From Sedimentibacter sp. MB31-C6 (lineage in GTDB: Bacteria > Bacillota > Clostridia > Tissierellales > Sedimentibacteraceae), in contig NZ_CP142396.1 in NCBI RefSeq assembly GCF_035934735.1, positions 2,170,001 to 2,234,000 of the forward strand: a stretch of 64,000 nucleotides of DNA, in the 5' to 3' direction. The notes under the pieces were generated by a model. It searched no databases. It had not been told where the DNA came from and was given only the letters and a program-made list of their open reading frames with translations. Position numbers and translations under genes: made by a program. Numbering within the stretch: position 1 is the stretch's first letter; every line of letters begins with the position of its first letter. This document shows, one piece after another, positions 1 to 64,000 of the stretch.

Positions 1-1
1 T

Positions 2-1252
2 ATAGTACTTGGTGTTGAACCAACAAATAATAAAGCTTTTATAAACATGGACAAAGCAATAGAAATATCTCAAAATCTAGCAGAAAAATATAATTTTGAA
101 GTAGATGTTACTAACAAAGTAGAAGAACTGCCAGTTGGAATCAAACAAAAAGTTGAAATATTAAAAGCTCTTTATAGGGGAGCTGATATTTTGATTTTAG
201 ATGAACCTACTGCAGTATTGACCCCTCAAGAAACAGATGAATTGTTTATTCAGTTGAAGAAACTTAAAGATGATGGTCATACTATTATATTTATTTCACA
301 CAAATTAGACGAGATAAAGGCAATATGTGATAGAGCCACTATTATGAGAAATGGTAGGAGTATGGGAACTCATTTGGTAAAGGATATAACAACTAGTGAA
401 ATGTCAAAGCTTATGGTTGGTAGAGATGTAGTTCTAACATTTGATAAAAAACCTGCAAAATTAAAAGAAACAGTAATGAAAGTTAGAAATCTTAAAGTTG
501 TTGGTTCAACAGGAACTGTAAGAGTAAATGATTTATCATTCGATTTAAAAGCAGGAGAGATTTTTTCTATAGCAGGAGTTGAAGGTAATGGTCAAAGTCA
601 TCTAGTAGAAGCAATAACAGGTTTAACGAAAAAGTATACAGGTGAAGTATTAATCTATGATAAAGATATAAGGAATCATAACATAAAGGAAATTAGAGAA
701 CTAGGTTTATCTCATATTCCAGAAGATAGAATGACTTTCGGTGTTGCTAAAAATATGAATATTATGGATAATATTCTTTCCAATCAATATGACAGACCTG
801 AATTATCTGGAAAGTATTTATTAAAAATAAAGAAAATTGAAGCAAGGGTTAATGAACTAATTAAAGAATATAAAGTAAAATGTAAAACTTATAAACAAAA
901 TGTAGGAATGCTTTCTGGTGGAAATATTCAAAAAGTTGTAGTTGCGCGAGAGTTCTCAATAGGTCCAAAAATAATTATTGCGAATCAACCAACTAGGGGT
1001 ATAGATGTTGGAGCGGCATCTTTTATAAGACAAAGAATTATTGATTATAGAGATGCAGGATGTGCAGTAATTTTAATTTCTGCTGATTTAAATGAAGTTT
1101 TTGAATTAAGTGATAGATTAGCAGTTATGTATAAGGGACAATTTTCAGGTGTATTTAAAGATATGGATAAACTTACTGAAGAAGAATTAGGCAAGTATAT
1201 GCTTGGCTTAAAAAAGGACGAAAGATTGGAGGGAATAACATATGAACATTAA
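2..1252 (+). CDS. Nucleoside-type ABC transporter ATP-binding protein, 5' end outside window
   Basis: Energises uptake of a solute, probably nucleosides, through the two permeases that follow. The reading frame is open to the left edge, so the visible 416 residues are the C-terminal part of a double-ATPase protein of the RbsA/YufO type. The first domain shows a signature-like VGIKQKVEI, a Walker B LILDEPTA and an H-loop FISHK. The second shows a degenerate Walker A (GVEGNGQS), signature LSGGNIQKV and a Walker B-like IIIANQPTRGID. The altered Walker B, with N and Q where D and E are expected, is usual for this subfamily's second domain. The stop overlaps the next permease start by 11 bases, implying translational coupling. 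The ATG at 47 is internal, not the start. The nucleoside role rests on the hydrolase and kinase downstream. Confidence 0.9.
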   Translation: MVLGVEPTNNKAFINMDKAIEISQNLAEKYNFEVDVTNKVEELPVGIKQKVEILKALYRGADILILDEPTAVLTPQETDELFIQLKKLKDDGHTIIFISHKLDEIKAICDRATIMRNGRSMGTHLVKDITTSEMSKLMVGRDVVLTFDKKPAKLKETVMKVRNLKVVGSTGTVRVNDLSFDLKAGEIFSIAGVEGNGQSHLVEAITGLTKKYTGEVLIYDKDIRNHNIKEIRELGLSHIPEDRMTFGVAKNMNIMDNILSNQYDRPELSGKYLLKIKKIEARVNELIKEYKVKCKTYKQNVGMLSGGNIQKVVVAREFSIGPKIIIANQPTRGIDVGAASFIRQRIIDYRDAGCAVILISADLNEVFELSDRLAVMYKGQFSGVFKDMDKLTEEELGKYMLGLKKDERLEGITYEH

Positions 1253-2312
1253 TAAAAAATTTGATATAATGCGAACTTTGTTAGCAATAGGTATTGCATT
1301 ATTCATTTCATTTTTAATAATTGTTCTTACAAGCGAAGAACCTTTGAATGCTATTATTCAGTTAATTACAGGTCCGTTGCAAAGTAAGCGACGCTTTGGC
1401 AATGTTATAGAAGCTATGATTCCATTAATATTTACAGGAGTAGGAGTAAGTATTATGTTTGCAGCTAATCAAATTAATCTTGCCGGAGAGGGAGCATTTC
1501 ATATAGGTGGACTAATTGCAACATTCGTGGCTATTAATACTACGCTCCCTTTAGGAATAAGTCCTTTAGTTTGCATAATAGTAGCTGGAGTATTCGGTGC
1601 ATTGGTAACAGTAATACCTGCAATTTTAAAAATAAAAACAAATTCAGATGTATTAGTATCATCCTTGATGATGAATTATATAGTTTTTAATTTTGCGAAT
1701 TATATATTGAATTATTTTTTGAGAGATTCATCAGCTGGTTCTGTTGTTTCATATGCAGTTCCACAAGCTACACAGTTAAATACTATTATACAAGGAACAA
1801 GAATACACATTGGATTATTTATCGCAATAGCAGTTGCAATATTGGGTTATATATTCTTATATAAAACAAAGACTGGATATGAAATCCGTTTAACAGGAGA
1901 AAATCAAGATTTTGCAAGATACTCTGGTATTAATATCGTTAAAGTTACCTTAATATCTGCATTGCTTGGAGGATTTATATTTGGTATGGGAGGCGGAGTT
2001 GAACTCCTTGGTATGTACAATAGATTTTCATGGACTTCTCAGTTAGGATATGGATGGGATGCAATAATAATTACTACTTTAGCAAGGAAAAATCCGTTAT
2101 ACGTTCCTTTTGCAGCATTCTTTTTAGCTTATTTAAGAACTGGAGCTTCTATCATGGCTCGTTCTACCGATGTTGTTACAGAAATAGTAGTAATAACTCA
2201 AGGAATAATTATTCTTTTAGTTGTTGCAGAACAATTCTTAAGTAAATATAAACATAAGATGATTGCTAAGGAAGCTAAGGCTACTATAAGCAATATAAAG
2301 GAGGCTGAATAA
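1242..2312 (+). CDS. ABC transporter permease (BPD_transp_2, nucleoside/YufP-like)
   Basis: Multi-pass inner-membrane permease of 356 residues, the first of a heterodimeric pair in a nucleoside-type ABC importer. The sequence is mostly hydrophobic segments, starting with a helix at about residues 12-30. A charged cytoplasmic stretch with GENQDFARYSGI near residue 225 matches the EAA-like coupling loop typical of this family. The start overlaps the ATPase stop, with an AGGG-like site inside the upstream gene. It ends two bases before the next permease. A lipoprotein binding subunit would be expected upstream, outside the window. Confidence 0.9.
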   Translation: MNINKKFDIMRTLLAIGIALFISFLIIVLTSEEPLNAIIQLITGPLQSKRRFGNVIEAMIPLIFTGVGVSIMFAANQINLAGEGAFHIGGLIATFVAINTTLPLGISPLVCIIVAGVFGALVTVIPAILKIKTNSDVLVSSLMMNYIVFNFANYILNYFLRDSSAGSVVSYAVPQATQLNTIIQGTRIHIGLFIAIAVAILGYIFLYKTKTGYEIRLTGENQDFARYSGINIVKVTLISALLGGFIFGMGGGVELLGMYNRFSWTSQLGYGWDAIIITTLARKNPLYVPFAAFFLAYLRTGASIMARSTDVVTEIVVITQGIIILLVVAEQFLSKYKHKMIAKEAKATISNIKEAE

Positions 2313-2313
2313 T

Positions 2314-3234
2314 ATGATATTAGAAGCATTTTTATCTCCTGATTTTTTCAACGCTGCTTTAAGAGCAACAACGCCAATACTTTTTGCTACATTAGCTTCA
2401 GCTGTAGCTGTAAAAGCAGGTATTATTAACATGGCGCTTGAGGGTATAATGCTATTTTCTGCTTTGTTTGGAGTTGTATTTAGTTCATTATTTCACAGTG
2501 CATGGCTTGGTTTATTTGCTACAATGATATTAGGCGGTTTTATAGGATTATTTTTAGCCTTTTTCGTATTAAGGTTGAAAACAGATGAAATATTAGCGGC
2601 AATTGCAATAAATTTAATTGCAAATGGTGCTACAGTTCTACTACTTTTGACAGTATCAGGAGATAGAGGAGTTTCATCTTCTATAAAAAGCATCCCGCTT
2701 CAGAGAATAGCAATACCTGTAATAGAAAACATACCATTTTTAGGTGAGGTAATATCAAATCAAAATATTTTGACATACATTTCTTTAATTATGGTTGTAA
2801 TAGTTCATATATTTTTATATAAAACACCATTAGGATTAAGAATTAGAGCTGTTGGTGAAAATAAAGATGCGGCAGAATCCGTAGGTATAAGTTCTAGAAA
2901 AATTCAATATATAGCACTGATGATAAGTGGTATATTAGCTTCAATGGGAGGGTTTTTCCTTTCGGGAGGCTATATGACTAACTTTACAACAGGTATGAGT
3001 GCAGGAAGAGGATTTATTGCTTTAGCTGCAAGTGCTATGGGTGGCAATACACCTATAGGAGGATTTTTAGTATCGCTTTTATTTGGTGCAGCACAAGCAT
3101 TAGCTAACATATTACAGCTTGGCGCATGGCCACATGAATTGATACAAATGCTTCCATATGTAACAACTCTAGTAGGTTTAGGAATTTATAGTTACTTGAA
3201 AATGAAAAAAATGGAACGACTAAGCGGGAAATAG
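2314..3234 (+). CDS. ABC transporter permease (BPD_transp_2, nucleoside/YufQ-like)
   Basis: Second membrane subunit, 306 residues, all-helical and hydrophobic. The N-terminal ALRATTPILFATLAS and the GENKDAAESVGIS coupling loop (about residue 190) are typical of the YufQ/NupQ side of these importers. An AAGGAGG site lies just upstream (within the end of the previous gene), and the gene follows after a single base, so it is part of the same operon. A short palindromic repeat (GGGACGCAT/ATGCGTCCC) separates it from the nucleoside hydrolase. Confidence 0.9.
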   Translation: MILEAFLSPDFFNAALRATTPILFATLASAVAVKAGIINMALEGIMLFSALFGVVFSSLFHSAWLGLFATMILGGFIGLFLAFFVLRLKTDEILAAIAINLIANGATVLLLLTVSGDRGVSSSIKSIPLQRIAIPVIENIPFLGEVISNQNILTYISLIMVVIVHIFLYKTPLGLRIRAVGENKDAAESVGISSRKIQYIALMISGILASMGGFFLSGGYMTNFTTGMSAGRGFIALAASAMGGNTPIGGFLVSLLFGAAQALANILQLGAWPHELIQMLPYVTTLVGLGIYSYLKMKKMERLSGK

Positions 3235-3236
3235 AT

Positions 3237-3261
3237 GTAGGGGACGCATTGTATGCGTCCC
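3237..3261. repeat. Short palindromic intergenic repeat, type 1
   Basis: GTAG followed by the inverted repeat GGGACGCAT-TGT-ATGCGTCCC. It lies between the permease stop and the nucleoside hydrolase ribosome binding site. The same unit recurs at about 4.2, 11.5, 21.2, 38.6 and 43.7 kb, always between genes. Confidence 0.85.
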
Positions 3262-3282
3262 GCTGTTTATTAGGAGGAAAAC

Positions 3283-4230
3283 ATGACAAAAAGAAACATA
3301 ATAATAGATTGCGATCCAGGAATTGATGATATTATAGCTCTTTCCTTGGCAATAGCAAATGAAGATAAACTTAACATATTAGGAATTACAACAGTGGCAG
3401 GTAATCAAAGTATAGAAAAAGTTACTGACAACGCCTTGAAAGTAATTTCATTTTACAACAAAGATATAAAAGTGGCACAAGGACAAAAAAGCCCTTTAAT
3501 AAGAGAAAAATGTGTGGCAAGTAATGTTCATGGAGAAAATGGTATGGGGGATTATCAACTTCCTGAACCAAAAAATTCCCTATATTCAGATAATGCCATA
3601 ACATTTTTAAGAGATACAATAATGAATTCAGATAGTAAAGTTACAATGGTTCCTATAGGACCACTTACTAATATAGCTCTTTTAATCAAGACATTTCCTG
3701 AAGTAAAAGAAAAAATTGAACTTTTATCAATAATGGGAGGCTCATCATATGGAGGAAATTATACTCCCTATGCAGAATTTAATATATGGGCAGATCCGGA
3801 AGCTGCAAGAATTGTATTTGATTCTGGTATTCCTATAGTAATGAGTGGTTTAAATATTACACATACTACAGGTCTAAAGAGAGAAGATGTTGATAAACTA
3901 TTGAAAAGTAACAGTAAAGTATCGAATATGTGTGGTAAAATTTTGGATTTTTATTTTCGTGGGGATCATGTGAATAATGGTAAATTTACTCCTATACATG
4001 ATGCTTGTAGCATAATGTATTTATTATATCCTGAATTATTTAAGTTTAAGAATACGAAAGTAACTGTAGATTGTTCAGAAGAAATAAATAGAGGAAATAC
4101 TTCTGTTGATGTTAGAGATTGGGTAAATTATGACGCTTCATATCCAAAGGTTCTTATGGAAACTGATTCAGAAAAGTTTACAAAATTATTATTAGAATCA
4201 TTATACAAATTAGACAACATAATAACGTAG
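3283..4230 (+). CDS. Inosine/uridine-type nucleoside hydrolase
   Basis: Cytoplasmic N-ribohydrolase that cleaves a nucleoside to free base plus ribose. The 315-residue length is right for the family. The calcium-binding signature DCDPGIDD sits at residues 9-16, and MVPIGPLTNIALLI, a GGSSYGGN block and a late HDACSIMY histidine motif match active-site elements of the IU-NH family. The start has an AGGAGG site (about 3273). Placed after the nucleoside ABC genes and before ribokinase, it supplies the ribose for phosphorylation. Base preference cannot be read from the sequence. Its TAG stop lies inside a palindromic repeat. Confidence 0.93.
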   Translation: MTKRNIIIDCDPGIDDIIALSLAIANEDKLNILGITTVAGNQSIEKVTDNALKVISFYNKDIKVAQGQKSPLIREKCVASNVHGENGMGDYQLPEPKNSLYSDNAITFLRDTIMNSDSKVTMVPIGPLTNIALLIKTFPEVKEKIELLSIMGGSSYGGNYTPYAEFNIWADPEAARIVFDSGIPIVMSGLNITHTTGLKREDVDKLLKSNSKVSNMCGKILDFYFRGDHVNNGKFTPIHDACSIMYLLYPELFKFKNTKVTVDCSEEINRGNTSVDVRDWVNYDASYPKVLMETDSEKFTKLLLESLYKLDNIIT

Positions 4231-4251
4231 GGGACGCATTGTATGTGTACC
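4227..4251. repeat. Short palindromic intergenic repeat, type 1 (slightly decayed)
   Basis: GTAGGGGACGCATTGTATG then TGTACC. The right arm differs from the perfect copies. The TAG at its left edge is the stop codon of the nucleoside hydrolase. Confidence 0.75.
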
Positions 4252-4288
4252 GTGAACAACCAAACAAAATCAAAATAAGGAGGTTATA

Positions 4289-5161
4289 ATGGGGAAAGTA
4301 GTAATTGTAGGAAGTATAAATGTAGATATGGTCTTTACTTCCAAAGTTAGGCCTAAAGCAGGTGAAACTGTTCTTGGAGAAGAATTTTCAATAATTCCAG
4401 GTGGTAAAGGAGCTAATCAGGCTGTTGCTGCTAGTAAATTAGGGGCAGAAAGTTATATGATAGGTTGTGTAGGTAATGATAGCAATGGAGAATTTTCAAT
4501 TAATAACCTTACTAATATGAATGTCAGCACTGATTGTATAGATTCTACTAATGAAGCTACAACTGGTGTTGCAAATATAGTAGTAGCTGAAAATGATAAT
4601 AGTATTATAGTTATAGCAGGTTCGAATTATAAAATTACAAAGAATACTATAGACAAATATAAAGATGTAATATTATCAGCTGATATTGTATTATTGCAAT
4701 TAGAAATACCTATAGATATTGTTGAATATACTGCTGAAATTTGTAAGAAAAATAATGTAGATGTACTTTTAAATCCGGCACCAGCAATTGAACTTAAAAA
4801 ATCATTAATTGAAAATGTTACATATATTACTCCTAATGAACACGAACTAAAAATTATACTTGGAAAGCATGATAATATAGATGAAATAATTAGAAAATAT
4901 CCTAATAAATTAATTGTTACTATGGGAGCAAAAGGCGTAAAATATTTTGATGGAATAGATATGAAATTAATTCCATCATATAATGTTGAAGTTGTTGATA
5001 CAACGGGGGCTGGGGATACCTTCTGTGGAGGATTAGCAGCTGCATTGGTTAGAGGAGATAATATAGAAGATGCAATTAAATTTGCTAATAAAGCAGCAGC
5101 TCTTTCAATTACTAAGTTAGGTGCACAAAGTGGAATGCCAACTTTAGAACAACTACTTTAA
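4289..5161 (+). CDS. rbsK: Ribokinase
   Basis: PfkB-family sugar kinase that makes ribose 5-phosphate from ribose and ATP. The 290-residue protein has the N-terminal GSINVDMV, the substrate-binding GGKGANQAV near residue 40 and the C-terminal anion-hole/catalytic motif DTTGAGDTF near residue 240. A strong AAGGAGG (about 4277) sets the start. It completes the salvage route nucleoside uptake, hydrolysis, ribose phosphorylation. It may also serve the rbsDACB operon at 44.8-49.7 kb, which has no kinase of its own. Other PfkB kinases are possible, but the ribokinase motif set is good. Confidence 0.9.
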   Translation: MGKVVIVGSINVDMVFTSKVRPKAGETVLGEEFSIIPGGKGANQAVAASKLGAESYMIGCVGNDSNGEFSINNLTNMNVSTDCIDSTNEATTGVANIVVAENDNSIIVIAGSNYKITKNTIDKYKDVILSADIVLLQLEIPIDIVEYTAEICKKNNVDVLLNPAPAIELKKSLIENVTYITPNEHELKIILGKHDNIDEIIRKYPNKLIVTMGAKGVKYFDGIDMKLIPSYNVEVVDTTGAGDTFCGGLAAALVRGDNIEDAIKFANKAAALSITKLGAQSGMPTLEQLL

Positions 5162-5193
5162 TCTATGCAAGTCTTATTCGCAAATAACAACAA

Positions 5194-5222
5194 AGCACAT
5201 ATTCTTTTATAGAATATGTGCT
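5194..5222. terminator. Intrinsic terminator after rbsK
   Basis: Inverted repeat AGCACATATTCT/AGAATATGTGCT followed by CTATTTTT on the plus strand. It lies between the converging ribokinase and cold-shock genes. Confidence 0.75.
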
Positions 5223-5245
5223 CTATTTTTAATCCAACAATATTA

Positions 5246-5446
5246 TTATGCTAATTCTACATTAGCAGCTTGAGGTCCACGAGCACCTTCAACTACATCG
5301 AAAGTAACTTTTTGACCTTCTTCTAAAGTTTTAAAACCATTACCGCTGATTGCAGAAAAATGTACGAATACGTCATTTCCATCTTCACTAGAAATAAAAC
5401 CAAATCCTTTTGCTGAATCAAACCATTTAACTGTACCTGTTTTCAT
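5246..5446 (-). CDS. Cold-shock protein (CspA family)
   Basis: Small single-stranded nucleic-acid-binding protein, 66 residues, one cold-shock domain. It shows [15 protein letters not shown] (RNP1) and DVFVHFSAI (RNP2). The start used is the ATG at 5446, because GGAGGG lies just upstream of it on the minus strand; an upstream in-frame TTG would overlap that site. It is a near-identical paralogue of the next gene, arranged in tandem, and probably acts as an RNA chaperone. A longer TTG-started form is unlikely. Confidence 0.95.
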
Positions 5447-5486
5447 TAAACCCTCCAAATTTTTATAAATATTTTTATTTATTAAT

Positions 5487-5512
5487 GAAAAAGAACTACT
5501 TTAGTAGTTCTT
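5487..5512 (-). terminator. Terminator after the upstream cold-shock gene
   Basis: Read on the minus strand, AAGAACTACT/AGTAGTTCTT forms a hairpin followed by TTTTT. It lies between the two tandem cold-shock genes, so they are probably separate transcripts. Confidence 0.7.
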
Positions 5513-5594
5513 ATCACGTTTCGTTGAAATACCAATATTAATATATGTATGCTAAATCTATATTAAAATTTATTATTTCTAAAAACAAATGCTA

Positions 5595-5795
5595 CTATGC
5601 AATAGTAACGTTGCTAGCTTGAGGTCCTTTTTGGCCATCAACAATATCAAAAGTTACATTTTGACCTTCTTCTAAAGTTTTAAATCCATCTGAAATGATT
5701 GCTGAAAAATGCACGAACACATCATTTCCATCCTCACATGAAATAAATCCAAAACCCTTTTTAGAATCAAACCACTTCACTGTACCTGTTTTCAT
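5595..5795 (-). CDS. Cold-shock protein (CspA family)
   Basis: Second 66-residue cold-shock domain protein with the same RNP1 (KGFGFI) and RNP2 (VFVHFS) motifs as its neighbour. The two differ at a minority of positions, mainly in the middle and C-terminus (IISDGF versus ISGNGF). GGAGG upstream on the minus strand fits the start. About 290 bp of very AT-rich leader separates it from the divergent LCP gene and must hold both promoters. Confidence 0.95.
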
Positions 5796-6089
5796 TAAAT
5801 AAATCCTCCGATATTAAAAAAGATATATGTATTGTAACAGTTTTTTCTCTAAATTGCAATACATATTTATAAAAAAAATTAAAAATATTTATAAATTAGC
5901 AAAAGTATATTATAAAGGGAATAAGTTTAGATTATATTTATAAAGAAATTGTTTTCTTTATAAATATATAATGTTAAATAATGTATAAATATAAAATTTA
6001 TTTTAATAGTTTTTATAATTGATAATAATGTTAAGTTTTGCTATAATAAAATAGAATTTAAAACAAAAAATAATAAAGGTGATTAACAA
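5796..6089. other. AT-rich divergent intergenic region
   Basis: No coding region, hairpin with a T-run or recognisable RNA was seen. It should contain the minus-strand csp promoter and 5' leader and the plus-strand LCP promoter; a TATAAT-like stretch occurs near 6042-6050. Confidence 0.5.
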
Positions 6090-7046
6090 ATGATAAAGCA
6101 TTTTTTAAAAATATTTATAGCATCACTTATGTTAATTACAATTTTGTTAAGTGTAACTGCATTAGGTTATATTATTTTAATTGATAGAGATATTGTTATT
6201 GGAACTATGAAAAATGTAGAATCAAAAGATTTATCAAATAAAGGTTTAGCATTTTCTAGTACTTTCAATTATAATACTCCCCTTGGTAAAATTGCAAAAA
6301 CTAGCAAGAGACTAAATATATTGTTGGTGGGACTTGAAAACCAAAGAACAGATACTATTATGGTATTAAGTTATGATTCTGAAAGTAATATAGCAGATAT
6401 TATATCCATCCCTAGAGACACTTATTATCCTAGAGATGTGTATGATAGACCAGACACTAAAAAAATAAACGCGGTTTATTCAGGTGAAGGTATAGAAGGA
6501 CTCTCGAATTCAATACAAGATATTTTAGGAATTCCCATAGAAAAGTATGTAATTGTTGATTATAATGGTGTAGTAGCATGTGTAGATTTGCTTGGTGGTG
6601 TTGAAGTAGAAGTCCCCTTTCATATGAAATATAGCGATCCATATGATGATCCGCCATTACATATTGATATTCCTGAAGGAAGACAATTATTAAATGGAGA
6701 ACAGTCGTTAAAATTTTTAAGGTTTAGAAAAGGCTATGATAATCAAGATTTAGGGAGAATAGAAGCTCAACAGAGATTTATGAAATCAGCAGTTAAAAAA
6801 GCTTTAAGTTTACAACTTCCATCGTTAATAAATGAAGCATATTCATATATTGAAACTAATTTATCTTTAACCGATTATCTTGGACTTGCTGGAAACATTA
6901 TAGGTTTTTCAACTGAAAATATTAATTTACATATTATGCCTGGAACTGAAACGCCATTGGAAGGATTATCCTTTTATGTTCCTGATGAAGATGAAATTAA
7001 AAAGTTGATTTATTCAATGTATGGTATGAATAATGATTATAATTAA
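6090..7046 (+). CDS. LytR-CpsA-Psr (LCP) family protein
   Basis: Membrane-anchored enzyme of the family that attaches undecaprenyl-linked glycopolymers to peptidoglycan. Of 318 residues, an N-terminal transmembrane helix (about 7-32) is followed by an extracellular LCP domain. Family motifs include LNILLVGLENQRTDTIM, ISIPRDTYY (arginine that contacts the lipid phosphate) and the late LKFLRFRKG...DLGRIEAQQRF segment. The ribosome site AAAGGTG fits the start. A tandem paralogue follows; both keep the same arginines, so both look active. The transferred polymer is unknown. Confidence 0.92.
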   Translation: MIKHFLKIFIASLMLITILLSVTALGYIILIDRDIVIGTMKNVESKDLSNKGLAFSSTFNYNTPLGKIAKTSKRLNILLVGLENQRTDTIMVLSYDSESNIADIISIPRDTYYPRDVYDRPDTKKINAVYSGEGIEGLSNSIQDILGIPIEKYVIVDYNGVVACVDLLGGVEVEVPFHMKYSDPYDDPPLHIDIPEGRQLLNGEQSLKFLRFRKGYDNQDLGRIEAQQRFMKSAVKKALSLQLPSLINEAYSYIETNLSLTDYLGLAGNIIGFSTENINLHIMPGTETPLEGLSFYVPDEDEIKKLIYSMYGMNNDYN

Positions 7047-7143
7047 AAATATAATTTTTGATAAATATATATAAAATAATTGAAGTATATGTTATACAAT
7101 GGTATAATAATTTTTATTTTATTATTGAAAGGCGGATTATTAA

Positions 7144-8151
7144 ATGAATCATTTTATAAAAGTTTTTATAATATCTTTATTATCTTTTTCTTTAGTTATT
7201 TTTACAGGACTCTTCACATATGACAAATATTTTGGTAATGAAGGCATAGAAATAGGAGATTCTAATGATAAACAAGGAAATGAAGAAGATGATAATATAG
7301 ATTATAATTCACCTTTAGAAAAAGCAATGCATGACAGTCACAGAATAAATGTATTATTATTGGGGCTTGAAGGATATAGAACCGATACAATAATGGTAGC
7401 AAGTTTTGACAGAAAAACTAAAGATGCAATTATAATATCAATTCCAAGGGATACTTATTATAAAAGAGAAGGATATTCAAAATATTCTGAATTTCAAAAA
7501 GTTAATGCAATATTTCAAACAGAAGATACTGTAGAAGATGGATATAAGGCAGTAGCAAAAGCGGTAGAAGAAATGATTGGAATTCCAATAGAAAAATATG
7601 TATCAATTGAATATGATGGTGTTAGAGCAGCTGTAACTGCTATAGGTGGAGTTGAAGTTGATGTTCCTTTTCATATGAAATATTCTGACCCTTACGATAC
7701 ACCACCACTTTATATTGATATTCCAGCAGGAAAGCAAATTATATATGGTGATAAGGCAATGGAATTTCTAAGATTTAGAAAATCTAATCATGAAGGATAT
7801 TATGGATATAAAAACGGTGATTTAGGAAGGATCGAAGTTCAACAGCAGTTTGTTAAATCTGCAATAAATAAATCTTTAAGCCTTAAACTTCCAAGTGTTA
7901 TAAGTGCAGTTTATCCTCATGTGAAAACAAATTTCACATTGACAGAACTCCTTGGATTAGGAAAAGACGCTATAGGATTTTCAATTGAAAATTTAGAGAC
8001 AACAACTATTCCTGGTATAGATAGAAATATGGGAGGATTATCTTTTTATGTTGTTGATGGAGAAGAAGTAATAAAACTGGTATATGATTTATATGATGTG
8101 CCTTTATCAGCAGAAACAGACAGTGAAGAATTAGCAAATAATATTGAATAA
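7144..8151 (+). CDS. LytR-CpsA-Psr (LCP) family protein, tandem paralogue
   Basis: Second LCP protein, 335 residues: an N-terminal membrane helix (about 7-27), an acidic linker (NDKQGNEEDDN), then the LCP domain with LLLGLEGYRTDTIM, ISIPRDTYY and MEFLRFRK...NGDLGRIEVQQQF. It is clearly a duplicate of its upstream neighbour, sharing for example the PFHMKYSDPYD segment. The gap of about 100 bp has its own AAAGGCGG site. A strong hairpin ends the unit. Roles in wall teichoic acid or capsule attachment cannot be separated here. Confidence 0.92.
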   Translation: MNHFIKVFIISLLSFSLVIFTGLFTYDKYFGNEGIEIGDSNDKQGNEEDDNIDYNSPLEKAMHDSHRINVLLLGLEGYRTDTIMVASFDRKTKDAIIISIPRDTYYKREGYSKYSEFQKVNAIFQTEDTVEDGYKAVAKAVEEMIGIPIEKYVSIEYDGVRAAVTAIGGVEVDVPFHMKYSDPYDTPPLYIDIPAGKQIIYGDKAMEFLRFRKSNHEGYYGYKNGDLGRIEVQQQFVKSAINKSLSLKLPSVISAVYPHVKTNFTLTELLGLGKDAIGFSIENLETTTIPGIDRNMGGLSFYVVDGEEVIKLVYDLYDVPLSAETDSEELANNIE

Positions 8152-8165
8152 CTCAATCTAATTGT

Positions 8166-8189
8166 ACCCCCACTTGAAAAAGTGGGGGT
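8166..8189 (+). terminator. Hairpin terminator after the LCP pair
   Basis: ACCCCCACTT-GA-AAAAGTGGGGGT stem-loop, one of the most GC-rich hairpins in the window, followed by CTTAAAAATTATTT. It separates the LCP genes from the alanine racemase. Confidence 0.75.
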
Positions 8190-8333
8190 CTTAAAAATTA
8201 TTTCATGTATTCTGTTATGTATCCTACTTGTTATTCTAATTACGGTCATTTTTCCGCACCAGATGAATTTCGCGCTAAGGATAAATACTTTAGTAGGAGG
8301 AAAAGCAGAAGGAGAATTAATTGGAGGTTAAAG

Positions 8334-9482
8334 GTGAAGCAACTTTTAAGAGATACATATGTAGAAATAAATCTAGACAATATAGGTTATAATGTGAGCA
8401 AAATAAAAGAATTTGTTGGAAAAGATGTTGCAATAACTGCAGTTGTAAAGGCTAATGGATATGGTCATGGAGCTGTTAATATAGCACCCACAATAATGGA
8501 AAATGGAGCGGATTATCTTGCTGTTGCTACACTTACAGAAGCATTGGAGTTAAGAAAACATTATAAGAATTACAATATACTAATAATGGGTTATACTCCA
8601 GATGAATATTTAAACTATGTAGTTGAAAGTAATATTACTCAAACTATTTTTTCTTTTAATCAAGCAGAAATATTAAATGAATTAGGTGTAAAAAATAATA
8701 AAAATTCAGTTGTTCATATAAAATATGATACTGGATTCAATCGTCTTGGATTCAAAAATAATCAAGATAGTATAGCAGAAATAGTAAAAATGAAAAAACT
8801 TAAAAATATTACTTTAGAAGGTATATTTTCACACTTTGCTTTAACTAGCAAAAATGATGATGACATACAATATAATAAATTTATGAATGCAATTAGACAA
8901 TTAGAGGATAAGGGCATGAAATTTAAATATAAGCATATTTGTGACAGTATATCTGGTGTAGATTATCCAGAATACAGGTTAAATATGATAAGGCCAGGAT
9001 CTTTAATTTATGGCTTGAAATCATTCGAAGATGATACTATAGTACTAAAACAGGCAATGACTTTTAAATCTAAGATATATCATATAAAAACACTTGAAGA
9101 AGGAGAAGGTGTAAGTTATAGTTATTCTTGGAAGGCAAATAGAAAGAGTATAATAGGTACGCTTCCCTTTGGATATGCAGATGGATATCTTCGTAGTATG
9201 AGAGATAAAGGTATTGTAACAATTCATGGTAAAAAGGCACCAATTATCGGAGTAATTTGTATGGATCAGTGTATGGTAGATTTAACTGATATCCCTGAAG
9301 CTCAAATTGGTGATGAAGTTATAATATATGGAGATAAAACAAATAACACAATAGATATTGAAGAAATGTCAAAATTAGCAGGAACTAATAAGAATGACAT
9401 AGTATGTAGAATTACTATGAGAACACCAAGAGTATACATAAAAGATGGAAAAGTTGTAGATATTGTAAATTATTTACTTTAG
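8334..9482 (+). CDS. alr: Alanine racemase
   Basis: PLP enzyme interconverting L- and D-alanine. The GTG at 8334 is chosen as start because TTGGAGG ends six bases upstream; the longer open frame begins with an unrelated 43-residue stretch. This gives 382 residues, the family norm. The PLP lysine is K39 in VVKANGYGHG, and the catalytic tyrosine lies in GEGVSYSYSW. Blocks such as DTGFNRLGF, SLIYGL, PFGYADGY and GVICMDQCMVDLTD are typical. It is followed closely by an M20 hydrolase and a D-aminopeptidase, so it may serve D-amino-acid or D-peptide use as well as wall synthesis. Confidence 0.94.
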   Translation: MKQLLRDTYVEINLDNIGYNVSKIKEFVGKDVAITAVVKANGYGHGAVNIAPTIMENGADYLAVATLTEALELRKHYKNYNILIMGYTPDEYLNYVVESNITQTIFSFNQAEILNELGVKNNKNSVVHIKYDTGFNRLGFKNNQDSIAEIVKMKKLKNITLEGIFSHFALTSKNDDDIQYNKFMNAIRQLEDKGMKFKYKHICDSISGVDYPEYRLNMIRPGSLIYGLKSFEDDTIVLKQAMTFKSKIYHIKTLEEGEGVSYSYSWKANRKSIIGTLPFGYADGYLRSMRDKGIVTIHGKKAPIIGVICMDQCMVDLTDIPEAQIGDEVIIYGDKTNNTIDIEEMSKLAGTNKNDIVCRITMRTPRVYIKDGKVVDIVNYLL

Positions 9483-9492
9483 GGGGAGTAAT

Positions 9493-10662
9493 ATGGATGT
9501 AAAAATGCGAGTTAATGATATATTTGATGAATTAGTAAAAATAAGAAGAGACTTTCATAAAAATCCAGAATTAGGGCAAAAGGAATTTAGAACACAATCA
9601 AAAATTCAAGAATATTTAAATGACTGGGGAATAGAAAATTATGTATGTGCTGATACTGGAGTTGTTGGAATAATCAGAGGTAAACAAAAAGGTATTACTG
9701 TAGGGTTGAGAGCAGATATTGATGCTCTTCCAATAAATGAAAAGAATAATCAATCATACTGTTCTATTAATCATGGGGTTATGCATGCTTGTGGTCACGA
9801 TGCTCATGCTACAATTCTTTTAGGTATAGGTAAAATCATAAAAGAAATGGAAGATTCATTGAAAGGCAATATCAAGCTGTTTTTCCAACCTGCTGAAGAA
9901 AGTGTAGGTGGAGGAGAACGAATGGTACAAGCTGGTTGTATGTTGAATCCAAAAGTTGATTATGTATTAGGGTTGCATGTTATGCCTTATATTGATGTTG
10001 GCAAGGTTGAACTTAAATATGGAAAACTCAATGCATCTACAGATTCTGTTAGCATTAAATTAAAAGGTAAATCTGCTCATGGAGCATATCCTGACTTGGG
10101 AACTGATGCAATAATTATAGCAGGACATGTTATTACTTCACTTCAAACAATTGTAAGTAGAAATATTTCTCCATTAAACTCAGTTGTACTTTCTTTGGGG
10201 AAAATTACAGGAGGAATAAAAAGTAATGTAATAGCTGACGAAGTTATGATTAATGGTACATTAAGAGCATTGGACAATGAAACTAGAAGTTATGTAAAAG
10301 AAAGAATATCAGATATTGTAGTAAATACAGCTAAATCCTTTGGAGGAGTGGGAACAGTAGAATTTTATGATGGCTATGAAGCTTTAATAAATAATGATGA
10401 AGTTGTTGACGTTATAAAGGAAAATGCTGAAAAATTTTTAGGAAGTGAAAATATAGTTTATAAGGAGTATCCAAGCTTAGGAGCTGAGGATTTCTCATAC
10501 TTCTCAGATATAGCGAAAGGTGCATTTTTTCATTTAGGTTGTGGAAATGCAAAAAAAGGTATTACAGCCCCTATTCACACAAATAATTTTGATATTGACG
10601 AAGAATGTTTAAAGGTAGGAGTTTTCTTACAAGTTCAAAATATTTTATCATTGTTGAAGTAA
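9493..10662 (+). CDS. M20-family amidohydrolase (N-acyl-amino-acid/aminobenzoyl-type)
   Basis: Zinc-dependent metallohydrolase that removes an acyl group from an N-acyl amino acid or similar amide; 389 residues. The family's metal and catalytic motifs are present: LRADIDALP, HACGHDAHATILLG, QPAEE and the late GAEDFSYFS. Histidines in SAHGAYPDLG mark the dimerisation domain. The gene starts ten bases after alr with GGGGGAG as ribosome site, and precedes the D-aminopeptidase. Substrate is not decidable; aminoacylase, hippurate and diaminopimelate-deacetylase-like activities all occur in this family. Confidence 0.88.
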   Translation: MDVKMRVNDIFDELVKIRRDFHKNPELGQKEFRTQSKIQEYLNDWGIENYVCADTGVVGIIRGKQKGITVGLRADIDALPINEKNNQSYCSINHGVMHACGHDAHATILLGIGKIIKEMEDSLKGNIKLFFQPAEESVGGGERMVQAGCMLNPKVDYVLGLHVMPYIDVGKVELKYGKLNASTDSVSIKLKGKSAHGAYPDLGTDAIIIAGHVITSLQTIVSRNISPLNSVVLSLGKITGGIKSNVIADEVMINGTLRALDNETRSYVKERISDIVVNTAKSFGGVGTVEFYDGYEALINNDEVVDVIKENAEKFLGSENIVYKEYPSLGAEDFSYFSDIAKGAFFHLGCGNAKKGITAPIHTNNFDIDEECLKVGVFLQVQNILSLLK

Positions 10663-10712
10663 AAGCTAGGACAATCTCCTAGCAATAATTAAGATAATAT
10701 ATGGAGGGAAAA

Positions 10713-11507
10713 ATGAAAGTATTTATTAGTGTAGATATCGAAGGTGTTACAGGAGTTACTTCATGGAGTGAAACTACTTTAGGAAATCACGATTACAAAC
10801 AATTTGCAGAACAAATGACAAAGGAAACAATTGCTGCTTGCGAAGGAGCAATTGCTATGGGTGCAAAGGAAGTTTTTGTTAAAGATGCTCACGATTCAGC
10901 AAGAAACATAGATATTACAAAGTTACCTAGATGTGTAAAATTAAGTAGAGGGTGGACAAACTGTCCAGAATCAATGGTTGCAGGAATAGATGATACCTTT
11001 GATGCAGCAATATTCATCGGATATCACTCAGGTGCTGGGTTTGACGGTAGTCCCTTATCCCATACTATGAACACAAATAACAACTATATGAAAATTAACG
11101 GTGAACTAGCTTCGGAATTTACTATTAATTCATATATTGCGGCAAGCTATGGTGTACCTGTGGTATTTTTAAGTGGAGATAAAATGCTTTGTGAAAAAGC
11201 AAAAGAATTTAATAAGGGGATAGAAACAGTAGCAGTAAAAGAAGGAATAGGTGGTGCAACTATAAGTATTAATCCAGATTACGCATGTGATTTAATTAAA
11301 GAAAAAGTAAAAGCTGGGTTGAAACATATAACTTCATGTAAAATCCAAATACCAGAAAAATTTAATGTTGAAATATGTTATAAAGAACATAAAGAAGCAA
11401 AAAGAGCATCGTATTATCCGGGAGTGACTCAAATAAATTCAAGTACAGTTTCATATAGTGCAAAAGATGTAATGCAACTTGCAACAACAAGGATGTTTAT
11501 TTCGTAG
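10713..11507 (+). CDS. M55-family D-aminopeptidase (DppA-like)
   Basis: Zinc aminopeptidase of the DppA family, known in Bacillus for D-alanyl-D-alanine peptides. The ATG at 10713 is the start because GGAGGG lies just before it; the ATG at 10701 overlaps that site. The protein has 264 residues. Ligands D8 and E10 appear in SVDIEGVTGV, and further conserved histidines in KDAHDSARN and GYHSGAG. The 3' end abuts a palindromic repeat that carries the TAG stop. Together with alanine racemase and M20 it suggests recycling of D-amino-acid peptides. Confidence 0.88.
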   Translation: MKVFISVDIEGVTGVTSWSETTLGNHDYKQFAEQMTKETIAACEGAIAMGAKEVFVKDAHDSARNIDITKLPRCVKLSRGWTNCPESMVAGIDDTFDAAIFIGYHSGAGFDGSPLSHTMNTNNNYMKINGELASEFTINSYIAASYGVPVVFLSGDKMLCEKAKEFNKGIETVAVKEGIGGATISINPDYACDLIKEKVKAGLKHITSCKIQIPEKFNVEICYKEHKEAKRASYYPGVTQINSSTVSYSAKDVMQLATTRMFIS

Positions 11508-11527
11508 GGACGCATAGCATGCGTCCC
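11504..11527. repeat. Short palindromic intergenic repeat, type 1
   Basis: GTAGGGACGCAT-AGC-ATGCGTCCC. Its TAG is the stop codon of the D-aminopeptidase gene. Paired with a type 2 unit 32 bases downstream. Confidence 0.8.
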
Positions 11528-11559
11528 GCGTACTGCCAACAAAATGACAATCACACAAC

Positions 11560-11584
11560 GTAGGGTATGCATTGCATGCATACC
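11560..11584. repeat. Short palindromic intergenic repeat, type 2
   Basis: GTAGGGTATGCAT-TGC-ATGCATACC, a sequence variant of the type 1 unit in which the arms read GGTATGCAT instead of GGACGCAT. Confidence 0.8.
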
Positions 11585-11629
11585 GGGGGTGCTACATTAT
11601 ATTATGTCAATAAATTAACATAATAATAG

Positions 11630-11658
11630 TTGATTGTCGACAATATTCGTGTTATAAT
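11630..11658 (+). promoter_or_regulatory. Promoter and operator of the GntR regulator gene
   Basis: A -35 TTGATT (11630-11635) and -10 TATAAT (11653-11658) are 17 bases apart. The perfect palindrome ATTGTCGACAAT (11633-11644) overlaps the -35 and spacer. The same half-sites recur before the M24 gene, which suggests autoregulation by the adjacent GntR protein. Confidence 0.65.
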
Positions 11659-11718
11659 TAATCAAAATAGTAATATAATGGTTGTACATAATATTGAAAA
11701 GCGGGGAAAATTTTATTT

Positions 11719-12387
11719 ATGGAGAATGTAAAAAATAGATATAATCGTGAAAATCTAAGCAGTATAGTTGCTAATTATATAAAAGAATCAATCTTATCTG
11801 GCGTTTATAAAGAAGGAGATCATATTTTAGAATCTGAAGTTGCATTTAAGTTAGGTATAAGTAGAGCACCAGTTAGAGAAGCAATTAAAGAACTTGAAAA
11901 AGAAGGTATAGTAACTTTAATACCGAGAAAAGGTACATATGTTACGAAGTTCACTATAGAGGATATTAAAGAGATTTTTGATATAAGACTTTTACTTGAA
12001 AACGATATTATAAATATCCTTATAAAAGAAGATAAACTGAATGATAGAGATTTTAAACACTTAGAATATTTGGTAAAAGATATGGTCAATGTTAGAAATT
12101 CTAATAAAAGTGATAAAAATAAAGCTATCTTAATCAATGTAAAAGATACTGAATTTCATAAGTATTTATGGCAGAAGTCAGGCAGTAAAAGAAGAGTAAA
12201 AATACTTGAAGATATATTTTTCCAATTAAGGATTGCAATGCTTTTTGATACTAATGAAACTGGAAATTTATTATTGACTGCCACAGATCATTATGACATC
12301 ATTGATAACTTAAGAAATAAAGATATAGAAATGAGTAAGCAATCACTAAGGAACCACATTTTTTCTTATAAAGAAGGTAGATTCTAA
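11719..12387 (+). CDS. GntR-family (FadR/FCD type) transcriptional regulator
   Basis: Ligand-responsive DNA-binding protein, 222 residues. The N-terminal winged helix (about residues 8-75) includes LKLGISRAPVREAIKELEKEGIV and a wing with PRKGTYVTKF. The C-terminal half is an all-helical FCD effector domain with metal-type histidines such as EFHKYLW and DHYDIID. It sits directly upstream of the M24/TRAP/M20/AOR cluster. ATTGTC/GACAAT palindromes precede both its own gene and that cluster, so it is the likely local regulator. The inducing ligand is probably the TRAP substrate or a breakdown product. Confidence 0.9.
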   Translation: MENVKNRYNRENLSSIVANYIKESILSGVYKEGDHILESEVAFKLGISRAPVREAIKELEKEGIVTLIPRKGTYVTKFTIEDIKEIFDIRLLLENDIINILIKEDKLNDRDFKHLEYLVKDMVNVRNSNKSDKNKAILINVKDTEFHKYLWQKSGSKRRVKILEDIFFQLRIAMLFDTNETGNLLLTATDHYDIIDNLRNKDIEMSKQSLRNHIFSYKEGRF

Positions 12388-12427
12388 TCAATTGTAAATA
12401 ATTATTAAGTTGTTATTTTCTTCAAGC

Positions 12428-12466
12428 ATTGTCGACAGATGACAATATACTTGATTAAATTATAAT
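12428..12466 (+). promoter_or_regulatory. Promoter and GntR operator of the M24/TRAP operon
   Basis: ATTGTC-GACAGAT-GACAAT (12428-12446) repeats the half-sites found before the regulator gene. A -10 TATAAT (12461-12466) follows, with ATGACA (12439-12444) as a weak -35 at 16 bases, so the operator would cover the -35 region. Confidence 0.6.
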
Positions 12467-12486
12467 AATTTTGAGGAGGTTTTAAA

Positions 12487-13665
12487 TTGAACAAAACATT
12501 GTATTTTCAAGTTGATGAGTACAAGTCAAGGCTTAATCGCACAAAGCATAAGATGGTAAATGACGGTATTGAAGTTTTAATTGTAACAGATCCCGCAAAC
12601 ATGAATTATATTTCTGGATTTGATGGATGGTCATTCTATGTTCATCAATGCTTAATTATTATGGCAGATCAGGATGAACCAATTTGGGTTGGAAGGGGAC
12701 AAGATGCTAATGCAGCTAGACTTACTTCGTGGATTAATGAAGAGAATATAAGACCTTATACTGATGACTATGTTCAATCATTAATTAAGCATCCTATGGA
12801 TTTTGTATCTGACATAATCAAAGAAAAAGGCTACGAAAATAAAAAAATAGCAACTGAAATGGATACTTATTATTATACTGCAAAATGTCAAGAAAGACTT
12901 GAATTACATCTGCCAAATGCTAAGTTTTCAGATGGTACAAACTTAGTCAATTGGGTGAAAATAGTTAAGTCTGATGCAGAAATTGAATATATCAGAAAAG
13001 CTTCAAAAATTGCAGAAAAAGCTATGGAAACTGCCTATGATTCAATTGATGTTGGAATAAGACAAAATGATGCAGCAGCAAAGGTATATCATGCTCAAAT
13101 TTCAGGGACCGAATCTTATGGTGGGGATTATTCATCAATTATTCCATTAATGCCAAGTGGTATTAGGACATCTACTCCTCATTTAAGTTGGACAGACGAG
13201 TCTTATAGAGACGGGGATACCGTTATCCTTGAACTCTCAGGCTGCTATAGGAGATATCATTGTCCGCTTTCTAGAACTTTAATATTAGGTGATGCTCCGC
13301 AAAAGGTTAAAGATTTAGCATCTGTAGTTGTTGAAGGATTAACAAATGCATTGAATTCTATCAAACCTGGAATTACTTGTGAAGAGGTAGAAAGAGTATG
13401 GGCTAACAGTATAGCAAAAAGTGGATTTATTAAGGATTCACGTATAGGGTATGCAATGGGTTTAAATTATCCTCCTGATTGGGGTGAACATACAGCAAGC
13501 TTTAGACCTGGTGATAAAACTATATTACAGCCAAATATGACATTTCATATGATTCCTGGAATATGGCTTGATGATTGTGGTGTGGATATAAGTGAATCCT
13601 TTAGAGTTACTGAAACTGGCATTGAATTATTTACAAATTATCCAAGAAAGCTATTAATTAAATAA
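12487..13665 (+). CDS. M24-family, ectoine-hydrolase-like (DoeA/EutD type) protein
   Basis: Creatinase/prolidase-fold protein of 392 residues, started by TTG with GAGGAGGT eight bases ahead. Blocks such as GWSFYVHQ, HPMDF, GGDYSSIIPLMPSG, GCYRRYHCPLSRT, YPPDWGE and NYPRKL resemble, from memory, the ectoine hydrolases DoeA/EutD rather than true Xaa-Pro peptidases. The two aspartates and the glutamate that bind metal in prolidases are not where expected (ELSGCYRRYHCPLSRT; NMTFHMIPG), which fits a metal-independent, creatinase-like hydrolase opening a ring or cleaving a C-N bond. It leads an operon with a TRAP transporter and an M20 hydrolase. A hydrolase for another cyclic amidine or amide is the alternative. 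Confidence 0.72.
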   Translation: MNKTLYFQVDEYKSRLNRTKHKMVNDGIEVLIVTDPANMNYISGFDGWSFYVHQCLIIMADQDEPIWVGRGQDANAARLTSWINEENIRPYTDDYVQSLIKHPMDFVSDIIKEKGYENKKIATEMDTYYYTAKCQERLELHLPNAKFSDGTNLVNWVKIVKSDAEIEYIRKASKIAEKAMETAYDSIDVGIRQNDAAAKVYHAQISGTESYGGDYSSIIPLMPSGIRTSTPHLSWTDESYRDGDTVILELSGCYRRYHCPLSRTLILGDAPQKVKDLASVVVEGLTNALNSIKPGITCEEVERVWANSIAKSGFIKDSRIGYAMGLNYPPDWGEHTASFRPGDKTILQPNMTFHMIPGIWLDDCGVDISESFRVTETGIELFTNYPRKLLIK

Positions 13666-13679
13666 ATGTAAGGTTATAC

Positions 13680-13704
13680 GTTGAAGGGCGTTTAGTCCTT
13701 CAAC
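13680..13704 (+). other. Intercistronic hairpin between M24 and TRAP genes
   Basis: GTTGAAGG-GCGTTTAGT-CCTTCAAC stem-loop without a T-run. It may stabilise or process the mRNA, or partly attenuate the operon; it is not a convincing terminator. Confidence 0.5.
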
Positions 13705-13731
13705 AAAAATTAATAAGAAAGAGGCAAATTT

Positions 13732-14310
13732 ATGAACAAAGTTATGAACGTTGTAACTAAAGTTGAAGAATTCATCTTGAGCTATTCAGTTATAGGGATG
13801 GCAGCATTACTTATAATAAGCGTTATTATGAGAACCATTTTCAACAGTAGTTTAACTTTTTCTGAGGAGGTAGGCCAAGCTTTGCTGGTTCTTATATCTT
13901 TTTTTGGACTTGAATATTGTGCAAGAAAAGGAAGAAATATTTCAATGTCAATAGTTTTTGATAAAGTCAATAATAAGAAGAAAAAGGTGTTTATTATCAT
14001 CATTTCTATTGTTTCAGCTGTAGCTATGATCTATATTACTTATTTAGCATTTGGATATGTTATGTCTGTTAAAGGCTTAGGTAGAGTTACACCTGCTCTA
14101 CAGATGCCAATGTACATAATATATACTACTGTACCAGTAGGATTCTTACTTGTATCTATAGAATATATCAGAACTTTTATATTAAACATTATGAATAAGG
14201 ATGAACTATACATAACAAGTGAGATACATATATCTATAGAAGAAGAAATACTTACTGATTTAAATAGCTTTATTGACGCTGCTGTAGATGAAAATAAGGA
14301 GGCGTTATAA
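13732..14310 (+). CDS. TRAP transporter small permease (DctQ-like)
   Basis: Small membrane subunit of a tripartite ATP-independent periplasmic-type transporter; 192 residues with four hydrophobic segments (roughly 18-35, 50-65, 85-110, 130-155). It links the binding protein to the large permease. Family-typical features are the early R in IMRTIF and EEVGQALLVLISFFGLEYCARKG. AAAGAGG upstream of the ATG fits the start. The large permease follows after two bases. The acidic C-terminal tail (about 160-192) is longer than usual. Confidence 0.88.
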   Translation: MNKVMNVVTKVEEFILSYSVIGMAALLIISVIMRTIFNSSLTFSEEVGQALLVLISFFGLEYCARKGRNISMSIVFDKVNNKKKKVFIIIISIVSAVAMIYITYLAFGYVMSVKGLGRVTPALQMPMYIIYTTVPVGFLLVSIEYIRTFILNIMNKDELYITSEIHISIEEEILTDLNSFIDAAVDENKEAL

Positions 14311-14312
14311 TT

Positions 14313-15581
14313 ATGTTATGGATGCTTATGGGCATAATGTTCCTATTATTTGTATTGAATTTTCCGATGTATATTTCAATGATTGTTGCACCGTTAGCAG
14401 TTATAATATGTTATTTTCCAAATCTTGGACCGCAATTAGCCACTCAACAATTAATAGCTGGAGTTTCAACTCAAGTTCTTTTAGCAGTTCCTATGTTTAT
14501 TTTTGCAGCAGATATAATGAGTGCAGGAGAAACATCTAATAGACTATTAGACATTGTAGATGCTTTTGTTGGACATATTCATGGAGGTATGGCAATTACT
14601 ACAGCAGCTGCATGTACATTATTTGGAGCAATTTCTGGTTCAACACAAGCTACTGTTGTTGCAATAGGTAAACCAATGAGAAACAGATTAGTTTCTTCTG
14701 GTTATGAAGATGAAGATACTACTGCTCTAATAATTAGCTCTTCAATTATAGCACTATTAATTCCTCCAAGTATTTCAATGATTATGTACTGTGTGGTTAC
14801 AGGTGCATCTGTAGGGGATTTGTTTAAGGCAGGGGTGTTGCCGGGTGTAATAATTTTAATGTTTTTCTCTATTTATAACTATATTAATGCTAAACGAAAA
14901 AAAATAGCAAGAAGAAAGAAATTTAACGCTAGTGAACGATTAGCAGCATTTAAAAAATCAATTGGCGCATTAGGATTTCCTTTAATTATATTCGCAGGTA
15001 TTTATTCTGGAATGTTTAGTCCTACTGAAGCAGCTGCAATAGGGGTATTATATGCAACTATATTAGAAGTTTTTATTTATAAGTCAATAAAATTTAAAGA
15101 TTTCAAAAATATTGCTCTTTCTACTGCCGTAGTAACAACAGCAGTATTTATATTAGTAGCAGCAGGATGTTTATTTTCATGGGCTATATCATACGCCAGG
15201 ATACCACAGATTATTACTGAATCAATATTAGGTCCAAATCCTACAGCATTAATGGTCTTAATAACTGTATCAATAGCATTTTTTATTGCAGGTATGTTTG
15301 TAGATTCTATTGTTGCAATAGTAATATTGACACCTATATTTTTCCCACTGGCTATTCAAGCAGGAATTCATCCAATTCAAATGGGAATTATTGTAACGCT
15401 ACAAGCAGCAATTGCTTCTATAAGTCCTCCATTTGGATGTAATATTTTTACTGCTAGTGCAATATGGGATGTTCCTTTTATAAAGGTAGTTAGAAGACTT
15501 CCAGCATACTTAATTATGCTTATAGTTATATCTATATTAATTATAGCATTCCCTGAAATATCTCTAATATCTGTTAAATAA
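14313..15581 (+). CDS. TRAP transporter large permease (DctM-like)
   Basis: Main membrane subunit that drives sodium- or proton-coupled import; 422 residues, about twelve hydrophobic helices. The DctM hallmarks VPMFIFAADIMS, FGAISGSTQATVVAIG, LLIPPSISMIMY, FSPTEAAAIGVLYA and ISPPFGCNIF are all present. An AAGGAGG site lies within the end of dctQ. Its binding protein is encoded two genes downstream, after an M20 hydrolase inserted in the operon, so the hydrolase probably acts on the imported compound. Confidence 0.93.
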   Translation: MLWMLMGIMFLLFVLNFPMYISMIVAPLAVIICYFPNLGPQLATQQLIAGVSTQVLLAVPMFIFAADIMSAGETSNRLLDIVDAFVGHIHGGMAITTAAACTLFGAISGSTQATVVAIGKPMRNRLVSSGYEDEDTTALIISSSIIALLIPPSISMIMYCVVTGASVGDLFKAGVLPGVIILMFFSIYNYINAKRKKIARRKKFNASERLAAFKKSIGALGFPLIIFAGIYSGMFSPTEAAAIGVLYATILEVFIYKSIKFKDFKNIALSTAVVTTAVFILVAAGCLFSWAISYARIPQIITESILGPNPTALMVLITVSIAFFIAGMFVDSIVAIVILTPIFFPLAIQAGIHPIQMGIIVTLQAAIASISPPFGCNIFTASAIWDVPFIKVVRRLPAYLIMLIVISILIIAFPEISLISVK

Positions 15582-15617
15582 TATGAGGAATATTATTAAA
15601 CTCAAGGAGAGTATATT

Positions 15618-16802
15618 ATGAAGTATTTAAAAAAGGAAATAAAAGAATTAGAAGGTGAATTAATAAATTTACGTAGAGACTTTCATATGTATCCTGAATT
15701 AGGATATGAAGAATATAGAACTTCTAAAATTGTATATGATTATTTGAAAAATCTTGGCTTGGAAGTGAAAAACGTAGCAAAAACTGGAGTAGTTGGGTTG
15801 CTACAAGGAAGGGAACCAGGTAAGACTGTAATGCTTAGAGCGGATATGGATGCATTGCCACAAATGGAAAAGACAGGGCTTCCTTATAAATCTACTAATA
15901 AAGGTGTTATGCATGCTTGTGGGCATGATGGTCATACTGCTATGTTAATGATAGCAGCGAAAATATTATCTAATTATAAAGATAATATTAAAGGAAATAT
16001 AAAGTTTGTATTTCAACCTAACGAAGAAGAGGCGGGAGCACTGGATATGATAAATGAGGGTATGTTAGATAATCCAAAAGTTGATGGTGCACTTGGAATA
16101 CATTTATGGACACCACTAAAGAGTGGTGAGATAGGAATTGCAGAAGGACCGATAATGGCTGCTTTAGAGGAGTTTGAGCTTACTATAACAGGTAAATCAG
16201 GTCATACAGGTTCACCACATACAGCCATTGACCCAATTTTAGCATCAACTAATATAATACAAAGTTTGCAATCAATCCAAACAAGAGAAATTAACCCTTT
16301 ATTCCCTATAACCATAATGGTAGGAAAGATAAATGGCGGAACTGGTAGAAATATAATTGCTGAAAAGGTTGAGTTAGGTGGTACCATTAGATTTTTATTT
16401 AAAGATGAAGTAAGAGAAAAGAAAATTTTATTAGAAAAAATTGAAAGGGTTATTAAGGGAATATCTGAAGCTATGGGTGTTGAATATAATTTAAAATTCA
16501 TCCCTAGCAATCCATCATTGCTTAATAATGCAAATATGGTTAATTACGTGAAAAAGGCTGCATTTGAAACTTATGGTGTAGACAACAACGTTGTTGAATA
16601 TAGAAACATGGCAGGGGAAGATTTTGCTGAGTTTTCGCAAAGAGTTCCCAGTATATTGTACTTTATTGGTAATGGTAATGATGAAAAAGGAACTAATTAT
16701 CCTCATCATCATCCAATGTTTAATATTGACGAAGATACTCTTAAATATGGAGTAGAAATGCATGTAAGAACAGCTTTAGATTTTCTAAATAATAAAAATT
16801 AA
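15618..16802 (+). CDS. M20-family amidohydrolase within TRAP operon
   Basis: Metal-dependent amidohydrolase of 394 residues, paralogous to the one at 9.5 kb. Motifs: LRADMDALP, HACGHDGHTAML, QPNEEEAG, and MAGEDFAEFS; the dimerisation domain has SGHTGSPHTAIDP. AAGGAGA precedes the ATG. Lying between the large permease and the binding protein of a TRAP transporter and after a DoeA-like protein, it could remove the acyl group left after ring opening, such as N-acetyl-diaminobutyrate (DoeB2-like role). That substrate is inference; a general N-acyl-amino-acid hydrolase fits equally. Confidence 0.87.
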   Translation: MKYLKKEIKELEGELINLRRDFHMYPELGYEEYRTSKIVYDYLKNLGLEVKNVAKTGVVGLLQGREPGKTVMLRADMDALPQMEKTGLPYKSTNKGVMHACGHDGHTAMLMIAAKILSNYKDNIKGNIKFVFQPNEEEAGALDMINEGMLDNPKVDGALGIHLWTPLKSGEIGIAEGPIMAALEEFELTITGKSGHTGSPHTAIDPILASTNIIQSLQSIQTREINPLFPITIMVGKINGGTGRNIIAEKVELGGTIRFLFKDEVREKKILLEKIERVIKGISEAMGVEYNLKFIPSNPSLLNNANMVNYVKKAAFETYGVDNNVVEYRNMAGEDFAEFSQRVPSILYFIGNGNDEKGTNYPHHHPMFNIDEDTLKYGVEMHVRTALDFLNNKN

Positions 16803-16814
16803 GGAGGAAATGTA

Positions 16815-17867
16815 ATGAAGAAATTATTTTTAAGTTCAATATCTATATTACTAATCACAATATTGTTAGTAGGTTGCGGAGAAAACACTACTTCACCAAC
16901 TGCAGGTGGGGACCAAGAGACATATAATTGGAGATTTGCGCATGAAGAAAACAATGGAAGTATTCAAGATGTTTATGTAAAAAAATTTGTCGAAGTTCTT
17001 GAAGAAAAATCAGGTGGTAAAATTAATATAGATATTTACCCTGTAGGACAAATTGGTGATGCTACTCAACAAGCTGAATTATTACAAAACGGCGGATTAG
17101 AATTTGCTATGGTATCCCCGGGAAATACTGGTACAATAGTTCCAGAAAATCAACTATTCTCTTTGCACTTTTTATTTTCAGAAAATATGGACGTAAACAG
17201 AGAAGTGTTTAAAACAAGTAAAGCATTAAATGAAATATTATCAGATAAATATTTAGAGAAAAATATTCAAGTTTTATCATATTGGACTGAAGGACCGATG
17301 GAATGGACTACAAAGAATCCAGTTAATACTCCTGAAAAATGGAAAGGAGTTAAAATGAGAACAATGCCTTCTCCTATGATAGTAGCTTCATACGAAGCTT
17401 ATGGAGCTAATCCCACACCAGTTCCTTATATGGAAGTATATAGTGGACTTCAATTAAATATGATCGAAGGTCAAGAAAACCCAATCTCTGCAATACAAGA
17501 AATGAAGTTCTACGAAGTACAAGATTATTTAACATTAGGGTCATCAAGCTTATATGTTACATGTACATGCGTGAATCCAGAATTTTTTAATGGATTACCA
17601 GAAGATATTCAACAAATGATTTTAGATACAGCAGATGAATTAGTAGATTTTTCATTTGAAGCTCAAGCTGATCTTAATGGTGGAGCTTTAGATTTAATTA
17701 AAGCAGACAGTGATATTGAAGTAGTTGAATTAACAAAAGAAGAAAGAGCGGCATTCAAAGAAGCTTCTAAATCAGCGTATGATAAATATATTGAAATGGT
17801 AGGTGCTGATGGAGAAAAAATATTAAACACTCTTTTAGAAGAAATAGCAGCCGTTGAAGGAAAATAA
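16815..17867 (+). CDS. TRAP transporter substrate-binding lipoprotein (DctP-like)
   Basis: Extracytoplasmic solute receptor of 350 residues with a lipoprotein signal peptide: a hydrophobic stretch then lipobox LLVGC, cysteine about residue 21. The mature part has the DctP pattern: WRFAHEENNGS, GGKINIDIYPVGQIGD, a central GVKMRTMPSPMIVASYEAYGANPTPVPYMEVYSGLQ block with the arginine that usually binds the substrate carboxylate, and EGQENPIS. Strong AAGGAGG site. It delivers substrate to the DctQM pair upstream. A short hairpin follows the stop. Confidence 0.93.
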   Translation: MKKLFLSSISILLITILLVGCGENTTSPTAGGDQETYNWRFAHEENNGSIQDVYVKKFVEVLEEKSGGKINIDIYPVGQIGDATQQAELLQNGGLEFAMVSPGNTGTIVPENQLFSLHFLFSENMDVNREVFKTSKALNEILSDKYLEKNIQVLSYWTEGPMEWTTKNPVNTPEKWKGVKMRTMPSPMIVASYEAYGANPTPVPYMEVYSGLQLNMIEGQENPISAIQEMKFYEVQDYLTLGSSSLYVTCTCVNPEFFNGLPEDIQQMILDTADELVDFSFEAQADLNGGALDLIKADSDIEVVELTKEERAAFKEASKSAYDKYIEMVGADGEKILNTLLEEIAAVEGK

Positions 17868-17885
17868 ATATTTATTATAAAAAGT

Positions 17886-17908
17886 TAAGGGGAAGATAAT
17901 TCCCCTAA
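17886..17908 (+). terminator. Short GC-rich hairpin after the TRAP binding protein
   Basis: TTAAGGGGAA-GATAA-TTCCCCTAAAATTTTA. With only a weak T-rich tail it may be a partial terminator that lets the binding protein be made in excess over the oxidoreductase. Confidence 0.5.
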
Positions 17909-17935
17909 AATTTTAGCATATAAGGAGGGTGTAAT

Positions 17936-19837
17936 ATGTATAATCAATTTCCTGATGCAAAAGTGTTAGAGGTAGATTTATTTTCACATAATGTTAAATT
18001 AAAAACACTTCCTGGAGAAATTTATAGACATTATCCTGGTGGCTCAGCCTTAGGACTTTATCTGGCAATCCAAAGTATAAAGACTGGAATCGATCCTTTA
18101 TCTCATGAAAATGTTCTTGTGTTTTCTGTATCAGCATTGACCGGACTCCCAATAAGTGGAATAAGCAGACTAAATGTTACCGCCAAAAGTCCCCTTACCG
18201 GCACTATGGGTGATAGTCAAGCAGGAGGATATTTTCCAGCATATTTAAAAGGGAATGGTTATGATGCTATTGTAATAAAAGGAAAAGCAGAAAAACCTGT
18301 TTATTTATATATTGATGGAGATAAGGTAGAATTAAAGGATGCTCATAATATATGGGGTAAAGTAACAGGTGAATCAGAAAAAATTATTAAAGCAGAATTA
18401 GAAAGAGAAGATGTCGAAATAGCTCAAATTGGTCAAGGTGGAGAAAATTTAGTTAAGTTTGCATGTATAATCAATATGTGCAATAGAGCTAATGGTAGAA
18501 ATGGTATGGGAGCTGTAATGGGATCGAAAAACCTTAAAGCAGTTGTAGTATCTAAAAGAAAAGCATTAAAACCATATGACAATGAAAAATTTGCTGAATT
18601 ATCAAAAAGTGTAAGAACTCGATTGAAAGAAAACGAAGCTGTATCAGGATTAGGTAAATATGGGACTGATGGAGATTTGGAAGGCTTCAGCGAGGCAGGT
18701 TTTTTACCAACAAATAATTGGACTTCAGGCTATTTCCCTGAAGGAGCTAATAAAATAACAGGTACTACAATGTTTGATACCATTTTAAAAGAAAGAGATA
18801 CTTGCTTTTCTTGTGCTGTTAGATGTAAAAGAGTTGTAGAAGTAGATGGTATGGTAGACCCTCTATATGGTGGACCAGAATATGAGACGGTCGCATCATT
18901 TGGATCATATTGTGGTGTAACTAATTTAGAATATATATCATTAGCTAATCAGCTTTGTAATATGTATGGATTAGATACAATTTCTTGTGGAGCTACTATA
19001 GCATTTGCTATGGAATGTTATGAAAAGAAGTTAATTAATAATGAAGAAACTGAAGGAATAAAGCTTAATTTTGGAAACGCTGAAGCGCTTCCTTTGTTAA
19101 TAGAAAAAATAGCTAAAAAAGAAGGTATTGGTAAATTATTAGCTGAAGGAAGTTATAGGGCAGCCAAACAGTTAGGAACTGAAGCTATAAACCTATGCGT
19201 AACGGTAAAAGGACAGGAGTTGCCAGCTCATATGCCACAATATAAACCAGCAGTAGGTCTTGTATATGCAGTAAACCCATTTGGAGCTGATCATCAATCT
19301 AGTGAGCATGATCCATTTTTATTACTGTCATCTGATAGTAGAGAAAGAAAAAGATTAGCTAAGATAGGGATACATAAAGGCTATGATGATACGACTATAA
19401 TGGATGATGAAAAAGTTAGATTTGCTTTTGAAAGTCAGAAATATTTTTCAGTTTTAGATACATTATGTTTATGTCAATTTGTATGGGGACCATCTTGGGA
19501 ACTATACGGACCAGATGATTTAGTTGGACTTTGTAAATATGGAATAGGATGGGATACTTCAATATATGAATTGATGCAAATAGGGGAAAGGCGTATTAAT
19601 ATGATGAGATATTTTAACGCTAAGGAAGGATTTACCAAAGAAGAAGATAAAATGCCAGAAAGGATGTTTGAACCGTTAAAAGAGGGGCCAACTGATGGCA
19701 TTATATTAAATAGAGAGGACCACGAAAAGTCTAAAGAATTTTATTATGAAATTGCAGGATGGGATAAGGAAACAGGAAATCCTACAGAATCAACAATGAG
19801 AAAATTATCTTTGCATTGGGAATTAAATGGAAACTAA
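17936..19837 (+). CDS. Aldehyde ferredoxin oxidoreductase
   Basis: Cytoplasmic tungsten/molybdenum-pterin and [4Fe-4S] enzyme that oxidises an aldehyde to the acid with ferredoxin as acceptor; 633 residues, the family length. N-terminal pterin-binding blocks include GGSALGLYLA, GISRLNVTAKSPLTG and GGYFPAYLKGNGYDAIVIKG, plus NGMGAVMGSKNLKAVVV. The cluster cysteines are in CFSCAVRC near residue 290, with the fourth probably in LCLCQF near residue 510. A strong AAGGAGGG (about 17922) sets the start. Placed after the TRAP genes and before an aldolase-type PLP enzyme, it may remove an aldehyde intermediate. Confidence 0.93.
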   Translation: MYNQFPDAKVLEVDLFSHNVKLKTLPGEIYRHYPGGSALGLYLAIQSIKTGIDPLSHENVLVFSVSALTGLPISGISRLNVTAKSPLTGTMGDSQAGGYFPAYLKGNGYDAIVIKGKAEKPVYLYIDGDKVELKDAHNIWGKVTGESEKIIKAELEREDVEIAQIGQGGENLVKFACIINMCNRANGRNGMGAVMGSKNLKAVVVSKRKALKPYDNEKFAELSKSVRTRLKENEAVSGLGKYGTDGDLEGFSEAGFLPTNNWTSGYFPEGANKITGTTMFDTILKERDTCFSCAVRCKRVVEVDGMVDPLYGGPEYETVASFGSYCGVTNLEYISLANQLCNMYGLDTISCGATIAFAMECYEKKLINNEETEGIKLNFGNAEALPLLIEKIAKKEGIGKLLAEGSYRAAKQLGTEAINLCVTVKGQELPAHMPQYKPAVGLVYAVNPFGADHQSSEHDPFLLLSSDSRERKRLAKIGIHKGYDDTTIMDDEKVRFAFESQKYFSVLDTLCLCQFVWGPSWELYGPDDLVGLCKYGIGWDTSIYELMQIGERRINMMRYFNAKEGFTKEEDKMPERMFEPLKEGPTDGIILNREDHEKSKEFYYEIAGWDKETGNPTESTMRKLSLHWELNGN

Positions 19838-19886
19838 AAATAAGCAAAGATGTAGACGTTAATTGAATAAATTAAAGGAGATTAGT

Positions 19887-21110
19887 ATGTTGAAATCGAC
19901 AAGAGATATAGATAATTTGCTTAAAAAACATGAAAATTATAGGGAAAGCTGCTTGAACCTTATTGCTTCAGAAAATTATGCAAGTAATAAAGTTAGAAGT
20001 TATTTAAGTTGCGATTTTGGAAATAGATATGGTTGTTATGTTACTGAAAACCCACAGGAAAGAGAATACACAGGTAATAAATATATATATGAATTTGAAA
20101 TGGCTACTCAAGAGTTAGTTAAAGATATTTTTAAAGCAAAATATGCAGATTTAAGACCAATAAGTGGACATATGGCAGGAATGTCTGTAGTACTTGCACT
20201 GTTAGAACCTGGTGATTTAGTTATAGAGGTACATTTAAAAGACTGGGGTCATGGTTTAGTAGGTCCTATGTGTCAAATTAGACAATTTAATGAGACTATT
20301 GATGTTAAATACATGGACTTTAATGAAGATAGAGCAGTTGATATAGAAAAATTAAAAGTACAAGTAAAAGAACTAAAACCAAAGTTAGTTATAATGGGTG
20401 GTTCAGGTACTATTTTTGCAGAACCTGTAAAGGAAGTAAGAGAATTAGCAGATGAGTATGGATTTTTAATCGCTTATGATGCTTCACATGTTACTGGATT
20501 AATTGCATCAGGGGTCTTTCCTAATCCTCTTAATGAGGGAGCACATATAATGTTTGGTAGTACTCACAAGTCATTCCCTGGTCCTCAAGGAGGTTTTGTT
20601 GTTTCGAATAATGAAGAGCTAATTTTTAATGTTGGAAATACTATATCTCCATCATTAGTTACAAGCCATCATTTAAATAGACTTCCTGCTTTAGCTACAT
20701 CAATATTAGAGATGAAGAAATTTGGAAATGATTATGGAAAACAAATTGTTAAAAATTCAAAAGCTTTAGCAGTGTCATTAGAAAAGTACGGATTTAATGT
20801 TCTAGGTAAAAATAGGGGATTTACTGATACTCATCTTTTACTTATTGATTTAGGAGATATAATAGACATTGCACCTGCACAATATTTAGAAAAGGCTGGA
20901 ATATTATGTTCAGATGACTTTTCAGGAAACAGTACTGAAGTACGCATTGGTACACCTGAAGTAACTAGAAGAGGCATGAAAGAAAAAGACATGGAGACAA
21001 TTGCATTATTTTTCAAAAGAATTTTGCTAGATAAAGAACCAGCTGAATTAGTATCAAAAGATGTAGAGCAATTCAACAGACAGTTTTTAGGAACAGAATA
21101 TTCCTTTTAA
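19887..21110 (+). CDS. Divergent serine hydroxymethyltransferase-like PLP enzyme
   Basis: Fold-type I PLP enzyme of 407 residues, started at the ATG at 19887 six bases after AAAGGAG; the TTG at 19863 lacks a site. SHMT-like blocks: ESCLNLIASENYAS, the substrate/PLP region YEFEMATQELVKDIF, YDASHVTGLIASG, and the PLP-lysine motif STHKSFPGPQGG. It is less like housekeeping GlyA, for instance RPISGHMAGMSV replaces the usual NVQPHSGS, so a specialised retro-aldol enzyme on a beta-hydroxy or alpha-substituted amino acid is likely. Next to the aldehyde oxidoreductase, it could produce that enzyme's aldehyde substrate. Confidence 0.82.
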   Translation: MLKSTRDIDNLLKKHENYRESCLNLIASENYASNKVRSYLSCDFGNRYGCYVTENPQEREYTGNKYIYEFEMATQELVKDIFKAKYADLRPISGHMAGMSVVLALLEPGDLVIEVHLKDWGHGLVGPMCQIRQFNETIDVKYMDFNEDRAVDIEKLKVQVKELKPKLVIMGGSGTIFAEPVKEVRELADEYGFLIAYDASHVTGLIASGVFPNPLNEGAHIMFGSTHKSFPGPQGGFVVSNNEELIFNVGNTISPSLVTSHHLNRLPALATSILEMKKFGNDYGKQIVKNSKALAVSLEKYGFNVLGKNRGFTDTHLLLIDLGDIIDIAPAQYLEKAGILCSDDFSGNSTEVRIGTPEVTRRGMKEKDMETIALFFKRILLDKEPAELVSKDVEQFNRQFLGTEYSF

Positions 21111-21130
21111 TTAAAACGTAGTTGTCCATT

Positions 21131-21331
21131 GTAGGGTATGCATGCATGACATAATCATTAACAACAATTTAAAATTACTTTACATTGAAGGGGACGCAAT
21201 TGTATGCGTCCCGTGGACTATTCATTATTTGAATCTTCATCACATAATCACTGACAATAATGTAAAATTATTTTACATTGTAGGGTATGCATTGCATGCA
21301 TACCGGGGGACTCATAAAATGCGTCACTACA
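21131..21331. repeat. Cluster of palindromic repeats, types 1 and 2, with an internal duplication
   Basis: Contains a decayed type 2 unit (21131-21150), a type 1 unit (21190-21212), a perfect type 2 unit (21280-21304) and an inverted type 1-like unit (21305-21331). A segment of about 50 bases (CATAATCA...TTTACATTG) occurs twice, imperfectly, between them, so the block has grown by duplication. It fills the gap between converging genes. Confidence 0.75.
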
Positions 21332-21347
21332 GTTCTAATACATAAGT

Positions 21348-22265
21348 TTACTGAGAAGCATCTGCTTTTGAATTTTTTAAATTTTCAGACTGTGCTATAA
21401 GCATTCCTGTAAGCATTAGTGCACAACCAACATATCCTCTCAATGGTAGTCTTTCTGATAATAGCCAGATTCCACCTATTGCTGCAAATAAAGCTTCCAT
21501 GCTAAGAGCTATAGCTGCATGTGAAGGTTTTGCATGTTTTTGTCCAATAGCTTGCAATGTGTAAGCTACACCTGCTGACATAATACCACCATATAGTATT
21601 GGAATGGCTGCATTAGTAATTCCACTGAAATTAATATCTTCAAAAATAAATGCAGTTATTATACTTAGAATAGCACACGAAGCAAATTGAACAGACGATA
21701 ATTTAACAGCATCAATATTTTTGACGTACTTATCAATTAATTGAATATGAGCCGCCCAGAAGAAAGCACCTATGATTTCTAACAAATCTCCAAATTCAAT
21801 TGTGAAACTCTCATTTACACTTAAAAAGTAGAGACCAATTACTGCAGTAAGTGCCCCAATCCAAGTTGTAAAATGTGTTTTTTGTTTTAGAAATATACCT
21901 AAAATAGGAACAAGCACTATGTAAAGACTGGTAATAAATCCTGCTTTACCAGCAGTAGTGTAAATAAGTCCTACTTGTTGAAGAGATGCAGCTATAAATA
22001 AAACACTTCCAGCAACAATTCCTGATTTAATAGTAAGTTTAACATTCTCTTTTTCTTTGTTTTTCTCTGGATTGTTTTCTTTGGATTTTTTGTCAAAAAA
22101 ATAAATAACAGGTAGTAAAGATAAACTTCCTAAGGCAAATCGTATGCCATTAAAAGTAAATGCTCCTACGTGCTGCATGCCAACCCTCTGCGCAACAAAT
22201 GCAAAACCCCATATTGCTGCAGTTAATAACAACATTAATACAGATTTTAATTCTTGCTTTTTCAT
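21348..22265 (-). CDS. EamA/DMT-family transporter
   Basis: Drug/metabolite transporter with ten predicted membrane helices in two EamA halves, 305 residues. Typical starts of the repeats are AAIWGFAFVAQRVGM and the second-half SMEALFAAIGGIWLLSERLPLRGYVG. The loop around residues 60-75 is lysine- and glutamate-rich. The ATG has AGGGGTG upstream on the minus strand. Exported or imported substrate cannot be told; members move amino acids, metabolites or drugs. Confidence 0.9.
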   Translation of the reverse strand: MKKQELKSVLMLLLTAAIWGFAFVAQRVGMQHVGAFTFNGIRFALGSLSLLPVIYFFDKKSKENNPEKNKEKENVKLTIKSGIVAGSVLFIAASLQQVGLIYTTAGKAGFITSLYIVLVPILGIFLKQKTHFTTWIGALTAVIGLYFLSVNESFTIEFGDLLEIIGAFFWAAHIQLIDKYVKNIDAVKLSSVQFASCAILSIITAFIFEDINFSGITNAAIPILYGGIMSAGVAYTLQAIGQKHAKPSHAAIALSMEALFAAIGGIWLLSERLPLRGYVGCALMLTGMLIAQSENLKNSKADASQ

Positions 22266-22440
22266 TTCGTCACCCCTTAAATAATTTACCTAACAATATA
22301 CTATCATAATAAATCTTTATAAACAAGAATATGTTATCATATTTAGGACGTTTCTTTTCTTTTAAAATAACTAAATAACTTCGTTGACAAGACTTTTTAT
22401 CATAGTATAATTGTAGTAATAAATAAAATTAGGAGTTAAA

Positions 22441-23814
22441 ATGTTAGAGGTAGGTCAAATAAAAGAGGTTAATATATTAGATTTAAATTATCTCGGAAAA
22501 GGTGTTGCAAAAGTAGATGACTTTGTTGTGTTTGTAGAAGATGCAATAGAAGGTGATTATGTTGAGATAGAAATAACAGAAGTAAAGAAAAATTATGCGA
22601 TTGGAAGAGTACTAAGTACCATTAATCCATCAAAAAATAGAATAGAACCACCATGTCAATATTATACACAATGTGGTGGATGTCAGCTGATGCATATTAA
22701 TTATGATGAACAGTCTAAATTTAAAAAAACAAGAGTAATAAACGAGTTGAAAAGAGTTAAAGTTAACTTAGACAATGTTTCGATTCATGACACTATAGAA
22801 ATGAAAGAACCATTTAGATACAGAAATAAAACAGCCTTTTCAGTTAAGAATATTAGTAATAAAGTAGTTATTGGTCCTTATGAACAAGGTACATATAATA
22901 CAGTTGATATAAATACTTGTATGCTTCAAAGTAGTGTTGCAGATAAAGTTATTACACTTATAAAAAAAGCAATAAAAAAATATAATATTAAACCATATGA
23001 TAAAAAAACGAAAACTGGAACAATTCGTAGTATTGTTATCAGAAATAATAAAAAAAATGAGTTGATGCTCATAATAGTAACAGTTTCAGAAAAATTCCAA
23101 CAAAAAGATATTATCGTTAAAGAACTCGTTAATGAAATTAAAGAATTAAAAACTATTATACAAAATATAAATAGCAAAAATACAAATTTAGTAATGGGAG
23201 ATAAAAATATTGTTTTGTATGGAGAGGGTACAATAAAAGATAATATAGGTGACTTAATATTTAATATATCTCCAAATACTTTTTTTCAGGTTAATCCTAT
23301 ACAAACAGAAAAGTTATATGATACTGCTTTAAAATATGCAAATTTAAATAAAGAAGATATATGTTTTGATATTTATTGTGGGATAGGTACAATATCACTA
23401 ATGGCTTCAAAATATGCAAAGAAGGTTTATGGAATTGAAATTGTAGAACAATCAATTATTAATGCAAGAGAAAATGCTAAGCTAAATAATATAAAAAATG
23501 CGGAATTTTATGCAGGTAAGGCAGAAAAAATACTGCCAAAGTTGTATAGTAAAAATATAAAAGGAAATGTTGTTATATTAGATCCTCCAAGAAAAGGCTG
23601 TGAAAAAGAAGTAATAGATACAATAATAAATATGAATCCAGAAAAAGTGGTATATGTATCATGCAACCCTTCAACTTTAGCAAGAGATATTAAGCTTTTA
23701 GAAAGTGGTGGATATAAACTAAAAATAGTTCAGCCTGTAGACCAATTCCCTTGGACAGTGCACGTGGAGTGCGTGATTCTGATGCAGCGTAGTGGTATAG
23801 AGGATAAAAAATAG
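22441..23814 (+). CDS. rlmD: 23S rRNA (uracil-5-)-methyltransferase, RumA/RlmD family
   Basis: SAM-dependent methyltransferase making m5U in 23S rRNA (some Firmicute members act at two sites, RlmCD). The 457 residues comprise an N-terminal TRAM domain (about 1-60), iron-sulfur cysteines in PPCQYYTQCGGCQLM, the SAM-binding DIYCGIGTISL and the catalytic-cysteine motif YVSCNPSTLARD. The C-terminal PWTVHVECV lies where many integrative elements insert (3' end of rumA), and an accessory region starts immediately after the stop. The exact target uridine is not readable. Confidence 0.93.
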   Translation: MLEVGQIKEVNILDLNYLGKGVAKVDDFVVFVEDAIEGDYVEIEITEVKKNYAIGRVLSTINPSKNRIEPPCQYYTQCGGCQLMHINYDEQSKFKKTRVINELKRVKVNLDNVSIHDTIEMKEPFRYRNKTAFSVKNISNKVVIGPYEQGTYNTVDINTCMLQSSVADKVITLIKKAIKKYNIKPYDKKTKTGTIRSIVIRNNKKNELMLIIVTVSEKFQQKDIIVKELVNEIKELKTIIQNINSKNTNLVMGDKNIVLYGEGTIKDNIGDLIFNISPNTFFQVNPIQTEKLYDTALKYANLNKEDICFDIYCGIGTISLMASKYAKKVYGIEIVEQSIINARENAKLNNIKNAEFYAGKAEKILPKLYSKNIKGNVVILDPPRKGCEKEVIDTIINMNPEKVVYVSCNPSTLARDIKLLESGGYKLKIVQPVDQFPWTVHVECVILMQRSGIEDKK

Positions 23815-23816
23815 AC

Positions 23817-24013
23817 TTTGACCACTACATGTAGTGGTTTTAAGGTAAAAAACAAGCAAAAAAGAGGGTTAAAAATGCACGATTTTAGCCCCCTTTTTTA
23901 GCGAAAAATACTGATGCAGAAGCTAATTTTTTAGATGCAGCCCCTAAAATGACGCAAAATCACTTTACGACAAAAGAAATTATAAAATAAAATAACTAGA
24001 AAAATAGACATTA
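23817..24013. repeat. Long imperfect direct repeat, copy A (follows rumA)
   Basis: Runs from a small ACTACATGTAGT palindrome to AAAATAGACATT. It shares with copy B (26840-26987) a core ATGCAGAAGCTAATTTTTTA that continues GATGCAGCCCC, then AAATGA, GCAAAA, CACTTT and TATAAAATAAAATAAC. Copy A has about 40 extra bases near 23865-23910. No coding potential seen; probably a mobile-element boundary or miniature element. Confidence 0.7.
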
Positions 24014-24083
24014 TTTGAAACAATATGGTGTAAGTTTTAAATAGGGAATTGAAGTTGAAGTATAAAATGTTACTTGGAGTCAG

Positions 24084-24126
24084 ACCGTCAATCTGGAGAT
24101 AAACTCTCCTTATTGACGGTTTTTAT
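24084..24126 (+). terminator. Long hairpin with T-run
   Basis: ACCGTCAAT-CT-GGAG-ATAAA-CTCC-TT-ATTGACGGT followed by TTTTTATA. A strong intrinsic-terminator shape just upstream of the BlaI promoter; it ends whatever is transcribed through from rumA. Confidence 0.75.
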
Positions 24127-24165
24127 AATCATAAATCTTGTTACATTTTTTTAAAGAAATTATCA

Positions 24166-24194
24166 TTGACAATTTGGTTTATACAGTATAGACT
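24166..24194 (+). promoter_or_regulatory. blaI-type promoter with candidate operator
   Basis: TTGACA at 24166-24171, a TATAGA-like -10 near 24187-24192, and the palindrome TATAC-A-GTATA (24180-24190) inside the spacer. BlaI-family repressors usually bind their own promoter, so this is the natural operator candidate, although it is not the classical TACA-TGTA site. Confidence 0.45.
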
Positions 24195-24234
24195 TAATAT
24201 AAAGTCGATGTTGCATAGACCAAGGAGGTTTATC

Positions 24235-24597
24235 ATGAAATATTATAAACTCGCAGAAACTGAAGAAAAGTTTGCCGAATTAATCTGGCAGAACGAACCG
24301 ATTGGCTCCGGCGATCTTGTGAAGCTAAGTGAAAAAGAAATGAATTGGAAAAAATCCACAACATATACAGTACTTAAAAAGTTATGTGATAAGGGTATTT
24401 TTCAAAATGAAAATGCAGTGGTTTCATCTCAAATTTCAAAGGATGAATATTACGCCAAGCAAAGTATACGTTTCGTGGAGGATACCTTTGGAGGGTCACT
24501 GCCGAAATTTCTAACATCTTTTATCAGTGGCAAAAAAATAAGTAATTATCAAGCTGAAGAGTTGAAAAGATTGATTGATGAGCATAAGGAGGTGTAG
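24235..24597 (+). CDS. BlaI/MecI/CopY-family repressor
   Basis: Winged-helix repressor of 120 residues; start at ATG 24235 with AAGGAGGT upstream. The N-terminal LAETEEKFAELIWQNEP and recognition helix region WKKSTTYTVLKKLCDKGIF are typical, and a C-terminal dimerisation helix contains the usual cleavage-target region. It is followed two bases later by its M56 sensor protease. In the classical system a ligand makes BlaR cleave BlaI, releasing beta-lactamase or PBP genes. No beta-lactamase is adjacent here. Confidence 0.92.
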   Translation: MKYYKLAETEEKFAELIWQNEPIGSGDLVKLSEKEMNWKKSTTYTVLKKLCDKGIFQNENAVVSSQISKDEYYAKQSIRFVEDTFGGSLPKFLTSFISGKKISNYQAEELKRLIDEHKEV

Positions 24598-24599
24598 CA

Positions 24600-25949
24600 A
24601 TGAGTGAACTATTTCTTACTGTTTTAAATATGAGCCTTACGGCAAGTTATGTAATTGTTTTTGTAATACTCATCAGGTTTCTACTCAAAAAAGCTCCAAA
24701 AGTCATCTCCTATGCCTTATGGGGTGTGGTTGCTTTTCGCCTTTTAATTCCATTCTCCTTTGAAAGCATGTTTAGTCTTATGCCACGTAATACGAATGCT
24801 GTACCAATCCCCCAAGATATTATCTATCAACAAATTCCGCAGATTAACAGCGGGATAAAAGTGGTTGATTCATTTGTAAACAATTCATTTCCTGCACCGA
24901 CTATAGGGGCAAGTGTGAATCCACTTCAGATATACGTGGAAATGGGGGCATACATCTGGGTATTAGGCATAATAGCTTTGCTTGTTTATAGCCTTATATC
25001 TATTTTGACATTAAAAAGACGGCTTAAAAGTGCACAATTAATAGAGAAAAATATCTTCGAAGCAAAGAATTTGAAAACACCATTTGTGCTTGGATTGATA
25101 AGCCCCAAGATATATTTACCTTATAGACTTAATGCTATTGAACGAAGCTATATTTTGCTACATGAACAAACCCATATTCACCGGAAAGACCATATTATAA
25201 AAATTTTAGGCTTCCTAATATTGTCCGTCCACTGGTTTAACCCCCTCGTGTGGATTGCATTCATGTTAATGAGTGCGGATATGGAACTTTCCTGTGATGA
25301 AAGAGTATTGAAAGAGATGAATGAAGATATTAAAAAACCATATGCTAATTCGTTATTGTCACTTGCAACAGGGGAGTATATTTTTAATTGTAATCCACTT
25401 GCTTTTGGCGAGGGAAATGTGAAAGGGAGGATTAAAAACGTGTTAAATTATAAAAAACCAAGATTTTGGGTGGTTGTATTAGCAGCCATTGTTGCACTAG
25501 CCATTGGGATTGGGCTTTTGGTAAATCCCGGTGTAAATTCATCCATACCAAGATTAATAACAGGATACATGGTAATAGAAGATGACTTATTATATATTGA
25601 TGAAGTTGAAATAATTTACAGGGAAGATACAGAACGAATAGAAGAACTTGAAGAATTGGGGGAAAGCATCACTACACCCAGTGGTTATCACATTTATAAT
25701 CCGGACACAGACAAGCAAACTTTTAAAATCACAAAGGAAACAACATATACATTTGTTGATTATAGTTTTCTATTTCTTGAAGATGGGGTTGCGGATAGAT
25801 TATATACAACAACAAATAAAGAAGAGTTTATGCTACACTTAGATGAATCATATTCTGATTCACCACCGGCGCAAAAGGTTCCATTTTTTATAGAAGTAAA
25901 AGATGGTAAGGTAATAAGTATTACAGAGAAAATTGAATTTACCATTTAG
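24600..25949 (+). CDS. BlaR1-like M56 membrane metalloprotease sensor
   Basis: Membrane sensor protease, 449 residues. N-terminal helices (about 5-22, 36-55, 110-135) frame the M56 peptidase domain with the zinc motif HEQTH near residue 195 and the downstream ELSCDERVL glutamate. A further helix is near residues 290-312. The C-terminal extracellular part (about 313-449) is not a penicillin-binding transpeptidase domain: no SxxK plus KTG motifs were seen, so it probably senses something other than a beta-lactam. Coupled to the upstream BlaI-type repressor. Confidence 0.88.
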   Translation: MSELFLTVLNMSLTASYVIVFVILIRFLLKKAPKVISYALWGVVAFRLLIPFSFESMFSLMPRNTNAVPIPQDIIYQQIPQINSGIKVVDSFVNNSFPAPTIGASVNPLQIYVEMGAYIWVLGIIALLVYSLISILTLKRRLKSAQLIEKNIFEAKNLKTPFVLGLISPKIYLPYRLNAIERSYILLHEQTHIHRKDHIIKILGFLILSVHWFNPLVWIAFMLMSADMELSCDERVLKEMNEDIKKPYANSLLSLATGEYIFNCNPLAFGEGNVKGRIKNVLNYKKPRFWVVVLAAIVALAIGIGLLVNPGVNSSIPRLITGYMVIEDDLLYIDEVEIIYREDTERIEELEELGESITTPSGYHIYNPDTDKQTFKITKETTYTFVDYSFLFLEDGVADRLYTTTNKEEFMLHLDESYSDSPPAQKVPFFIEVKDGKVISITEKIEFTI

Positions 25950-26008
25950 GTGAACTTATCTAATAGGTCACAGGATTTATGCGATACAGCACATTAGTAG
26001 AAATAAAC

Positions 26009-26045
26009 ATACCCATTAATACTATACTATTAATGGGTATTTAAC
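26009..26045 (+). terminator. Terminator after the BlaR-like gene
   Basis: ATACCCATTAATA-CTATAC-TATTAATGGGTAT hairpin followed by TTAAC. Weak tail but a long stem. Confidence 0.6.
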
Positions 26046-26105
26046 AAAAAGTTGTAGTATAAAAACTATACATTTTGTAGTAGGCCAGGGGGTGAATTCT
26101 ATTCT

Positions 26106-26645
26106 ATGACAAGAAAATTAGCATATATAATTATATGTTGCGTATTTGCATTATCATTGTCAGGATGCATAGAACAATCTGAACCAACTAGTAAGTCGAA
26201 AGAAACAGAATTAAAACCTTATGAAAAGAAAGTTTCAGACAAACGCAATTATGAAGTATCTGACAGTGAAATTGCCGAATATCTTGAATATAAATATCAA
26301 GACAGGTCATTGTATATTGCCGGATTAAAAATCTTTGAAGAGTTTGGCACATCTAATGAGGGGAGTGTTTCAATACACCAGGATGAAAATACTCTCACTT
26401 TCTCTATTATAAAGGCCACGGGTTCTGTTACGGGTTCTATTGACGGCGCACTTGTATATTTTAAAATGAATCTTGATACAAATGAAATTATCGAGAAGAA
26501 ATTTAAACCCGCTCCAAACTATGTTGAATTAGGTATGATCCAGTTTATTGAACATAGTGAAGAAGTAATTGAATTAACTGATAAGCGGCTGGTTGAAATC
26601 GGAAAGTATTTTAAAGAAATGATACTGAAGATAGAAGCAAATTAG
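26106..26645 (+). CDS. Lipoprotein of unknown function
   Basis: Secreted lipoprotein of 179 residues: basic N-terminus, hydrophobic segment and lipobox LSGC with the lipidated cysteine at about residue 21. The mature part is charged, with no family I recognise. It lies downstream of the BlaI/BlaR pair, separated by a hairpin. Its own leader (26057-26071) has the split inverted repeat GTATA/TATAC, which resembles the blaI operator candidate, so it may be a target of that repressor. That link is inference. Confidence 0.75.
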   Translation: MTRKLAYIIICCVFALSLSGCIEQSEPTSKSKETELKPYEKKVSDKRNYEVSDSEIAEYLEYKYQDRSLYIAGLKIFEEFGTSNEGSVSIHQDENTLTFSIIKATGSVTGSIDGALVYFKMNLDTNEIIEKKFKPAPNYVELGMIQFIEHSEEVIELTDKRLVEIGKYFKEMILKIEAN

Positions 26646-26839
26646 CCATGCAAAGAAGTAATTTATACAGAATTTTAATGGCATTCATCAATAGTTGGAT
26701 TAGTTATCCACGGTTGGAGGCTTGAAAGACTGAAACGCCTTGAAAAATAAGAAGTCGCTGCCGGATGGCTGCTTTTACCAAACTGTAAAAATTGATTTAC
26801 TGCATATAACGAACCAATAGGCTGAAAATGTGTTTTTAA

Positions 26840-26987
26840 ATACTACATGTAATGGTCTTAGAGCAAAGAATAAGAAAAAAATAATAATGCAGAAGCTAAT
26901 TTTTTAGATGCAGCCCCTGAAATGATGCAAAACCACTTTTAGGTAAGTAAGATTATAAAATAAAATAACAATAGAAAAACAGACATT
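26840..26987. repeat. Long imperfect direct repeat, copy B
   Basis: Matches copy A at 23817-24013 from TACTACATGTA to ACAGACATT with about 40 bases missing inside. The two copies are in the same orientation and bracket the BlaI/BlaR/lipoprotein genes. Confidence 0.7.
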
Positions 26988-27036
26988 GCCGAAGAGTTAA
27001 TGTGCGTTATTGCACACTGATTCTTCGGCTTTTTTG
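26988..27036 (+). terminator. Strong intrinsic terminator
   Basis: GCCGAAGA-GTTAAT-GTGC-GTTATT-GCAC-ACTGAT-TCTTCGGC followed by TTTTTTG. It directly adjoins repeat copy B. Confidence 0.8.
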
Positions 27037-27055
27037 TTTTCAGAAAGGATACGAT

Positions 27056-27283
27056 ATGCTTGTAAAATACAAACGGAATAGAAAACCTGCCTGTTATGAT
27101 TCTGAAAGTCTCACAAGCACCGGCAGACCTGATCCACCCACTGCTCTTACCGGTCCCTTTAAAAACTGTGGTGATTGCCCTTATGCATCCCACGGCTTTA
27201 TCTGTTATAGCCGTGAAGGAGATTGTCTAAAAACCGATGTGCAAAAAATTAATCAAAGGAGGAAAAGATTATGCGAACAATGA
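27056..27283 (+). CDS. Small cysteine-rich protein, mobile-element type
   Basis: A 75-residue protein with six cysteines, including CGDCPYASHGFICYS, which could bind a metal. The start at 27056 has AGAAAGGA upstream. It overlaps the following ArdA-like gene by 13 bases. Pairs like this are common in clostridial conjugative elements, from memory; I know no function. It probably belongs to the remains of such an element. Confidence 0.6.
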   Translation: MLVKYKRNRKPACYDSESLTSTGRPDPPTALTGPFKNCGDCPYASHGFICYSREGDCLKTDVQKINQRRKRLCEQ

Positions 27284-27684
27284 TTCAATGCATGCATGAA
27301 AGCAATTACTACAATCTTGCTTTTCCCAGCAAGGAAAAAGAACTGCAGGTTTTATGCGACAGTCTTGGTATTGCCAATACTGCAAAAACAGAGATTAAAA
27401 TCAGTGCTGTCCATAACGATGAGCGATTGTCAGCTCTGCTCTTTGAACAAACAGTAAACCTTGATCAGCTGAATTTTCTGATGAAGCGGTTGGATAGCTT
27501 TGACCAAAAAGAACTTGCCACTTTTTACGCAGCTGCCTATGCTGAAAAAACTAAAACAACACGTTTTTTGGGGACGGCACGTTTTTTGGGGACGGTTCTT
27601 TTTGATTGGCAGTTTATATTTTACATCAATCAAAAAGAACCGTCCCGTAAATTCTTGTCTCAATCAAAAAGAACCGTCCCGTAA
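27271..27684 (+). pseudogene. Truncated ArdA-like mobile-element protein fused to a repeat
   Basis: Starts at ATG 27271 with AAAGGAGG. About the first 97 residues, with MHESNYYNLAFPSKEKELQ and LDQLNFLMKRLDSFDQKELATFYAAAYAEK, resemble the N-terminal part of proteins annotated as ArdA-like antirestriction in conjugative elements (recollection, not searched). At about 27559 the frame runs into the GGGGACGG repeat element, which supplies the last 40 or so residues (TRFLGTARFLGTVLFD...). The intact proteins are longer, so the element has cut off the C-terminus. Confidence 0.6.
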
Positions 27685-27728
27685 ATTCTTGTCTCAATCA
27701 AAAAGAACCGTCCCGTAAATTCTTGAGG
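27559..27728. repeat. GGGGACGG/CCGTCCC repeat element with 34-bp tandem units
   Basis: Left end carries ACGTTTTTTGGGGACGG twice in tandem; the right end is three tandem 34-bp units (27627-27660, 27661-27694, 27695-27728) containing CAATCAAAAAGAACCGTCCC and GTAAATTCTTG. The left TTGGGGACGGTTCTTTTTG and the right units are inverted repeats of each other. Similar repeats are, from memory, common in clostridia near REP-associated IS200-like transposases. No transposase is here. Confidence 0.8.
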
Positions 27729-27737
27729 AATCAAACA

Positions 27738-28625
27738 ATGAAAAATCGTGAGTGTAGTATTGTTCGTGATATATTACCTTTGTATGTTGAAAATGTTATC
27801 AGAGACGATACAAAGCAATTTGTAGATGAGCATTTAAGTCATTGTGCTGAGTGCAAAAATGAATTGGAACTAACGCAAACAGATATACCTGTTAAAAAAA
27901 TTTGTTCGGAAAAGGATAGCGGTATTGAAGTTATAAAAAAAATAGGATTGGATATAAAGAAAAAGCGAGTATTTACAGGTATTCTTTCAGCAGTTATTTC
28001 AGCCATTGTTGTAATATTATCATTTGCATATTTAACAGCACCTGAATATCTACCTTATGCTGAATCATTTGATATTATTTCTGTAAAGGATAATAATGGC
28101 TATGTAACGCTTTCTTTTACAGGTGAATATGAGATTTATCAAAGTGAACAAGGCGTATATGATATTAGTATCTATAATACAATTTGGAACAAACTCTTTG
28201 ATATCGAGAAAAAGCAAGATATAACGGTAAATCCAAACGGAGAAACAGTTAATACTATTTATTATGTGTCTAATGGTGGGCAAGAAGATAAAGTAATCTA
28301 TGGAAGAAGTCCCATTAATAATGGAGGAGTTTTGACCTTACCTCGATTGTTTTTGAATTATTATTTTGTCATTACCATTTTATTTGCAATTGTTTTGGCA
28401 ATGCTTGTTGTAATATTCAGAAAGAAAGAAAAAGTTAAAGCCATAGTAGTAAAAATACTATTTATTCCCATTTCTTATATTGTAAGTCATATTATGATTA
28501 AAGGATGGAATGCCACTTCATATTCAGCAACTCGTGATTTTTATTTGATTTTGCTTTTAGTAATACCTATTTATTCTCTATTTTATATTTTGTATAAAAA
28601 GAAACATTCGAAATTTAGGCACTAA
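27738..28625 (+). CDS. Zinc-finger anti-sigma-like membrane protein
   Basis: 295 residues. The N-terminal zf-HC2-type domain has the zinc motif H-x3-C-x2-C (HLSHCAEC, about residues 30-37), followed by a membrane helix near 80-100, an extracytoplasmic domain (about 105-205) and three more helices toward the C-terminus. Such proteins hold an ECF sigma factor at the membrane. ATG 27738 is preceded by GAGGA, partly supplied by the last repeat unit; an in-frame TTG at 27723 is less likely. No sigma-factor gene is adjacent: its usual upstream place is occupied by the repeat element. Confidence 0.75.
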   Translation: MKNRECSIVRDILPLYVENVIRDDTKQFVDEHLSHCAECKNELELTQTDIPVKKICSEKDSGIEVIKKIGLDIKKKRVFTGILSAVISAIVVILSFAYLTAPEYLPYAESFDIISVKDNNGYVTLSFTGEYEIYQSEQGVYDISIYNTIWNKLFDIEKKQDITVNPNGETVNTIYYVSNGGQEDKVIYGRSPINNGGVLTLPRLFLNYYFVITILFAIVLAMLVVIFRKKEKVKAIVVKILFIPISYIVSHIMIKGWNATSYSATRDFYLILLLVIPIYSLFYILYKKKHSKFRH

Positions 28626-28710
28626 CTATTATGAGCATAACACGTAATTCATAAATTCCAATTTGTAGCCGCAAATAATTACTTAAAAAATTAAAAACGT
28701 AACCATAAAT

Positions 28711-28745
28711 GCACTAAGATGTAAAAATCTGGTGCTTTTATTTTA
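28711..28745 (+). terminator. Terminator after the anti-sigma-like gene
   Basis: GCAC-TA-AGAT-GTAAAA-ATCT-G-GTGC followed by TTTTATTTTAT. Confidence 0.65.
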
Positions 28746-28775
28746 TATAAATCACAACTAAATAAAGAAACCCAA

Positions 28776-28828
28776 AGAGGCGAAGTCTTCGGTCAACTTA
28801 TGATCGATAGTCTTCGCCTCTTTTTTTA
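28776..28828 (+). terminator. Strong intrinsic terminator
   Basis: AGAGGCGAAG stem paired with CTTCGCCTCT, then TTTTTTT. It precedes the frameshifted mobile-element gene by about 40 bases. Confidence 0.8.
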
Positions 28829-28863
28829 TTTAAAAAACTAATAGAAAGAAAGGATTGAGAAAA

Positions 28864-29269
28864 ATGTCAAGATATTTTATGTATGGTACATCACTGGGAG
28901 GGATAGAGCAGCTGATGATGCTGGCACCTAATTTTCATCAAAGAGGAAGTGGCGTAGTAACAGAATGTAATATGGGGGAGATAATATTAATGATGAAGCT
29001 GAACAAATTAGATGTTTGCTTAAAAAGACAAAGGAAATAGTTATTTTTACAGCTAATTTGTTTGATTTAATTGCGAATGGGTTAATGATAATGAAAACGA
29101 TGGAATAGCGGAACATCCGATACAGATACCTTTTGTAGGTTATTCCGAAATGGTACATAACTTCATCGACGATGCTTACACCTTTGAAGAAAGTAATAAA
29201 GATATGGAACTTACCCGCTATAGAGATATTCTCAAAGATAACGGGCTTGAATGGGTACGGAATATATGA
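28864..29269 (+). pseudogene. Frameshifted mobile-element hypothetical gene
   Basis: ATG with AAAGGA upstream opens a frame beginning SRYFMYGTSLGGIEQLMM, a start I associate with small clostridial conjugative-element proteins. After about 37 codons the sense continues in another frame (YGGDNINDEAEQIRCLLKK...FTANLFDLIANG), then shifts again near 29085 to NENDGIAEHPIQIPFVGYS...DILKDNGLEWVRNI and a TGA at 29267-29269. The three pieces read as one protein of about 130 residues with two frameshifts. Confidence 0.65.
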
Positions 29270-29404
29270 AAATATACTGACATTTCAAATTTAAATGCAC
29301 AAAAGCCAGTAAGTAAATATGCAGGATTTGAGCCGTAGGCAATGGTTTGAATAGCATCGTTGTCTTCGATTCATTTTATTTAAACATCGTGATAAATTTT
29401 TTCC

Positions 29405-29459
29405 TTGACAAGGTAAGATGTTTTCGTTATACTATAGATGTTAACCAAGGTTAACATCT
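29405..29459 (+). promoter_or_regulatory. Promoter and DtxR-type operator of the iron island
   Basis: TTGACA (29405-29410), 17-base spacer and TATACT (29428-29433), followed at once by the perfect palindrome AGATGTTAACC-AA-GGTTAACATCT (29436-29459). It lies just before the DtxR-family gene, as expected for metal-dependent autorepression. Confidence 0.75.
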
Positions 29460-29496
29460 TGATGAGAATTATTATACATAATTAAGGAGTGGTAAC

Positions 29497-29886
29497 GTGA
29501 GTAATAATGAATCTATGGAAATGTATTTGGAAACAGTTTATATATTAGAAAATAATCACGGCCATGCTCATGTGGTAGATATTGCAAATCGGCTAGCTGT
29601 ATCAAAACCGGGTGTAACAAAAGCTATAAAACATCTTAAAGAGCAGGGATTTGTTAATACACAAAAATATGGAGTAATTCTATTGACAGAAAAGGGGAGA
29701 GAAGTGTCTGAGGAAATTTATAAAAAACATCAATTGATAGAGTTATTTTTAGAACATTCTCTTAAATTGTCTGCAGAGCAAGCTAGTATTGATGCATGTA
29801 AAATAGAACATGTTCTCAGCGATGAAATGACAGAAGCTATTAAAATCTATTTAAAGAGGAACAATATTGATATAGAGAAGTTGTAA
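29497..29886 (+). CDS. DtxR/MntR-family metal-dependent repressor
   Basis: 129-residue iron- or manganese-sensing repressor. The GTG start at 29497 follows AAGGAG. The winged helix includes MYLETVYILENNHGHAHVVDIANRLAVSKPGVTKAIKHL, and the dimerisation/metal part has KKHQLIELFL and ACKIEHVLSD, the usual His/Glu/Cys ligands. The C-terminal SH3-like domain of longer relatives is absent, as in MntR. Immediately followed by feoA-like and feoB, so iron is the likely signal. Confidence 0.9.
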   Translation: MSNNESMEMYLETVYILENNHGHAHVVDIANRLAVSKPGVTKAIKHLKEQGFVNTQKYGVILLTEKGREVSEEIYKKHQLIELFLEHSLKLSAEQASIDACKIEHVLSDEMTEAIKIYLKRNNIDIEKL

Positions 29887-29900
29887 GCTTAGGGGAAGAT

Positions 29901-30182
29901 ATGAACATGATTAGTAGTAAAATAATATTACCAGTCAATAAAAGTAAGGAAAGGTGTGCTAGTGAAATGGCAAATTTGGCAAAGGTACAGAATAACAGAG
30001 AGTACACGATTAAAGCAATTAAGACCAATGATGAAGAGCTTAAAAATTTTCTATTTACATTAGGATGTTATGAGGGTGAAACAGTGACAGTACTGTCAGT
30101 ACTTAGTGAAAATTTTGTTATTTCTATAAAGGATGCAAGATATAGTCTTGATAAGAATTTAGCTGAAGCAATCATTGTGTAA
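29901..30182 (+). CDS. FeoA-domain protein
   Basis: Small SH3-like FeoA partner of the ferrous iron transporter, 93 residues. The core runs from TIKAIKTNDEELKNFLFTLGCYEGETVTVLS to a final SLDKNLAEAIIV, matching the FeoA fold pattern. An additional 20-residue N-terminus precedes it. Either ATG at 29901 or 29907 could be used. It sits between the DtxR-type gene and feoB, with two further GTTAAC operator pairs in the gap after it. Confidence 0.88.
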   Translation: MNMISSKIILPVNKSKERCASEMANLAKVQNNREYTIKAIKTNDEELKNFLFTLGCYEGETVTVLSVLSENFVISIKDARYSLDKNLAEAIIV

Positions 30183-30198
30183 TTATTTTTTTTAACAA

Positions 30199-30222
30199 TA
30201 AAGTTAACTATAGTTAACTTTA
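30199..30222 (+). promoter_or_regulatory. Second DtxR-type operator
   Basis: Perfect inverted repeat TAAAGTTAACT-AT-AGTTAACTTTA. Its two GTTAAC cores start 10 bases apart, exactly as in the operator before the regulator gene. Confidence 0.7.
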
Positions 30223-30266
30223 TTTAAATAACTGCATAAGCTTTAAGAAGTTATTACGTGCAAAGA

Positions 30267-30282
30267 GTTAATCGAAGTTAAC
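30267..30282 (+). promoter_or_regulatory. Third, imperfect DtxR-type operator before feoB
   Basis: GTTAAT-CGAA-GTTAAC keeps the 10-base spacing of the two perfect sites but has one core mismatch. It lies about 45 bases before the feoB start. Confidence 0.5.
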
Positions 30283-30324
30283 AATTATAAATTTTAAAAA
30301 ATAAAATAAATATGGAGGAGCGTT

Positions 30325-32325
30325 ATGAAAGTAGCATTAACGGGCAATCCAAACAGTGGAAAAACAACATTGTTCAATGCAATAACAGGAAAGGTTGAAC
30401 ATGTGGGAAACTGGGCGGGCGTAACAGTTGAGAAAAAGGAAGGGAAAATCAAAAAAAGTCTTAATAGAGGAAATTCTGAGATTATTGCAGTAGACCTTCC
30501 TGGAGCATATTCCATGTCACCTTTCACATCCGAGGAAAATATCACGAGTGACTTTGTTAAAAATGAAAAACCTGATGTTATTATTAACATCGTTGATGCC
30601 ACAAACTTAAGCAGAAGCTTGTTTTTTACAACTCAACTTCTGGAGCTAGGGATACCGGTTGTTGTTGCCCTTAACAAGAGTGATTTAAGCAAGAAAAAAG
30701 GGATAGTTATCAATGTAGCGGCTTTGTCAGAAAAACTTAAATGTCCCGTTGTTGAAACAATATCTACTGCCGGAAGTAAAAACGGTTTGAAGGACCTTAT
30801 ATCTGCTGCTGAAAATGCTAAGGGCAAGAAGCAGCAAGCGCCCTTTGATGGCTTAGGGGTTAATATGGCAGATAAAAATTCAGTTGAAGCATCTGATAAA
30901 AAACGGTTTGAACTTGTGAAAGTTATTATTGCAGAGGTTGAAAACAGAAAAATAAGTAGCAATCGTCAAACGATTCAAGATGCAGTTGATAGGGTTTTAG
31001 CACATAAATGGTTTGGAATTCCGATTTTTGCAGTAGTAATGTGGACAGTATTTTCTATTTCTCAAACTCATTTAGGACCGCTTTTAGCTGACACATTTGT
31101 TGGTTGGATAGATGGATTCAATGGCTGGGTTGCAGAATTACTTGGAGAAGGAGTATCTCCTGTTCTTAGCGCCATTCTTTTAGATGGTATATTAGGAGGG
31201 GTTGGAGCTGTTGTAGGCTTCCTTCCGCTGATCATGGTGTTGTTCTTCCTGCTGGCATTGCTTGAAGATTGCGGATATATGGCACGTGTTGCTGTTGTTA
31301 TGGATAGATTTTTTAAGAAAGTTGGATTATCAGGTAAATCAATTATTCCAATGATTATTGGTACAGGATGTGCTATTCCGGGAATTATGGCAACGAGAAC
31401 AATTAAAAATGAAAGACAAAGAAGGACAACTGCAATGCTTACACCTTTTATGCCATGCGGAGCAAAATTACCTGTCATTGCTCTTTTTGCAGGTGTGTTC
31501 TTTAATGATGCGGCTTGGGTGGGAACAACAATGTATTTTTTAGGTATTGCGCTCATTATAATAGGAGCTTTAATTGTAGTAAGAATTACTGGAGAGAAAA
31601 ATGCAAGATCATTCTTCATTATGGAGCTGCCGGAATATAAATTTCCAAGTATTAAGAGAGCTACATTAGAAATGCTTTCTAGAGCAAAAGCATTTATTGT
31701 TAAAGCGGGGACTATTATTCTTCTTTGTAATGCTGCAGTGCAAATCATGCAAACATTCGATTGGAAATTTCAAGTAGTTGCTGAAGGCGCAGAGGGTACT
31801 AGTATTCTGGCCAGTATTGCATCACCATTTGCTGTTCTATTAATACCTTTAGGATTTGGTGTATGGCAGTTGGCTGCAGCAGCGGTTACTGGTTTTATTG
31901 CTAAAGAGAATGTAGTTGGTACATTGGCTGTTGTATACTCAATCACAAACTTCATTGATACGGAAGAACTTGCTTTAGTTAATGGAGCGACTGATGTTGC
32001 AGGAGTAATGGGATTAACCTCGGCAGCTGCATTGGCATATTTGATGTTTAACTTATTTACACCACCGTGTTTTGCAGCTATTGGTGCCATGAATGCCGAG
32101 ATGGAGAGTAAAAAGTGGCTTTGGGGCGGAATTGCATTTCAATTAGGTATAGGGTATACAGTTGCATTTATTACTTATCAGATAGGAACTTTACTAACAA
32201 CAGGTGCTTTGGGGAGTGGCTTCTTGCCAGGTTTAATTGCTATAATCGCAATGATTGGCTATGTTGTTTATCTTACAAGAAAAGGTGAACAAAAAGCATC
32301 TGCAAAAGAAGCATTAAGTGCTTAG
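30325..32325 (+). CDS. feoB: Ferrous iron transport protein B
   Basis: Inner-membrane Fe(II) importer with an N-terminal G domain; 666 residues. GTPase motifs: GNPNSGKTT (G1), VDLPGAYSM (G3) and LNKSD (G4). Membrane Gate motifs include SIIPMIIGTGCAIPGIMATRTI, with a conserved cysteine, and FMPCGAKLPVIALF. GGAGG at about 30313 fits the start. Followed by a FeoB-associated cysteine-rich small protein, and preceded by metal-repressor operators. Confidence 0.96.
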   Translation: MKVALTGNPNSGKTTLFNAITGKVEHVGNWAGVTVEKKEGKIKKSLNRGNSEIIAVDLPGAYSMSPFTSEENITSDFVKNEKPDVIINIVDATNLSRSLFFTTQLLELGIPVVVALNKSDLSKKKGIVINVAALSEKLKCPVVETISTAGSKNGLKDLISAAENAKGKKQQAPFDGLGVNMADKNSVEASDKKRFELVKVIIAEVENRKISSNRQTIQDAVDRVLAHKWFGIPIFAVVMWTVFSISQTHLGPLLADTFVGWIDGFNGWVAELLGEGVSPVLSAILLDGILGGVGAVVGFLPLIMVLFFLLALLEDCGYMARVAVVMDRFFKKVGLSGKSIIPMIIGTGCAIPGIMATRTIKNERQRRTTAMLTPFMPCGAKLPVIALFAGVFFNDAAWVGTTMYFLGIALIIIGALIVVRITGEKNARSFFIMELPEYKFPSIKRATLEMLSRAKAFIVKAGTIILLCNAAVQIMQTFDWKFQVVAEGAEGTSILASIASPFAVLLIPLGFGVWQLAAAAVTGFIAKENVVGTLAVVYSITNFIDTEELALVNGATDVAGVMGLTSAAALAYLMFNLFTPPCFAAIGAMNAEMESKKWLWGGIAFQLGIGYTVAFITYQIGTLLTTGALGSGFLPGLIAIIAMIGYVVYLTRKGEQKASAKEALSA

Positions 32326-32336
32326 GAGAAAAATCT

Positions 32337-32504
32337 ATGGGCAATTTAATTATCACCATCATTATTTTAGCAATCGTAGCGTCTGCAATTGCTAAAATTG
32401 TTATTGAAAAGCGAAAAGGAGCCAAGTGTATTGGTTGTCCTTACAGTCAAACAGGCGAAAGTCATTGTGGTTGCAACAATTCCAGTGAAAAATCAAAAGG
32501 ATGA
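32337..32504 (+). CDS. FeoB-associated cysteine-rich membrane protein
   Basis: A 55-residue protein: one N-terminal membrane helix (about residues 3-22), then KRKGAKCIGCPYSQTGESHCGC with four cysteines that may bind iron. It starts 12 bases after feoB with AGGAGA as ribosome site. This is the usual layout of the small FeoB-associated (Pfam attachment) family. Its function is not known in detail; assistance with Fe(II) delivery is assumed. Confidence 0.88.
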   Translation: MGNLIITIIILAIVASAIAKIVIEKRKGAKCIGCPYSQTGESHCGCNNSSEKSKG

Positions 32505-32543
32505 TGCAAATGGTAAAAAAGCTTATTGATTTAAAAGGAGCAT

Positions 32544-32957
32544 TTGAAAAACAATAGCTATAAGCTTACAGGTCAAAGGATAGCCGTATTGGAGGTGCTT
32601 GCTGAGAACAGCGGCGAGCACCTTAATGCGGATGTAATTTTACAGATTGTTTTATCAAAAGGACACCGCATAGGCATGGCTACGGTATACAGGACGCTGA
32701 CACTGCTTAAAAGGTTGAAGTTTATTACAATAATCTACTTGAATGACGGCTGCATAAGGTATAAGCTGTCAGACCCCAATTCAAAGTATGAGCACTATTA
32801 TCTGATATGTGAATGCTGTGGCAACGTTTTGGATATAGAGGGGGATTTGTTGGACTCCCTGGAAAAGCAGCTGTTTTTAAAAAACAGGTTTCGTGTTAGC
32901 AATCATAGAGTGAAGCATTTTGGAATCTGTGAAAAATGCATGGATGAGCAATACTAA
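32544..32957 (+). CDS. Fur-family metalloregulator
   Basis: 137-residue Fur-type repressor. Winged helix: YKLTGQRIAVLEVL...GMATVYRTLTLL; structural zinc site: CECCG and a C-terminal CEKCM; the regulatory-site histidines are in EHYYLI and NHRVKHFG. The TTG at 32544 follows AAAAGGAG. An overlapping frame from ATG 32510 encodes MVKKLIDLKGAFEK, which looks like the normal Fur N-terminus, so a single-base shift may have split the 5' end. The core is intact. Confidence 0.85.
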   Translation: MKNNSYKLTGQRIAVLEVLAENSGEHLNADVILQIVLSKGHRIGMATVYRTLTLLKRLKFITIIYLNDGCIRYKLSDPNSKYEHYYLICECCGNVLDIEGDLLDSLEKQLFLKNRFRVSNHRVKHFGICEKCMDEQY

Positions 32958-32995
32958 AAGAATTTTTTTAAAACTTTAAATATGGAGGGCTTGAA

Positions 32996-33238
32996 TTGAG
33001 TATTGTACTGGTAGACGGACATGAGCGAATGAGGGATGATTATAAGGCCATTGGAGACAAGCATGGGCATAAAATAAAAGTCTTTACACAGATGCCGACC
33101 AGATTTAATAAGAGTATTGGGCAATCTGATGCTATTGGACTTTTTTTTTGGGGTTTTTTGGGGACGGTTCTTTTTTCCGTTTTTGGGGAAGTTACGTCCC
33201 GTAAATTACCATTGTTATTTATGCTAAGGATGTTATAA
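32996..33238 (+). pseudogene. Truncated DUF2325 protein fused to a repeat
   Basis: TTG start after GGAGGG. About the first 48 residues (SIVLVDGHERMRDDYKAIG, KVFTQMPTRFNKSIGQSD) match the start of DUF2325 proteins, which are about 90-100 residues long. The frame then enters the GGGGACGG element at about 33141, giving a meaningless tail FFWGFLGTVLFS. Likely non-functional. Confidence 0.72.
33141..33209. repeat. GGGGACGG/CGTCCC repeat element, short copy
   Basis: TTTTTTGGGGACGGTTCTTTT at the left and ACGTCCCGTAAATT at the right, the same ends as the element at 27559-27728, with a short interior. It interrupts the DUF2325 gene. Confidence 0.75.
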
Positions 33239-33316
33239 TAAATAGAAAATTAATATTTAAATTTGATGAAGAAGCGATATGCATACGTTAAAGCATACAA
33301 ATAGGGAGATAAAAGT

Positions 33317-33808
33317 ATGGATTATAAAGTAGACGAGATGAGAGCATCAGATTGGACGAAGGTTGCAGAAATTTACATGGAAGGAATAAAGACGAAAATA
33401 GCTACCTTTCAAAGTACGATACCAAGTTGGGAAGATTGGAATAAAGGACATTGCGAAACCTGTCGCCTAGTAGCTAGAGACGGTGATACTATTTTAGGGT
33501 GGGCAGCTTTATCTCCTTATTCTAGTCGCTGTGTTTATGCCGGGGTTGCAGAAGTAAGCATCTATATCGGTGAGCAATATCAAGGTCAAAAAGTTGGTAC
33601 AGCATTACTGGAAAAATTAATTGAAATCTCTGAAGAAAACGGGTTTTGGACATTACAATCAGGGATTATTAAAGAGAACATTTCAAGCTTAAATCTACAT
33701 AAAAAATGTGGTTTTAGGGAAGTCGGTTATAGAGAAAGACTAGGTAAAATGGATAACGGAAAATGGCATGATGTAGTATTAGTTGAACGAAGAAGTAAAA
33801 TCGTATGA
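33317..33808 (+). CDS. GNAT acetyltransferase, phosphinothricin-acetyltransferase-like
   Basis: 163-residue acetyl-CoA-dependent N-acetyltransferase. The N-terminal MRASDWTKVAEIYMEGI and FQSTIPSWEDWN, the acetyl-CoA P-loop region QYQGQKVGTALLEKL and the late NLHKKCGFREVGYRERLGKMDNGKWHDVVL match PAT/Bar-like proteins. Relatives acetylate methionine sulfone or phosphinothricin-like compounds; the natural substrate here is unknown. It stands alone with its own terminator in the accessory region. Confidence 0.85.
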   Translation: MDYKVDEMRASDWTKVAEIYMEGIKTKIATFQSTIPSWEDWNKGHCETCRLVARDGDTILGWAALSPYSSRCVYAGVAEVSIYIGEQYQGQKVGTALLEKLIEISEENGFWTLQSGIIKENISSLNLHKKCGFREVGYRERLGKMDNGKWHDVVLVERRSKIV

Positions 33809-33838
33809 ACAAATAGAGTAAAGTCTAAAACAATATTT

Positions 33839-33876
33839 AACCCTGAAATTAATTCATAATTACTTTCAGGGTTTTT
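33839..33876 (+). terminator. Terminator after the acetyltransferase
   Basis: AACCCTGAAA...TTTCAGGGTT stem followed by TTTC; the loop is 15 bases. Confidence 0.7.
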
Positions 33877-33975
33877 CATAAATTAATATCTAAAAAACAA
33901 GAAGCTATAGCTTAACGCTGTTAAATTGTGGTATAATGATAACGTAAACATATTATTCTTGAACAGAGGTGTAGA

Positions 33976-34140
33976 ATGATTAATAATACCATTAAAATAG
34001 CTATATTAGGATTTGGAAATGTTGGTCAGGCATTTGCAAAGTTGTTGATTGAAAAAGAAAGAGAAATATTTGAAAAATTTAATTTGAGTATTAGTGTAGT
34101 AGCAATTTCAACTAGAACAGACAGCTTACGGAGTATTTAG
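33976..34140 (+). pseudogene. N-terminal fragment of homoserine dehydrogenase
   Basis: ATG 33976 with AGAGGTG upstream opens 54 codons. IKIAILGFGNVGQAFAKLL is the NAD(P)-binding start of homoserine dehydrogenase, and FNLSISVVAISTRTDS fits the next strand. The frame then stops at 34138-34140, so some 300 or more residues are missing. The bases just after share a 17-base word with the DUF2325 fragment 1 kb upstream. Confidence 0.65.
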
Positions 34141-34232
34141 CGATTTAATAAGAGTATTAAGCAATATGAATTGTTAGTGGAAATTTAAAAACCTTCTTTT
34201 GCATTTTGTATTGTTTAGCAACTACCTGAATG

Positions 34233-34262
34233 CGGTATATTAATAATATTATTAATATACCG
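34233..34262. promoter_or_regulatory. Perfect 30-bp palindrome before the DUF4256 gene
   Basis: Each half is CGGTATATTAATAAT read in opposite directions with no loop. It ends just before the ribosome site (AAAGGAG) of the next gene. It may be an operator or an mRNA hairpin controlling that gene. Confidence 0.5.
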
Positions 34263-34278
34263 TAAAGGAGAAACTAAC

Positions 34279-34860
34279 ATGACAAATGAAGATAAAACTA
34301 GAAATAAAAAAGTGTTGTCACCAGAAGAACATGAGAAATTAATTAGTACATTAAAAGCACGTTTTGAGAAAAATATGTACCTCCACAAAAGTCTCGAGTG
34401 GGATAAAGTACAAGCTAAACTGGAAGCTAATACTGAAAAACTATGGTCACTCAATGAAATGGAAAGAACTGGTGGCGAACCAGATGTAATTGGTTATGAT
34501 GAAAATGCTGATGAATACATTTTTTATGATTGTTCAGCGGAAAGTCCTAAATGGCGCAGAAGTGTTTGTTACGACCGTGAAGCACTTGAGTCAAGAAAAG
34601 AACATAAGCCGGAAAATAATGCTATTGATATGGCTTCTGACATGGGTATTGAACTTTTAACTGAAGAACAATATCGGAAGCTGCAGAGACTAGGAAAATT
34701 TGATACGAAAACTTCTAGCTGGGTGAAGACGCCTGAAAATATTAGAAAACTTGGTGGAGCAATCTTTTGTGATCGTCGTTATGACACGGTCTTTGTATAC
34801 CATAATGGAGCAGAATCTTATTATGGTGCTAGAGGTTTCAGAGGATTATTAAGAGTATAA
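34279..34860 (+). CDS. DUF4256-family protein
   Basis: 193-residue cytoplasmic protein of the DUF4256 family, function unknown. Recognised by the run EEHEKLISTLKARFEKN, then EKLWSLNEMERTGGEPDVIGYD, YIFYDCSAESPKGRR-like (here SPKWRRSVCYD) and the end KLGGAIFCDRRYDTVFVYHNGAESYYGARGFRG. AAAGGAG precedes the start. It lies among acetyltransferases and gene fragments, and a large palindrome sits in its leader. Confidence 0.8.
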   Translation: MTNEDKTRNKKVLSPEEHEKLISTLKARFEKNMYLHKSLEWDKVQAKLEANTEKLWSLNEMERTGGEPDVIGYDENADEYIFYDCSAESPKWRRSVCYDREALESRKEHKPENNAIDMASDMGIELLTEEQYRKLQRLGKFDTKTSSWVKTPENIRKLGGAIFCDRRYDTVFVYHNGAESYYGARGFRGLLRV

Positions 34861-34909
34861 ATTTTTCAATTATGTATGATTGTATAAGTTTTATTTTTGA
34901 GAGGTTAAA

Positions 34910-35332
34910 ATGATTAGAAATTTTATAAATTCCGATTTAGATAGCGTTATGAAATTGTGGCTTAAAACCAACATAGAGGCACATGGCTTTATAGATAAAA
35001 ATTATTGGCATAGTAACTATGAAACAGTAAAAAAAATGCTGCCAGATGCTACAATATTAGTTTATGAAGATAAAGGTATAATTCTAGGATTTGTGGGATT
35101 GATGAATAGTTATATCGCTGGAATATTTATAGATTCAGATAATCAATCCAAAGGAATAGGTAGATTATTGCTTGAATGTGCGAAAGAAAGAAATTCTGAG
35201 TTATCATTAAGTGTATATAAAAAGAATGATCGTGCAGTTAATTTTTATTTGAAAGAAGGATTTGTTCCTATTAATGAACAAATAGATGAAAATACAAATG
35301 AAACTGAAATAAATATGCAGTGGAAAAAATAA
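34910..35332 (+). CDS. GNAT-family N-acetyltransferase
   Basis: 140-residue acetyltransferase. N-terminal DLDSVMKLWLKTNIEAHGFI and acetyl-CoA loop QSKGIGRLLLECAKE, then VYKKNDRAVNFYLKEGFV, fit the YjaB/PhnO-like GNAT group. GAGAGG lies before the ATG. It is a single gene, with the next 300 bases largely degenerate. Substrate unknown. Confidence 0.87.
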   Translation: MIRNFINSDLDSVMKLWLKTNIEAHGFIDKNYWHSNYETVKKMLPDATILVYEDKGIILGFVGLMNSYIAGIFIDSDNQSKGIGRLLLECAKERNSELSLSVYKKNDRAVNFYLKEGFVPINEQIDENTNETEINMQWKK

Positions 35333-35375
35333 TGACACGCATTTAAATTAATTACGAAAAGAGATTAAGCTATGA

Positions 35376-35573
35376 ATTATTCATTTAGGTCAGTTTATTT
35401 ACACTTATGGCCAAATGGTTGAATTTCCAAAATGTTGTATTATCAATGTAAGAGGTTACGAAAAAAGTCATCTTATAGTTTATTTTGATGGTATATTCTA
35501 TGACCCTACTTCTGATGTTACTAATGATTATAAGTATGAAAATATTATAAGCTATATCGCTATAAATGCGTGA
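35376..35573 (+). pseudogene. Unidentified C-terminal coding remnant
   Basis: An open frame without a start (IIHLGQFIYTYGQM...FPKCCIINVRGYEKSHLIVYFDGIFYDPTSD...ISYIAINA) ends at TGA 35571-35573. Codon use looks protein-like, but the frame upstream is closed. It fills most of the gap between two genes. Family not recognised. Confidence 0.45.
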
Positions 35574-35677
35574 AATAATATACAATGGTAGGAAGTGTAT
35601 ATGAAAAAGAATAAATAAAATATACCTACTAACAATAAGTATCATGAAGTTTGAGAATAATTTATTAAGAGGAAAAA

Positions 35678-36052
35678 ATGTACATAGTTTTTGATTTAGA
35701 ATTTAATCAGAATTTCTGTGATGAATCAGTAAAGAAAATAAATAGATATATGTTCCCATTTGAAATAATACAAATAGGAGCTATAAAATTAGATTCGAAT
35801 TTAAATGTTGTTGATTCATTTAGTCGTTATATAAGACCTGGTATTTATAATCCAAATTACATAAAACCAAGAATTAAGCAGCCAAAGAAAATAATAGATA
35901 TTGAAGCTTTATTTAAGCAATTTGAAAAGATGTATAATAGAATAATTTCTGAAGAAGAAAAGTCAATGATTATTCTTGCCTATAAAATGGGAAAAACCAG
36001 TCAATTTTTAAAGGATAAAAATGACAATCAAACCTTGATTAATATGAATTAA
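35678..36052 (+). pseudogene. Internally deleted DEDDh 3'-5' exonuclease (KapD-like)
   Basis: 124 codons. The first about 50 residues (YIVFDLEFNQ, PFEIIQIGAIKLDSN, FSRYIRP) carry the first acidic pair of a DEDDh exonuclease. The rest (NYIKPRIKQPKKIIDIEALFKQFEKMYNR...LAYKMGKTSQFL) resembles the C-terminal tail of clostridial relatives. The middle, holding the remaining Asp and His residues, is missing without breaking the frame. A ribosome site (AAGAGGA) remains. Probably inactive. Confidence 0.65.
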
Positions 36053-36079
36053 AATTAATCACTTCTAAAAGCAGTTATA

Positions 36080-36285
36080 AATCCATCAAATATTTGCAAC
36101 ATGACTTTACAGAAATAACAGTAATTCCCTTCTGCACACATGGAGGAGGTGGGTGTTTGCCAAATTAAAAATGTAATAGCTGAAGAGTGCTCAAAATCCG
36201 TTATCTACCTGGTATTGCTGTAAATGGAATAGTTGAATCAGAAGATGTTACAAAGTGGCTTGAGACAATTGGATATGAATTATAA
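36080..36285 (+). pseudogene. Decayed flavodoxin C-terminal fragment
   Basis: Degenerate frames read ITVIPFCTHGGGG, then after stops and a shift RYLPGIAVNGIVESEDVTKWLETIGYEL and a stop. These match the order of the C-terminal flavodoxin elements (PFCTHGG then the last helix). No start remains. The surrounding stretch 36053-36340 has nothing else I can support. Confidence 0.5.
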
Positions 36286-36340
36286 ATTATTGATTATATT
36301 TTTCAAAGATGCTAAAATAAAGTAAAAAAGGTTAGCACTT

Positions 36341-37021
36341 ATGAACAAGGAAAAGAAGAACATAATAATAACAATTATCATTATATTTGCATGTATATCT
36401 ATGTATGTAATAGAAACATATTTTAAGTTAGAATACATTCTAAAATCAATGTATAAAATAATCTTATTTGCAGTACTTCCTTTAATTTACTGTGCATTTG
36501 ATAAAGATATTAAATTAAAAGAATATTTTATTGTTAAAGATAAAAGACAAATATTTATTTCAATTGCATTAGGGTTGGGAGTGTATTTGTTTATATTAGT
36601 GGGGTATTACGTTCTTAAGGGATTTATTGATTTAGATAATATTGCATTACAGTTGCAGAACAATTTAAATGTAAACAAGGATAATTTTGTTTTTGTTGCT
36701 CTTTATATTTCTTTTATAAATTCAATGCTTGAAGAGTTGTTTTTTAGAGGATTTGGATTTTTAACATTAAATAGAAGTTCGTCAAGGATATATTCATATG
36801 TAATAAGTGCATTATCATTTTCGATTTATCATGTATCTATATTGGCAAATTGGTTTAATGTAATAATATATGTAGCATTTATAGCTGGATTGTTTGTAAC
36901 AGGTTTATTTTTTAATTGGCTTAATGAAAAATATAGTAATATATATAATTCATGGATAGTCCATATGTGTGCCAATCTATCTATTAACACCATAGGCTTC
37001 ATCATGTTTGGTATAATATAA
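36341..37021 (+). CDS. CPBP-family intramembrane metalloprotease (CAAX protease-like)
   Basis: 226-residue membrane protein with about seven hydrophobic helices. The Abi/CPBP motifs are in order: EELFFRG (motif 1), SFSIYHVSIL (motif 2, His) and a late HMCANLSIN (motif 3). Bacterial members act in bacteriocin immunity or signalling; the specific role is unknown. AAAGGTTAG precedes the ATG. It is the first intact gene after the run of fragments. Confidence 0.87.
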   Translation: MNKEKKNIIITIIIIFACISMYVIETYFKLEYILKSMYKIILFAVLPLIYCAFDKDIKLKEYFIVKDKRQIFISIALGLGVYLFILVGYYVLKGFIDLDNIALQLQNNLNVNKDNFVFVALYISFINSMLEELFFRGFGFLTLNRSSSRIYSYVISALSFSIYHVSILANWFNVIIYVAFIAGLFVTGLFFNWLNEKYSNIYNSWIVHMCANLSINTIGFIMFGII

Positions 37022-37034
37022 TTATATTAAAAAT

Positions 37035-37238
37035 TTATCGTTTTGGCATCTTAAAATCAACTAGCGCATCATTTAAAAAATCATTAAATGGTTTCATCAA
37101 AAAGAATTTTGAGCATGCGAAATCTATAAATTCTTGTGGGTTTTCAAGCATAGAATCATTAAAATTAAATTCAATATACCAGCTTTTATATTTTAGATAT
37201 TTCGCCATCGGATGGTTAGCATCAAATTCTTTAGGTAC
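37035..37238 (-). pseudogene. C-terminal fragment of a DUF2461 protein
   Basis: On the minus strand a 68-codon frame reads VPKEFDANHPMAKYLKYKSWYIEF...FMKP-like (here FFLMKPFNDFLNDALVDF) and ends at a stop. This is the C-terminal signature of the DUF2461/TIGR02453 family. The N-terminal part, which should lie at 37239 onward, is absent, so the gene is a remnant. It occupies the gap before uvsE. Confidence 0.6.
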
Positions 37239-37356
37239 ATTATATACCTTTTAATTCCTTTTTAGTTACATTTTAGTTACATTTGATAGGATTATGAAGC
37301 TTTTAATTATAATAGAATTATAGATAGAATTTTTCAACTTAAATGAAAGGAATAAT

Positions 37357-38613
37357 ATGAGAATTGGATATGCATGCAAGACATTAGGTGTATTAAATAC
37401 TGATATGAAAAGTTGCATTTTAAAAAACGCAAGCAAAGAGAGAATTATAGAATTAACAAAACACAATTTAGCTGCTCTTAACAATATGATTGATTATAAC
37501 ATTGAAAACAATATAAAACTATTCAGAATTAGCTCAGATTTGATACCATTTGGCTCTAGTGCAGTTAACAATATAAAATGGTGGGAAATTTTTTCTGAAG
37601 AAATGAAATTTATTGGAAATAAGATTAAAAAAAGCAACATGCGCGTATCTGTGCATCCAGGTCAGTACACTGTTTTGAATTCTAACAAAATAAATGTTGT
37701 ACAGAAAGCTGTTGAAGAATTAGTGTATCATACTAGAATTCTTGATAGTCTTAATATAAATTATGCGCACAAAGTAGTACTTCATATTGGCGGTGCTTAT
37801 GATAATAAAAGGTTATCGATTGAAAGATTTATTGAAAATTACAAACTACTTCCTGATAATGTTAAAAGGCGTTTAGTAATAGAAAATGATGATAAAATAT
37901 ATAACATCAAAGAAGTTCTTGATATAGGATTAAAACTTAATATTCCGGTTATATTTGATAATCTGCATAACAAGATTAATTCTCCTGAACAAAAAATGAG
38001 AGAATTATATTGGATAGAACAGTGCAAAGTAACATGGAAAAAGGAAGATGGAAATCAAAAAATACATTACTCACAGCAGGCTGAACATAAGAAGATAGGT
38101 TCTCATTCAGATTTTATAAGTATTAATCAATTCATCAACTTTTATGAAATGCTCAGTAGAAATGATATTGATATAATGCTTGAGGTTAAGGACAAAAATC
38201 TTTCCTGCGTCAAATGTATAAATTGCACAACTAAAGAGTTGAAAATAAATGAATTAGAAGAGGAATATAGAAAATACAAGTATACAATACTTGAAAGATC
38301 ACACTTCACATACGAAAAACTTATTGAATTATTGAAGGATAAAGAGGAACTTTCTGCAATATCTTTTTATAATCTTATAGAAAATGGACTTAAAAATGAA
38401 GGTGACTCTAATAGCTTTATAAATGCCGCAACGCATGTATGGGATAATTTAAAAAGTGATGCAACAGAAAAGGAAAAAGTCAATTTTTTTAAATATTTAG
38501 AAAGATATAAGAATCAAAATACAGGAATTAGAACAGTTAAAAATTATCTTAAAAAATTGGCTGTAAAATACGACCATAATTATCTATTGAATTCACTTTA
38601 TTTTTATATATAG
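37357..38613 (+). CDS. uvsE: UV DNA damage endonuclease, UvsE type
   Basis: TIM-barrel endonuclease that nicks 5' of UV photoproducts. The N-terminal MRIGYACKTLGV, RISSDLIPFGSS, MRVSVHPGQYTVLNS, VVLHIGGAYDNK, LVIENDD and IPVIFDNLHN blocks carry the metal-binding residues. At 418 residues it is about 100 longer than typical UvsE; the extra C-terminus contains CVKCINCTTKE and a helical tail. AAAGGA upstream fits the start. A palindromic repeat abuts the stop codon. Confidence 0.9.
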   Translation: MRIGYACKTLGVLNTDMKSCILKNASKERIIELTKHNLAALNNMIDYNIENNIKLFRISSDLIPFGSSAVNNIKWWEIFSEEMKFIGNKIKKSNMRVSVHPGQYTVLNSNKINVVQKAVEELVYHTRILDSLNINYAHKVVLHIGGAYDNKRLSIERFIENYKLLPDNVKRRLVIENDDKIYNIKEVLDIGLKLNIPVIFDNLHNKINSPEQKMRELYWIEQCKVTWKKEDGNQKIHYSQQAEHKKIGSHSDFISINQFINFYEMLSRNDIDIMLEVKDKNLSCVKCINCTTKELKINELEEEYRKYKYTILERSHFTYEKLIELLKDKEELSAISFYNLIENGLKNEGDSNSFINAATHVWDNLKSDATEKEKVNFFKYLERYKNQNTGIRTVKNYLKKLAVKYDHNYLLNSLYFYI

Positions 38614-38662
38614 TAGGGGACGCATTGTATGCGTCCCAGATATGCATAAAATGCATACATAC
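38613..38662. repeat. Paired palindromic repeats after uvsE
   Basis: A perfect type 1 unit (38613-38637) followed by an inverted type 2-like unit TATGCAT-AAA-ATGCATA (38641-38657). The left edge overlaps the uvsE stop codon by one base. Confidence 0.8.
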
Positions 38663-38719
38663 AATGTAATAAATTTTCAAATAATAACAGGTTGAAATAA
38701 ACAAAGTTGGAGGGATATT

Positions 38720-39664
38720 ATGAAGAAAAAGGATATATTTCTTGCACTATTCGTTGTAATGGTTTGGGGAGCAAATTTCACTGTAATAAAGTTAGGACTT
38801 AATGGTGTTCCTTCAATGTTATTGGCTTCATTAAGATATTTGATAACATTATTTCCAGCTATATTTATTGTTAAAAAGCCAAATATAGAATGGAAGTACA
38901 TAATATTATATGGATTAACTGTAGGAGTAGGCCAATTTTCGTGTTTGTTTTATGCTATGGAAATTGGCATGCCAGCAAGTATTGCTTCAATAGTTTTGCA
39001 AATTCAAGCTTTTATATCACCAATTTTAGCATTTGTTATTATTAAAGAAAAATTAAAGTATAAACAAATATTAGGTTTTATAATCGCAGGTATGGGGTTA
39101 TTTATTATTGGGTCGTATTCATCTTCTAATGATATAACAACAATACCACTTAATGCATTTTTATTAACATTATGTGCACCTTTTTTTTGGGCACTTTCAA
39201 ATATTATAGCTAGAATTGCTTCGGATAAAGCTGAAGCAAAAGGAGACAAACTTAATATGTTGAGTTTAGTTGTATGGGCGAGTATTATTCCACCACTTCC
39301 ATTATTAGGAATTGCATTATCGTTAAATACACCAGAAACTTTGATTAATACAATTGCTAATTTAAAAGCTATTTCAATATTTTCAGCCTTATATTTAGGC
39401 TATGTAGCTACATTATTTGGATATGGTATATGGAATGGATTGATTGTAAAATATCCTATTGGAAAAATAGCACCGTTATCACTTTTAGTTCCAATAACAG
39501 GATTATTAACTGCTAGAATTGTTCTTTCAGAGCAACTATCAAAAATGCAGTGGATAGGAGTTTCTATTATATTGATTGGATTAATTATAACAAATGTAAA
39601 TTTTGGAGTATTCAAAAAAATTATTAAAAAGTATAGAATAATAAATAAAGCAGAAAGCGATTGA
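38720..39664 (+). CDS. EamA/DMT-family transporter
   Basis: 314 residues, ten helices in two EamA halves. MVWGANFTVIKLGLNGVPS is the typical first-repeat start, and PLSLLVPITGLLTARIVLSEQL the second-half signature, as in the YdcZ/RhaT-like amino-acid metabolite exporters (EamA itself). GGAGGG precedes the ATG. It is not closely related to the DMT protein at 21.3 kb. Substrate unknown. Confidence 0.9.
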   Translation: MKKKDIFLALFVVMVWGANFTVIKLGLNGVPSMLLASLRYLITLFPAIFIVKKPNIEWKYIILYGLTVGVGQFSCLFYAMEIGMPASIASIVLQIQAFISPILAFVIIKEKLKYKQILGFIIAGMGLFIIGSYSSSNDITTIPLNAFLLTLCAPFFWALSNIIARIASDKAEAKGDKLNMLSLVVWASIIPPLPLLGIALSLNTPETLINTIANLKAISIFSALYLGYVATLFGYGIWNGLIVKYPIGKIAPLSLLVPITGLLTARIVLSEQLSKMQWIGVSIILIGLIITNVNFGVFKKIIKKYRIINKAESD

Positions 39665-39810
39665 TTGTATTCTATAATTAAAATTATTAATAATATAAAT
39701 CTTTTACCGGAAAAATATACATATGAATGAGGTATTGACAACCTGAAATTAAAGACATATAATATCTTCTTGAAGCACGTTAATAATTATAAATTTATTA
39801 TTATATACTC

Positions 39811-39840
39811 AAAGTTGCTTTTGTTTGCAACTTTATTTTT
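39811..39840 (+). terminator. Hairpin terminator before the MATE gene
   Basis: AAAGTTGC-TTTTGTTT-GCAACTTT followed by ATTTTTATG. It most likely ends the DMT transcript. Confidence 0.65.
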
Positions 39841-39868
39841 ATGAAATACTATGCTTAGGGGGATGAAC

Positions 39869-41272
39869 ATGGAGCAAATTAGAGAAAATAAAATGGGCGT
39901 AATGCCCGTTAAAAAGCTTTTAATCAATATGTCTTTGCCAATGATGATTTCAATGATTATTCAAGCTTTATATAATGTAGTAGATAGTATATTTGTAGCA
40001 AAAATTAGTGAAAATGCATTAGCAGCAGTTTCACTTTCTTTTCCTGTACAGAATATGATGGTAGCAATTGCAGTTGGAACTGGCGTTGGAATCAATGCAT
40101 TACTTTCAAAGAGTTTAGGAGAAAGAAATTTCAAGGAATCTAATAGAGCAGCTAATAATGGTATTTTTCTTGGATTACTTAGTTATCTTGTTTTTTTAAT
40201 ATTTGGGTTAACACTTGTAAAAACATACTTTTTATCACAAACAAATGATATTGAAATAGTGGAATATGGAACTTCATATTTGACTATAATTTGCTCAATG
40301 TCTATAGGTTTATTTGGACAAATAACTTTTGAACGATTATTGCAATCTACTGGAAAAACAATTTATAATATGATAACTCAAGGCATTGGTGCTGTTATTA
40401 ATATTATTCTTGATCCAATTTTAATATTTGGATTACTTGGCATGCCGAAAATGGGAGTAGCTGGAGCTGCAGTTGCTACTGTAACTGGACAACTTGTAGC
40501 AACAATATTAGGGCTAATTTATAATTTAAAGGCAAATCCAGAAATAACAATAAAAATACGTGGGTATCGCCCAAATATGAATACGATTAAAAAAATATAT
40601 TCAGTTGGATTTCCATCTATTATTATGCTATCTATTTCATCAATTACTACTTATAGCATTAATAATATTCTATTGAAATTTTCATCAACTGCAACGGCAG
40701 TATTTGGAGTTTATTTTAAATTGCAAAGTTTTGTATTTATGCCTGTGTTTGGTCTTAATAACGGTATGGTTCCAATAATATCTTTTAATTATGGAGCTCG
40801 GAAAAAAGAACGATTAATTAAAACAATAAAATTAAGCATTGAATTTGCAGTAGGAATAATGCTTATTGGATTTGTTGTTTTTCAAGTTTTTCCTGAAAAA
40901 TTATTATTATTATTTAATGCTTCAGAAGAAATGTTGAGTATTGGAATCCCGGCACTTCGGATTATAAGTCTCAGTTATATCTTTGCAGGATTTTCTGTAG
41001 TGACAGGTTCTGTATTTCAAGCTTTTGGAAATGGTATGTATAGTCTTCTAGTTTCTATTTCAAGACAACTAGTTGTTTTAGTACCTGTAGCATATTTTCT
41101 TTCATTATCTGGAAACATAAATTTGGTGTGGTGGTCATATCCAATAGCAGAAATAGCATCTTTGATAGTAAGTATTATATTTTTAAAGAGTATTTATAGC
41201 TATAAAATTAAACCAATAGAAGAAATACAAACTATAAATGAAAAGGTAAAAGAGATGTCATATGTTAATTAG
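39869..41272 (+). CDS. MATE-family efflux transporter
   Basis: Twelve-helix sodium- or proton-driven multidrug exporter, 467 residues from ATG 39869, chosen because AGGGGG lies six bases before it; in-frame ATGs at 39851 and 39863 are worse placed. MATE features: LLINMSLPMMISMIIQALYNVVDSIFVAK at the start of the first half, GVGINALLSKSLGE and the matching second-half FGLNNGMVPIISFNYGARKKER. It stands alone, ended by a strong hairpin. Confidence 0.93.
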   Translation: MEQIRENKMGVMPVKKLLINMSLPMMISMIIQALYNVVDSIFVAKISENALAAVSLSFPVQNMMVAIAVGTGVGINALLSKSLGERNFKESNRAANNGIFLGLLSYLVFLIFGLTLVKTYFLSQTNDIEIVEYGTSYLTIICSMSIGLFGQITFERLLQSTGKTIYNMITQGIGAVINIILDPILIFGLLGMPKMGVAGAAVATVTGQLVATILGLIYNLKANPEITIKIRGYRPNMNTIKKIYSVGFPSIIMLSISSITTYSINNILLKFSSTATAVFGVYFKLQSFVFMPVFGLNNGMVPIISFNYGARKKERLIKTIKLSIEFAVGIMLIGFVVFQVFPEKLLLLFNASEEMLSIGIPALRIISLSYIFAGFSVVTGSVFQAFGNGMYSLLVSISRQLVVLVPVAYFLSLSGNINLVWWSYPIAEIASLIVSIIFLKSIYSYKIKPIEEIQTINEKVKEMSYVN

Positions 41273-41337
41273 TTATCGTGCTTTTACTTGCAAAAGTTAA
41301 TAAAAATAATTATTTACTTGTTAATATGTAATGAAAA

Positions 41338-41374
41338 AACTTCCATTATACAACTGTATAATGGAAGTTTTTTT
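41338..41374 (+). terminator. Strong terminator after the MATE gene
   Basis: ACTTCCATTATAC-AACT-GTATAATGGAAGT followed by TTTTTTA. Confidence 0.85.
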
Positions 41375-41476
41375 ATTTTCCCCTTGAAAAATCTAAAGAT
41401 TAGCAGTATAATTCCATTAAATAACAAAATAGTATAAAATTTTTAAAGTTGTATAATATTTAATAAAGGGGCTCAA

Positions 41477-41971
41477 ATGATTTTATCAGAATATTTAAAA
41501 AACTTAAAACAGAAACTTCAAAGCAATTTTGATTTAACTGAAAACTATGTTATTAACGAAATGAAGTATGACTTATTTGCTGAGTATCATGTACGAAGCG
41601 AAAGGTATGTTATGATAAAAAAGGCAGTTGCTTATGCAATTGAAGTCAATGAATTTTGCTTTATAAAATATTATGAAAAACTGGATAAGAATAAAATAGA
41701 AAATTTCATTGATTCCTTAATCAAATCTATTAATTTAGTTGTAAAGCCTAATAACGAACATATGTCAAGCATGATTACAGGAGTTATAGTAGTTGATGAA
41801 ATGCCAAAAAGTGAGATTACGGATATTATTAAGAAATTTAAATATCATAAAGGATTCGCATTTGGATTTAAGGGTTGGGTTGATGTTCGAGTAATATTAG
41901 TCTCCCTTAATGAAGGATTTGTAATAACAAATAAAAAAGGAAAGGAGGTATCTGAAGTTTACAGTATATAA
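41477..41971 (+). CDS. Hypothetical protein
   Basis: 164-residue soluble protein with no motif I recognise; similar hypothetical proteins occur in clostridia, from memory. It has a helical N-terminal half (EYLKNLKQKLQSNFDL, RYVMIKKAVAYAIEVNEFCF) and a more beta-like C-terminal half (ITGVIVVDEMPK, VDVRVILVSLNEGFVITNKKGKE). No signal peptide or membrane helix. AAAGGGG lies before the ATG; cstA follows after 50 bases and may share its transcript. Confidence 0.7.
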   Translation: MILSEYLKNLKQKLQSNFDLTENYVINEMKYDLFAEYHVRSERYVMIKKAVAYAIEVNEFCFIKYYEKLDKNKIENFIDSLIKSINLVVKPNNEHMSSMITGVIVVDEMPKSEITDIIKKFKYHKGFAFGFKGWVDVRVILVSLNEGFVITNKKGKEVSEVYSI

Positions 41972-42022
41972 GTTAAGTACAATGAAACCGCTTGCGAATT
42001 AAAAAATCAAGGAGGTTTTTTC

Positions 42023-43639
42023 ATGAATGCATTATGGTTAGTAATCATTAGTATTATTATTTTTATTGTGGCTTATATTACTTACGGAGCATGGCTAGCT
42101 AAACAGTGGGGAGTTGATCCAACGAGAAAGACACCTGCAAATGTGATAAATGACGGTATAGATTATGTTCCAGCAAAACCCGCAGTACTAATGGGACATC
42201 ACTTTGCTTCTATAGCTGGTGCAGGACCTATTAATGGACCTATTCAAGCTGCAATATTTGGATGGGTACCAGTATTTCTTTGGATTATTGTTGGTGGTAT
42301 ATTTTTCGGAGGAGTTCATGACTTTGGTTCATTATTTGCTTCTGTTCGTCATGACGGTAAATCAATCGGAGAAGTTATTAACGTAAATATGGGAAGAAGA
42401 GGTAAACAATTATTTTCAATATTTGCATGGTTAACACTTCTTTTGGTTGTTGCAGCATTTACTAATATTGTTGCTAATACTTTTGCAACTGTTCCAGCAG
42501 CAGCATCATCATCATTGCTTTTTATATTATTAGCAGTAACTTTTGGATTTTTCGTTTACAGAAAAGGAATGTCATTAGGTATAGGAACAGTAATTGGCGT
42601 AGTATTATTATTTTTATGTGTTTATTTAGGATATTTGTTCCCACTTCAATTAAGTGTTAATACATGGATAATCATATTGATGGTTTATATATTTGTAGCA
42701 TCTACTGCACCAGTATGGATATTGTTACAACCTAGAGACTATCTTAACTCGTTTTTGCTTTATGCAATGATAGCAGGTGCAGTAATAGGTATACTTATAT
42801 TTAGACCTTCAATTCAACTTGCTTCAGTAACTTCATTCAATGTAAATGGACAATGGTTGTTTCCTATGCTTTTTGTTACAGTAGCGTGTGGAGCTATATC
42901 AGGATTCCACTCATTAGTAGGTTCAGGAACAACATCTAAACAAATAGATAATGAAGCTGACGCATTAAAAATTGGATATGGTGGTATGCTTATCGAATGT
43001 GTATTAGCAGTTATAGCATTAGTAACAGCTGCATATATATCTCAAGGAGAATTGACTGAGCTTCTTAAAGGTGGACCTGTAAATGTTTTTTCTGATGGAG
43101 TTGGAGTATTCATGTCGAAATTTGGTATTCCTTTTGAAGTAGGTAAAGCTTTTGTTGCATTAGCAGTATCTGCATTTGCATTAACTAGCCTTGATACTGC
43201 AACAAGACTTAATAGGTTTATATTCCAAGAATTCTTCGAAGATCCATCAAAAGAAGAAAAATCACCTCTTACTAATATGTATATTTCAACTGCAATAACT
43301 GTTTTAATTGGTGGTTTCTTAGCAGCAGGTGGATACGCAAAAATATGGCCTATATTTGGTTCTGCAAATCAATTATTGGCAGCACTAGCATTGTTAGCAA
43401 TAGCAGTATGGCTTAAGAAAACAGGTAAAAACTATCATATGTTAGTTATACCTATGATTTTCATGTTAGTAGTAACACTATTTGCATTAGGATTCTTGAT
43501 TAAAGCAAATATAGCTGCTGGCAATATTATACTTGTCATATTCCCAGTGTTATTGTTTGTCTTAGCAATAGTACTTGCAAAAGAAGGATATGGTATAGTA
43601 TTTAAGAAAGATGATATTGAAAATGTATCAAAATCGTAA
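42023..43639 (+). CDS. cstA: Carbon starvation protein CstA family, pyruvate/peptide transporter
   Basis: Integral membrane transporter of 538 residues with many hydrophobic helices, the shorter CstA form common in anaerobes. Typical blocks: GIDYVPAKPAVLMGHHFASIAGAGPINGP near residue 50, GGIFFGGVHDFGSLFASVRH, SGFHSLVGSGTTSKQI and SLDTATRLNRFIFQE. Members import pyruvate (and in E. coli were linked to peptides). AAGGAGG fits the start. It ends with a perfect palindromic hairpin shared with the converging SDR gene. Confidence 0.92.
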   Translation: MNALWLVIISIIIFIVAYITYGAWLAKQWGVDPTRKTPANVINDGIDYVPAKPAVLMGHHFASIAGAGPINGPIQAAIFGWVPVFLWIIVGGIFFGGVHDFGSLFASVRHDGKSIGEVINVNMGRRGKQLFSIFAWLTLLLVVAAFTNIVANTFATVPAAASSSLLFILLAVTFGFFVYRKGMSLGIGTVIGVVLLFLCVYLGYLFPLQLSVNTWIIILMVYIFVASTAPVWILLQPRDYLNSFLLYAMIAGAVIGILIFRPSIQLASVTSFNVNGQWLFPMLFVTVACGAISGFHSLVGSGTTSKQIDNEADALKIGYGGMLIECVLAVIALVTAAYISQGELTELLKGGPVNVFSDGVGVFMSKFGIPFEVGKAFVALAVSAFALTSLDTATRLNRFIFQEFFEDPSKEEKSPLTNMYISTAITVLIGGFLAAGGYAKIWPIFGSANQLLAALALLAIAVWLKKTGKNYHMLVIPMIFMLVVTLFALGFLIKANIAAGNIILVIFPVLLFVLAIVLAKEGYGIVFKKDDIENVSKS

Positions 43640-43652
43640 ATAGCGTAAGAAA

Positions 43653-43678
43653 AAGGGTAGGACATATGTCCTACCCTT
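43653..43678. terminator. Bidirectional terminator between cstA and the SDR gene
   Basis: Perfect 26-base palindrome, AAGGGTAGGACAT and its complement, with A-runs on the left and TCGACTTTT on the right, so it can work for both converging genes. Confidence 0.7.
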
Positions 43679-43708
43679 CGACTTTTGACAAATCATCGTC
43701 TTTTATAT

Positions 43709-43759
43709 GTATGTATGCATTGCATGCATACCGCGGGACGCATAAAATGCGTCCCCTAC
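43709..43759. repeat. Paired palindromic repeats, types 2 and 1
   Basis: GTATGTATGCAT-TGC-ATGCATACC directly followed by GCGGGACGCAT-AAA-ATGCGTCCCCTAC, in inverted orientation. The outer GTA and TAC edges make the pair look like one two-hairpin element. Confidence 0.8.
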
Positions 43760-43771
43760 AGCGTTATCTGT

Positions 43772-44512
43772 TTATGCTTCAACTCCACCATCAACTCTAA
43801 TAATTTGACCGTCGATAAAAGATGAATCATCAGAAGCTAGAAATAAAGCTACAGAAGCAATATCTTCAGGTTGTCCAACCCTTTTTAAAGGACATCCTTC
43901 AATCATATGAGTTAATACATCAGGACCACCAATACTATCTACCATAGCTGTGTGTATTGCACCTGGAGCAATTGCATTAACACGAATTTCTGGTCCAAGT
44001 TCCCATGCCATTGATTTTGTCAAACCATTCATTGCATGTTTAGAAGAAATATAAGCAGCAAAGCCATGGTGTGCTGCGTATGCAGCAACTGAAGAAGTAT
44101 TAATAATAACGCCTTTTCCTTTTTCTTTCATAACAGGTGCTACTAATTGAGTAAGATAAAGTGCGGATGTTACATTTACATTAAAAACCTTATCCCATTC
44201 TTCTAATGTTACTTCTTGAAGTGGAGACATACTCAATGAACCTGCATTATTAAATAAGATGTCAACAGTTCCGTAAGCCTCTAATGTTTTATCGAGAAGA
44301 ACCTTAGCATCTTCTACCTTTGAGGTATCAATAAGTACATAAATTGCTTCATTGCCCTCACCTTTTATTTGTTCTACTACAGCTTTTGCTCTTTCTTCAT
44401 TTCTACCAGTAACAACAACCTTTGCTCCTTCACGTGCAAATAATATTGCAGTTGCTCTACCCATTCCTGAAGTTGATCCAGTAACAATTGCTACTTTGTT
44501 TTTTAATTTCAT
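43772..44512 (-). CDS. Short-chain dehydrogenase/reductase
   Basis: NAD(P)-dependent oxidoreductase, 246 residues starting at ATG 44512 on the minus strand with AAGGAGG ahead; the 32-residue upstream extension has no site. Rossmann TGSTSGMGRAT, NNAG, catalytic serine in INTSSVAAY and YxxxK motif YISSKHA, with the C-terminal SFIDGQIIRVDGG, place it among classical SDRs (3-ketoacyl-ACP reductase/glucose dehydrogenase-like). It is divergent from the LacI-type regulator of the ribose operon, so a sugar or polyol role is possible but unproven. Confidence 0.9.
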   Translation of the reverse strand: MKLKNKVAIVTGSTSGMGRATAILFAREGAKVVVTGRNEERAKAVVEQIKGEGNEAIYVLIDTSKVEDAKVLLDKTLEAYGTVDILFNNAGSLSMSPLQEVTLEEWDKVFNVNVTSALYLTQLVAPVMKEKGKGVIINTSSVAAYAAHHGFAAYISSKHAMNGLTKSMAWELGPEIRVNAIAPGAIHTAMVDSIGGPDVLTHMIEGCPLKRVGQPEDIASVALFLASDDSSFIDGQIIRVDGGVEA

Positions 44513-44724
44513 AAAAGACCTCCTTAAAATTTTATTATAAATAATACAAATATATTGTAAAAATAATAACGTTTTCTCGATACTAGCATTTTGTTCATTT
44601 TTTGTCAAGAAAAATAAAGTAACTAATTAACCATAATTATACTTAATAATAGTTAATATTTTTTGACTATTATTTATCCAAAGCAATTCTTAAAATGTTA
44701 AAAAAATTCAATAAAATATATATA

Positions 44725-44768
44725 TTGACTTTTAAGGAAATTAATGTATACTTTAGTTAAACGTTTAA
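44725..44768 (+). promoter_or_regulatory. Promoter and LacI-type operator of the rbs operon
   Basis: TTGACT (44725-44730), 16-base spacer, TATACT (44747-44752), then the palindrome TTAAACGTTTAA (44757-44768) with the central CG typical of LacI/RbsR sites. It precedes the regulator gene, implying autoregulation of the whole operon. A looser AACGTT-centred site (ATAACGTTTTCT, about 44567) lies upstream of the divergent SDR promoter. Confidence 0.65.
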
Positions 44769-44783
44769 ATAAAAGATGCAGGT

Positions 44784-45815
44784 ATGAAAATGAAAATTAC
44801 AATAAAAGAAGTGGCAAAAGAAGCAGGGGTTTCTATTGCCACAGTATCAATGATTATAAACAAAAAAGATAAAAATATAACTGATGCTACGAGGATGAAG
44901 GTTTTGGAGGTTGTTAAGAAACATAATTACATTCCAAATGCAATGGCAGGAAGCCTTGTAACACAGCGAACTAATATTATTGGTTTAATTCTACCAGACA
45001 TAACAAATCCGTTTTTCCCTGGTATTGCAAGAGGAGCGGAAGATAAGGCGAATAAATCAGGTTATAGTATTATTTTTTGCAATACAGATGACCAACTGGA
45101 AGTAGAAGAAAAATATATAGAAAATCTTACAAAAAAAATGGTAGATGGAATAATTATAGCACATTCATCTAATAGTAAAAAAATGCCTAAAATATTAGAA
45201 AGATGTAAGGCGCCGGTTATACTTATTGATAGAGATTTTTATTCAGAAAATATAAGAGGAAAAGTTCTTGTTGATAATTTAAATGGTGCATATAAAGGTG
45301 TGAATTATTTAATTAAAAATGGTTACAAAAAAATTGCATTTTTATCTGGGTCTCTAAAAACAAGAACAGCTACAGATAGATTAGAAGGATATAAGATGGC
45401 ATTAAAAGATAATTCCATTAAATTTAATGAGCTGCTAGTAAAAAGCGGAGAATATAGAATTGAATGGGGAAAAAATGGAGTTAAAAAATTATTATCTACA
45501 AATGAGGATTTTGATTCTATTTTTTGTGGAAACGATCTTATTGCTATAGGAGCAATGAAAGAGCTAAAAGAAAATGGATATCATATTCCCGAGGATATAG
45601 GAGTAATGGGGTTTGATGATATTTATATGGCTGGTCTTGTAGATCCTCCATTAACAACGATAAGACAGCCAATATATGAAATGGGTTATAAAGCAATGGA
45701 ATTATTAATAGATAATATTAATAATAAAAATAACAAGATAAGTAATCCACAGAAAATGAAATCCATAATTCTTGAAACAAAGATTATTGAGAGAAATTCT
45801 ACTAATCCATTATAA
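44784..45815 (+). CDS. rbsR: LacI-family regulator of the ribose operon (RbsR-like)
   Basis: 343-residue repressor. Helix-turn-helix TIKEVAKEAGVSIATVSMIIN and hinge region VVKKHNYIPNAMAGSLVTQRTN at the N-terminus, followed by a sugar-binding-protein fold with GLILPDITNPFFPGIARGAE and GFDDIYMAGLVDPPLTTIRQP. First gene of an operon with rbsDACB, so ribose is the probable effector. The ribosome site GCAGGT is weak; ATG 44790 could be used instead of 44784. Confidence 0.9.
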   Translation: MKMKITIKEVAKEAGVSIATVSMIINKKDKNITDATRMKVLEVVKKHNYIPNAMAGSLVTQRTNIIGLILPDITNPFFPGIARGAEDKANKSGYSIIFCNTDDQLEVEEKYIENLTKKMVDGIIIAHSSNSKKMPKILERCKAPVILIDRDFYSENIRGKVLVDNLNGAYKGVNYLIKNGYKKIAFLSGSLKTRTATDRLEGYKMALKDNSIKFNELLVKSGEYRIEWGKNGVKKLLSTNEDFDSIFCGNDLIAIGAMKELKENGYHIPEDIGVMGFDDIYMAGLVDPPLTTIRQPIYEMGYKAMELLIDNINNKNNKISNPQKMKSIILETKIIERNSTNPL

Positions 45816-45827
45816 GAGGGTGAAAAA

Positions 45828-46250
45828 ATGAAAAAAGGGAAACTTTTAAATTCAGAAATTTCCTATGTTATTAGTAAAATGGGACATACTGATAGTCTAA
45901 CTATTGGAGACTGCGGACTTCCTATACCTGATGGTGTTCAAAGAATTGATTTAGCTGTAATAAAAGGTATACCAAAGTTTATTCCTGTTTTACAGGCTAT
46001 TTTAGAAGAACAGTTAGTCGAGAAAGTTATTCTTGCTGAAGAAATTAAAGAAAATAATTCAGAATTGAATAAAGAAATTATTGAAATTCTTAAACAAGAG
46101 GAAAGAAAAAGTGATAGATTAATTAATGTCGAATACATTCCTCACGAATATCTAAAGCAAGAAACTGCAAAATCAAAAGCTGTAATAAGAACAGGTGAAT
46201 ATAAACCTTATGCGAATATCATTTTAGTTTCTGGTGTTACATTTAACTAG
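45828..46250 (+). CDS. rbsD: D-ribose pyranase
   Basis: Cytoplasmic mutarotase converting beta-pyranose ribose to the furanose form needed by ribokinase; 140 residues, family length. MKKGKLLNSEISYVISKMGHTDSLTIGDCGLPIPDG carries the catalytic histidine and aspartate, and the C-terminal GEYKPYANIILVSGVTF is the typical end with the active-site tyrosine. GAGGGTG is the ribosome site. Between rbsR and rbsA. Confidence 0.95.
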   Translation: MKKGKLLNSEISYVISKMGHTDSLTIGDCGLPIPDGVQRIDLAVIKGIPKFIPVLQAILEEQLVEKVILAEEIKENNSELNKEIIEILKQEERKSDRLINVEYIPHEYLKQETAKSKAVIRTGEYKPYANIILVSGVTFN

Positions 46251-46275
46251 AAATTCAAAGTTAGGTGGTGGTTAA

Positions 46276-47772
46276 GTGGAAGATATTGTTGTATCTATGA
46301 AACATATAAACAAAGAATTTTCTGGCGTAAAAGTACTAAAAAATGTGGATTTTAATATTTATAAAGGCAAAGTTATGGCATTGGTTGGCGAAAATGGAGC
46401 AGGTAAATCTACATTAATGAAAATTCTAACTGGTATTTATTTGAAAACAGAGGGAGAAATTTATCTTAATGGAGAGAACGTTAACTTCAATGACACTTTA
46501 GAATCCCAGAATTCTGGAATTGCAATTATTCATCAAGAACTAAACTTAATTCAAGACATTTCTATTGGAGAAAATATATTTTTAGGTAGAGAGCCTATTA
46601 CGTCTAACAGAAGAATTCTATGGAATGAGCTATATAAAAACACTCAAATATGGCTAAACAAGTTAGGGTTAGAAGAAAATCCTAAAGAGTTAGTAAAAAA
46701 TATAAGTATAGGGAAACAACAACTAGTAGAAATCGCCAAAGCTCTTTCTGTAGATGCAAAGGTAATTATAATGGATGAACCAACAGGAGCTTTATCCCCT
46801 ACGGAAACAGAGAAACTCTTTGATGTAATAAGAGATTTAAAGAACGAAGGAAAGAGCATAGTATATATTTCCCACAGGCTTAAGGAAATTTTTGAGATAT
46901 GTGATGATGTAACAGTTTTAAGAGACGGCGAGTTCATTGGTGAAAAAAGTATTGATAGCATTGATGAAGATACAATTATTGAGATGATGGTTGGGAGAAA
47001 ACTCAATGAACAGTATCCAAGAATAGAAACTGAAATTGGAGATGAAATATTAAAGGTTGAAAATTTAAGTAATCAATTTGTCAAAGATGTCTCCTTTTCA
47101 TTATATGAAGGAGAGACTTTAGGTGTTACTGGTCTTGTAGGTGCTGAAAGAACAGAACTTATGAGAACTATATACGGTATTTATTCTTATAGTAAAGGTG
47201 ATATTTACTTACATGGCACAAAGATAAACATTCAGTCTCCTATGGATGCATTAAATCTTGGCATTGCATATGTTACTGAAGATAGGAAATCAAATGGAAT
47301 TATAAATGGTATGAATGTAAGAGAAAATATTACATTATCCTCTTTGAAAATGTTTCAAAGTATATTAGGTTATGTTGATAAAAGAAAAGAAGAAATTGAA
47401 TCGAAAAAATACATAGAAAATATATCAATAAAAACTACAGGTACAAATCAGTTATTAAAATTTCTAAGTGGAGGAAACCAACAAAAGGTTTCCATAGCAA
47501 AGAATCTCATGACTGAGCCAAAAGTGCTTATTTTGGATGAACCGACAAGAGGTGTTGATGTAGGTGCAAGAAAAGAAATTTATGATTTAATAAATAAATT
47601 CAAAAGTGAGGGAATGAGTATAATCATGGTATCTTCAGATATTCCTGAAGTGCTTGGAATAAGCGACAGAATTATGGTAATGCATGAGGGACGGGTTTCT
47701 GGGTTTTTACAAAGACAAGAAGCTACTCAGGAAAGCATTATGACCCTTGCTGTAGGAAAGGATGTGAAATAG
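46276..47772 (+). CDS. rbsA: Ribose ABC transporter ATP-binding protein
   Basis: Double-ATPase subunit, 498 residues. First domain: Walker A GENGAGKST, signature ISIGKQQLVEIAKAL, Walker B VIIMDEPTGAL, H-loop YISHR. Second domain: degenerate Walker A GLVGAERTEL, signature LSGGNQQKVSIAKNL, Walker B VLILDEPTRGVD. Unlike many relatives the second Walker B is intact. Starts with GTG or the TTAGGTGGTGG-preceded GTG at 46276. Followed two bases later by rbsC. Confidence 0.94.
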   Translation: MEDIVVSMKHINKEFSGVKVLKNVDFNIYKGKVMALVGENGAGKSTLMKILTGIYLKTEGEIYLNGENVNFNDTLESQNSGIAIIHQELNLIQDISIGENIFLGREPITSNRRILWNELYKNTQIWLNKLGLEENPKELVKNISIGKQQLVEIAKALSVDAKVIIMDEPTGALSPTETEKLFDVIRDLKNEGKSIVYISHRLKEIFEICDDVTVLRDGEFIGEKSIDSIDEDTIIEMMVGRKLNEQYPRIETEIGDEILKVENLSNQFVKDVSFSLYEGETLGVTGLVGAERTELMRTIYGIYSYSKGDIYLHGTKINIQSPMDALNLGIAYVTEDRKSNGIINGMNVRENITLSSLKMFQSILGYVDKRKEEIESKKYIENISIKTTGTNQLLKFLSGGNQQKVSIAKNLMTEPKVLILDEPTRGVDVGARKEIYDLINKFKSEGMSIIMVSSDIPEVLGISDRIMVMHEGRVSGFLQRQEATQESIMTLAVGKDVK

Positions 47773-47773
47773 A

Positions 47774-48721
47774 ATGCCGGTAAAAGTTAAAAATATTCTT
47801 AAAAATAAACCACTAATTGTGCTTCTTGTGGCATCCGTTGTTGTTGCAATACTAAATCCAAGATTTTTGACTTGGGGAAATATATTGACTGTACTTAGAC
47901 AAACATCAATTAACGCAGTTATTGCTACTGGAATGACATTTGCTATTCTTGTTGGAGGAATAGACTTATCAGTAGGTTCTGTTCTTGGGCTTTGCGGAGC
48001 TATAGCAGCAACAATGATTTCATCAGGAATTAATATTGTTCTAGTTGTTTTAATTACTTTGCTTTTAGGATTGGTTATTGGACTTATTAATGGAACTTTT
48101 ATTACTACAGGAGGACTACAGCCATTCATAGCAACATTAGGAACTGTAACTCTATTAAGAGGTGTAATCTTGGTATTTACACAAGGTAGGCCAATTAGTA
48201 TAGGAAATACTACAGGATCTGCAATGTTTTCAAAAATAGGAACAGGATTTATTGGACCTATTCCAATACCAGTGTATATTATGGTTTTAATGTTTATAAT
48301 AGCATATTATATACTTAATCATACACGGATTGGAAGGTACATTTATGCTTCAGGGTCAAATGAAGAAGCTACTATGTATTCAGGAATAAAAACAAATCGT
48401 GTAAAACTTTTTGTTTATTCTGTATCTGGGATGATGGCTGGACTTGCAGGAATATTAATTACAGCAAGATTAGGATCAGCTCAGCCAACTGCAGGTGCAG
48501 GCTATGAACTAGATGCTATTGCAGCCGTTGTACTTGGAGGAACAAGTATGGCTGGAGGAATAGGAACAATAGGAGGAACAGCTATTGGTGCCTTAATTAT
48601 AGGAGTATTAAATAATGCTTTAAATCTTATGCAAGTTTCATCATATTATCAAGACGTAGCAAAAGGAATAGTTATTTTAATTGCTGTGTTGTTAGATAGA
48701 AAGCAAAAATCATCAAGGTAA
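47774..48721 (+). CDS. rbsC: Ribose ABC transporter permease
   Basis: 315-residue permease, about eight to ten helices. Family blocks: GMTFAILVGGIDLSVGSVLGLCGA, ITTGGLQPFIATLGT, RIGRYIYASGSNEEATMYSGI (coupling loop) and LDAIAAVVLGGTSMAGG. Together with RbsA and RbsB it forms the importer. The gene begins just two bases after rbsA. Confidence 0.95.
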   Translation: MPVKVKNILKNKPLIVLLVASVVVAILNPRFLTWGNILTVLRQTSINAVIATGMTFAILVGGIDLSVGSVLGLCGAIAATMISSGINIVLVVLITLLLGLVIGLINGTFITTGGLQPFIATLGTVTLLRGVILVFTQGRPISIGNTTGSAMFSKIGTGFIGPIPIPVYIMVLMFIIAYYILNHTRIGRYIYASGSNEEATMYSGIKTNRVKLFVYSVSGMMAGLAGILITARLGSAQPTAGAGYELDAIAAVVLGGTSMAGGIGTIGGTAIGALIIGVLNNALNLMQVSSYYQDVAKGIVILIAVLLDRKQKSSR

Positions 48722-48756
48722 TAAATTAAAATTATATAATATATGGAGGAAGTATT

Positions 48757-49665
48757 ATGAAAAAAATTAAAAGAGTATTAAGTTTAGTTGTTGTAGCAGT
48801 AATGTTGACAATGTTAGTTGCATGCAATACTACTGAAACTGCAGACAATGAAGAAGTAAAAACAATCGGGCTTGCGATATCGACTTTAAATAATCCATTC
48901 TTTGTGGATCTTGAAGCCGGAGCAAAAGCAAAAGCCGAAGAACTTGGCGTAACAATTGTTACTCTTGACTCACAAGATGACTCTGCTACAGAGATGTCTA
49001 ATGTAGAAGATTTGATTAATCAAGGGGTTGATTTAATAATGATTAATCCAACTGATTCAGATGCAGTTAAAAGCGCTGTAGAAGCTGCAAATAATGCTAA
49101 TATTCCTGTTATAACATTGGACAGAGGTGCTAACGGTGGCGAAGTTGTTTCCCATATAGCTTCTGACAATGTTGCTGGTGGAAAACTCGCTGGAGAATAT
49201 ATAGTAGAATTATTAGGTGGAAATGGTAAAGTTGTTGAACTTGAAGGAATCCCAGGGGCATCTGCAGCTAGAGACAGAGGAGAAGGATTTAACGCTGCAA
49301 TAGCAGAAAGCAATATTGAAGTAGTAGCAAAACAAACTGCGAATTTTGATAGAGCTGAAGGATTATCTGTAATGGAAAACATTCTTCAGGCACAATCTGA
49401 AATAGATGCTGTATTTGCTCATAATGACGAAATGGCACTAGGTGCAATTGAAGCAATTAAAGCATCTGGCAGAGATATACTTGTTGTTGGCTTTGATGCT
49501 ACTGATGATGCAAAAGCTGCTGTAGAAAATGGTGAAATGGCTGCTACTGTAGAACAATTACCTAAAGAAATAGGTTCGTTAGGAGTTCAAACAGCCTTAA
49601 AAATATTAAATAATGAGGAAGTTGAAAGTACAATTCCTGTTGATTTACAGTTAGTTACTAAATAA
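48757..49665 (+). CDS. rbsB: Ribose-binding lipoprotein
   Basis: Extracellular solute-binding lipoprotein, 302 residues, with lipobox LVAC (cysteine about residue 23). The mature protein starts with IGLAISTLNNPFFVDLEAGAKAKA and has INPTDSDAV, TLDRGANGG, GFNAAIAES, AVFAHNDEMALGAIEAI and VGFDATDDA, the classical RbsB pattern including the ribose-binding residues. GGAGG site; a strong terminator follows and ends the rbsRDACB operon. Confidence 0.95.
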   Translation: MKKIKRVLSLVVVAVMLTMLVACNTTETADNEEVKTIGLAISTLNNPFFVDLEAGAKAKAEELGVTIVTLDSQDDSATEMSNVEDLINQGVDLIMINPTDSDAVKSAVEAANNANIPVITLDRGANGGEVVSHIASDNVAGGKLAGEYIVELLGGNGKVVELEGIPGASAARDRGEGFNAAIAESNIEVVAKQTANFDRAEGLSVMENILQAQSEIDAVFAHNDEMALGAIEAIKASGRDILVVGFDATDDAKAAVENGEMAATVEQLPKEIGSLGVQTALKILNNEEVESTIPVDLQLVTK

Positions 49666-49675
49666 GAAATAGTTT

Positions 49676-49712
49676 AAACTGGTAGAATTTAAATCCTACC
49701 AGTTTTTTTATT
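49676..49712 (+). terminator. Terminator of the rbs operon
   Basis: AAACTGGTAG-AATTTAAATC-CTACCAGTTT followed by TTTTTATT. Confidence 0.85.
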
Positions 49713-49713
49713 A

Positions 49714-49860
49714 TATAGGAAAGTTCTCCTTTCCTATATAATAAAAAACGAGGGTTGCAAAGGATGGAACGTCCTTGCCGTTAAAGGGGACATAGGTCAC
49801 CCTAGTGGCGTTGCGAAGCAAATCTTTTTTATAATGACTATAGTTTCGTAAGAAGATAAA
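49714..49860. other. Unexplained structured intergenic stretch
   Basis: Begins with the hairpin TATATAGGAAAG/CTTTCCTATATA (49714-49741), then a GC-richer segment with GCAAAGGA-TGGAACG-TCCTTGC and several short inverted pieces up to GCGAAGCAAATC. No open frame is convincing. It might be a small structured RNA or a decayed mobile fragment. Confidence 0.35.
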
Positions 49861-49887
49861 AATATTTTCAAAAATTTCGAAAAAAGT

Positions 49888-49940
49888 TATTGACATATGT
49901 CAATAATGGAGTATAATAAAATTATAAATGACATATGTCA
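49888..49940 (+). promoter_or_regulatory. Promoter with two identical palindromic operators
   Basis: TTGACA (49890-49895) and TATAAT (49912-49917) are 16 bases apart. The palindrome TGACATATGTCA occurs at 49891-49902, overlapping the -35, and again at 49929-49940, between the -10 and the ribosome site. Centre-to-centre distance is 38 bases. It controls the DUF5320 gene and probably the Fe-S cluster behind it. Confidence 0.7.
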
Positions 49941-49963
49941 ACAATAAAAGGAGGTGTATATAA

Positions 49964-50278
49964 ATGCCAGGTAGAAATGGAACTGGTCCAGTTGGATATG
50001 GTCCAATGACTGGAAGAGGTATGGGATATTGTACAGGAGCGTATCCAAGTGGCAATGGTGCTTGGACAGGTAATAGATATGGAAGAGGTTTTGGTTATCA
50101 ATTAGGTTGCGGTTATGGAAGAGGATATGGTTATGGAAGAAGAAATAACATGTATTATCCTGAAAGGTTCTCAAAGGTAGATGAAAGAGAATTAATTAAT
50201 GACGAAAAAGAATATCTTCAAGATAGACTTAATTATTTAAACGAAGAATTGGAAAGACTATCAGAAGATAATAAGTAA
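49964..50278 (+). CDS. DUF5320-family glycine-rich protein
   Basis: 104-residue protein. The first about 60 residues are glycine-, tyrosine- and arginine-rich (MPGRNGTGPVGYGPMTGRGMGYC, GRGFGYQLGCGYGRGYGYGR). The C-terminal third is a charged coiled coil (DEKEYLQDRLNYLNEELERLSEDN). This is the DUF5320 layout often found near NifX-like and DUF134 genes in anaerobes; function unknown. AAAGGAGG precedes the ATG and a palindromic promoter lies upstream. An insertion sequence now separates it from the rest of the cluster. Confidence 0.85.
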   Translation: MPGRNGTGPVGYGPMTGRGMGYCTGAYPSGNGAWTGNRYGRGFGYQLGCGYGRGYGYGRRNNMYYPERFSKVDERELINDEKEYLQDRLNYLNEELERLSEDNK

Positions 50279-50301
50279 CAGGTTTTTAACCTGTTACTTA
50301 T
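50271..50301 (+). terminator. Hairpin overlapping the DUF5320 stop
   Basis: ATAAGTAACAGGTT-TTT-AACCTGTTACTTAT, a long perfect stem that includes the stop codon but has no T-run. It may be a weak terminator or an mRNA stabiliser. Confidence 0.5.
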
Positions 50302-50309
50302 ATTCAATA

Positions 50310-52030
50310 TAGGAAATTGTAAAATGATTTTTTGATAACTGTTGATAGAATCTAATAAAAAATAGCAAAAAAAAAGAAAAACAAGTTAAAGCAAGTGAAA
50401 TAATTGGATTTAAGGGCAACCTTAATACACCTACGAACATTGAAATATCAATAACTTTAAGCATTAAGAAATTATGCAATTAGTGGTTTAAGACTTCTAA
50501 GATACTGTGGACAACTTAATCTGTGTGCGATAATTGCTGTGAATTGACTAGCAATTCCTGCAATAAGCACATCAGCTTTAGTAGTAAGATGGTCACGAGA
50601 TTTTCTTCCGGCTATGCACATGTTCATTTTAAAATGGTTAATGGCTCTTTCTACAACAGTACGTATTTTATACAACTCATTCCATTCATCAGAATCACGT
50701 TGTAAGCCTGGAAACATACGAAAACTCATATTTTCATAAGTGTAAGTAGTTCTACCTTTTTTGGCAGTGCTGCACGGATTGTCACAATTACAAACAAATT
50801 GACCTCTTTCCATATGAACTTTAGGGCATATCCATTTTATACGGTCGGCACGACCCTTTTCACGGCAAGGCCCACAATATTTCATAACCAAAGAGGAGTC
50901 ATTTGGACATAATGGATAACCATATTCATTGTAACCAACTTTTTTAAGAGTACTTTCATTCCTTGTATTGTAAGGGATAATTGCTTTTTTAAAATTAAAT
51001 TCATCTTTTAAAAAAGTATAGGTTTCAATAGTATCAAAGGCGGAATCTCCAAGAAAAGTCGATGGGTGAAAATCAGGATGAAGTTCAAAGAAGTCTTGTA
51101 AAACCGGTTTTAATGCAGAAGAATCACCGATTGATTTATCCTCGTCAGGGGAATCGGATTTCTTGTCAATTTCAATATCTTGATGCTTTTGTTTGAAGTC
51201 ATCATCCAAGAAAGCAATATTACGCACAAGTCCTAAACCATTGGTGATAATAGCAAATTTGTCGGCATAACAGAAATGACCATTAATGTACATCTGTTTA
51301 GCATCAGGAGAAGATGTAGCTTGAGAAGGCATTAGACCATAAGCCATTTTGTATGGATCAACGTTAAGATTATTCTTATAGTAAGTTTTAAGCTGTCTAA
51401 TGAGAGTATTCAAATACTTAGGATTGTTTTCTTTAACATATAATTCAATTCCGGAAGTATCAAGTGTAATAATTGAAGCAAGGGTAGAATCGATAGCTTG
51501 ACAGATAGGTTCAGTATAGTCAACCATTTTAGAGAACATAAGCTCTAATTGAGGTATAAAGGTCTGTTTAAAACGTGTAAACATAGGGGCGTCAGGCACT
51601 TTTGTAAAACCACAGAAATCACGCAATTCGCGACATAAAGAAAGTAAATTGATAAGTAAAGCATCAGTAGGAATGGTTAATATCTTCTGCAATATTAAAG
51701 CAGATAAAAATCCTTTTAAAGGATAATCCCTTTTTCTGCCTATTGATAAGTGGAAAGCACAGTAAAATTCCACTGGTATGAAATCACATAAATTAATATG
51801 TTCTTCTAATAGTGAGAAGAATGTAGATGTGTCAGATGTTAGTAAATCTTGACATTCACTGAAATTTTCAGCAAGTGTTAGCTGAGAGTATTTAATAGAC
51901 ATAAGTTTCCTCCTGTTGTAGTTTTTGTTTGTTGGTACTTACATTATACCATAACAGGAGAGAAATTTATATATAAGATTAACACTAAACCCATCTAAAT
52001 CAATGGGTTTGGGCATTTAACAAATGCCTA
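50310..52030 (-). mobile_element. IS1182-type insertion sequence, copy 1
   Basis: About 1.72 kb, identical as far as read to copy 2 at 57369-59089 and in the same orientation. Ends form imperfect terminal inverted repeats: TAGGAAATTGT on the left against TAGGCATTTGT (complement) on the right. ATATTCAATA flanks both sides (50300-50309 and 52031-52040) as a target-site duplication. The boundaries are uncertain by one or two bases because the flanks share bases with the ends. One transposase gene inside. Confidence 0.9.
50472..51902 (-). CDS. IS1182-family transposase (copy 1)
   Basis: 476-residue DDE transposase. The N-terminal DUF772-type domain (HLSIGRKRDYPLKGFLSALILQKIL, LCRELRDFCGF) is followed by the catalytic part with LDTSGIELYVKE (first Asp), GDSAFDTIETY (second Asp) and a C-terminal RTVVERAINHFKMN with the Glu. 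A cysteine cluster CGPCREKGRADRIKWICPK plus CNCDNPC lies between. AGGAGG upstream on the minus strand. Identical to the second copy, so transposition is recent. Confidence 0.95.
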   Translation of the reverse strand: MSIKYSQLTLAENFSECQDLLTSDTSTFFSLLEEHINLCDFIPVEFYCAFHLSIGRKRDYPLKGFLSALILQKILTIPTDALLINLLSLCRELRDFCGFTKVPDAPMFTRFKQTFIPQLELMFSKMVDYTEPICQAIDSTLASIITLDTSGIELYVKENNPKYLNTLIRQLKTYYKNNLNVDPYKMAYGLMPSQATSSPDAKQMYINGHFCYADKFAIITNGLGLVRNIAFLDDDFKQKHQDIEIDKKSDSPDEDKSIGDSSALKPVLQDFFELHPDFHPSTFLGDSAFDTIETYTFLKDEFNFKKAIIPYNTRNESTLKKVGYNEYGYPLCPNDSSLVMKYCGPCREKGRADRIKWICPKVHMERGQFVCNCDNPCSTAKKGRTTYTYENMSFRMFPGLQRDSDEWNELYKIRTVVERAINHFKMNMCIAGRKSRDHLTTKADVLIAGIASQFTAIIAHRLSCPQYLRSLKPLIA

Positions 52031-52057
52031 ATATTCAATAATATAGGAGAATAAGAT

Positions 52058-52417
52058 ATGCCGAGACCAATGAAGTGGAGAAGGGTATGTTCCCTGCCAG
52101 AAAGTAATCGATTTGGACCCCTTAATACCCCAGCTGATGTAGAACATTTTGTAATGATGACAGTAGATGAATATGAAACTATAAGATTAATAGATTTAGA
52201 AGGTTTAAATCAAGAAGAGTGTGCAAATCAAATGAATATAGCACGTACAACTGTTCAAGGTATATACAATGAAGCAAGAAAAAAAATAGCAGAGTCCCTT
52301 GTAAATGGAAAAGTGTTAAGGATTGAAGGGGGAAATTACGAGTTATGTGAAGGAAATGGCCAAAATTTTGGTTGCGGAAGATGTCGCAGACATAGATTTG
52401 GCAATAAAAGCGAATAG
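52058..52417 (+). CDS. DUF134 (UPF0251) helix-turn-helix protein
   Basis: Likely DNA-binding regulator, 119 residues. It begins [11 protein letters not shown], the DUF134 signature, has a sigma70-region-4-like helix-turn-helix ([41 protein letters not shown], about 46-88) and a cysteine/histidine-rich tail (CGRCRRHRF) that could bind a metal or cluster. It heads the Fe-S gene cluster and is a candidate binder of the TGACATATGTCA palindromes 2.1 kb upstream, now cut off by the IS. Confidence 0.88.
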
Positions 52418-52437
52418 TAAATTTAGAGGAGGATTTT

Positions 52438-52806
52438 ATGAAAATAGCAATACCTATAGATGAAAAATCTATGGAATCAAGCGTATGCCAATCTTTTGGC
52501 CGTGCACCATATTTTCTTTTTTATAATACGGTGACAAAGGAAGAAGAATTTTTAGACAATAGTGCAGTAGCGAGTCAGGGTGGAGCTGGAATTAGGGCTG
52601 CTCAAGTTGTAGTTGATAATGCTAATAAAGCTCTTATTACACCAAGATGTGGTGAAAATGCTGAAAAGGTTCTAACTAAAGCGGAAGTATTTGTTTATAA
52701 ATCAATATCAGGTACAGTTAAAGAAAATATAGAAGCCTTTACTTCCAATGAATTAAGTTTATTACATGATTTTCATCCGGGATTTCATGGACATGGAGAA
52801 AAATAA
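52438..52806 (+). CDS. NifX/NifB-type dinitrogenase iron-molybdenum cofactor-binding family protein
   Basis: 122-residue RNase-H-like protein of the family that carries iron-molybdenum or iron-sulfur precursors (NifX, NafY, MTH1175-like). MKIAIPIDEKSMESSVCQSFGRAPYFLFY is the family start; a histidine-rich tail HDFHPGFHGHGEK could bind metal. No nitrogenase is near, so it is an orphan member, as often found next to Mrp-type ATPases. GGAGG upstream. The MinD gene starts two bases after its stop. Confidence 0.88.
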   Translation: MKIAIPIDEKSMESSVCQSFGRAPYFLFYNTVTKEEEFLDNSAVASQGGAGIRAAQVVVDNANKALITPRCGENAEKVLTKAEVFVYKSISGTVKENIEAFTSNELSLLHDFHPGFHGHGEK

Positions 52807-52807
52807 C

Positions 52808-53668
52808 ATGAGAATAGCAGTTCTCAGTGGTAAAGGCGGAACTGGTAAAACTCTTGTATCTGTAAACTTAGCAGCTGTAGCAAAAAAATCTACGTATATA
52901 GATTGTGATGTAGAGGAACCGAATGGATATCTTTTTTTAAAACCAAAAAAAATACAAACAGAAAAAATTTCTGTTAAGATACCATATGTAAATGAAAGTT
53001 TATGTTCTGGTTGTAGAAAATGTGTAGAATTTTGTAAATTTAATGCATTAGCTTATATCAGTAATAAAGTAATAGTTTTTGATGAAGTATGCCACTCATG
53101 CGGTGGTTGTTCTCTGCTTTGCCCACAAAAGGCTATAACAGAAAATGAAAAAGTTATTGGAAAAGTAGAAAAGGGTATAAATGATAATGTTTCTGTCTTT
53201 ACTGGTATTTTAAATACAGGAGAGGCTTCTGGTATACCAATAATTAAAAATTTATTAAATGGAGATTCCAATAAAAAGGAACTAACTTTTATAGACTGTC
53301 CACCTGGAAGCGCATGTATAGTTATGGAAAGCATAAAAGATGCTGATTATTGTATCTTGGTAGCAGAGCCAACTTTATTTGGTGTTCACAATCTAAGTAT
53401 GGTATATGAACTTGTAAAATTATTCAACAAACCATTTGGGGTAGTCCTTAATAAGTGCTTAGATAAAGAAAATCCAGCAGAGAAATTTTGCGTAGAAAGG
53501 GATATAAAAATTTTAGCTAAAATACCATTTGATAAAGAACTTGGAGATTTAAATTCTAGTGCAAAAATTGCAGTTAAAGAAAACAATAAGTATAACTCTA
53601 TATTTATGTCCTTGTTACAAGATGTGATTAAGGAGGTTAAAAGTTATGAAACAACTGTTAATCCTTAG
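52808..53668 (+). CDS. MinD/ParA-type ATPase with inserted two-cluster ferredoxin domain (first of pair)
   Basis: 286 residues from ATG 52808, which follows GGAG; an upstream in-frame ATG lies inside the previous gene. Deviant Walker A SGKGGTGKT at about residue 7; between the Walker motifs is a ferredoxin domain with two four-cysteine motifs (CSGCRKCVEFCKF and CHSCGGCSLLCPQ, about residues 58-105). IDCPPGSACIV is switch-like. Such paired ATPases are thought to move Fe-S clusters or cofactors; the reaction is unproven. Overlaps the next gene by 23 bases. Confidence 0.9.
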   Translation: MRIAVLSGKGGTGKTLVSVNLAAVAKKSTYIDCDVEEPNGYLFLKPKKIQTEKISVKIPYVNESLCSGCRKCVEFCKFNALAYISNKVIVFDEVCHSCGGCSLLCPQKAITENEKVIGKVEKGINDNVSVFTGILNTGEASGIPIIKNLLNGDSNKKELTFIDCPPGSACIVMESIKDADYCILVAEPTLFGVHNLSMVYELVKLFNKPFGVVLNKCLDKENPAEKFCVERDIKILAKIPFDKELGDLNSSAKIAVKENNKYNSIFMSLLQDVIKEVKSYETTVNP

Positions 53669-54512
53669 CGGTAAAGGTGGTACAGGTAAAACGACTGTAG
53701 CTAGCGCATTTATTAAGTTATCAAATGCTAAGGCGTATTCAGATTGTGATGTAGATGCTCCTAATTTACATCTAGTTATGAATCAATCATCACAAGCGTA
53801 CAATTCAGACTATTATGGGCTTCCTAAAGCACAAATAAATAATGAGTTATGTACTAAGTGTGATTTATGCAGACAAAAATGTAGATTTGATGCAATAGCA
53901 GTAAAAGAAGATTATACTATTGATTATTTTGCATGTGAAGGATGTGGAGTTTGTGAAGCTTTATGTCCAGTTGATGCGATAAAGATGAAACCTGCAGTAG
54001 CTGGTGAGTTAATGCTCTACAAAAATGGTACAGTATTTTCAACTGCTCAGCTGAAAATGGGAAGTGGTACATCAGGAATGCTTGTAACTAAAGTGAAGAA
54101 CCAGATGAAGGAAGCTATTGTTTATGCAGATTTAGCAATTATTGATGGATCCCCGGGAATAGGATGTCCAGTAATTGCATCTATAACTGGCGTAGATATG
54201 GTATTAATTGTTGCAGAGCCATCTATATCAGGTATTAGTGATATGGAAAGAATAATTAATACTGCAAAAAAATTTAATACAAAAATTGCTTTGTGCATAA
54301 ATAAATTTGATACTAATTTAGAAAATACCAAAAAAATTGAAATCTATTGTAATAAGTTTAAATTACCTTTTGTAGGCAAGATACCATTTGATAAAGAAGC
54401 AGTTAATGCTATTAATAAAGGTCAAAGTATTGTTGAAATTAAATGTGAGGCAGGTAAAGCAACGAAAGAGGTATTTGAAAAAACTATAAAAATTTTAGAT
54501 GAGGAGATTTAA
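53646..54512 (+). CDS. MinD/ParA-type ATPase with inserted two-cluster ferredoxin domain (second of pair)
   Basis: 288-residue partner of the preceding ATPase. SGKGGTGKTTVA Walker A near residue 8, DCDVDAPNLH, ferredoxin motifs CTKCDLCRQKC and CEGCGVCEALCPV (about residues 76-115), and IIDGSPGIGCPV. AAGGAGG lies inside the end of the previous gene, so translation is coupled. The two proteins probably act as a heterodimer, a common arrangement beside NifX-like genes. Confidence 0.9.
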   Translation: MKQLLILSGKGGTGKTTVASAFIKLSNAKAYSDCDVDAPNLHLVMNQSSQAYNSDYYGLPKAQINNELCTKCDLCRQKCRFDAIAVKEDYTIDYFACEGCGVCEALCPVDAIKMKPAVAGELMLYKNGTVFSTAQLKMGSGTSGMLVTKVKNQMKEAIVYADLAIIDGSPGIGCPVIASITGVDMVLIVAEPSISGISDMERIINTAKKFNTKIALCINKFDTNLENTKKIEIYCNKFKLPFVGKIPFDKEAVNAINKGQSIVEIKCEAGKATKEVFEKTIKILDEEI

Positions 54513-54515
54513 GGG

Positions 54516-55346
54516 ATGAGCGAAAATTGTAGCCAAAGTTGTAATTCTTGTGGAGAAGATTGTGCAGATAGAAGTGCACAACAAACTGATTTTAGAGAAA
54601 AACCTCATAAATTGAGCAAAATTAAAAAAGTAATAGGAGTAGTAAGTGGAAAGGGAGGAGTAGGTAAATCTTTAGTTACGTCTATTCTTGCCGTTGAAAT
54701 GAACAGAAGAGAGTATAAAACAGCTATTTTTGATGCTGATATAACAGGTCCTTCAATACCAAAAGCATTTGGCATTAAAGAAAAAGCTACTGGTACTGAA
54801 GAAGGGGTTCTTCCTGTAAAAAGCAAAACAGGAATAGATATAATGTCGATTAATTTGTTGTTAGACAATGACACAGATCCAGTAGTTTGGAGAGGACCAA
54901 TTATAGCTAACACAGTTAAACAGTTTTGGACAGATGTAATATGGAACGATGTTGATTACATGTTTATAGATATGCCACCAGGTACAGGAGATGTTCCACT
55001 TACCGTTTTTCAATCCATTCCAGTTGACGGGATTATTATTGTAACATCGCCTCAGGAACTAGTGTCAATGATAGTTACTAAAGCAGTTAATATGGCAGAA
55101 AGCATGAATATACCTATTATTGGTTTAGTAGAAAATATGTCTTATTTCAAATGTCCTGATTGTGATAAGGAATATAAAATATTCGGAGACAGTCATATTG
55201 ATGATATAGCAAAAAAACATAATATTGAAGTATTAGCTAAACTACCAATTGATCCAAAAATTGCAAAGTCCTGTGATAGAGGAATGATAGAACTTTATGA
55301 AAGTAACTTTTTTAGTAATGTAGTAAGAGTATTAGAAAATAAATAA
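54516..55346 (+). CDS. Mrp/NBP35-family Fe-S carrier ATPase
   Basis: 276-residue P-loop ATPase that carries and delivers [4Fe-4S] clusters. A cysteine-rich N-terminus (CSQSCNSCGEDC) resembles NBP35; deviant Walker A GVVSGKGGVGKS, FDADITGPSIPKAFG, MPPGTGDVPLTVFQS and the bridging CPDCDKEY motif near residue 213 are all present. Starts four bases after the MinD pair. Together with the NifX-like proteins it points to cluster assembly for some partner enzyme. Confidence 0.93.
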   Translation: MSENCSQSCNSCGEDCADRSAQQTDFREKPHKLSKIKKVIGVVSGKGGVGKSLVTSILAVEMNRREYKTAIFDADITGPSIPKAFGIKEKATGTEEGVLPVKSKTGIDIMSINLLLDNDTDPVVWRGPIIANTVKQFWTDVIWNDVDYMFIDMPPGTGDVPLTVFQSIPVDGIIIVTSPQELVSMIVTKAVNMAESMNIPIIGLVENMSYFKCPDCDKEYKIFGDSHIDDIAKKHNIEVLAKLPIDPKIAKSCDRGMIELYESNFFSNVVRVLENK

Positions 55347-55367
55347 TAATTAAATGGAGGTAATTTT

Positions 55368-56918
55368 ATGTCTTACAGTCCATCTTTAGGAAGTACCTTG
55401 ACTCATACTAAAATGAGAACACCAGAAAACGTATCAGGATTTTCTGGTATGTGTGCAGTATGCACTGCTAATTGTACAGGAACATGTGAAATAGGCTTGT
55501 CTGCAATTCGGGGTTCAGAAGCAATTTATCCCTATAAAACAGACATAAATCAATTTGCATCTGAAAAAAATTATCCATTGGATTTTTCGCATTTCAATAT
55601 TAATGGAAGAGTTTTTGGTGCACAAGGATGTGCAGAAGATGCCAATGAAGCTACATTTCCAAAGGCTGACATAAACATTGAATTTGGTATTAATAACAAG
55701 GTTAAATTAAAAGCACCAATTATATTACCAGCCATGGCTAAGCTTAACTGGAAAGATTATTATGCAGGAGCAGCATTAGCTGGAGTATTAGTTGTAATTG
55801 GAGAAGATGTTGTTGCTAAAGATAAAGACTTAATGATAGAAAATGGAAAAGTTACTTCCTCTCCATTAATTGAAGAAATGATAAATTCCTTCAGGAAATA
55901 TTACAGGGGTTATGGAGATATAATACTACAGGCAAATTATGATGATGATAATTTAGGTGTATTAGAATATGCTATAACTAAACTTAAAGTAAAATCAGTA
56001 GAACTAAAATTTGGTCAGGCGGCTAAAGGCATTCAAGGAATGGGTAGAGTTAAAAAAATTGAAGATGCACTTAAGTTTCAAAAAATGGGATACTTATTGT
56101 ATCCTGACCCATCAGACCCTAAAGTGGCAGATAATTATAAAGAAGGAAAAGGCCAAGTTTTTGAGAAAATTGGCAAACTTCCTATGTGGAATGAAGATAT
56201 TTTGATTAAAAAAGTTTCTGAATTACGCAAATTAGGAGCTGAACATATTTGTTTTAAAACCGGACCATTTGATCCGAAGGATTTAATAAGAATAATTAAA
56301 ATTGCTTCTAAAGCAGAAGTTGATTTAATCACTTTTGACGGTGCTGGCGGAGGTACTGGCAACAGTCCAGTTAAAATGATGAACGAATGGGGTATGCCTA
56401 CTGTTTATTTGGAAAGTATGCTACATGATATTATTAAGAAATTTAAAAAGAAAAAATATAATTTGCCTCAAATTGCGATAACTGGTGGATTTGCTACAGA
56501 AGACCATGTTTATAAAGGATTAGCACTAGGGGCTCCATTTATTAATTTAGTTGGTATCGGTAGAGCTGCTATGGCAGCTGCAATTGCAGGTAAAAACATA
56601 GGAGAACTTATAGAAAATGGCACAGTTCCTAAAGAATTTCAACGTTTTGGGACGACTAAAGAAGAAATATTCGGGGACATTAGAGAACTTAAATTGTACT
56701 ATGAAGATGCTGTTAGCATATCTACAGGTGCAGTTGGTGTATTTTCATATTTAAATAGAATATCAGCAGGTATCAAGCAGTTTATGGCACTGAATAGAAA
56801 ATTCAAATTAGAATATATTGACAGAAGCGATATAATTCCGCTAACAGATTTAGCCGCTCAAGTTACTGGATTAGAAACATATGACGAAATTATAATAAGA
56901 GAATTAGATAGTTTATAA
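55368..56918 (+). CDS. FMN-binding glutamate-synthase-like (GltB2 domain) protein
   Basis: 516-residue flavoprotein-like TIM barrel resembling the FMN/synthase domain of glutamate synthase and archaeal GltB-like proteins. An N-terminal cysteine set (CAVCTANCTGTC, about residues 24-35) could hold a cluster. The core has APIILPAMAKLNWKDYYAGAALAG, a phosphate-binding DLITFDGAGGGTGNSPVKMMNEWG and IAITGGFATEDHVYKGLALGA. No glutaminase domain or small subunit is nearby, so it is not a full glutamate synthase; substrate unknown. GGAGG site. Confidence 0.87.
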   Translation: MSYSPSLGSTLTHTKMRTPENVSGFSGMCAVCTANCTGTCEIGLSAIRGSEAIYPYKTDINQFASEKNYPLDFSHFNINGRVFGAQGCAEDANEATFPKADINIEFGINNKVKLKAPIILPAMAKLNWKDYYAGAALAGVLVVIGEDVVAKDKDLMIENGKVTSSPLIEEMINSFRKYYRGYGDIILQANYDDDNLGVLEYAITKLKVKSVELKFGQAAKGIQGMGRVKKIEDALKFQKMGYLLYPDPSDPKVADNYKEGKGQVFEKIGKLPMWNEDILIKKVSELRKLGAEHICFKTGPFDPKDLIRIIKIASKAEVDLITFDGAGGGTGNSPVKMMNEWGMPTVYLESMLHDIIKKFKKKKYNLPQIAITGGFATEDHVYKGLALGAPFINLVGIGRAAMAAAIAGKNIGELIENGTVPKEFQRFGTTKEEIFGDIRELKLYYEDAVSISTGAVGVFSYLNRISAGIKQFMALNRKFKLEYIDRSDIIPLTDLAAQVTGLETYDEIIIRELDSL

Positions 56919-56950
56919 TATTAACATAAAAATAACAGGAGGATAGTAAT

Positions 56951-57307
56951 ATGAAGATAGCAGTAGCAAGTGATAGAGGAATGGTAACTGAACATTTTGG
57001 ACATTGTGAAAGCTTTGATATTTTTGAATCAAAGAATAATGAAGTAACAAATAGCAAAACAATTCCAAACCCTGGACACAGGCCAGGATTTTTACCCAAT
57101 TATTTAAATGATTTAGGAGTAAATGTTATTATTTCTGGAGGAATGGGTGGCGGAGCCATCGATATATTTAATGAAAAAGGAATAGAAGTTATAACTGGAG
57201 CAAAAGGAGATGCAAGAACTGCTGCAGAACAATATTTGCTTGGAAATCTTAAAACTACCGGTTCAGTTTGTCATGAGCATCAACATCATGACGAATGTGG
57301 CGAATAG
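56951..57307 (+). CDS. NifX/NifB-type cofactor-binding family protein (second)
   Basis: 118-residue relative of the protein at 52.4 kb. Family start KIAVASDRGMVTEHFGHCESFDIFE, central PGHRPGFLPNYLNDLGVNVIISGGMGGGAIDIFNEKGIEVITGAKGDA, and a His/Cys-rich tail CHEHQHHDECGE that probably binds metal. AGGAGG site. Last gene of the cluster; the second insertion sequence begins about 60 bases later. Confidence 0.9.
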   Translation: MKIAVASDRGMVTEHFGHCESFDIFESKNNEVTNSKTIPNPGHRPGFLPNYLNDLGVNVIISGGMGGGAIDIFNEKGIEVITGAKGDARTAAEQYLLGNLKTTGSVCHEHQHHDECGE

Positions 57308-57368
57308 TCTTGTAGAATGATTTTTCACAATTTACATTTACTCTCATAATATATATAACTATAAATTA

Positions 57369-59089
57369 TAGGAAATTGTAAAATGATTTTTTGATAACTG
57401 TTGATAGAATCTAATAAAAAATAGCAAAAAAAAAGAAAAACAAGTTAAAGCAAGTGAAATAATTGGATTTAAGGGCAACCTTAATACACCTACGAACATT
57501 GAAATATCAATAACTTTAAGCATTAAGAAATTATGCAATTAGTGGTTTAAGACTTCTAAGATACTGTGGACAACTTAATCTGTGTGCGATAATTGCTGTG
57601 AATTGACTAGCAATTCCTGCAATAAGCACATCAGCTTTAGTAGTAAGATGGTCACGAGATTTTCTTCCGGCTATGCACATGTTCATTTTAAAATGGTTAA
57701 TGGCTCTTTCTACAACAGTACGTATTTTATACAACTCATTCCATTCATCAGAATCACGTTGTAAGCCTGGAAACATACGAAAACTCATATTTTCATAAGT
57801 GTAAGTAGTTCTACCTTTTTTGGCAGTGCTGCACGGATTGTCACAATTACAAACAAATTGACCTCTTTCCATATGAACTTTAGGGCATATCCATTTTATA
57901 CGGTCGGCACGACCCTTTTCACGGCAAGGCCCACAATATTTCATAACCAAAGAGGAGTCATTTGGACATAATGGATAACCATATTCATTGTAACCAACTT
58001 TTTTAAGAGTACTTTCATTCCTTGTATTGTAAGGGATAATTGCTTTTTTAAAATTAAATTCATCTTTTAAAAAAGTATAGGTTTCAATAGTATCAAAGGC
58101 GGAATCTCCAAGAAAAGTCGATGGGTGAAAATCAGGATGAAGTTCAAAGAAGTCTTGTAAAACCGGTTTTAATGCAGAAGAATCACCGATTGATTTATCC
58201 TCGTCAGGGGAATCGGATTTCTTGTCAATTTCAATATCTTGATGCTTTTGTTTGAAGTCATCATCCAAGAAAGCAATATTACGCACAAGTCCTAAACCAT
58301 TGGTGATAATAGCAAATTTGTCGGCATAACAGAAATGACCATTAATGTACATCTGTTTAGCATCAGGAGAAGATGTAGCTTGAGAAGGCATTAGACCATA
58401 AGCCATTTTGTATGGATCAACGTTAAGATTATTCTTATAGTAAGTTTTAAGCTGTCTAATGAGAGTATTCAAATACTTAGGATTGTTTTCTTTAACATAT
58501 AATTCAATTCCGGAAGTATCAAGTGTAATAATTGAAGCAAGGGTAGAATCGATAGCTTGACAGATAGGTTCAGTATAGTCAACCATTTTAGAGAACATAA
58601 GCTCTAATTGAGGTATAAAGGTCTGTTTAAAACGTGTAAACATAGGGGCGTCAGGCACTTTTGTAAAACCACAGAAATCACGCAATTCGCGACATAAAGA
58701 AAGTAAATTGATAAGTAAAGCATCAGTAGGAATGGTTAATATCTTCTGCAATATTAAAGCAGATAAAAATCCTTTTAAAGGATAATCCCTTTTTCTGCCT
58801 ATTGATAAGTGGAAAGCACAGTAAAATTCCACTGGTATGAAATCACATAAATTAATATGTTCTTCTAATAGTGAGAAGAATGTAGATGTGTCAGATGTTA
58901 GTAAATCTTGACATTCACTGAAATTTTCAGCAAGTGTTAGCTGAGAGTATTTAATAGACATAAGTTTCCTCCTGTTGTAGTTTTTGTTTGTTGGTACTTA
59001 CATTATACCATAACAGGAGAGAAATTTATATATAAGATTAACACTAAACCCATCTAAATCAATGGGTTTGGGCATTTAACAAATGCCTA
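57369..59089 (-). mobile_element. IS1182-type insertion sequence, copy 2
   Basis: Same sequence and orientation as copy 1 (offset 7059 bases). It is flanked by AACTATAAATTA on both sides (57357-57368 and 59090-59101), a different target duplication from copy 1, so the two copies inserted separately. The flanking repeats differ in length between the copies by two bases. Confidence 0.9.
57531..58961 (-). CDS. IS1182-family transposase (copy 2)
   Basis: Identical 476-residue product to the transposase of copy 1, with the same DUF772-like N-terminus, DDE motifs (LDTSGIE, GDSAFDT, VVERAINHF) and cysteine cluster. Both genes are intact, so both elements could be mobile. Confidence 0.95.
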   Translation of the reverse strand: MSIKYSQLTLAENFSECQDLLTSDTSTFFSLLEEHINLCDFIPVEFYCAFHLSIGRKRDYPLKGFLSALILQKILTIPTDALLINLLSLCRELRDFCGFTKVPDAPMFTRFKQTFIPQLELMFSKMVDYTEPICQAIDSTLASIITLDTSGIELYVKENNPKYLNTLIRQLKTYYKNNLNVDPYKMAYGLMPSQATSSPDAKQMYINGHFCYADKFAIITNGLGLVRNIAFLDDDFKQKHQDIEIDKKSDSPDEDKSIGDSSALKPVLQDFFELHPDFHPSTFLGDSAFDTIETYTFLKDEFNFKKAIIPYNTRNESTLKKVGYNEYGYPLCPNDSSLVMKYCGPCREKGRADRIKWICPKVHMERGQFVCNCDNPCSTAKKGRTTYTYENMSFRMFPGLQRDSDEWNELYKIRTVVERAINHFKMNMCIAGRKSRDHLTTKADVLIAGIASQFTAIIAHRLSCPQYLRSLKPLIA

Positions 59090-59117
59090 AACTATAAATT
59101 ATTTAAGGAGAGTACTT

Positions 59118-59666
59118 ATGGCTGTTGTTGATTTTGCAAATAGTGAAACATATAGAAATCTACAAAGTGCCTTTCAAGGTGAATTAATTGCTAGTGCCAA
59201 ATATCAAATATATGGAACTAGAGCAAGACAAGATGGTTATCAGCAAATAGGCAATATATTTGATGAAACTGCTAGAAATGAAAGAGAGCATGCAAGAATA
59301 TGGTTAGATCAAATAAATAGTGGTCAAGAAACAACAACATATGAAAACTTAGTAGAAGCTTATAATCTTGAAAACTATGAATGGACCGAAATGTATCGAC
59401 AATATGCAGAAAAGGCTCGTGAAGAAGGATATGAAGATATTGCGAATTTATTTGAAGCTGTTGGACTTATAGAAAGACATCATGATTTTAGGTTTAGACA
59501 GTTAGCCGAAAACATTAGAACTAACCGAGTGTTTTGTAAAAATAATATTTCTGTATGGATTTGCATTATTTGTGGTAATTTAGTGTGGAATGAATGTGCA
59601 CCTGAAAGATGTCCTGTATGTGGATATCCACAAAGTTACTATGAGCTTAATTGTGAAAATTACTAA
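59118..59666 (+). CDS. Rubrerythrin-family protein
   Basis: Non-haem di-iron peroxidase that protects anaerobes from hydrogen peroxide; 182 residues. The ferritin-like domain has ExxY and ExxH metal motifs (FQGELIASAKYQIYG, NEREHARIW, EAVGLIERHHDF), and the C-terminal rubredoxin-like domain has two CxxC pairs (CIICGNLVW, CPVCGY). AAGGAG site. It lies just after the IS copy that ends the Fe-S gene cluster and may originally have been transcribed with it. Confidence 0.93.
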   Translation: MAVVDFANSETYRNLQSAFQGELIASAKYQIYGTRARQDGYQQIGNIFDETARNEREHARIWLDQINSGQETTTYENLVEAYNLENYEWTEMYRQYAEKAREEGYEDIANLFEAVGLIERHHDFRFRQLAENIRTNRVFCKNNISVWICIICGNLVWNECAPERCPVCGYPQSYYELNCENY

Positions 59667-59687
59667 TGTAAAGAAAAAAATCAAAAA

Positions 59688-59728
59688 AAATAGGATTACT
59701 TTAATAAGTAGTCCTATTTTTTTTATTT
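59688..59728 (+). terminator. Terminator after rubrerythrin
   Basis: AATAGGATTACT-TTAATA-AGTAGTCCTATT followed by TTTTTT. Confidence 0.85.
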
Positions 59729-59817
59729 TAGAAACTGTCGTTAGATAAACATATATTTACATATTGAATAATATTTGATACAATTTATCTATTATAAATA
59801 AAAAAAATGAGGATGAA

Positions 59818-61347
59818 ATGCAAAAAATTAAAAGAATTTTATTTAGTAGAGTAATGGTAGTATCCGTTGCGATTTTGCTTCAGATCCTTACCTTCATAAT
59901 AATAATATACAGATTTAGTAATTATTTTGTTATTGATACTATTTTTACAGTACTTAGTGTCTTAGTTGTTTTGTATATTTTAAATGGAAAAACTAATCCT
60001 GTTTATAAAATAGCATGGATAATACCAATTTTAACATTTCCAGTATTTGGGGGACTTTTTTACCTTATGCTTGGTAGAAACGGATTTAACAAAAAAATGA
60101 TAGTAAGAATGAAAGAGATTTCTTATAAAATGGATGATTCTCTTAATCAAAATTCACAAACAGAGAACAGCCTTTTTCTAGAGAATAAAATTGCAGCAAA
60201 TCAAGCAAAATATATCGAGAGATATTCTATTTGCCCCGTTTATAATAATTCAACTACAGAATTCTTGTCTCCAGGGGATAAATTTTATAAACATTTACTC
60301 AAAGAACTTCAAAAAGCAGAAAAATACATATTTCTCGAATTTTTCATAATAAATGAAGGTATTATGTGGAATTCAATTTTGGAAATTTTGAAAGAAAAGG
60401 CAAAAAAAGGTGTTGATGTTCGCGTTATATATGACGATGTAGGATGTTTGTTTAAATTACCTTTTGGATATGATAAAAGCCTAGAATCTATGGGTATCAA
60501 GTGTTGTGTTTTCAATCCACTTAAACCTGTTTTTTCTATTAGGTTCAATAATAGAGATCATAGAAAAATTGCCATTATAGATGGCAAGACTGCTTATACC
60601 GGAGGCGTAAACTTAGCTGATGAATATATAAATGAAATAGAAAGATTTGGACATTGGAGGGATTCAGCAATTGCTGTAAAGGGAGAGGCAGTGTGGAGTT
60701 TTGCAGTTATGTTTCTCTCAATGTGGAACTTTTTAAGAAATACAGATAATGATTATAGTATTTTTAAACCTACAGATTACGGAGTAAATGCAAAAGAAAA
60801 TGGTTATGTACAGCCATTTAATGACAGTCCATTAGATGGTGAACCTGTTAGTGAAACAGTATATTTAAATTTAATAAATCAAGCAAGAAGATACATTTTT
60901 ATAGAAACACCTTATTTAATTGCAGATAATAAAATGATGGTAGCTTTGTCAATTGCAGCTAAAAGAGGAGTAGATGTAAGGATTATGACACCCCATATTC
61001 CAGATAAATGGTATGCATTTGCAGTTACACAATCTAATTATGCAGAATTACTGGAGTCAGGAGTATCTATATATGAATATACACCTGGATTTAATCATGG
61101 AAAAACATTTGTTGTTGATGATGAGTATGCAGTTGTAGGAACTATTAACTTAGATTATAGGAGTTTGTACCTTCATTTTGAGTGTGGTGTATGGATGTAT
61201 AAAACTAAAAGTGTACTCGAGGTAAAAGAGGATACATTAAGAGTATTTGATATATGTGAGAAAATTACATTTGATAGTATAAGAAAAATACCATGGTATA
61301 AAAAAATTATAGGGCTAATATTTAAAATATTTGCTCCAATAATGTAA
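59818..61347 (+). CDS. cls: Cardiolipin synthase
   Basis: Membrane phospholipase-D-type transferase joining two phosphatidylglycerols; 509 residues. Two N-terminal membrane helices (about 12-32, 38-55), a conserved WIIPILTFPVFGGLFYLMLG segment and two HKD motifs: HRKIAIIDGKTAYTGGVN near residue 245 and HGKTFVVDDEYAVVGTINLDYRS near residue 430. ATG follows GAGGATGAA. It stands between a terminator and the chromate transporter genes. Confidence 0.94.
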   Translation: MQKIKRILFSRVMVVSVAILLQILTFIIIIYRFSNYFVIDTIFTVLSVLVVLYILNGKTNPVYKIAWIIPILTFPVFGGLFYLMLGRNGFNKKMIVRMKEISYKMDDSLNQNSQTENSLFLENKIAANQAKYIERYSICPVYNNSTTEFLSPGDKFYKHLLKELQKAEKYIFLEFFIINEGIMWNSILEILKEKAKKGVDVRVIYDDVGCLFKLPFGYDKSLESMGIKCCVFNPLKPVFSIRFNNRDHRKIAIIDGKTAYTGGVNLADEYINEIERFGHWRDSAIAVKGEAVWSFAVMFLSMWNFLRNTDNDYSIFKPTDYGVNAKENGYVQPFNDSPLDGEPVSETVYLNLINQARRYIFIETPYLIADNKMMVALSIAAKRGVDVRIMTPHIPDKWYAFAVTQSNYAELLESGVSIYEYTPGFNHGKTFVVDDEYAVVGTINLDYRSLYLHFECGVWMYKTKSVLEVKEDTLRVFDICEKITFDSIRKIPWYKKIIGLIFKIFAPIM

Positions 61348-61421
61348 TATTACTATGACATTCCTTGCGTACCTTTTGGGAACGGACCTTTACTAACAAA
61401 ATCCAAAAGAGGTAGTCATTA

Positions 61422-61979
61422 ATGAAAAAAGACATTAGATTTTACTGGAAACTATTTTTAACAACCTTTTCACTAAGTGCTTTTACTGTAGGTGGAGGAT
61501 ATGTAATAGTTCCCTTAATGAGAAAAAAATTTGTAGAAGAATATAAATGGATAGATGAAAATGAAATGCTAAATTTAGTAGCAATTTCCCAGTCTTCACC
61601 TGGACCAATTGCGGTAAATGCATCAATTATGGTTGGTTATAAGTTAGCAGGTATATTAGGTTCTCTTGTGTCAATTATGGGAACAGTCATACCACCCTTA
61701 ATTATTATTACTATAATTTCGGAATTTTACGAAGTTTTTAAAAGTAATGTTATAGTTAATGCCCTATTGTTAGGTATGAGAGCTGGAGTAGCAGCTGTTA
61801 TCATAGATGTTATTATAAAAATGAGTAAAGATATAATTGAAAGTAAGAGTAAAATATCTATTATGATTATGATACTTTCATTTTTAGCTGCTGTTGTATT
61901 TAACATAAATGCAGCACTGTTGATTATAGTAAGTGGAGCCTTTGGTAAAATTTATTATACTATTAGGGAAAAGGAGTAA
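61422..61979 (+). CDS. Chromate transporter, short ChrA subunit 1
   Basis: 185-residue membrane protein, one half of a two-gene chromate-ion transporter. Signatures FTVGGGYVIVPLMRKKFVEEYKWI and ISQSSPGPIAVNASIMVGYKLAG match the CHR domain. Helices fill the rest. AAAGAGG before the ATG; the second half follows after three bases. Physiological substrate in this organism may be another oxyanion. Confidence 0.9.
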   Translation: MKKDIRFYWKLFLTTFSLSAFTVGGGYVIVPLMRKKFVEEYKWIDENEMLNLVAISQSSPGPIAVNASIMVGYKLAGILGSLVSIMGTVIPPLIIITIISEFYEVFKSNVIVNALLLGMRAGVAAVIIDVIIKMSKDIIESKSKISIMIMILSFLAAVVFNINAALLIIVSGAFGKIYYTIREKE

Positions 61980-61982
61980 GAG

Positions 61983-62555
61983 ATGATATATTTAGAGATT
62001 TTTTGGAGTTTTTTTCAAATAGGACTCTTTAGTATTGGTGGAGGGTATGCTGCTCTTCCTCTAATAGAACATCAAGTTATAGAAATTCATAATTGGCTTT
62101 CTCTTCAAGAATTTGCCGATTTGCTTACTATTTCTCAAATGACTCCTGGACCAATTGCCATAAACTCTGCTACTTTTGTTGGTACTAAGGTTGCTGGATT
62201 ACCTGGGGCTATAATAGCTACAATTGGATGTATTACACCATCTTGTATAATTGTGTTAACATTAGCTTACTTTTATTTTAAATATAAAAATTTATCTTCA
62301 ATACAAGGAATTTTAAAAGGATTAAGACCAGCTGTAGTATCATTAATAGCATCAGCAGGTTTGTCAATACTTCTTTTAGCTGTTTTTAAAACAGAAGATG
62401 TATCAATAATGAATATGGAGGTAGAAGACATTAATTTTATTTCAGTTATTTTAGTAGTAATAGGAGTTTTTGTTTTAAGAAAATACAAGACAGATCCTAT
62501 AAAAGTAATGATTACTACTGGTGTGATAGGAATATTTGTTTATGGAATTATATAA
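61983..62555 (+). CDS. Chromate transporter, short ChrA subunit 2
   Basis: 190-residue partner with the same CHR motifs: FSIGGGYAALPLIEHQVIEIHNWLS and ISQMTPGPIAINSATFVGTKVAG. It follows the first half with AAAGGAG inside the previous gene, so the two are co-translated and likely form a heterodimer. dnaE begins 25 bases later. Confidence 0.9.
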   Translation: MIYLEIFWSFFQIGLFSIGGGYAALPLIEHQVIEIHNWLSLQEFADLLTISQMTPGPIAINSATFVGTKVAGLPGAIIATIGCITPSCIIVLTLAYFYFKYKNLSSIQGILKGLRPAVVSLIASAGLSILLLAVFKTEDVSIMNMEVEDINFISVILVVIGVFVLRKYKTDPIKVMITTGVIGIFVYGII

Positions 62556-62579
62556 AACTAGAAAAAGAGGAGAGAAATT

Positions 62580-64000
62580 ATGTCAAACAAATTTACACAT
62601 TTACACGTACATACTGAATTTAGTCTCCTTGATGGTGCTTGCAGAATAAAGGAGCTTGTAAAAAAAGCTAAAGAACTAAATATGGATTCCATAGCTATTA
62701 CAGATCATGGAGTAATGTATGGAGTAGTTGAATTTTTTAAAGCAGCAAAAAAAGAAAACATAAAACCTATATTAGGGTTTGAAGCATATATATCTCCGCG
62801 AAATATGTCTAATAAGGACCCTCAAAAGGATAAAAATCAGTATCATCTCGTTTTACTTGCAGAAAATTACGAAGGTTATAAAAACCTATTAAAGATTTGT
62901 TCAGCAGGTTTTGTTGATGGATATTATTATAAACCAAGAATAGATAAAGAAATATTAAAACGATACAGTAAGGGTATAATAGCATTAAGTGCATGTCTTG
63001 CAGGAGAAGTTCAAAGTTCATTACTTAATAATAATTATGAAGAAGCTTTAAAAACAGCTTTAATATATAAAGACATATTTGGAGAAAATAATTATTTCTT
63101 AGAATTGCAAAATCATGGTATGGAAGAGCAGGCAGAAGTAAATAAGGCACTAATAAAAATAAGTCAAGAAACAGGTATACCTCTCGTTGCAACTAATGAT
63201 GTACATTATATTAATAAAGAAGATGCATATTTTCATGATGTATTGCTTTGTATTCAAATGCAAAATACTATAAATGATGAAGATAGAATGAAATTTCCAT
63301 CTGATGAGTTTTATTTAAAATCTTACGATGAGATGGCTTTGCTTTTTCCAGAAGAAGCATTAGAAAATACTACTAAAATTGCAGAGCGATGTAATGTTGA
63401 ATTGGATTTTGATACAGTACATTTACCAGAATTTAAAATACCAGATAAGTATACTAAGAGTGAATATTTTAGAGGAATATGTGAAAAGGGTTTAAAAGAA
63501 AGATATAAAGATATTACAGAAGAAATTAAATCAAGACTTAATTATGAAATTGGTATAATTGAGCAAATGGGTTATGTTGATTATTTTTTGATTGTATGGG
63601 ATTTTATTAAATATGCAAAAGATAATAAAATAATGGTTGGTCCAGGAAGAGGGTCCGCCGCTGGAAGTTTAGTTGCATATTCAATGAAAATCACTAATAT
63701 AGACCCATTAAAGTACAGTTTAATTTTCGAAAGATTCTTAAATCCTGAAAGAGTTAGTATGCCTGATATAGACGTAGATTTTTGCTATGAACGTCGTGAA
63801 GAAGTCATTGATTACGTTAGACATAAATATGGAGATGAAAGAGTTGCACAAATAATAACCTTTGGTACCATGGCTGCAAGAGGTTCTATTAGAGACGTTG
63901 GCAGAGCATTAGACTTTTCATATGGTGAAGTAGACTTTATTGCAAAGAAAATTCCAATGAATATTGGAATGACAATTTCCACTGCATTAGAAGTAAACAA
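62580..64000 (+). CDS. dnaE: DNA polymerase III subunit alpha, 3' end outside window
   Basis: Replicative DNA polymerase of the DnaE type; 473 residues are visible and the frame is open at the right edge. Start at ATG 62580 after AGAGGAGAG. The PHP domain opens with FTHLHVHTEFSLLDGA and ITDHGVMYG; the polymerase core shows GPGRGSAAGSLVAY and the catalytic aspartates in MPDIDVDFCYERREE. Both PHP metal motifs look intact (HxHxE, DH). PolC-type features are absent. Confidence 0.96.
   Translation, partial: MSNKFTHLHVHTEFSLLDGACRIKELVKKAKELNMDSIAITDHGVMYGVVEFFKAAKKENIKPILGFEAYISPRNMSNKDPQKDKNQYHLVLLAENYEGYKNLLKICSAGFVDGYYYKPRIDKEILKRYSKGIIALSACLAGEVQSSLLNNNYEEALKTALIYKDIFGENNYFLELQNHGMEEQAEVNKALIKISQETGIPLVATNDVHYINKEDAYFHDVLLCIQMQNTINDEDRMKFPSDEFYLKSYDEMALLFPEEALENTTKIAERCNVELDFDTVHLPEFKIPDKYTKSEYFRGICEKGLKERYKDITEEIKSRLNYEIGIIEQMGYVDYFLIVWDFIKYAKDNKIMVGPGRGSAAGSLVAYSMKITNIDPLKYSLIFERFLNPERVSMPDIDVDFCYERREEVIDYVRHKYGDERVAQIITFGTMAARGSIRDVGRALDFSYGEVDFIAKKIPMNIGMTISTALEVN

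Follow-up and report, generated by a model that had tools for sequence, protein, structure and literature searches.

Gene Cluster Organisation

The genes at 11719-21110 of the window (the whole stretch of 64,000 nucleotides analysed here) raise the question of which solute they would import and degrade. An anaerobic pathway for an ectoine-like solute had been proposed in an earlier note on this DNA. The analysis supported this proposal, and the substrate is to be narrowed to 5-hydroxyectoine, a salt-stress molecule, because the diaminobutyrate that plain ectoine would yield lacks the beta-hydroxyl required by an SHMT-type aldolase. On the protein families, active-site residues, gene co-occurrence, operator and nearest fold of the binding protein, which were established from the sequence, it is somewhat probable that the cluster enables an anaerobe to take up and ferment 5-hydroxyectoine, with substrate, reactions, step order and regulation all predicted.

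Eight open frames were present in the order gntR, M24, dctQ, dctM, M20, dctP, aldehyde:ferredoxin oxidoreductase (AOR) and serine hydroxymethyltransferase (SHMT)-like gene (Table 1). All were on the + strand, in agreement with the single direction that the earlier note had described. Its complete TRAP importer with an M20 gene inside was also recovered, with DctQ, DctM, M20 and DctP in succession at 13732-17867. From the M24 gene onwards the intergenic gaps were 2-68 bases, with the SHMT-like gene starting at the ATG at 19887, its likely true start according to homologues. The same gene set was found again in other genomes, so the cluster is not a chance arrangement. An upstream M20 gene (9493-10662) and an M55 gene (10701-11507) were considered as members but left out, since no place in the 80 loci had either of them as its best match.

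Table 1. Predicted features of the cluster and the evidence for each.
Feature	Position	Strand	Evidence
Perfect palindromic candidate operator ATTGTCGACAAT	11633..11644		Overlaps -35/spacer of gntR promoter-like match
GntR/FCD-family regulator	11719..12387	+	Pfam GntR 60.5 bits, FCD 40.3
Second, imperfect candidate operator ATTGTCGACAGATGACAATA	12428..12447		Beside promoter-like match before M24 gene
M24-fold protein that lacks a metal site; predicted (hydroxy)ectoine hydrolase, DoeA/EutD-like	12487..13665	+	Profile, HeEutD match, Glu249, tree
TRAP transporter small permease DctQ	13732..14310	+	Pfam 93.5 bits
TRAP transporter large permease DctM	14313..15581	+	Pfam 356 bits
M20 amidohydrolase, proposed hydroxy-N-acetyl-diaminobutyrate deacetylase (EutE/DoeB role)	15618..16802	+	TIGR01891
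TRAP solute-binding lipoprotein DctP, TeaA/UehA-like	16815..17867	+	phmmer, AlphaFold model, pocket
Aldehyde:ferredoxin oxidoreductase; would oxidise aminoacetaldehyde to glycine	17936..19837	+	Pfam AFOR_N, AFOR_C
SHMT-like PLP enzyme, candidate aldolase for 3-hydroxy-2,4-diaminobutyrate	19863..21110	+	Pfam PF00464 177 bits

M24 and M20 Proteins

The M24 protein scored 376 bits with HeEutD (6twk) and only 45 bits with creatinase. With the NCBIfam equivalog TIGR02993 it scored 498 bits, which missed the cut-off of 613; five further type A M24 proteins scored 454-498 bits and DoeA of S. meliloti 839. Its Glu249 occupied the position of HeEutD Glu255, which we take to be the catalytic Glu. This residue was kept and the M24 metal ligands were lost in every type A row (22 rows from 20 distinct genes) and in all 15 type B rows. 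The lack of prolidase metal ligands that had been reported earlier was borne out, as none of the five ligands of 1wy2 was kept (D, D, H, E and E became E, P, Y, I and S). In a tree of 48 different rows, none of them a creatinase and with pMl9a, pMl9b and SalipXP left out, the protein grouped with DoeA/EutD, the placement that the earlier note had wanted examined. Four prolidase-like proteins of its own genome stood apart (98/96, branch length 2.49), long branches being unsure according to a warning of the tool. On the lost ligands and the tree position, the reading as a prolidase was rejected.

The M20 protein scored 364 bits with the TIGR01891 amidohydrolase model, above its cut-off, and 272 bits with the DoeB2 model, below the cut-off of 550. 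Its best-scoring model was carboxypeptidase CpsA (415 bits, cut-off 500 missed), and this, along with the Pfam family names, would fit M24 and M20 peptidases acting on imported peptides. Almost no credence is given to that reading, against which stand the M24 site devoid of any metal ligand and the separation of the four prolidase-like proteins in the tree.

Importer and Binding Protein

The top phmmer matches of DctP were 4pfi, TeaA and UehA, and the solved structures nearest to its AlphaFold model were TeaA (2vpo/2vpn), 4pfi and UehA (3fxb). The TeaA pocket was taken to consist of Glu9, Arg144 and Asn184 with the aromatic residues F66, W167, W188 and F209. Equivalents of the first three were kept in all 17 DctP rows. 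The W167 and F209 positions held Tyr (15) or Phe (2), the F66 position Asn (16) or Cys (1) and the W188 position Ala (12), Ser (3), Gly (1) or Tyr (1). The modelling against UehA and TeaA that had been suggested earlier thus agreed in the nearest fold and only partly in the aromatic pocket, since two of the four positions in the window protein were non-aromatic (F66 to N, W188 to A) and the other two were Tyr.

The altered pocket and the M24 score under the DoeA cut-off would suit an importer and EutD-like enzyme for another ectoine-related cyclic amidine or amide, leading to another beta-hydroxy-alpha-amino acid on which the SHMT-like enzyme and AOR would perform the same chemistry with another aldehyde. 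The deepest branching of Firmicute EutD in the tree given in a portion of PMC13188858 points the same way. This reading is nevertheless rather unlikely, as ectoine binders were among the nearest folds of DctP, EutB, RidA and EutA-like genes occurred in sister clusters whose M24, TRAP and M20 genes are close relatives, and a plasmid M24 protein with 64% identity to that of the window was located with an annotated eutB. The preferred substrate is still 5-hydroxyectoine.

SHMT-Like PLP Enzyme

The SHMT-like protein scored 307 with PRK00011, below the cut-off of 335. By sequence, its closest solved chain was SHMT 4uqv, presumably from Methanocaldococcus jannaschii, and it resembled GlyA and SHMT 4uqv/4bhd in fold and PLP site (274 bits over 402 residues), with the PLP lysine motif STHK invariant in four aligned members. 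It differed from them in a shorter loop before RIGTP, its own operon context and Cys58. In each of the 27 type A rows, from 26 distinct genes, Cys replaced the catalytic Glu of folate-dependent SHMT (bsSHMT Glu53); this count was partly conditioned by the search, since the second of the scan seeds (CLNLIASE and DF[GS]NRYGC; best 80 of 143 relatives) includes the Cys. Copies in three genomes reached through the M24 gene (G000, G043 and G112) also had the Cys, which was invariant in A1. The Glu was present in nine of ten rows taken as canonical SHMT and in three of six distant relatives; its loss is therefore not unique to the cluster.

The retained fold, lysine motif and nearest solved chain would also be expected of an ordinary folate-dependent SHMT variant for one-carbon metabolism beside an AOR acting as general aldehyde detoxifier. 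That explanation is very improbable given the Cys, a second and more ordinary SHMT elsewhere in the genome (31% identity) and an AOR or aldehyde dehydrogenase (ALDH) gene beside the SHMT-like gene in 16 of 25 loci. The earlier guess that this enzyme splits hydroxy-diaminobutyrate, with the substrate still a prediction, gained support from the loss of the folate Glu, the mutual exclusion with EutB, the stereochemistry and the exchange of AOR for ALDH. According to a section of PMC10397204, the lost Glu is believed to be the base of folate-independent cleavage as well. That view counts against the aldolase proposal.

Proposed Aldehyde Step

The AOR scored 379 bits with 9mqx and 376 bits with 1aor, which we take to be the Pyrococcus furiosus AOR. 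It shared with 1aor both domains, the [4Fe-4S] cysteine motif CxxCxxxC (at 290) and the PEYE and histidine regions. Unlike 1aor, its relatives with at least 53% identity formed a separate group, the next match being at 44% among 26 genomes searched, and most of this group were located with an aldolase-like gene. The 16 loci with an aldehyde-oxidising gene next to the SHMT-like gene comprised 14 with AOR and two with ALDH (L071 and L088). In Tissierella praeacuta an NAD-type ALDH occupied the AOR slot, and its Peptoclostridium litorale homologue sat behind the same operator as precedes the window gntR. No AOR orthologue was found in eight of the 26 SHMT-type genomes, and only two of these eight had ALDH beside the SHMT-like gene. 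Downstream of the SHMT-like gene, one locus (L075) carried genes resembling those of molybdopterin synthesis and a TupA-like gene that scored 244 bits (cut-off 400), which is only suggestive of a tungsten cofactor.

Distribution and Exclusion of EutB

The M24 gene was present in 17 of the 25 loci with the SHMT-like subfamily (loci from the best 80 of 143 relatives) and in 22 of 23 genomes searched; the genome of L078 had the SHMT-like gene but gave no M24 match. EutB with at least 46% identity was found in none of 26 SHMT-type genomes (best match 41%; several of the 26 are incomplete MAGs) compared to eight of a further 15 genomes that carry the M24 gene, and these eight were without the SHMT-like subfamily. 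All co-occurrence counts are raw, with kinship ignored. EutA-like genes occurred in three of the 17 loci with both genes (L083, L087 and L092) and would be superfluous in the hydroxyectoine scheme.

Plain ectoine could also be degraded to diaminobutyrate, with SHMT-like enzyme and AOR forming a separate co-regulated amino-acid route such as L-allo-threonine cleavage. EutD opens both ectoines according to part of PMC8739950, and the SHMT-like and AOR genes were at times apart from M24 (L074, L180 and L184). The joint loci and the mutual exclusion of EutB make this improbable, as does the cluster itself, which has no diaminobutyrate transaminase or semialdehyde dehydrogenase.

Regulator and Candidate Operators

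The GntR/FCD regulator, a relative of which occurred in 15 of 25 SHMT-like loci, is a probable repressor of the cluster, which it would control through ATTGTCGACAAT operators. The gntR promoter-like match was TTGATT-17-TATAAT (11630-11658) and that of the M24 gene ATGACA-16-TATAAT (12439-12466). Among the 16 gntR genes linked to the cluster for which 100 bases or more of upstream sequence were available, 15 had a ATTGTCGACAAT-type site with at most one mismatch in the 350 bases before the gene (sole miss L091), against a mononucleotide shuffle mean of 0.028. Such sites also preceded M24 in L073, L080, L082, L083, L086, L089, L090 and L092. Within the window alone, three matches with at most two mismatches were at chance level. 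The perfect WTTGTCGACAAW occurred once in the 3.02 Mb genome, at gntR; a genome-wide regulon was rejected on this single perfect site, and the glycine reductase locus of the same genome had none. Among the further sites inspected, a match in Acidaminobacter hydrogenoformans (L223) fell inside a coding frame and seems fortuitous.

Proposed Pathway

Hydroxyectoine would be imported by the TRAP transporter and its ring opened hydrolytically by the M24 enzyme via the conserved Glu to hydroxy-N-acetyl-diaminobutyrate, from which M20 would remove acetate to give (2S,3S)-3-hydroxy-2,4-diaminobutyrate. Retro-aldol cleavage of this allo-configured beta-hydroxy amino acid by the SHMT-like enzyme would yield glycine and aminoacetaldehyde. 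AOR, or NAD-type ALDH in some relatives, would oxidise the latter to a second glycine, AOR reducing ferredoxin. Glycine reductase, encoded elsewhere, would convert glycine to acetyl phosphate and ammonia and consume these electrons. The proposed route balanced atom by atom as hydroxyectoine + 3 H2O -> 2 acetate + glycine + NH3. It is an evenly poised matter whether the folate-independent SHMT branch is a dedicated aldolase for the (2S,3S) intermediate, so that native 5S-hydroxyectoine is used in a closed Stickland-like fermentation, its aldehyde half oxidised to glycine through ferredoxin and the electrons taken up by glycine reductase, and the inversion and dehydration steps proposed for EutA/EutB are bypassed.

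The genome has grdA with one in-frame TGA, about 0.7 Mb from the cluster and surrounded, by eye, by grdX, grdE, grdB, trxB, trxA, grdC and grdD. As this grdE scored 658 with the sarcosine-type GrdG model (cut-off 780), glycine is only the predicted substrate of the reductase. In another locus (L031), neighbouring genes were rejected as glycine reductase, the GrdE-like gene being sarcosine-type GrdG (NCBIfam 830 bits, cut-off 780), and a sodium/solute symporter was rejected as hydroxyectoine symporter, being closest to PutP.

Comparison with Known Ectoine Systems

The cluster shared a TeaA/UehA-type TRAP importer, an EutD/DoeA-type hydrolase and a deacetylase step with uehABC-eutABCDE-asnC-ssd-atf of Ruegeria pomeroyi and doe of Halomonas elongata. 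Unlike proteobacterial ectoine catabolism, it had SHMT-like enzyme and AOR in place of EutA, EutB, EutC, EutE, transaminase and semialdehyde dehydrogenase, an FCD-type GntR regulator instead of MocR-type EnuR, and acetate and glycine rather than aspartate as predicted products. An EutD-like M24 protein, a TRAP or other importer and an M20-type amidohydrolase (abgB) were common to putative clusters of Bacillota, Thermodesulfobacteriota and Actinomycetota (PMC13188858, 2026), found there with EutD and EutB as baits, and to EutB clusters such as G086, G350 and G116; most of these also lacked EutE.

The main text of PMC13188858 contained no occurrence of ferredoxin, hydroxymethyltransferase, glyA or Tissierella, and no description of SHMT and AOR in ectoine or hydroxyectoine use was found in the searched part of the open-licence literature. 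Hydroxyectoine occurs together with glycine reductase or AOR in portions of PMC8318568 and PMC12029414, on other topics. From the genomes, this conserved cluster of anaerobes looks like a so far undescribed route from hydroxyectoine to acetate and glycine. According to a passage of PMC8739950, it is not known what exactly EutABC do. For the unsettled steps after ring opening, a retro-aldol cleavage would offer a second answer with simple chemistry. Such a route would also connect fermentation through glycine reductase with a common osmolyte. The cluster was found in the culturable Tissierella praeacuta, Peptoclostridium litorale, Acidaminobacter hydrogenoformans and Sedimentibacter hydroxybenzoicus, which offer direct tests. 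Finally, the proposed route suggests that the labels serine hydroxymethyltransferase and M24 peptidase, as now given to genes of these bacteria, are incorrect.

Gene set of the cluster

Gene calls of the window with Pfam and NCBIfam searches confirmed the one-direction run of GntR, DoeA-like, TRAP, M20, aldehyde ferredoxin oxidoreductase (AOR) and SHMT-like genes described in the earlier note. The eight products were a GntR/FCD regulator, M24, DctQ, DctM, M20, DctP, AOR and SHMT, with intergenic gaps of 2-68 bases from the M24 gene onwards. The DoeA-like gene was present as a single copy in the 3.02 Mb, two-contig genome, in which four other matches showed 22-26% identity. Overall, the direction of that note's reading, an ectoine-like solute, was supported, and the cluster rather probably encodes a retro-aldol fermentation of hydroxyectoine. 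In such a route, the opened and deacetylated substrate, hydroxy-diaminobutyrate, would be split by a retro-aldol reaction to glycine and aminoacetaldehyde. The weakest links of this reading are the identity of the substrate and the altered binding pocket of DctP.

Coordinates of the cluster and of neighbouring or related features in the window and in individual loci (L)
Feature	Sequence	Coordinates	Basis
Eight-gene run, one direction	Window	11719-21110	Gene calls of the window
Two LytR-CpsA-Psr-like genes	Window	6090-8151	By eye
Second M20 amidohydrolase and M55 D-aminopeptidase, immediately upstream of the cluster	Window	9493-11507	
Gene pair similar to the BlaI/BlaR type: short winged-helix-like gene, then large membrane protein	Window	24166-25949	By eye
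Arylformamidase/cyclase-like gene adjoining type A cluster	L032	18287-19114	
Arylformamidase/cyclase-like gene adjoining type A cluster	L077	11252-11905	
Genes for a sodium/solute symporter and for a sarcosine-type (GrdG) reductase, after TRAP-less type A cluster	L031	10505-14547	
M24 gene of type B cluster, broken, two frames	L047 (G116)	9674-10471	
TupA-like tungstate-binding protein gene and molybdopterin-synthesis-like genes after SHMT-like gene	L075	1656-9568	Molybdopterin-synthesis-like genes by eye

Assignment of the M24 protein

The top NCBIfam model for the M24 protein was ectoine hydrolase DoeA (498 bits, below the cut-off of 613; best peptidase model 104 bits), and its top solved relative was also an ectoine hydrolase DoeA (376 bits; best dipeptidase 109). 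In the alignment all five prolidase metal ligands were replaced. Glu249 aligned with HeEutD Glu255, which we take to be the residue forming the covalent intermediate, and Glu was found there in 22/22 rows (20 distinct genes) of type A clusters, those with an SHMT-like gene as in the window, and in 15/15 rows of type B, a loose label for all remaining M24 genomes. A tree with DoeA/EutD and prolidases, as suggested in the earlier note, agreed: four DoeA proteins from Proteobacteria fell inside the wider group, and the genome's own four prolidase-like proteins branched outside it at 98/96, with long branches flagged. The counterpart of the protein in Tissierella praeacuta showed 86% identity, from which the host is probably a Tissierella-like member of the Bacillota, and one on a Priestia plasmid, which is accompanied by an annotated eutB, showed 64%.

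Recurrence of the gene set

The M24 gene (E 1e-60 or better) was found in 18 of 398 genomes of the phylum, with the genome of the window counted, and neighbourhood maps showed two main kinds. Type A (this genome, three places in G043, and G112) comprised M24, M20, AOR and SHMT-like genes, with TRAP genes except in one G043 locus. In type B, M24 was usually accompanied by TRAP and M20 genes and occurred with varying sets of accessory genes (EutB, RidA, glutamate-dehydrogenase-like, PanB-like, EutA-like and a Pfam-less gene); the EutB of G086 scored 408.5 against a cut-off of 413.

The SHMT-like alignment was scanned against a collection of 84,980 species and the best 80 of 143 relatives were taken, among which 25 loci showed at least 52% identity and the other 55 at most 41%. 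Within these 80, the M24 gene lay in the same locus in 17/25 near and 0/55 distant cases, and AOR in 14/25 near ones. L081 and L083 both belong to G043, so that the 25 loci represent 24 genomes, and several of the eight M24-less loci were short contigs. At the level of whole SHMT-type genomes, M24 at 52% identity or more was present in 22/23; the miss, L078, holds an SHMT-like gene that belongs to this subfamily (74%). Five SHMT-type genomes (G400, G401, G403, G418 and G420) additionally or exclusively held an M24 cluster that resembles type B but lacks EutB. In Clostridium sp. Cult1 (L077, L174) the operon is cut within the M20 gene and lies in two places on one contig.

Nine type B clusters (L033, L034, L035, L036, L038, L047, L181, L186 and L188) carried, beside M24, varying sets drawn from three genes: a PanB-like one (ketopantoate hydroxymethyltransferase), one resembling glutamate dehydrogenase, and a member of a family that matched neither Pfam nor NCBIfam. 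As an idea only, PanB-type chemistry on 4-amino-2-oxobutyrate would yield pyruvate and a C1 unit. A methionine-gamma-lyase-like PLP gene among M24, M20 and TRAP genes at four loci (L037, L040, L043 and L183), also in Halanaerobium congolense, possibly marks a third downstream variant.

Putative clusters in Bacilli and Clostridia have been found through EutD and EutB (PMC13188858); the main text of that paper mentions neither ferredoxin nor a hydroxymethyltransferase. A literature search, mostly of material short of full texts, returned no description of the form with SHMT and AOR.

Mutual exclusion with EutB and the proposed substrate

EutB at 46% identity or more was found in 0/26 SHMT-type genomes (best match 41%) versus 8/15 other M24-bearing genomes (Fisher p 7e-5, uncorrected for kinship). 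As these two PLP enzymes are mutually exclusive beside the same hydrolase, the pattern suggests that EutB and the SHMT-like enzyme share one substrate, a beta-hydroxy-alpha-amino acid. EutABC is reported to be needed for hydroxyectoine use in R. pomeroyi, with its exact activities unknown (PMC8739950), and EutA has been proposed to invert 5S to 5R to suit EutB (PMC5924519). An SHMT-type aldolase would not require this inversion; however, among the 17 loci that combine M24 with SHMT, 3 also held EutA-like genes, which counts against an inversion-free scheme.

SHMT-like enzyme

Cys58 occupied the position of bsSHMT Glu53 in 27/27 type A rows (26 distinct genes). Glu was found there in 9 of 10 rows taken as canonical, with Ala in L065, and in 3/6 more distant relatives; given these exceptions, loss of the Glu is not confined to the cluster, and its replacement by Cys was seen in the cluster enzymes only. 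This Glu is reported to have a role in folate-dependent serine cleavage and none in L-allo-threonine cleavage (PMC5958214), and is also believed to be the base of the folate-free reaction (PMC10397204). The genome holds a separate SHMT, 31% identical to the SHMT-like enzyme. Native hydroxyectoine is 5S (PMC5924519), from which, by CIP rules, the product would be 2S,3S, the allo form. For E. coli SHMT, Km and kcat were 1.5 mM and 30 per min with L-allo-threonine, and 43 mM and 4.3 per min with L-threonine (PMC3697235, Table 2).

Aldehyde step

Of the 26 SHMT-type genomes, 18 carried an AOR orthologue (at least 53%). T. praeacuta gave no AOR match at E 1e-40; there, dctP and the SHMT-like gene directly flank an NAD-type aldehyde dehydrogenase (ALDH), whose best model was betaine-aldehyde dehydrogenase (425 bits; cut-off 669). 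Orthologues of this ALDH (at least 55%) were found in 6/26 SHMT-type genomes and were absent from the AOR-less G403, G405, G410, G418, G419 and G420. Schnuerera carries one 1.1 kb after the SHMT gene and AOR as well, and in L088 (Spirochaetia) a different ALDH adjoins the SHMT-like gene. In Clostridium sp. Cult1 (L175), an AOR paralogue (67%) lies beside a gene of the class II aldolase (ribulose/fuculose-phosphate type) family, again a pairing of AOR with an aldolase-like gene, and genes resembling PTS parts lie nearby.

Glycine reductase

The genome contains grdA with one in-frame TGA, and the genes around it were read as a putative full glycine reductase set. GrdA above the cut-off was found in 22/26 SHMT-type genomes (19 of the 23 named ones plus G000, G043 and G112), compared with 108/395 in the phylum sample minus these three (p 7e-9) and 7/15 other M24 genomes (p 0.015), both uncorrected for kinship. 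The misses (L075, L076, L091 and L095) were all MAGs, and the positive genomes included members of Spirochaetia, Oscillospiraceae, Syntrophomonadaceae and Halanaerobiales. In addition, the overall reaction balance of the proposed route was checked, with hydroxyectoine and 3 H2O predicted to yield 2 acetate, glycine and NH3.

Operator and regulation

The palindrome ATTGTCGACAAT with at most one mismatch was found within 350 bases upstream of gntR in 15 of the 16 cases for which 100 bases or more of upstream sequence were available (L081 counted twice; the miss was L091). The shuffle control gave a mean of 0.028 and a maximum of 1 in 500 mononucleotide shuffles. In the window, the site overlaps the -35 element and the spacer of a TTGATT-17-TATAAT match, which would suit a repressor role of GntR, and it is the sole perfect site in the genome. 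Finally, the sole perfect copy in the P. litorale genome lies 35-53 bases upstream of an orthologue (73%) of the T. praeacuta ALDH, the distance depending on the start chosen.
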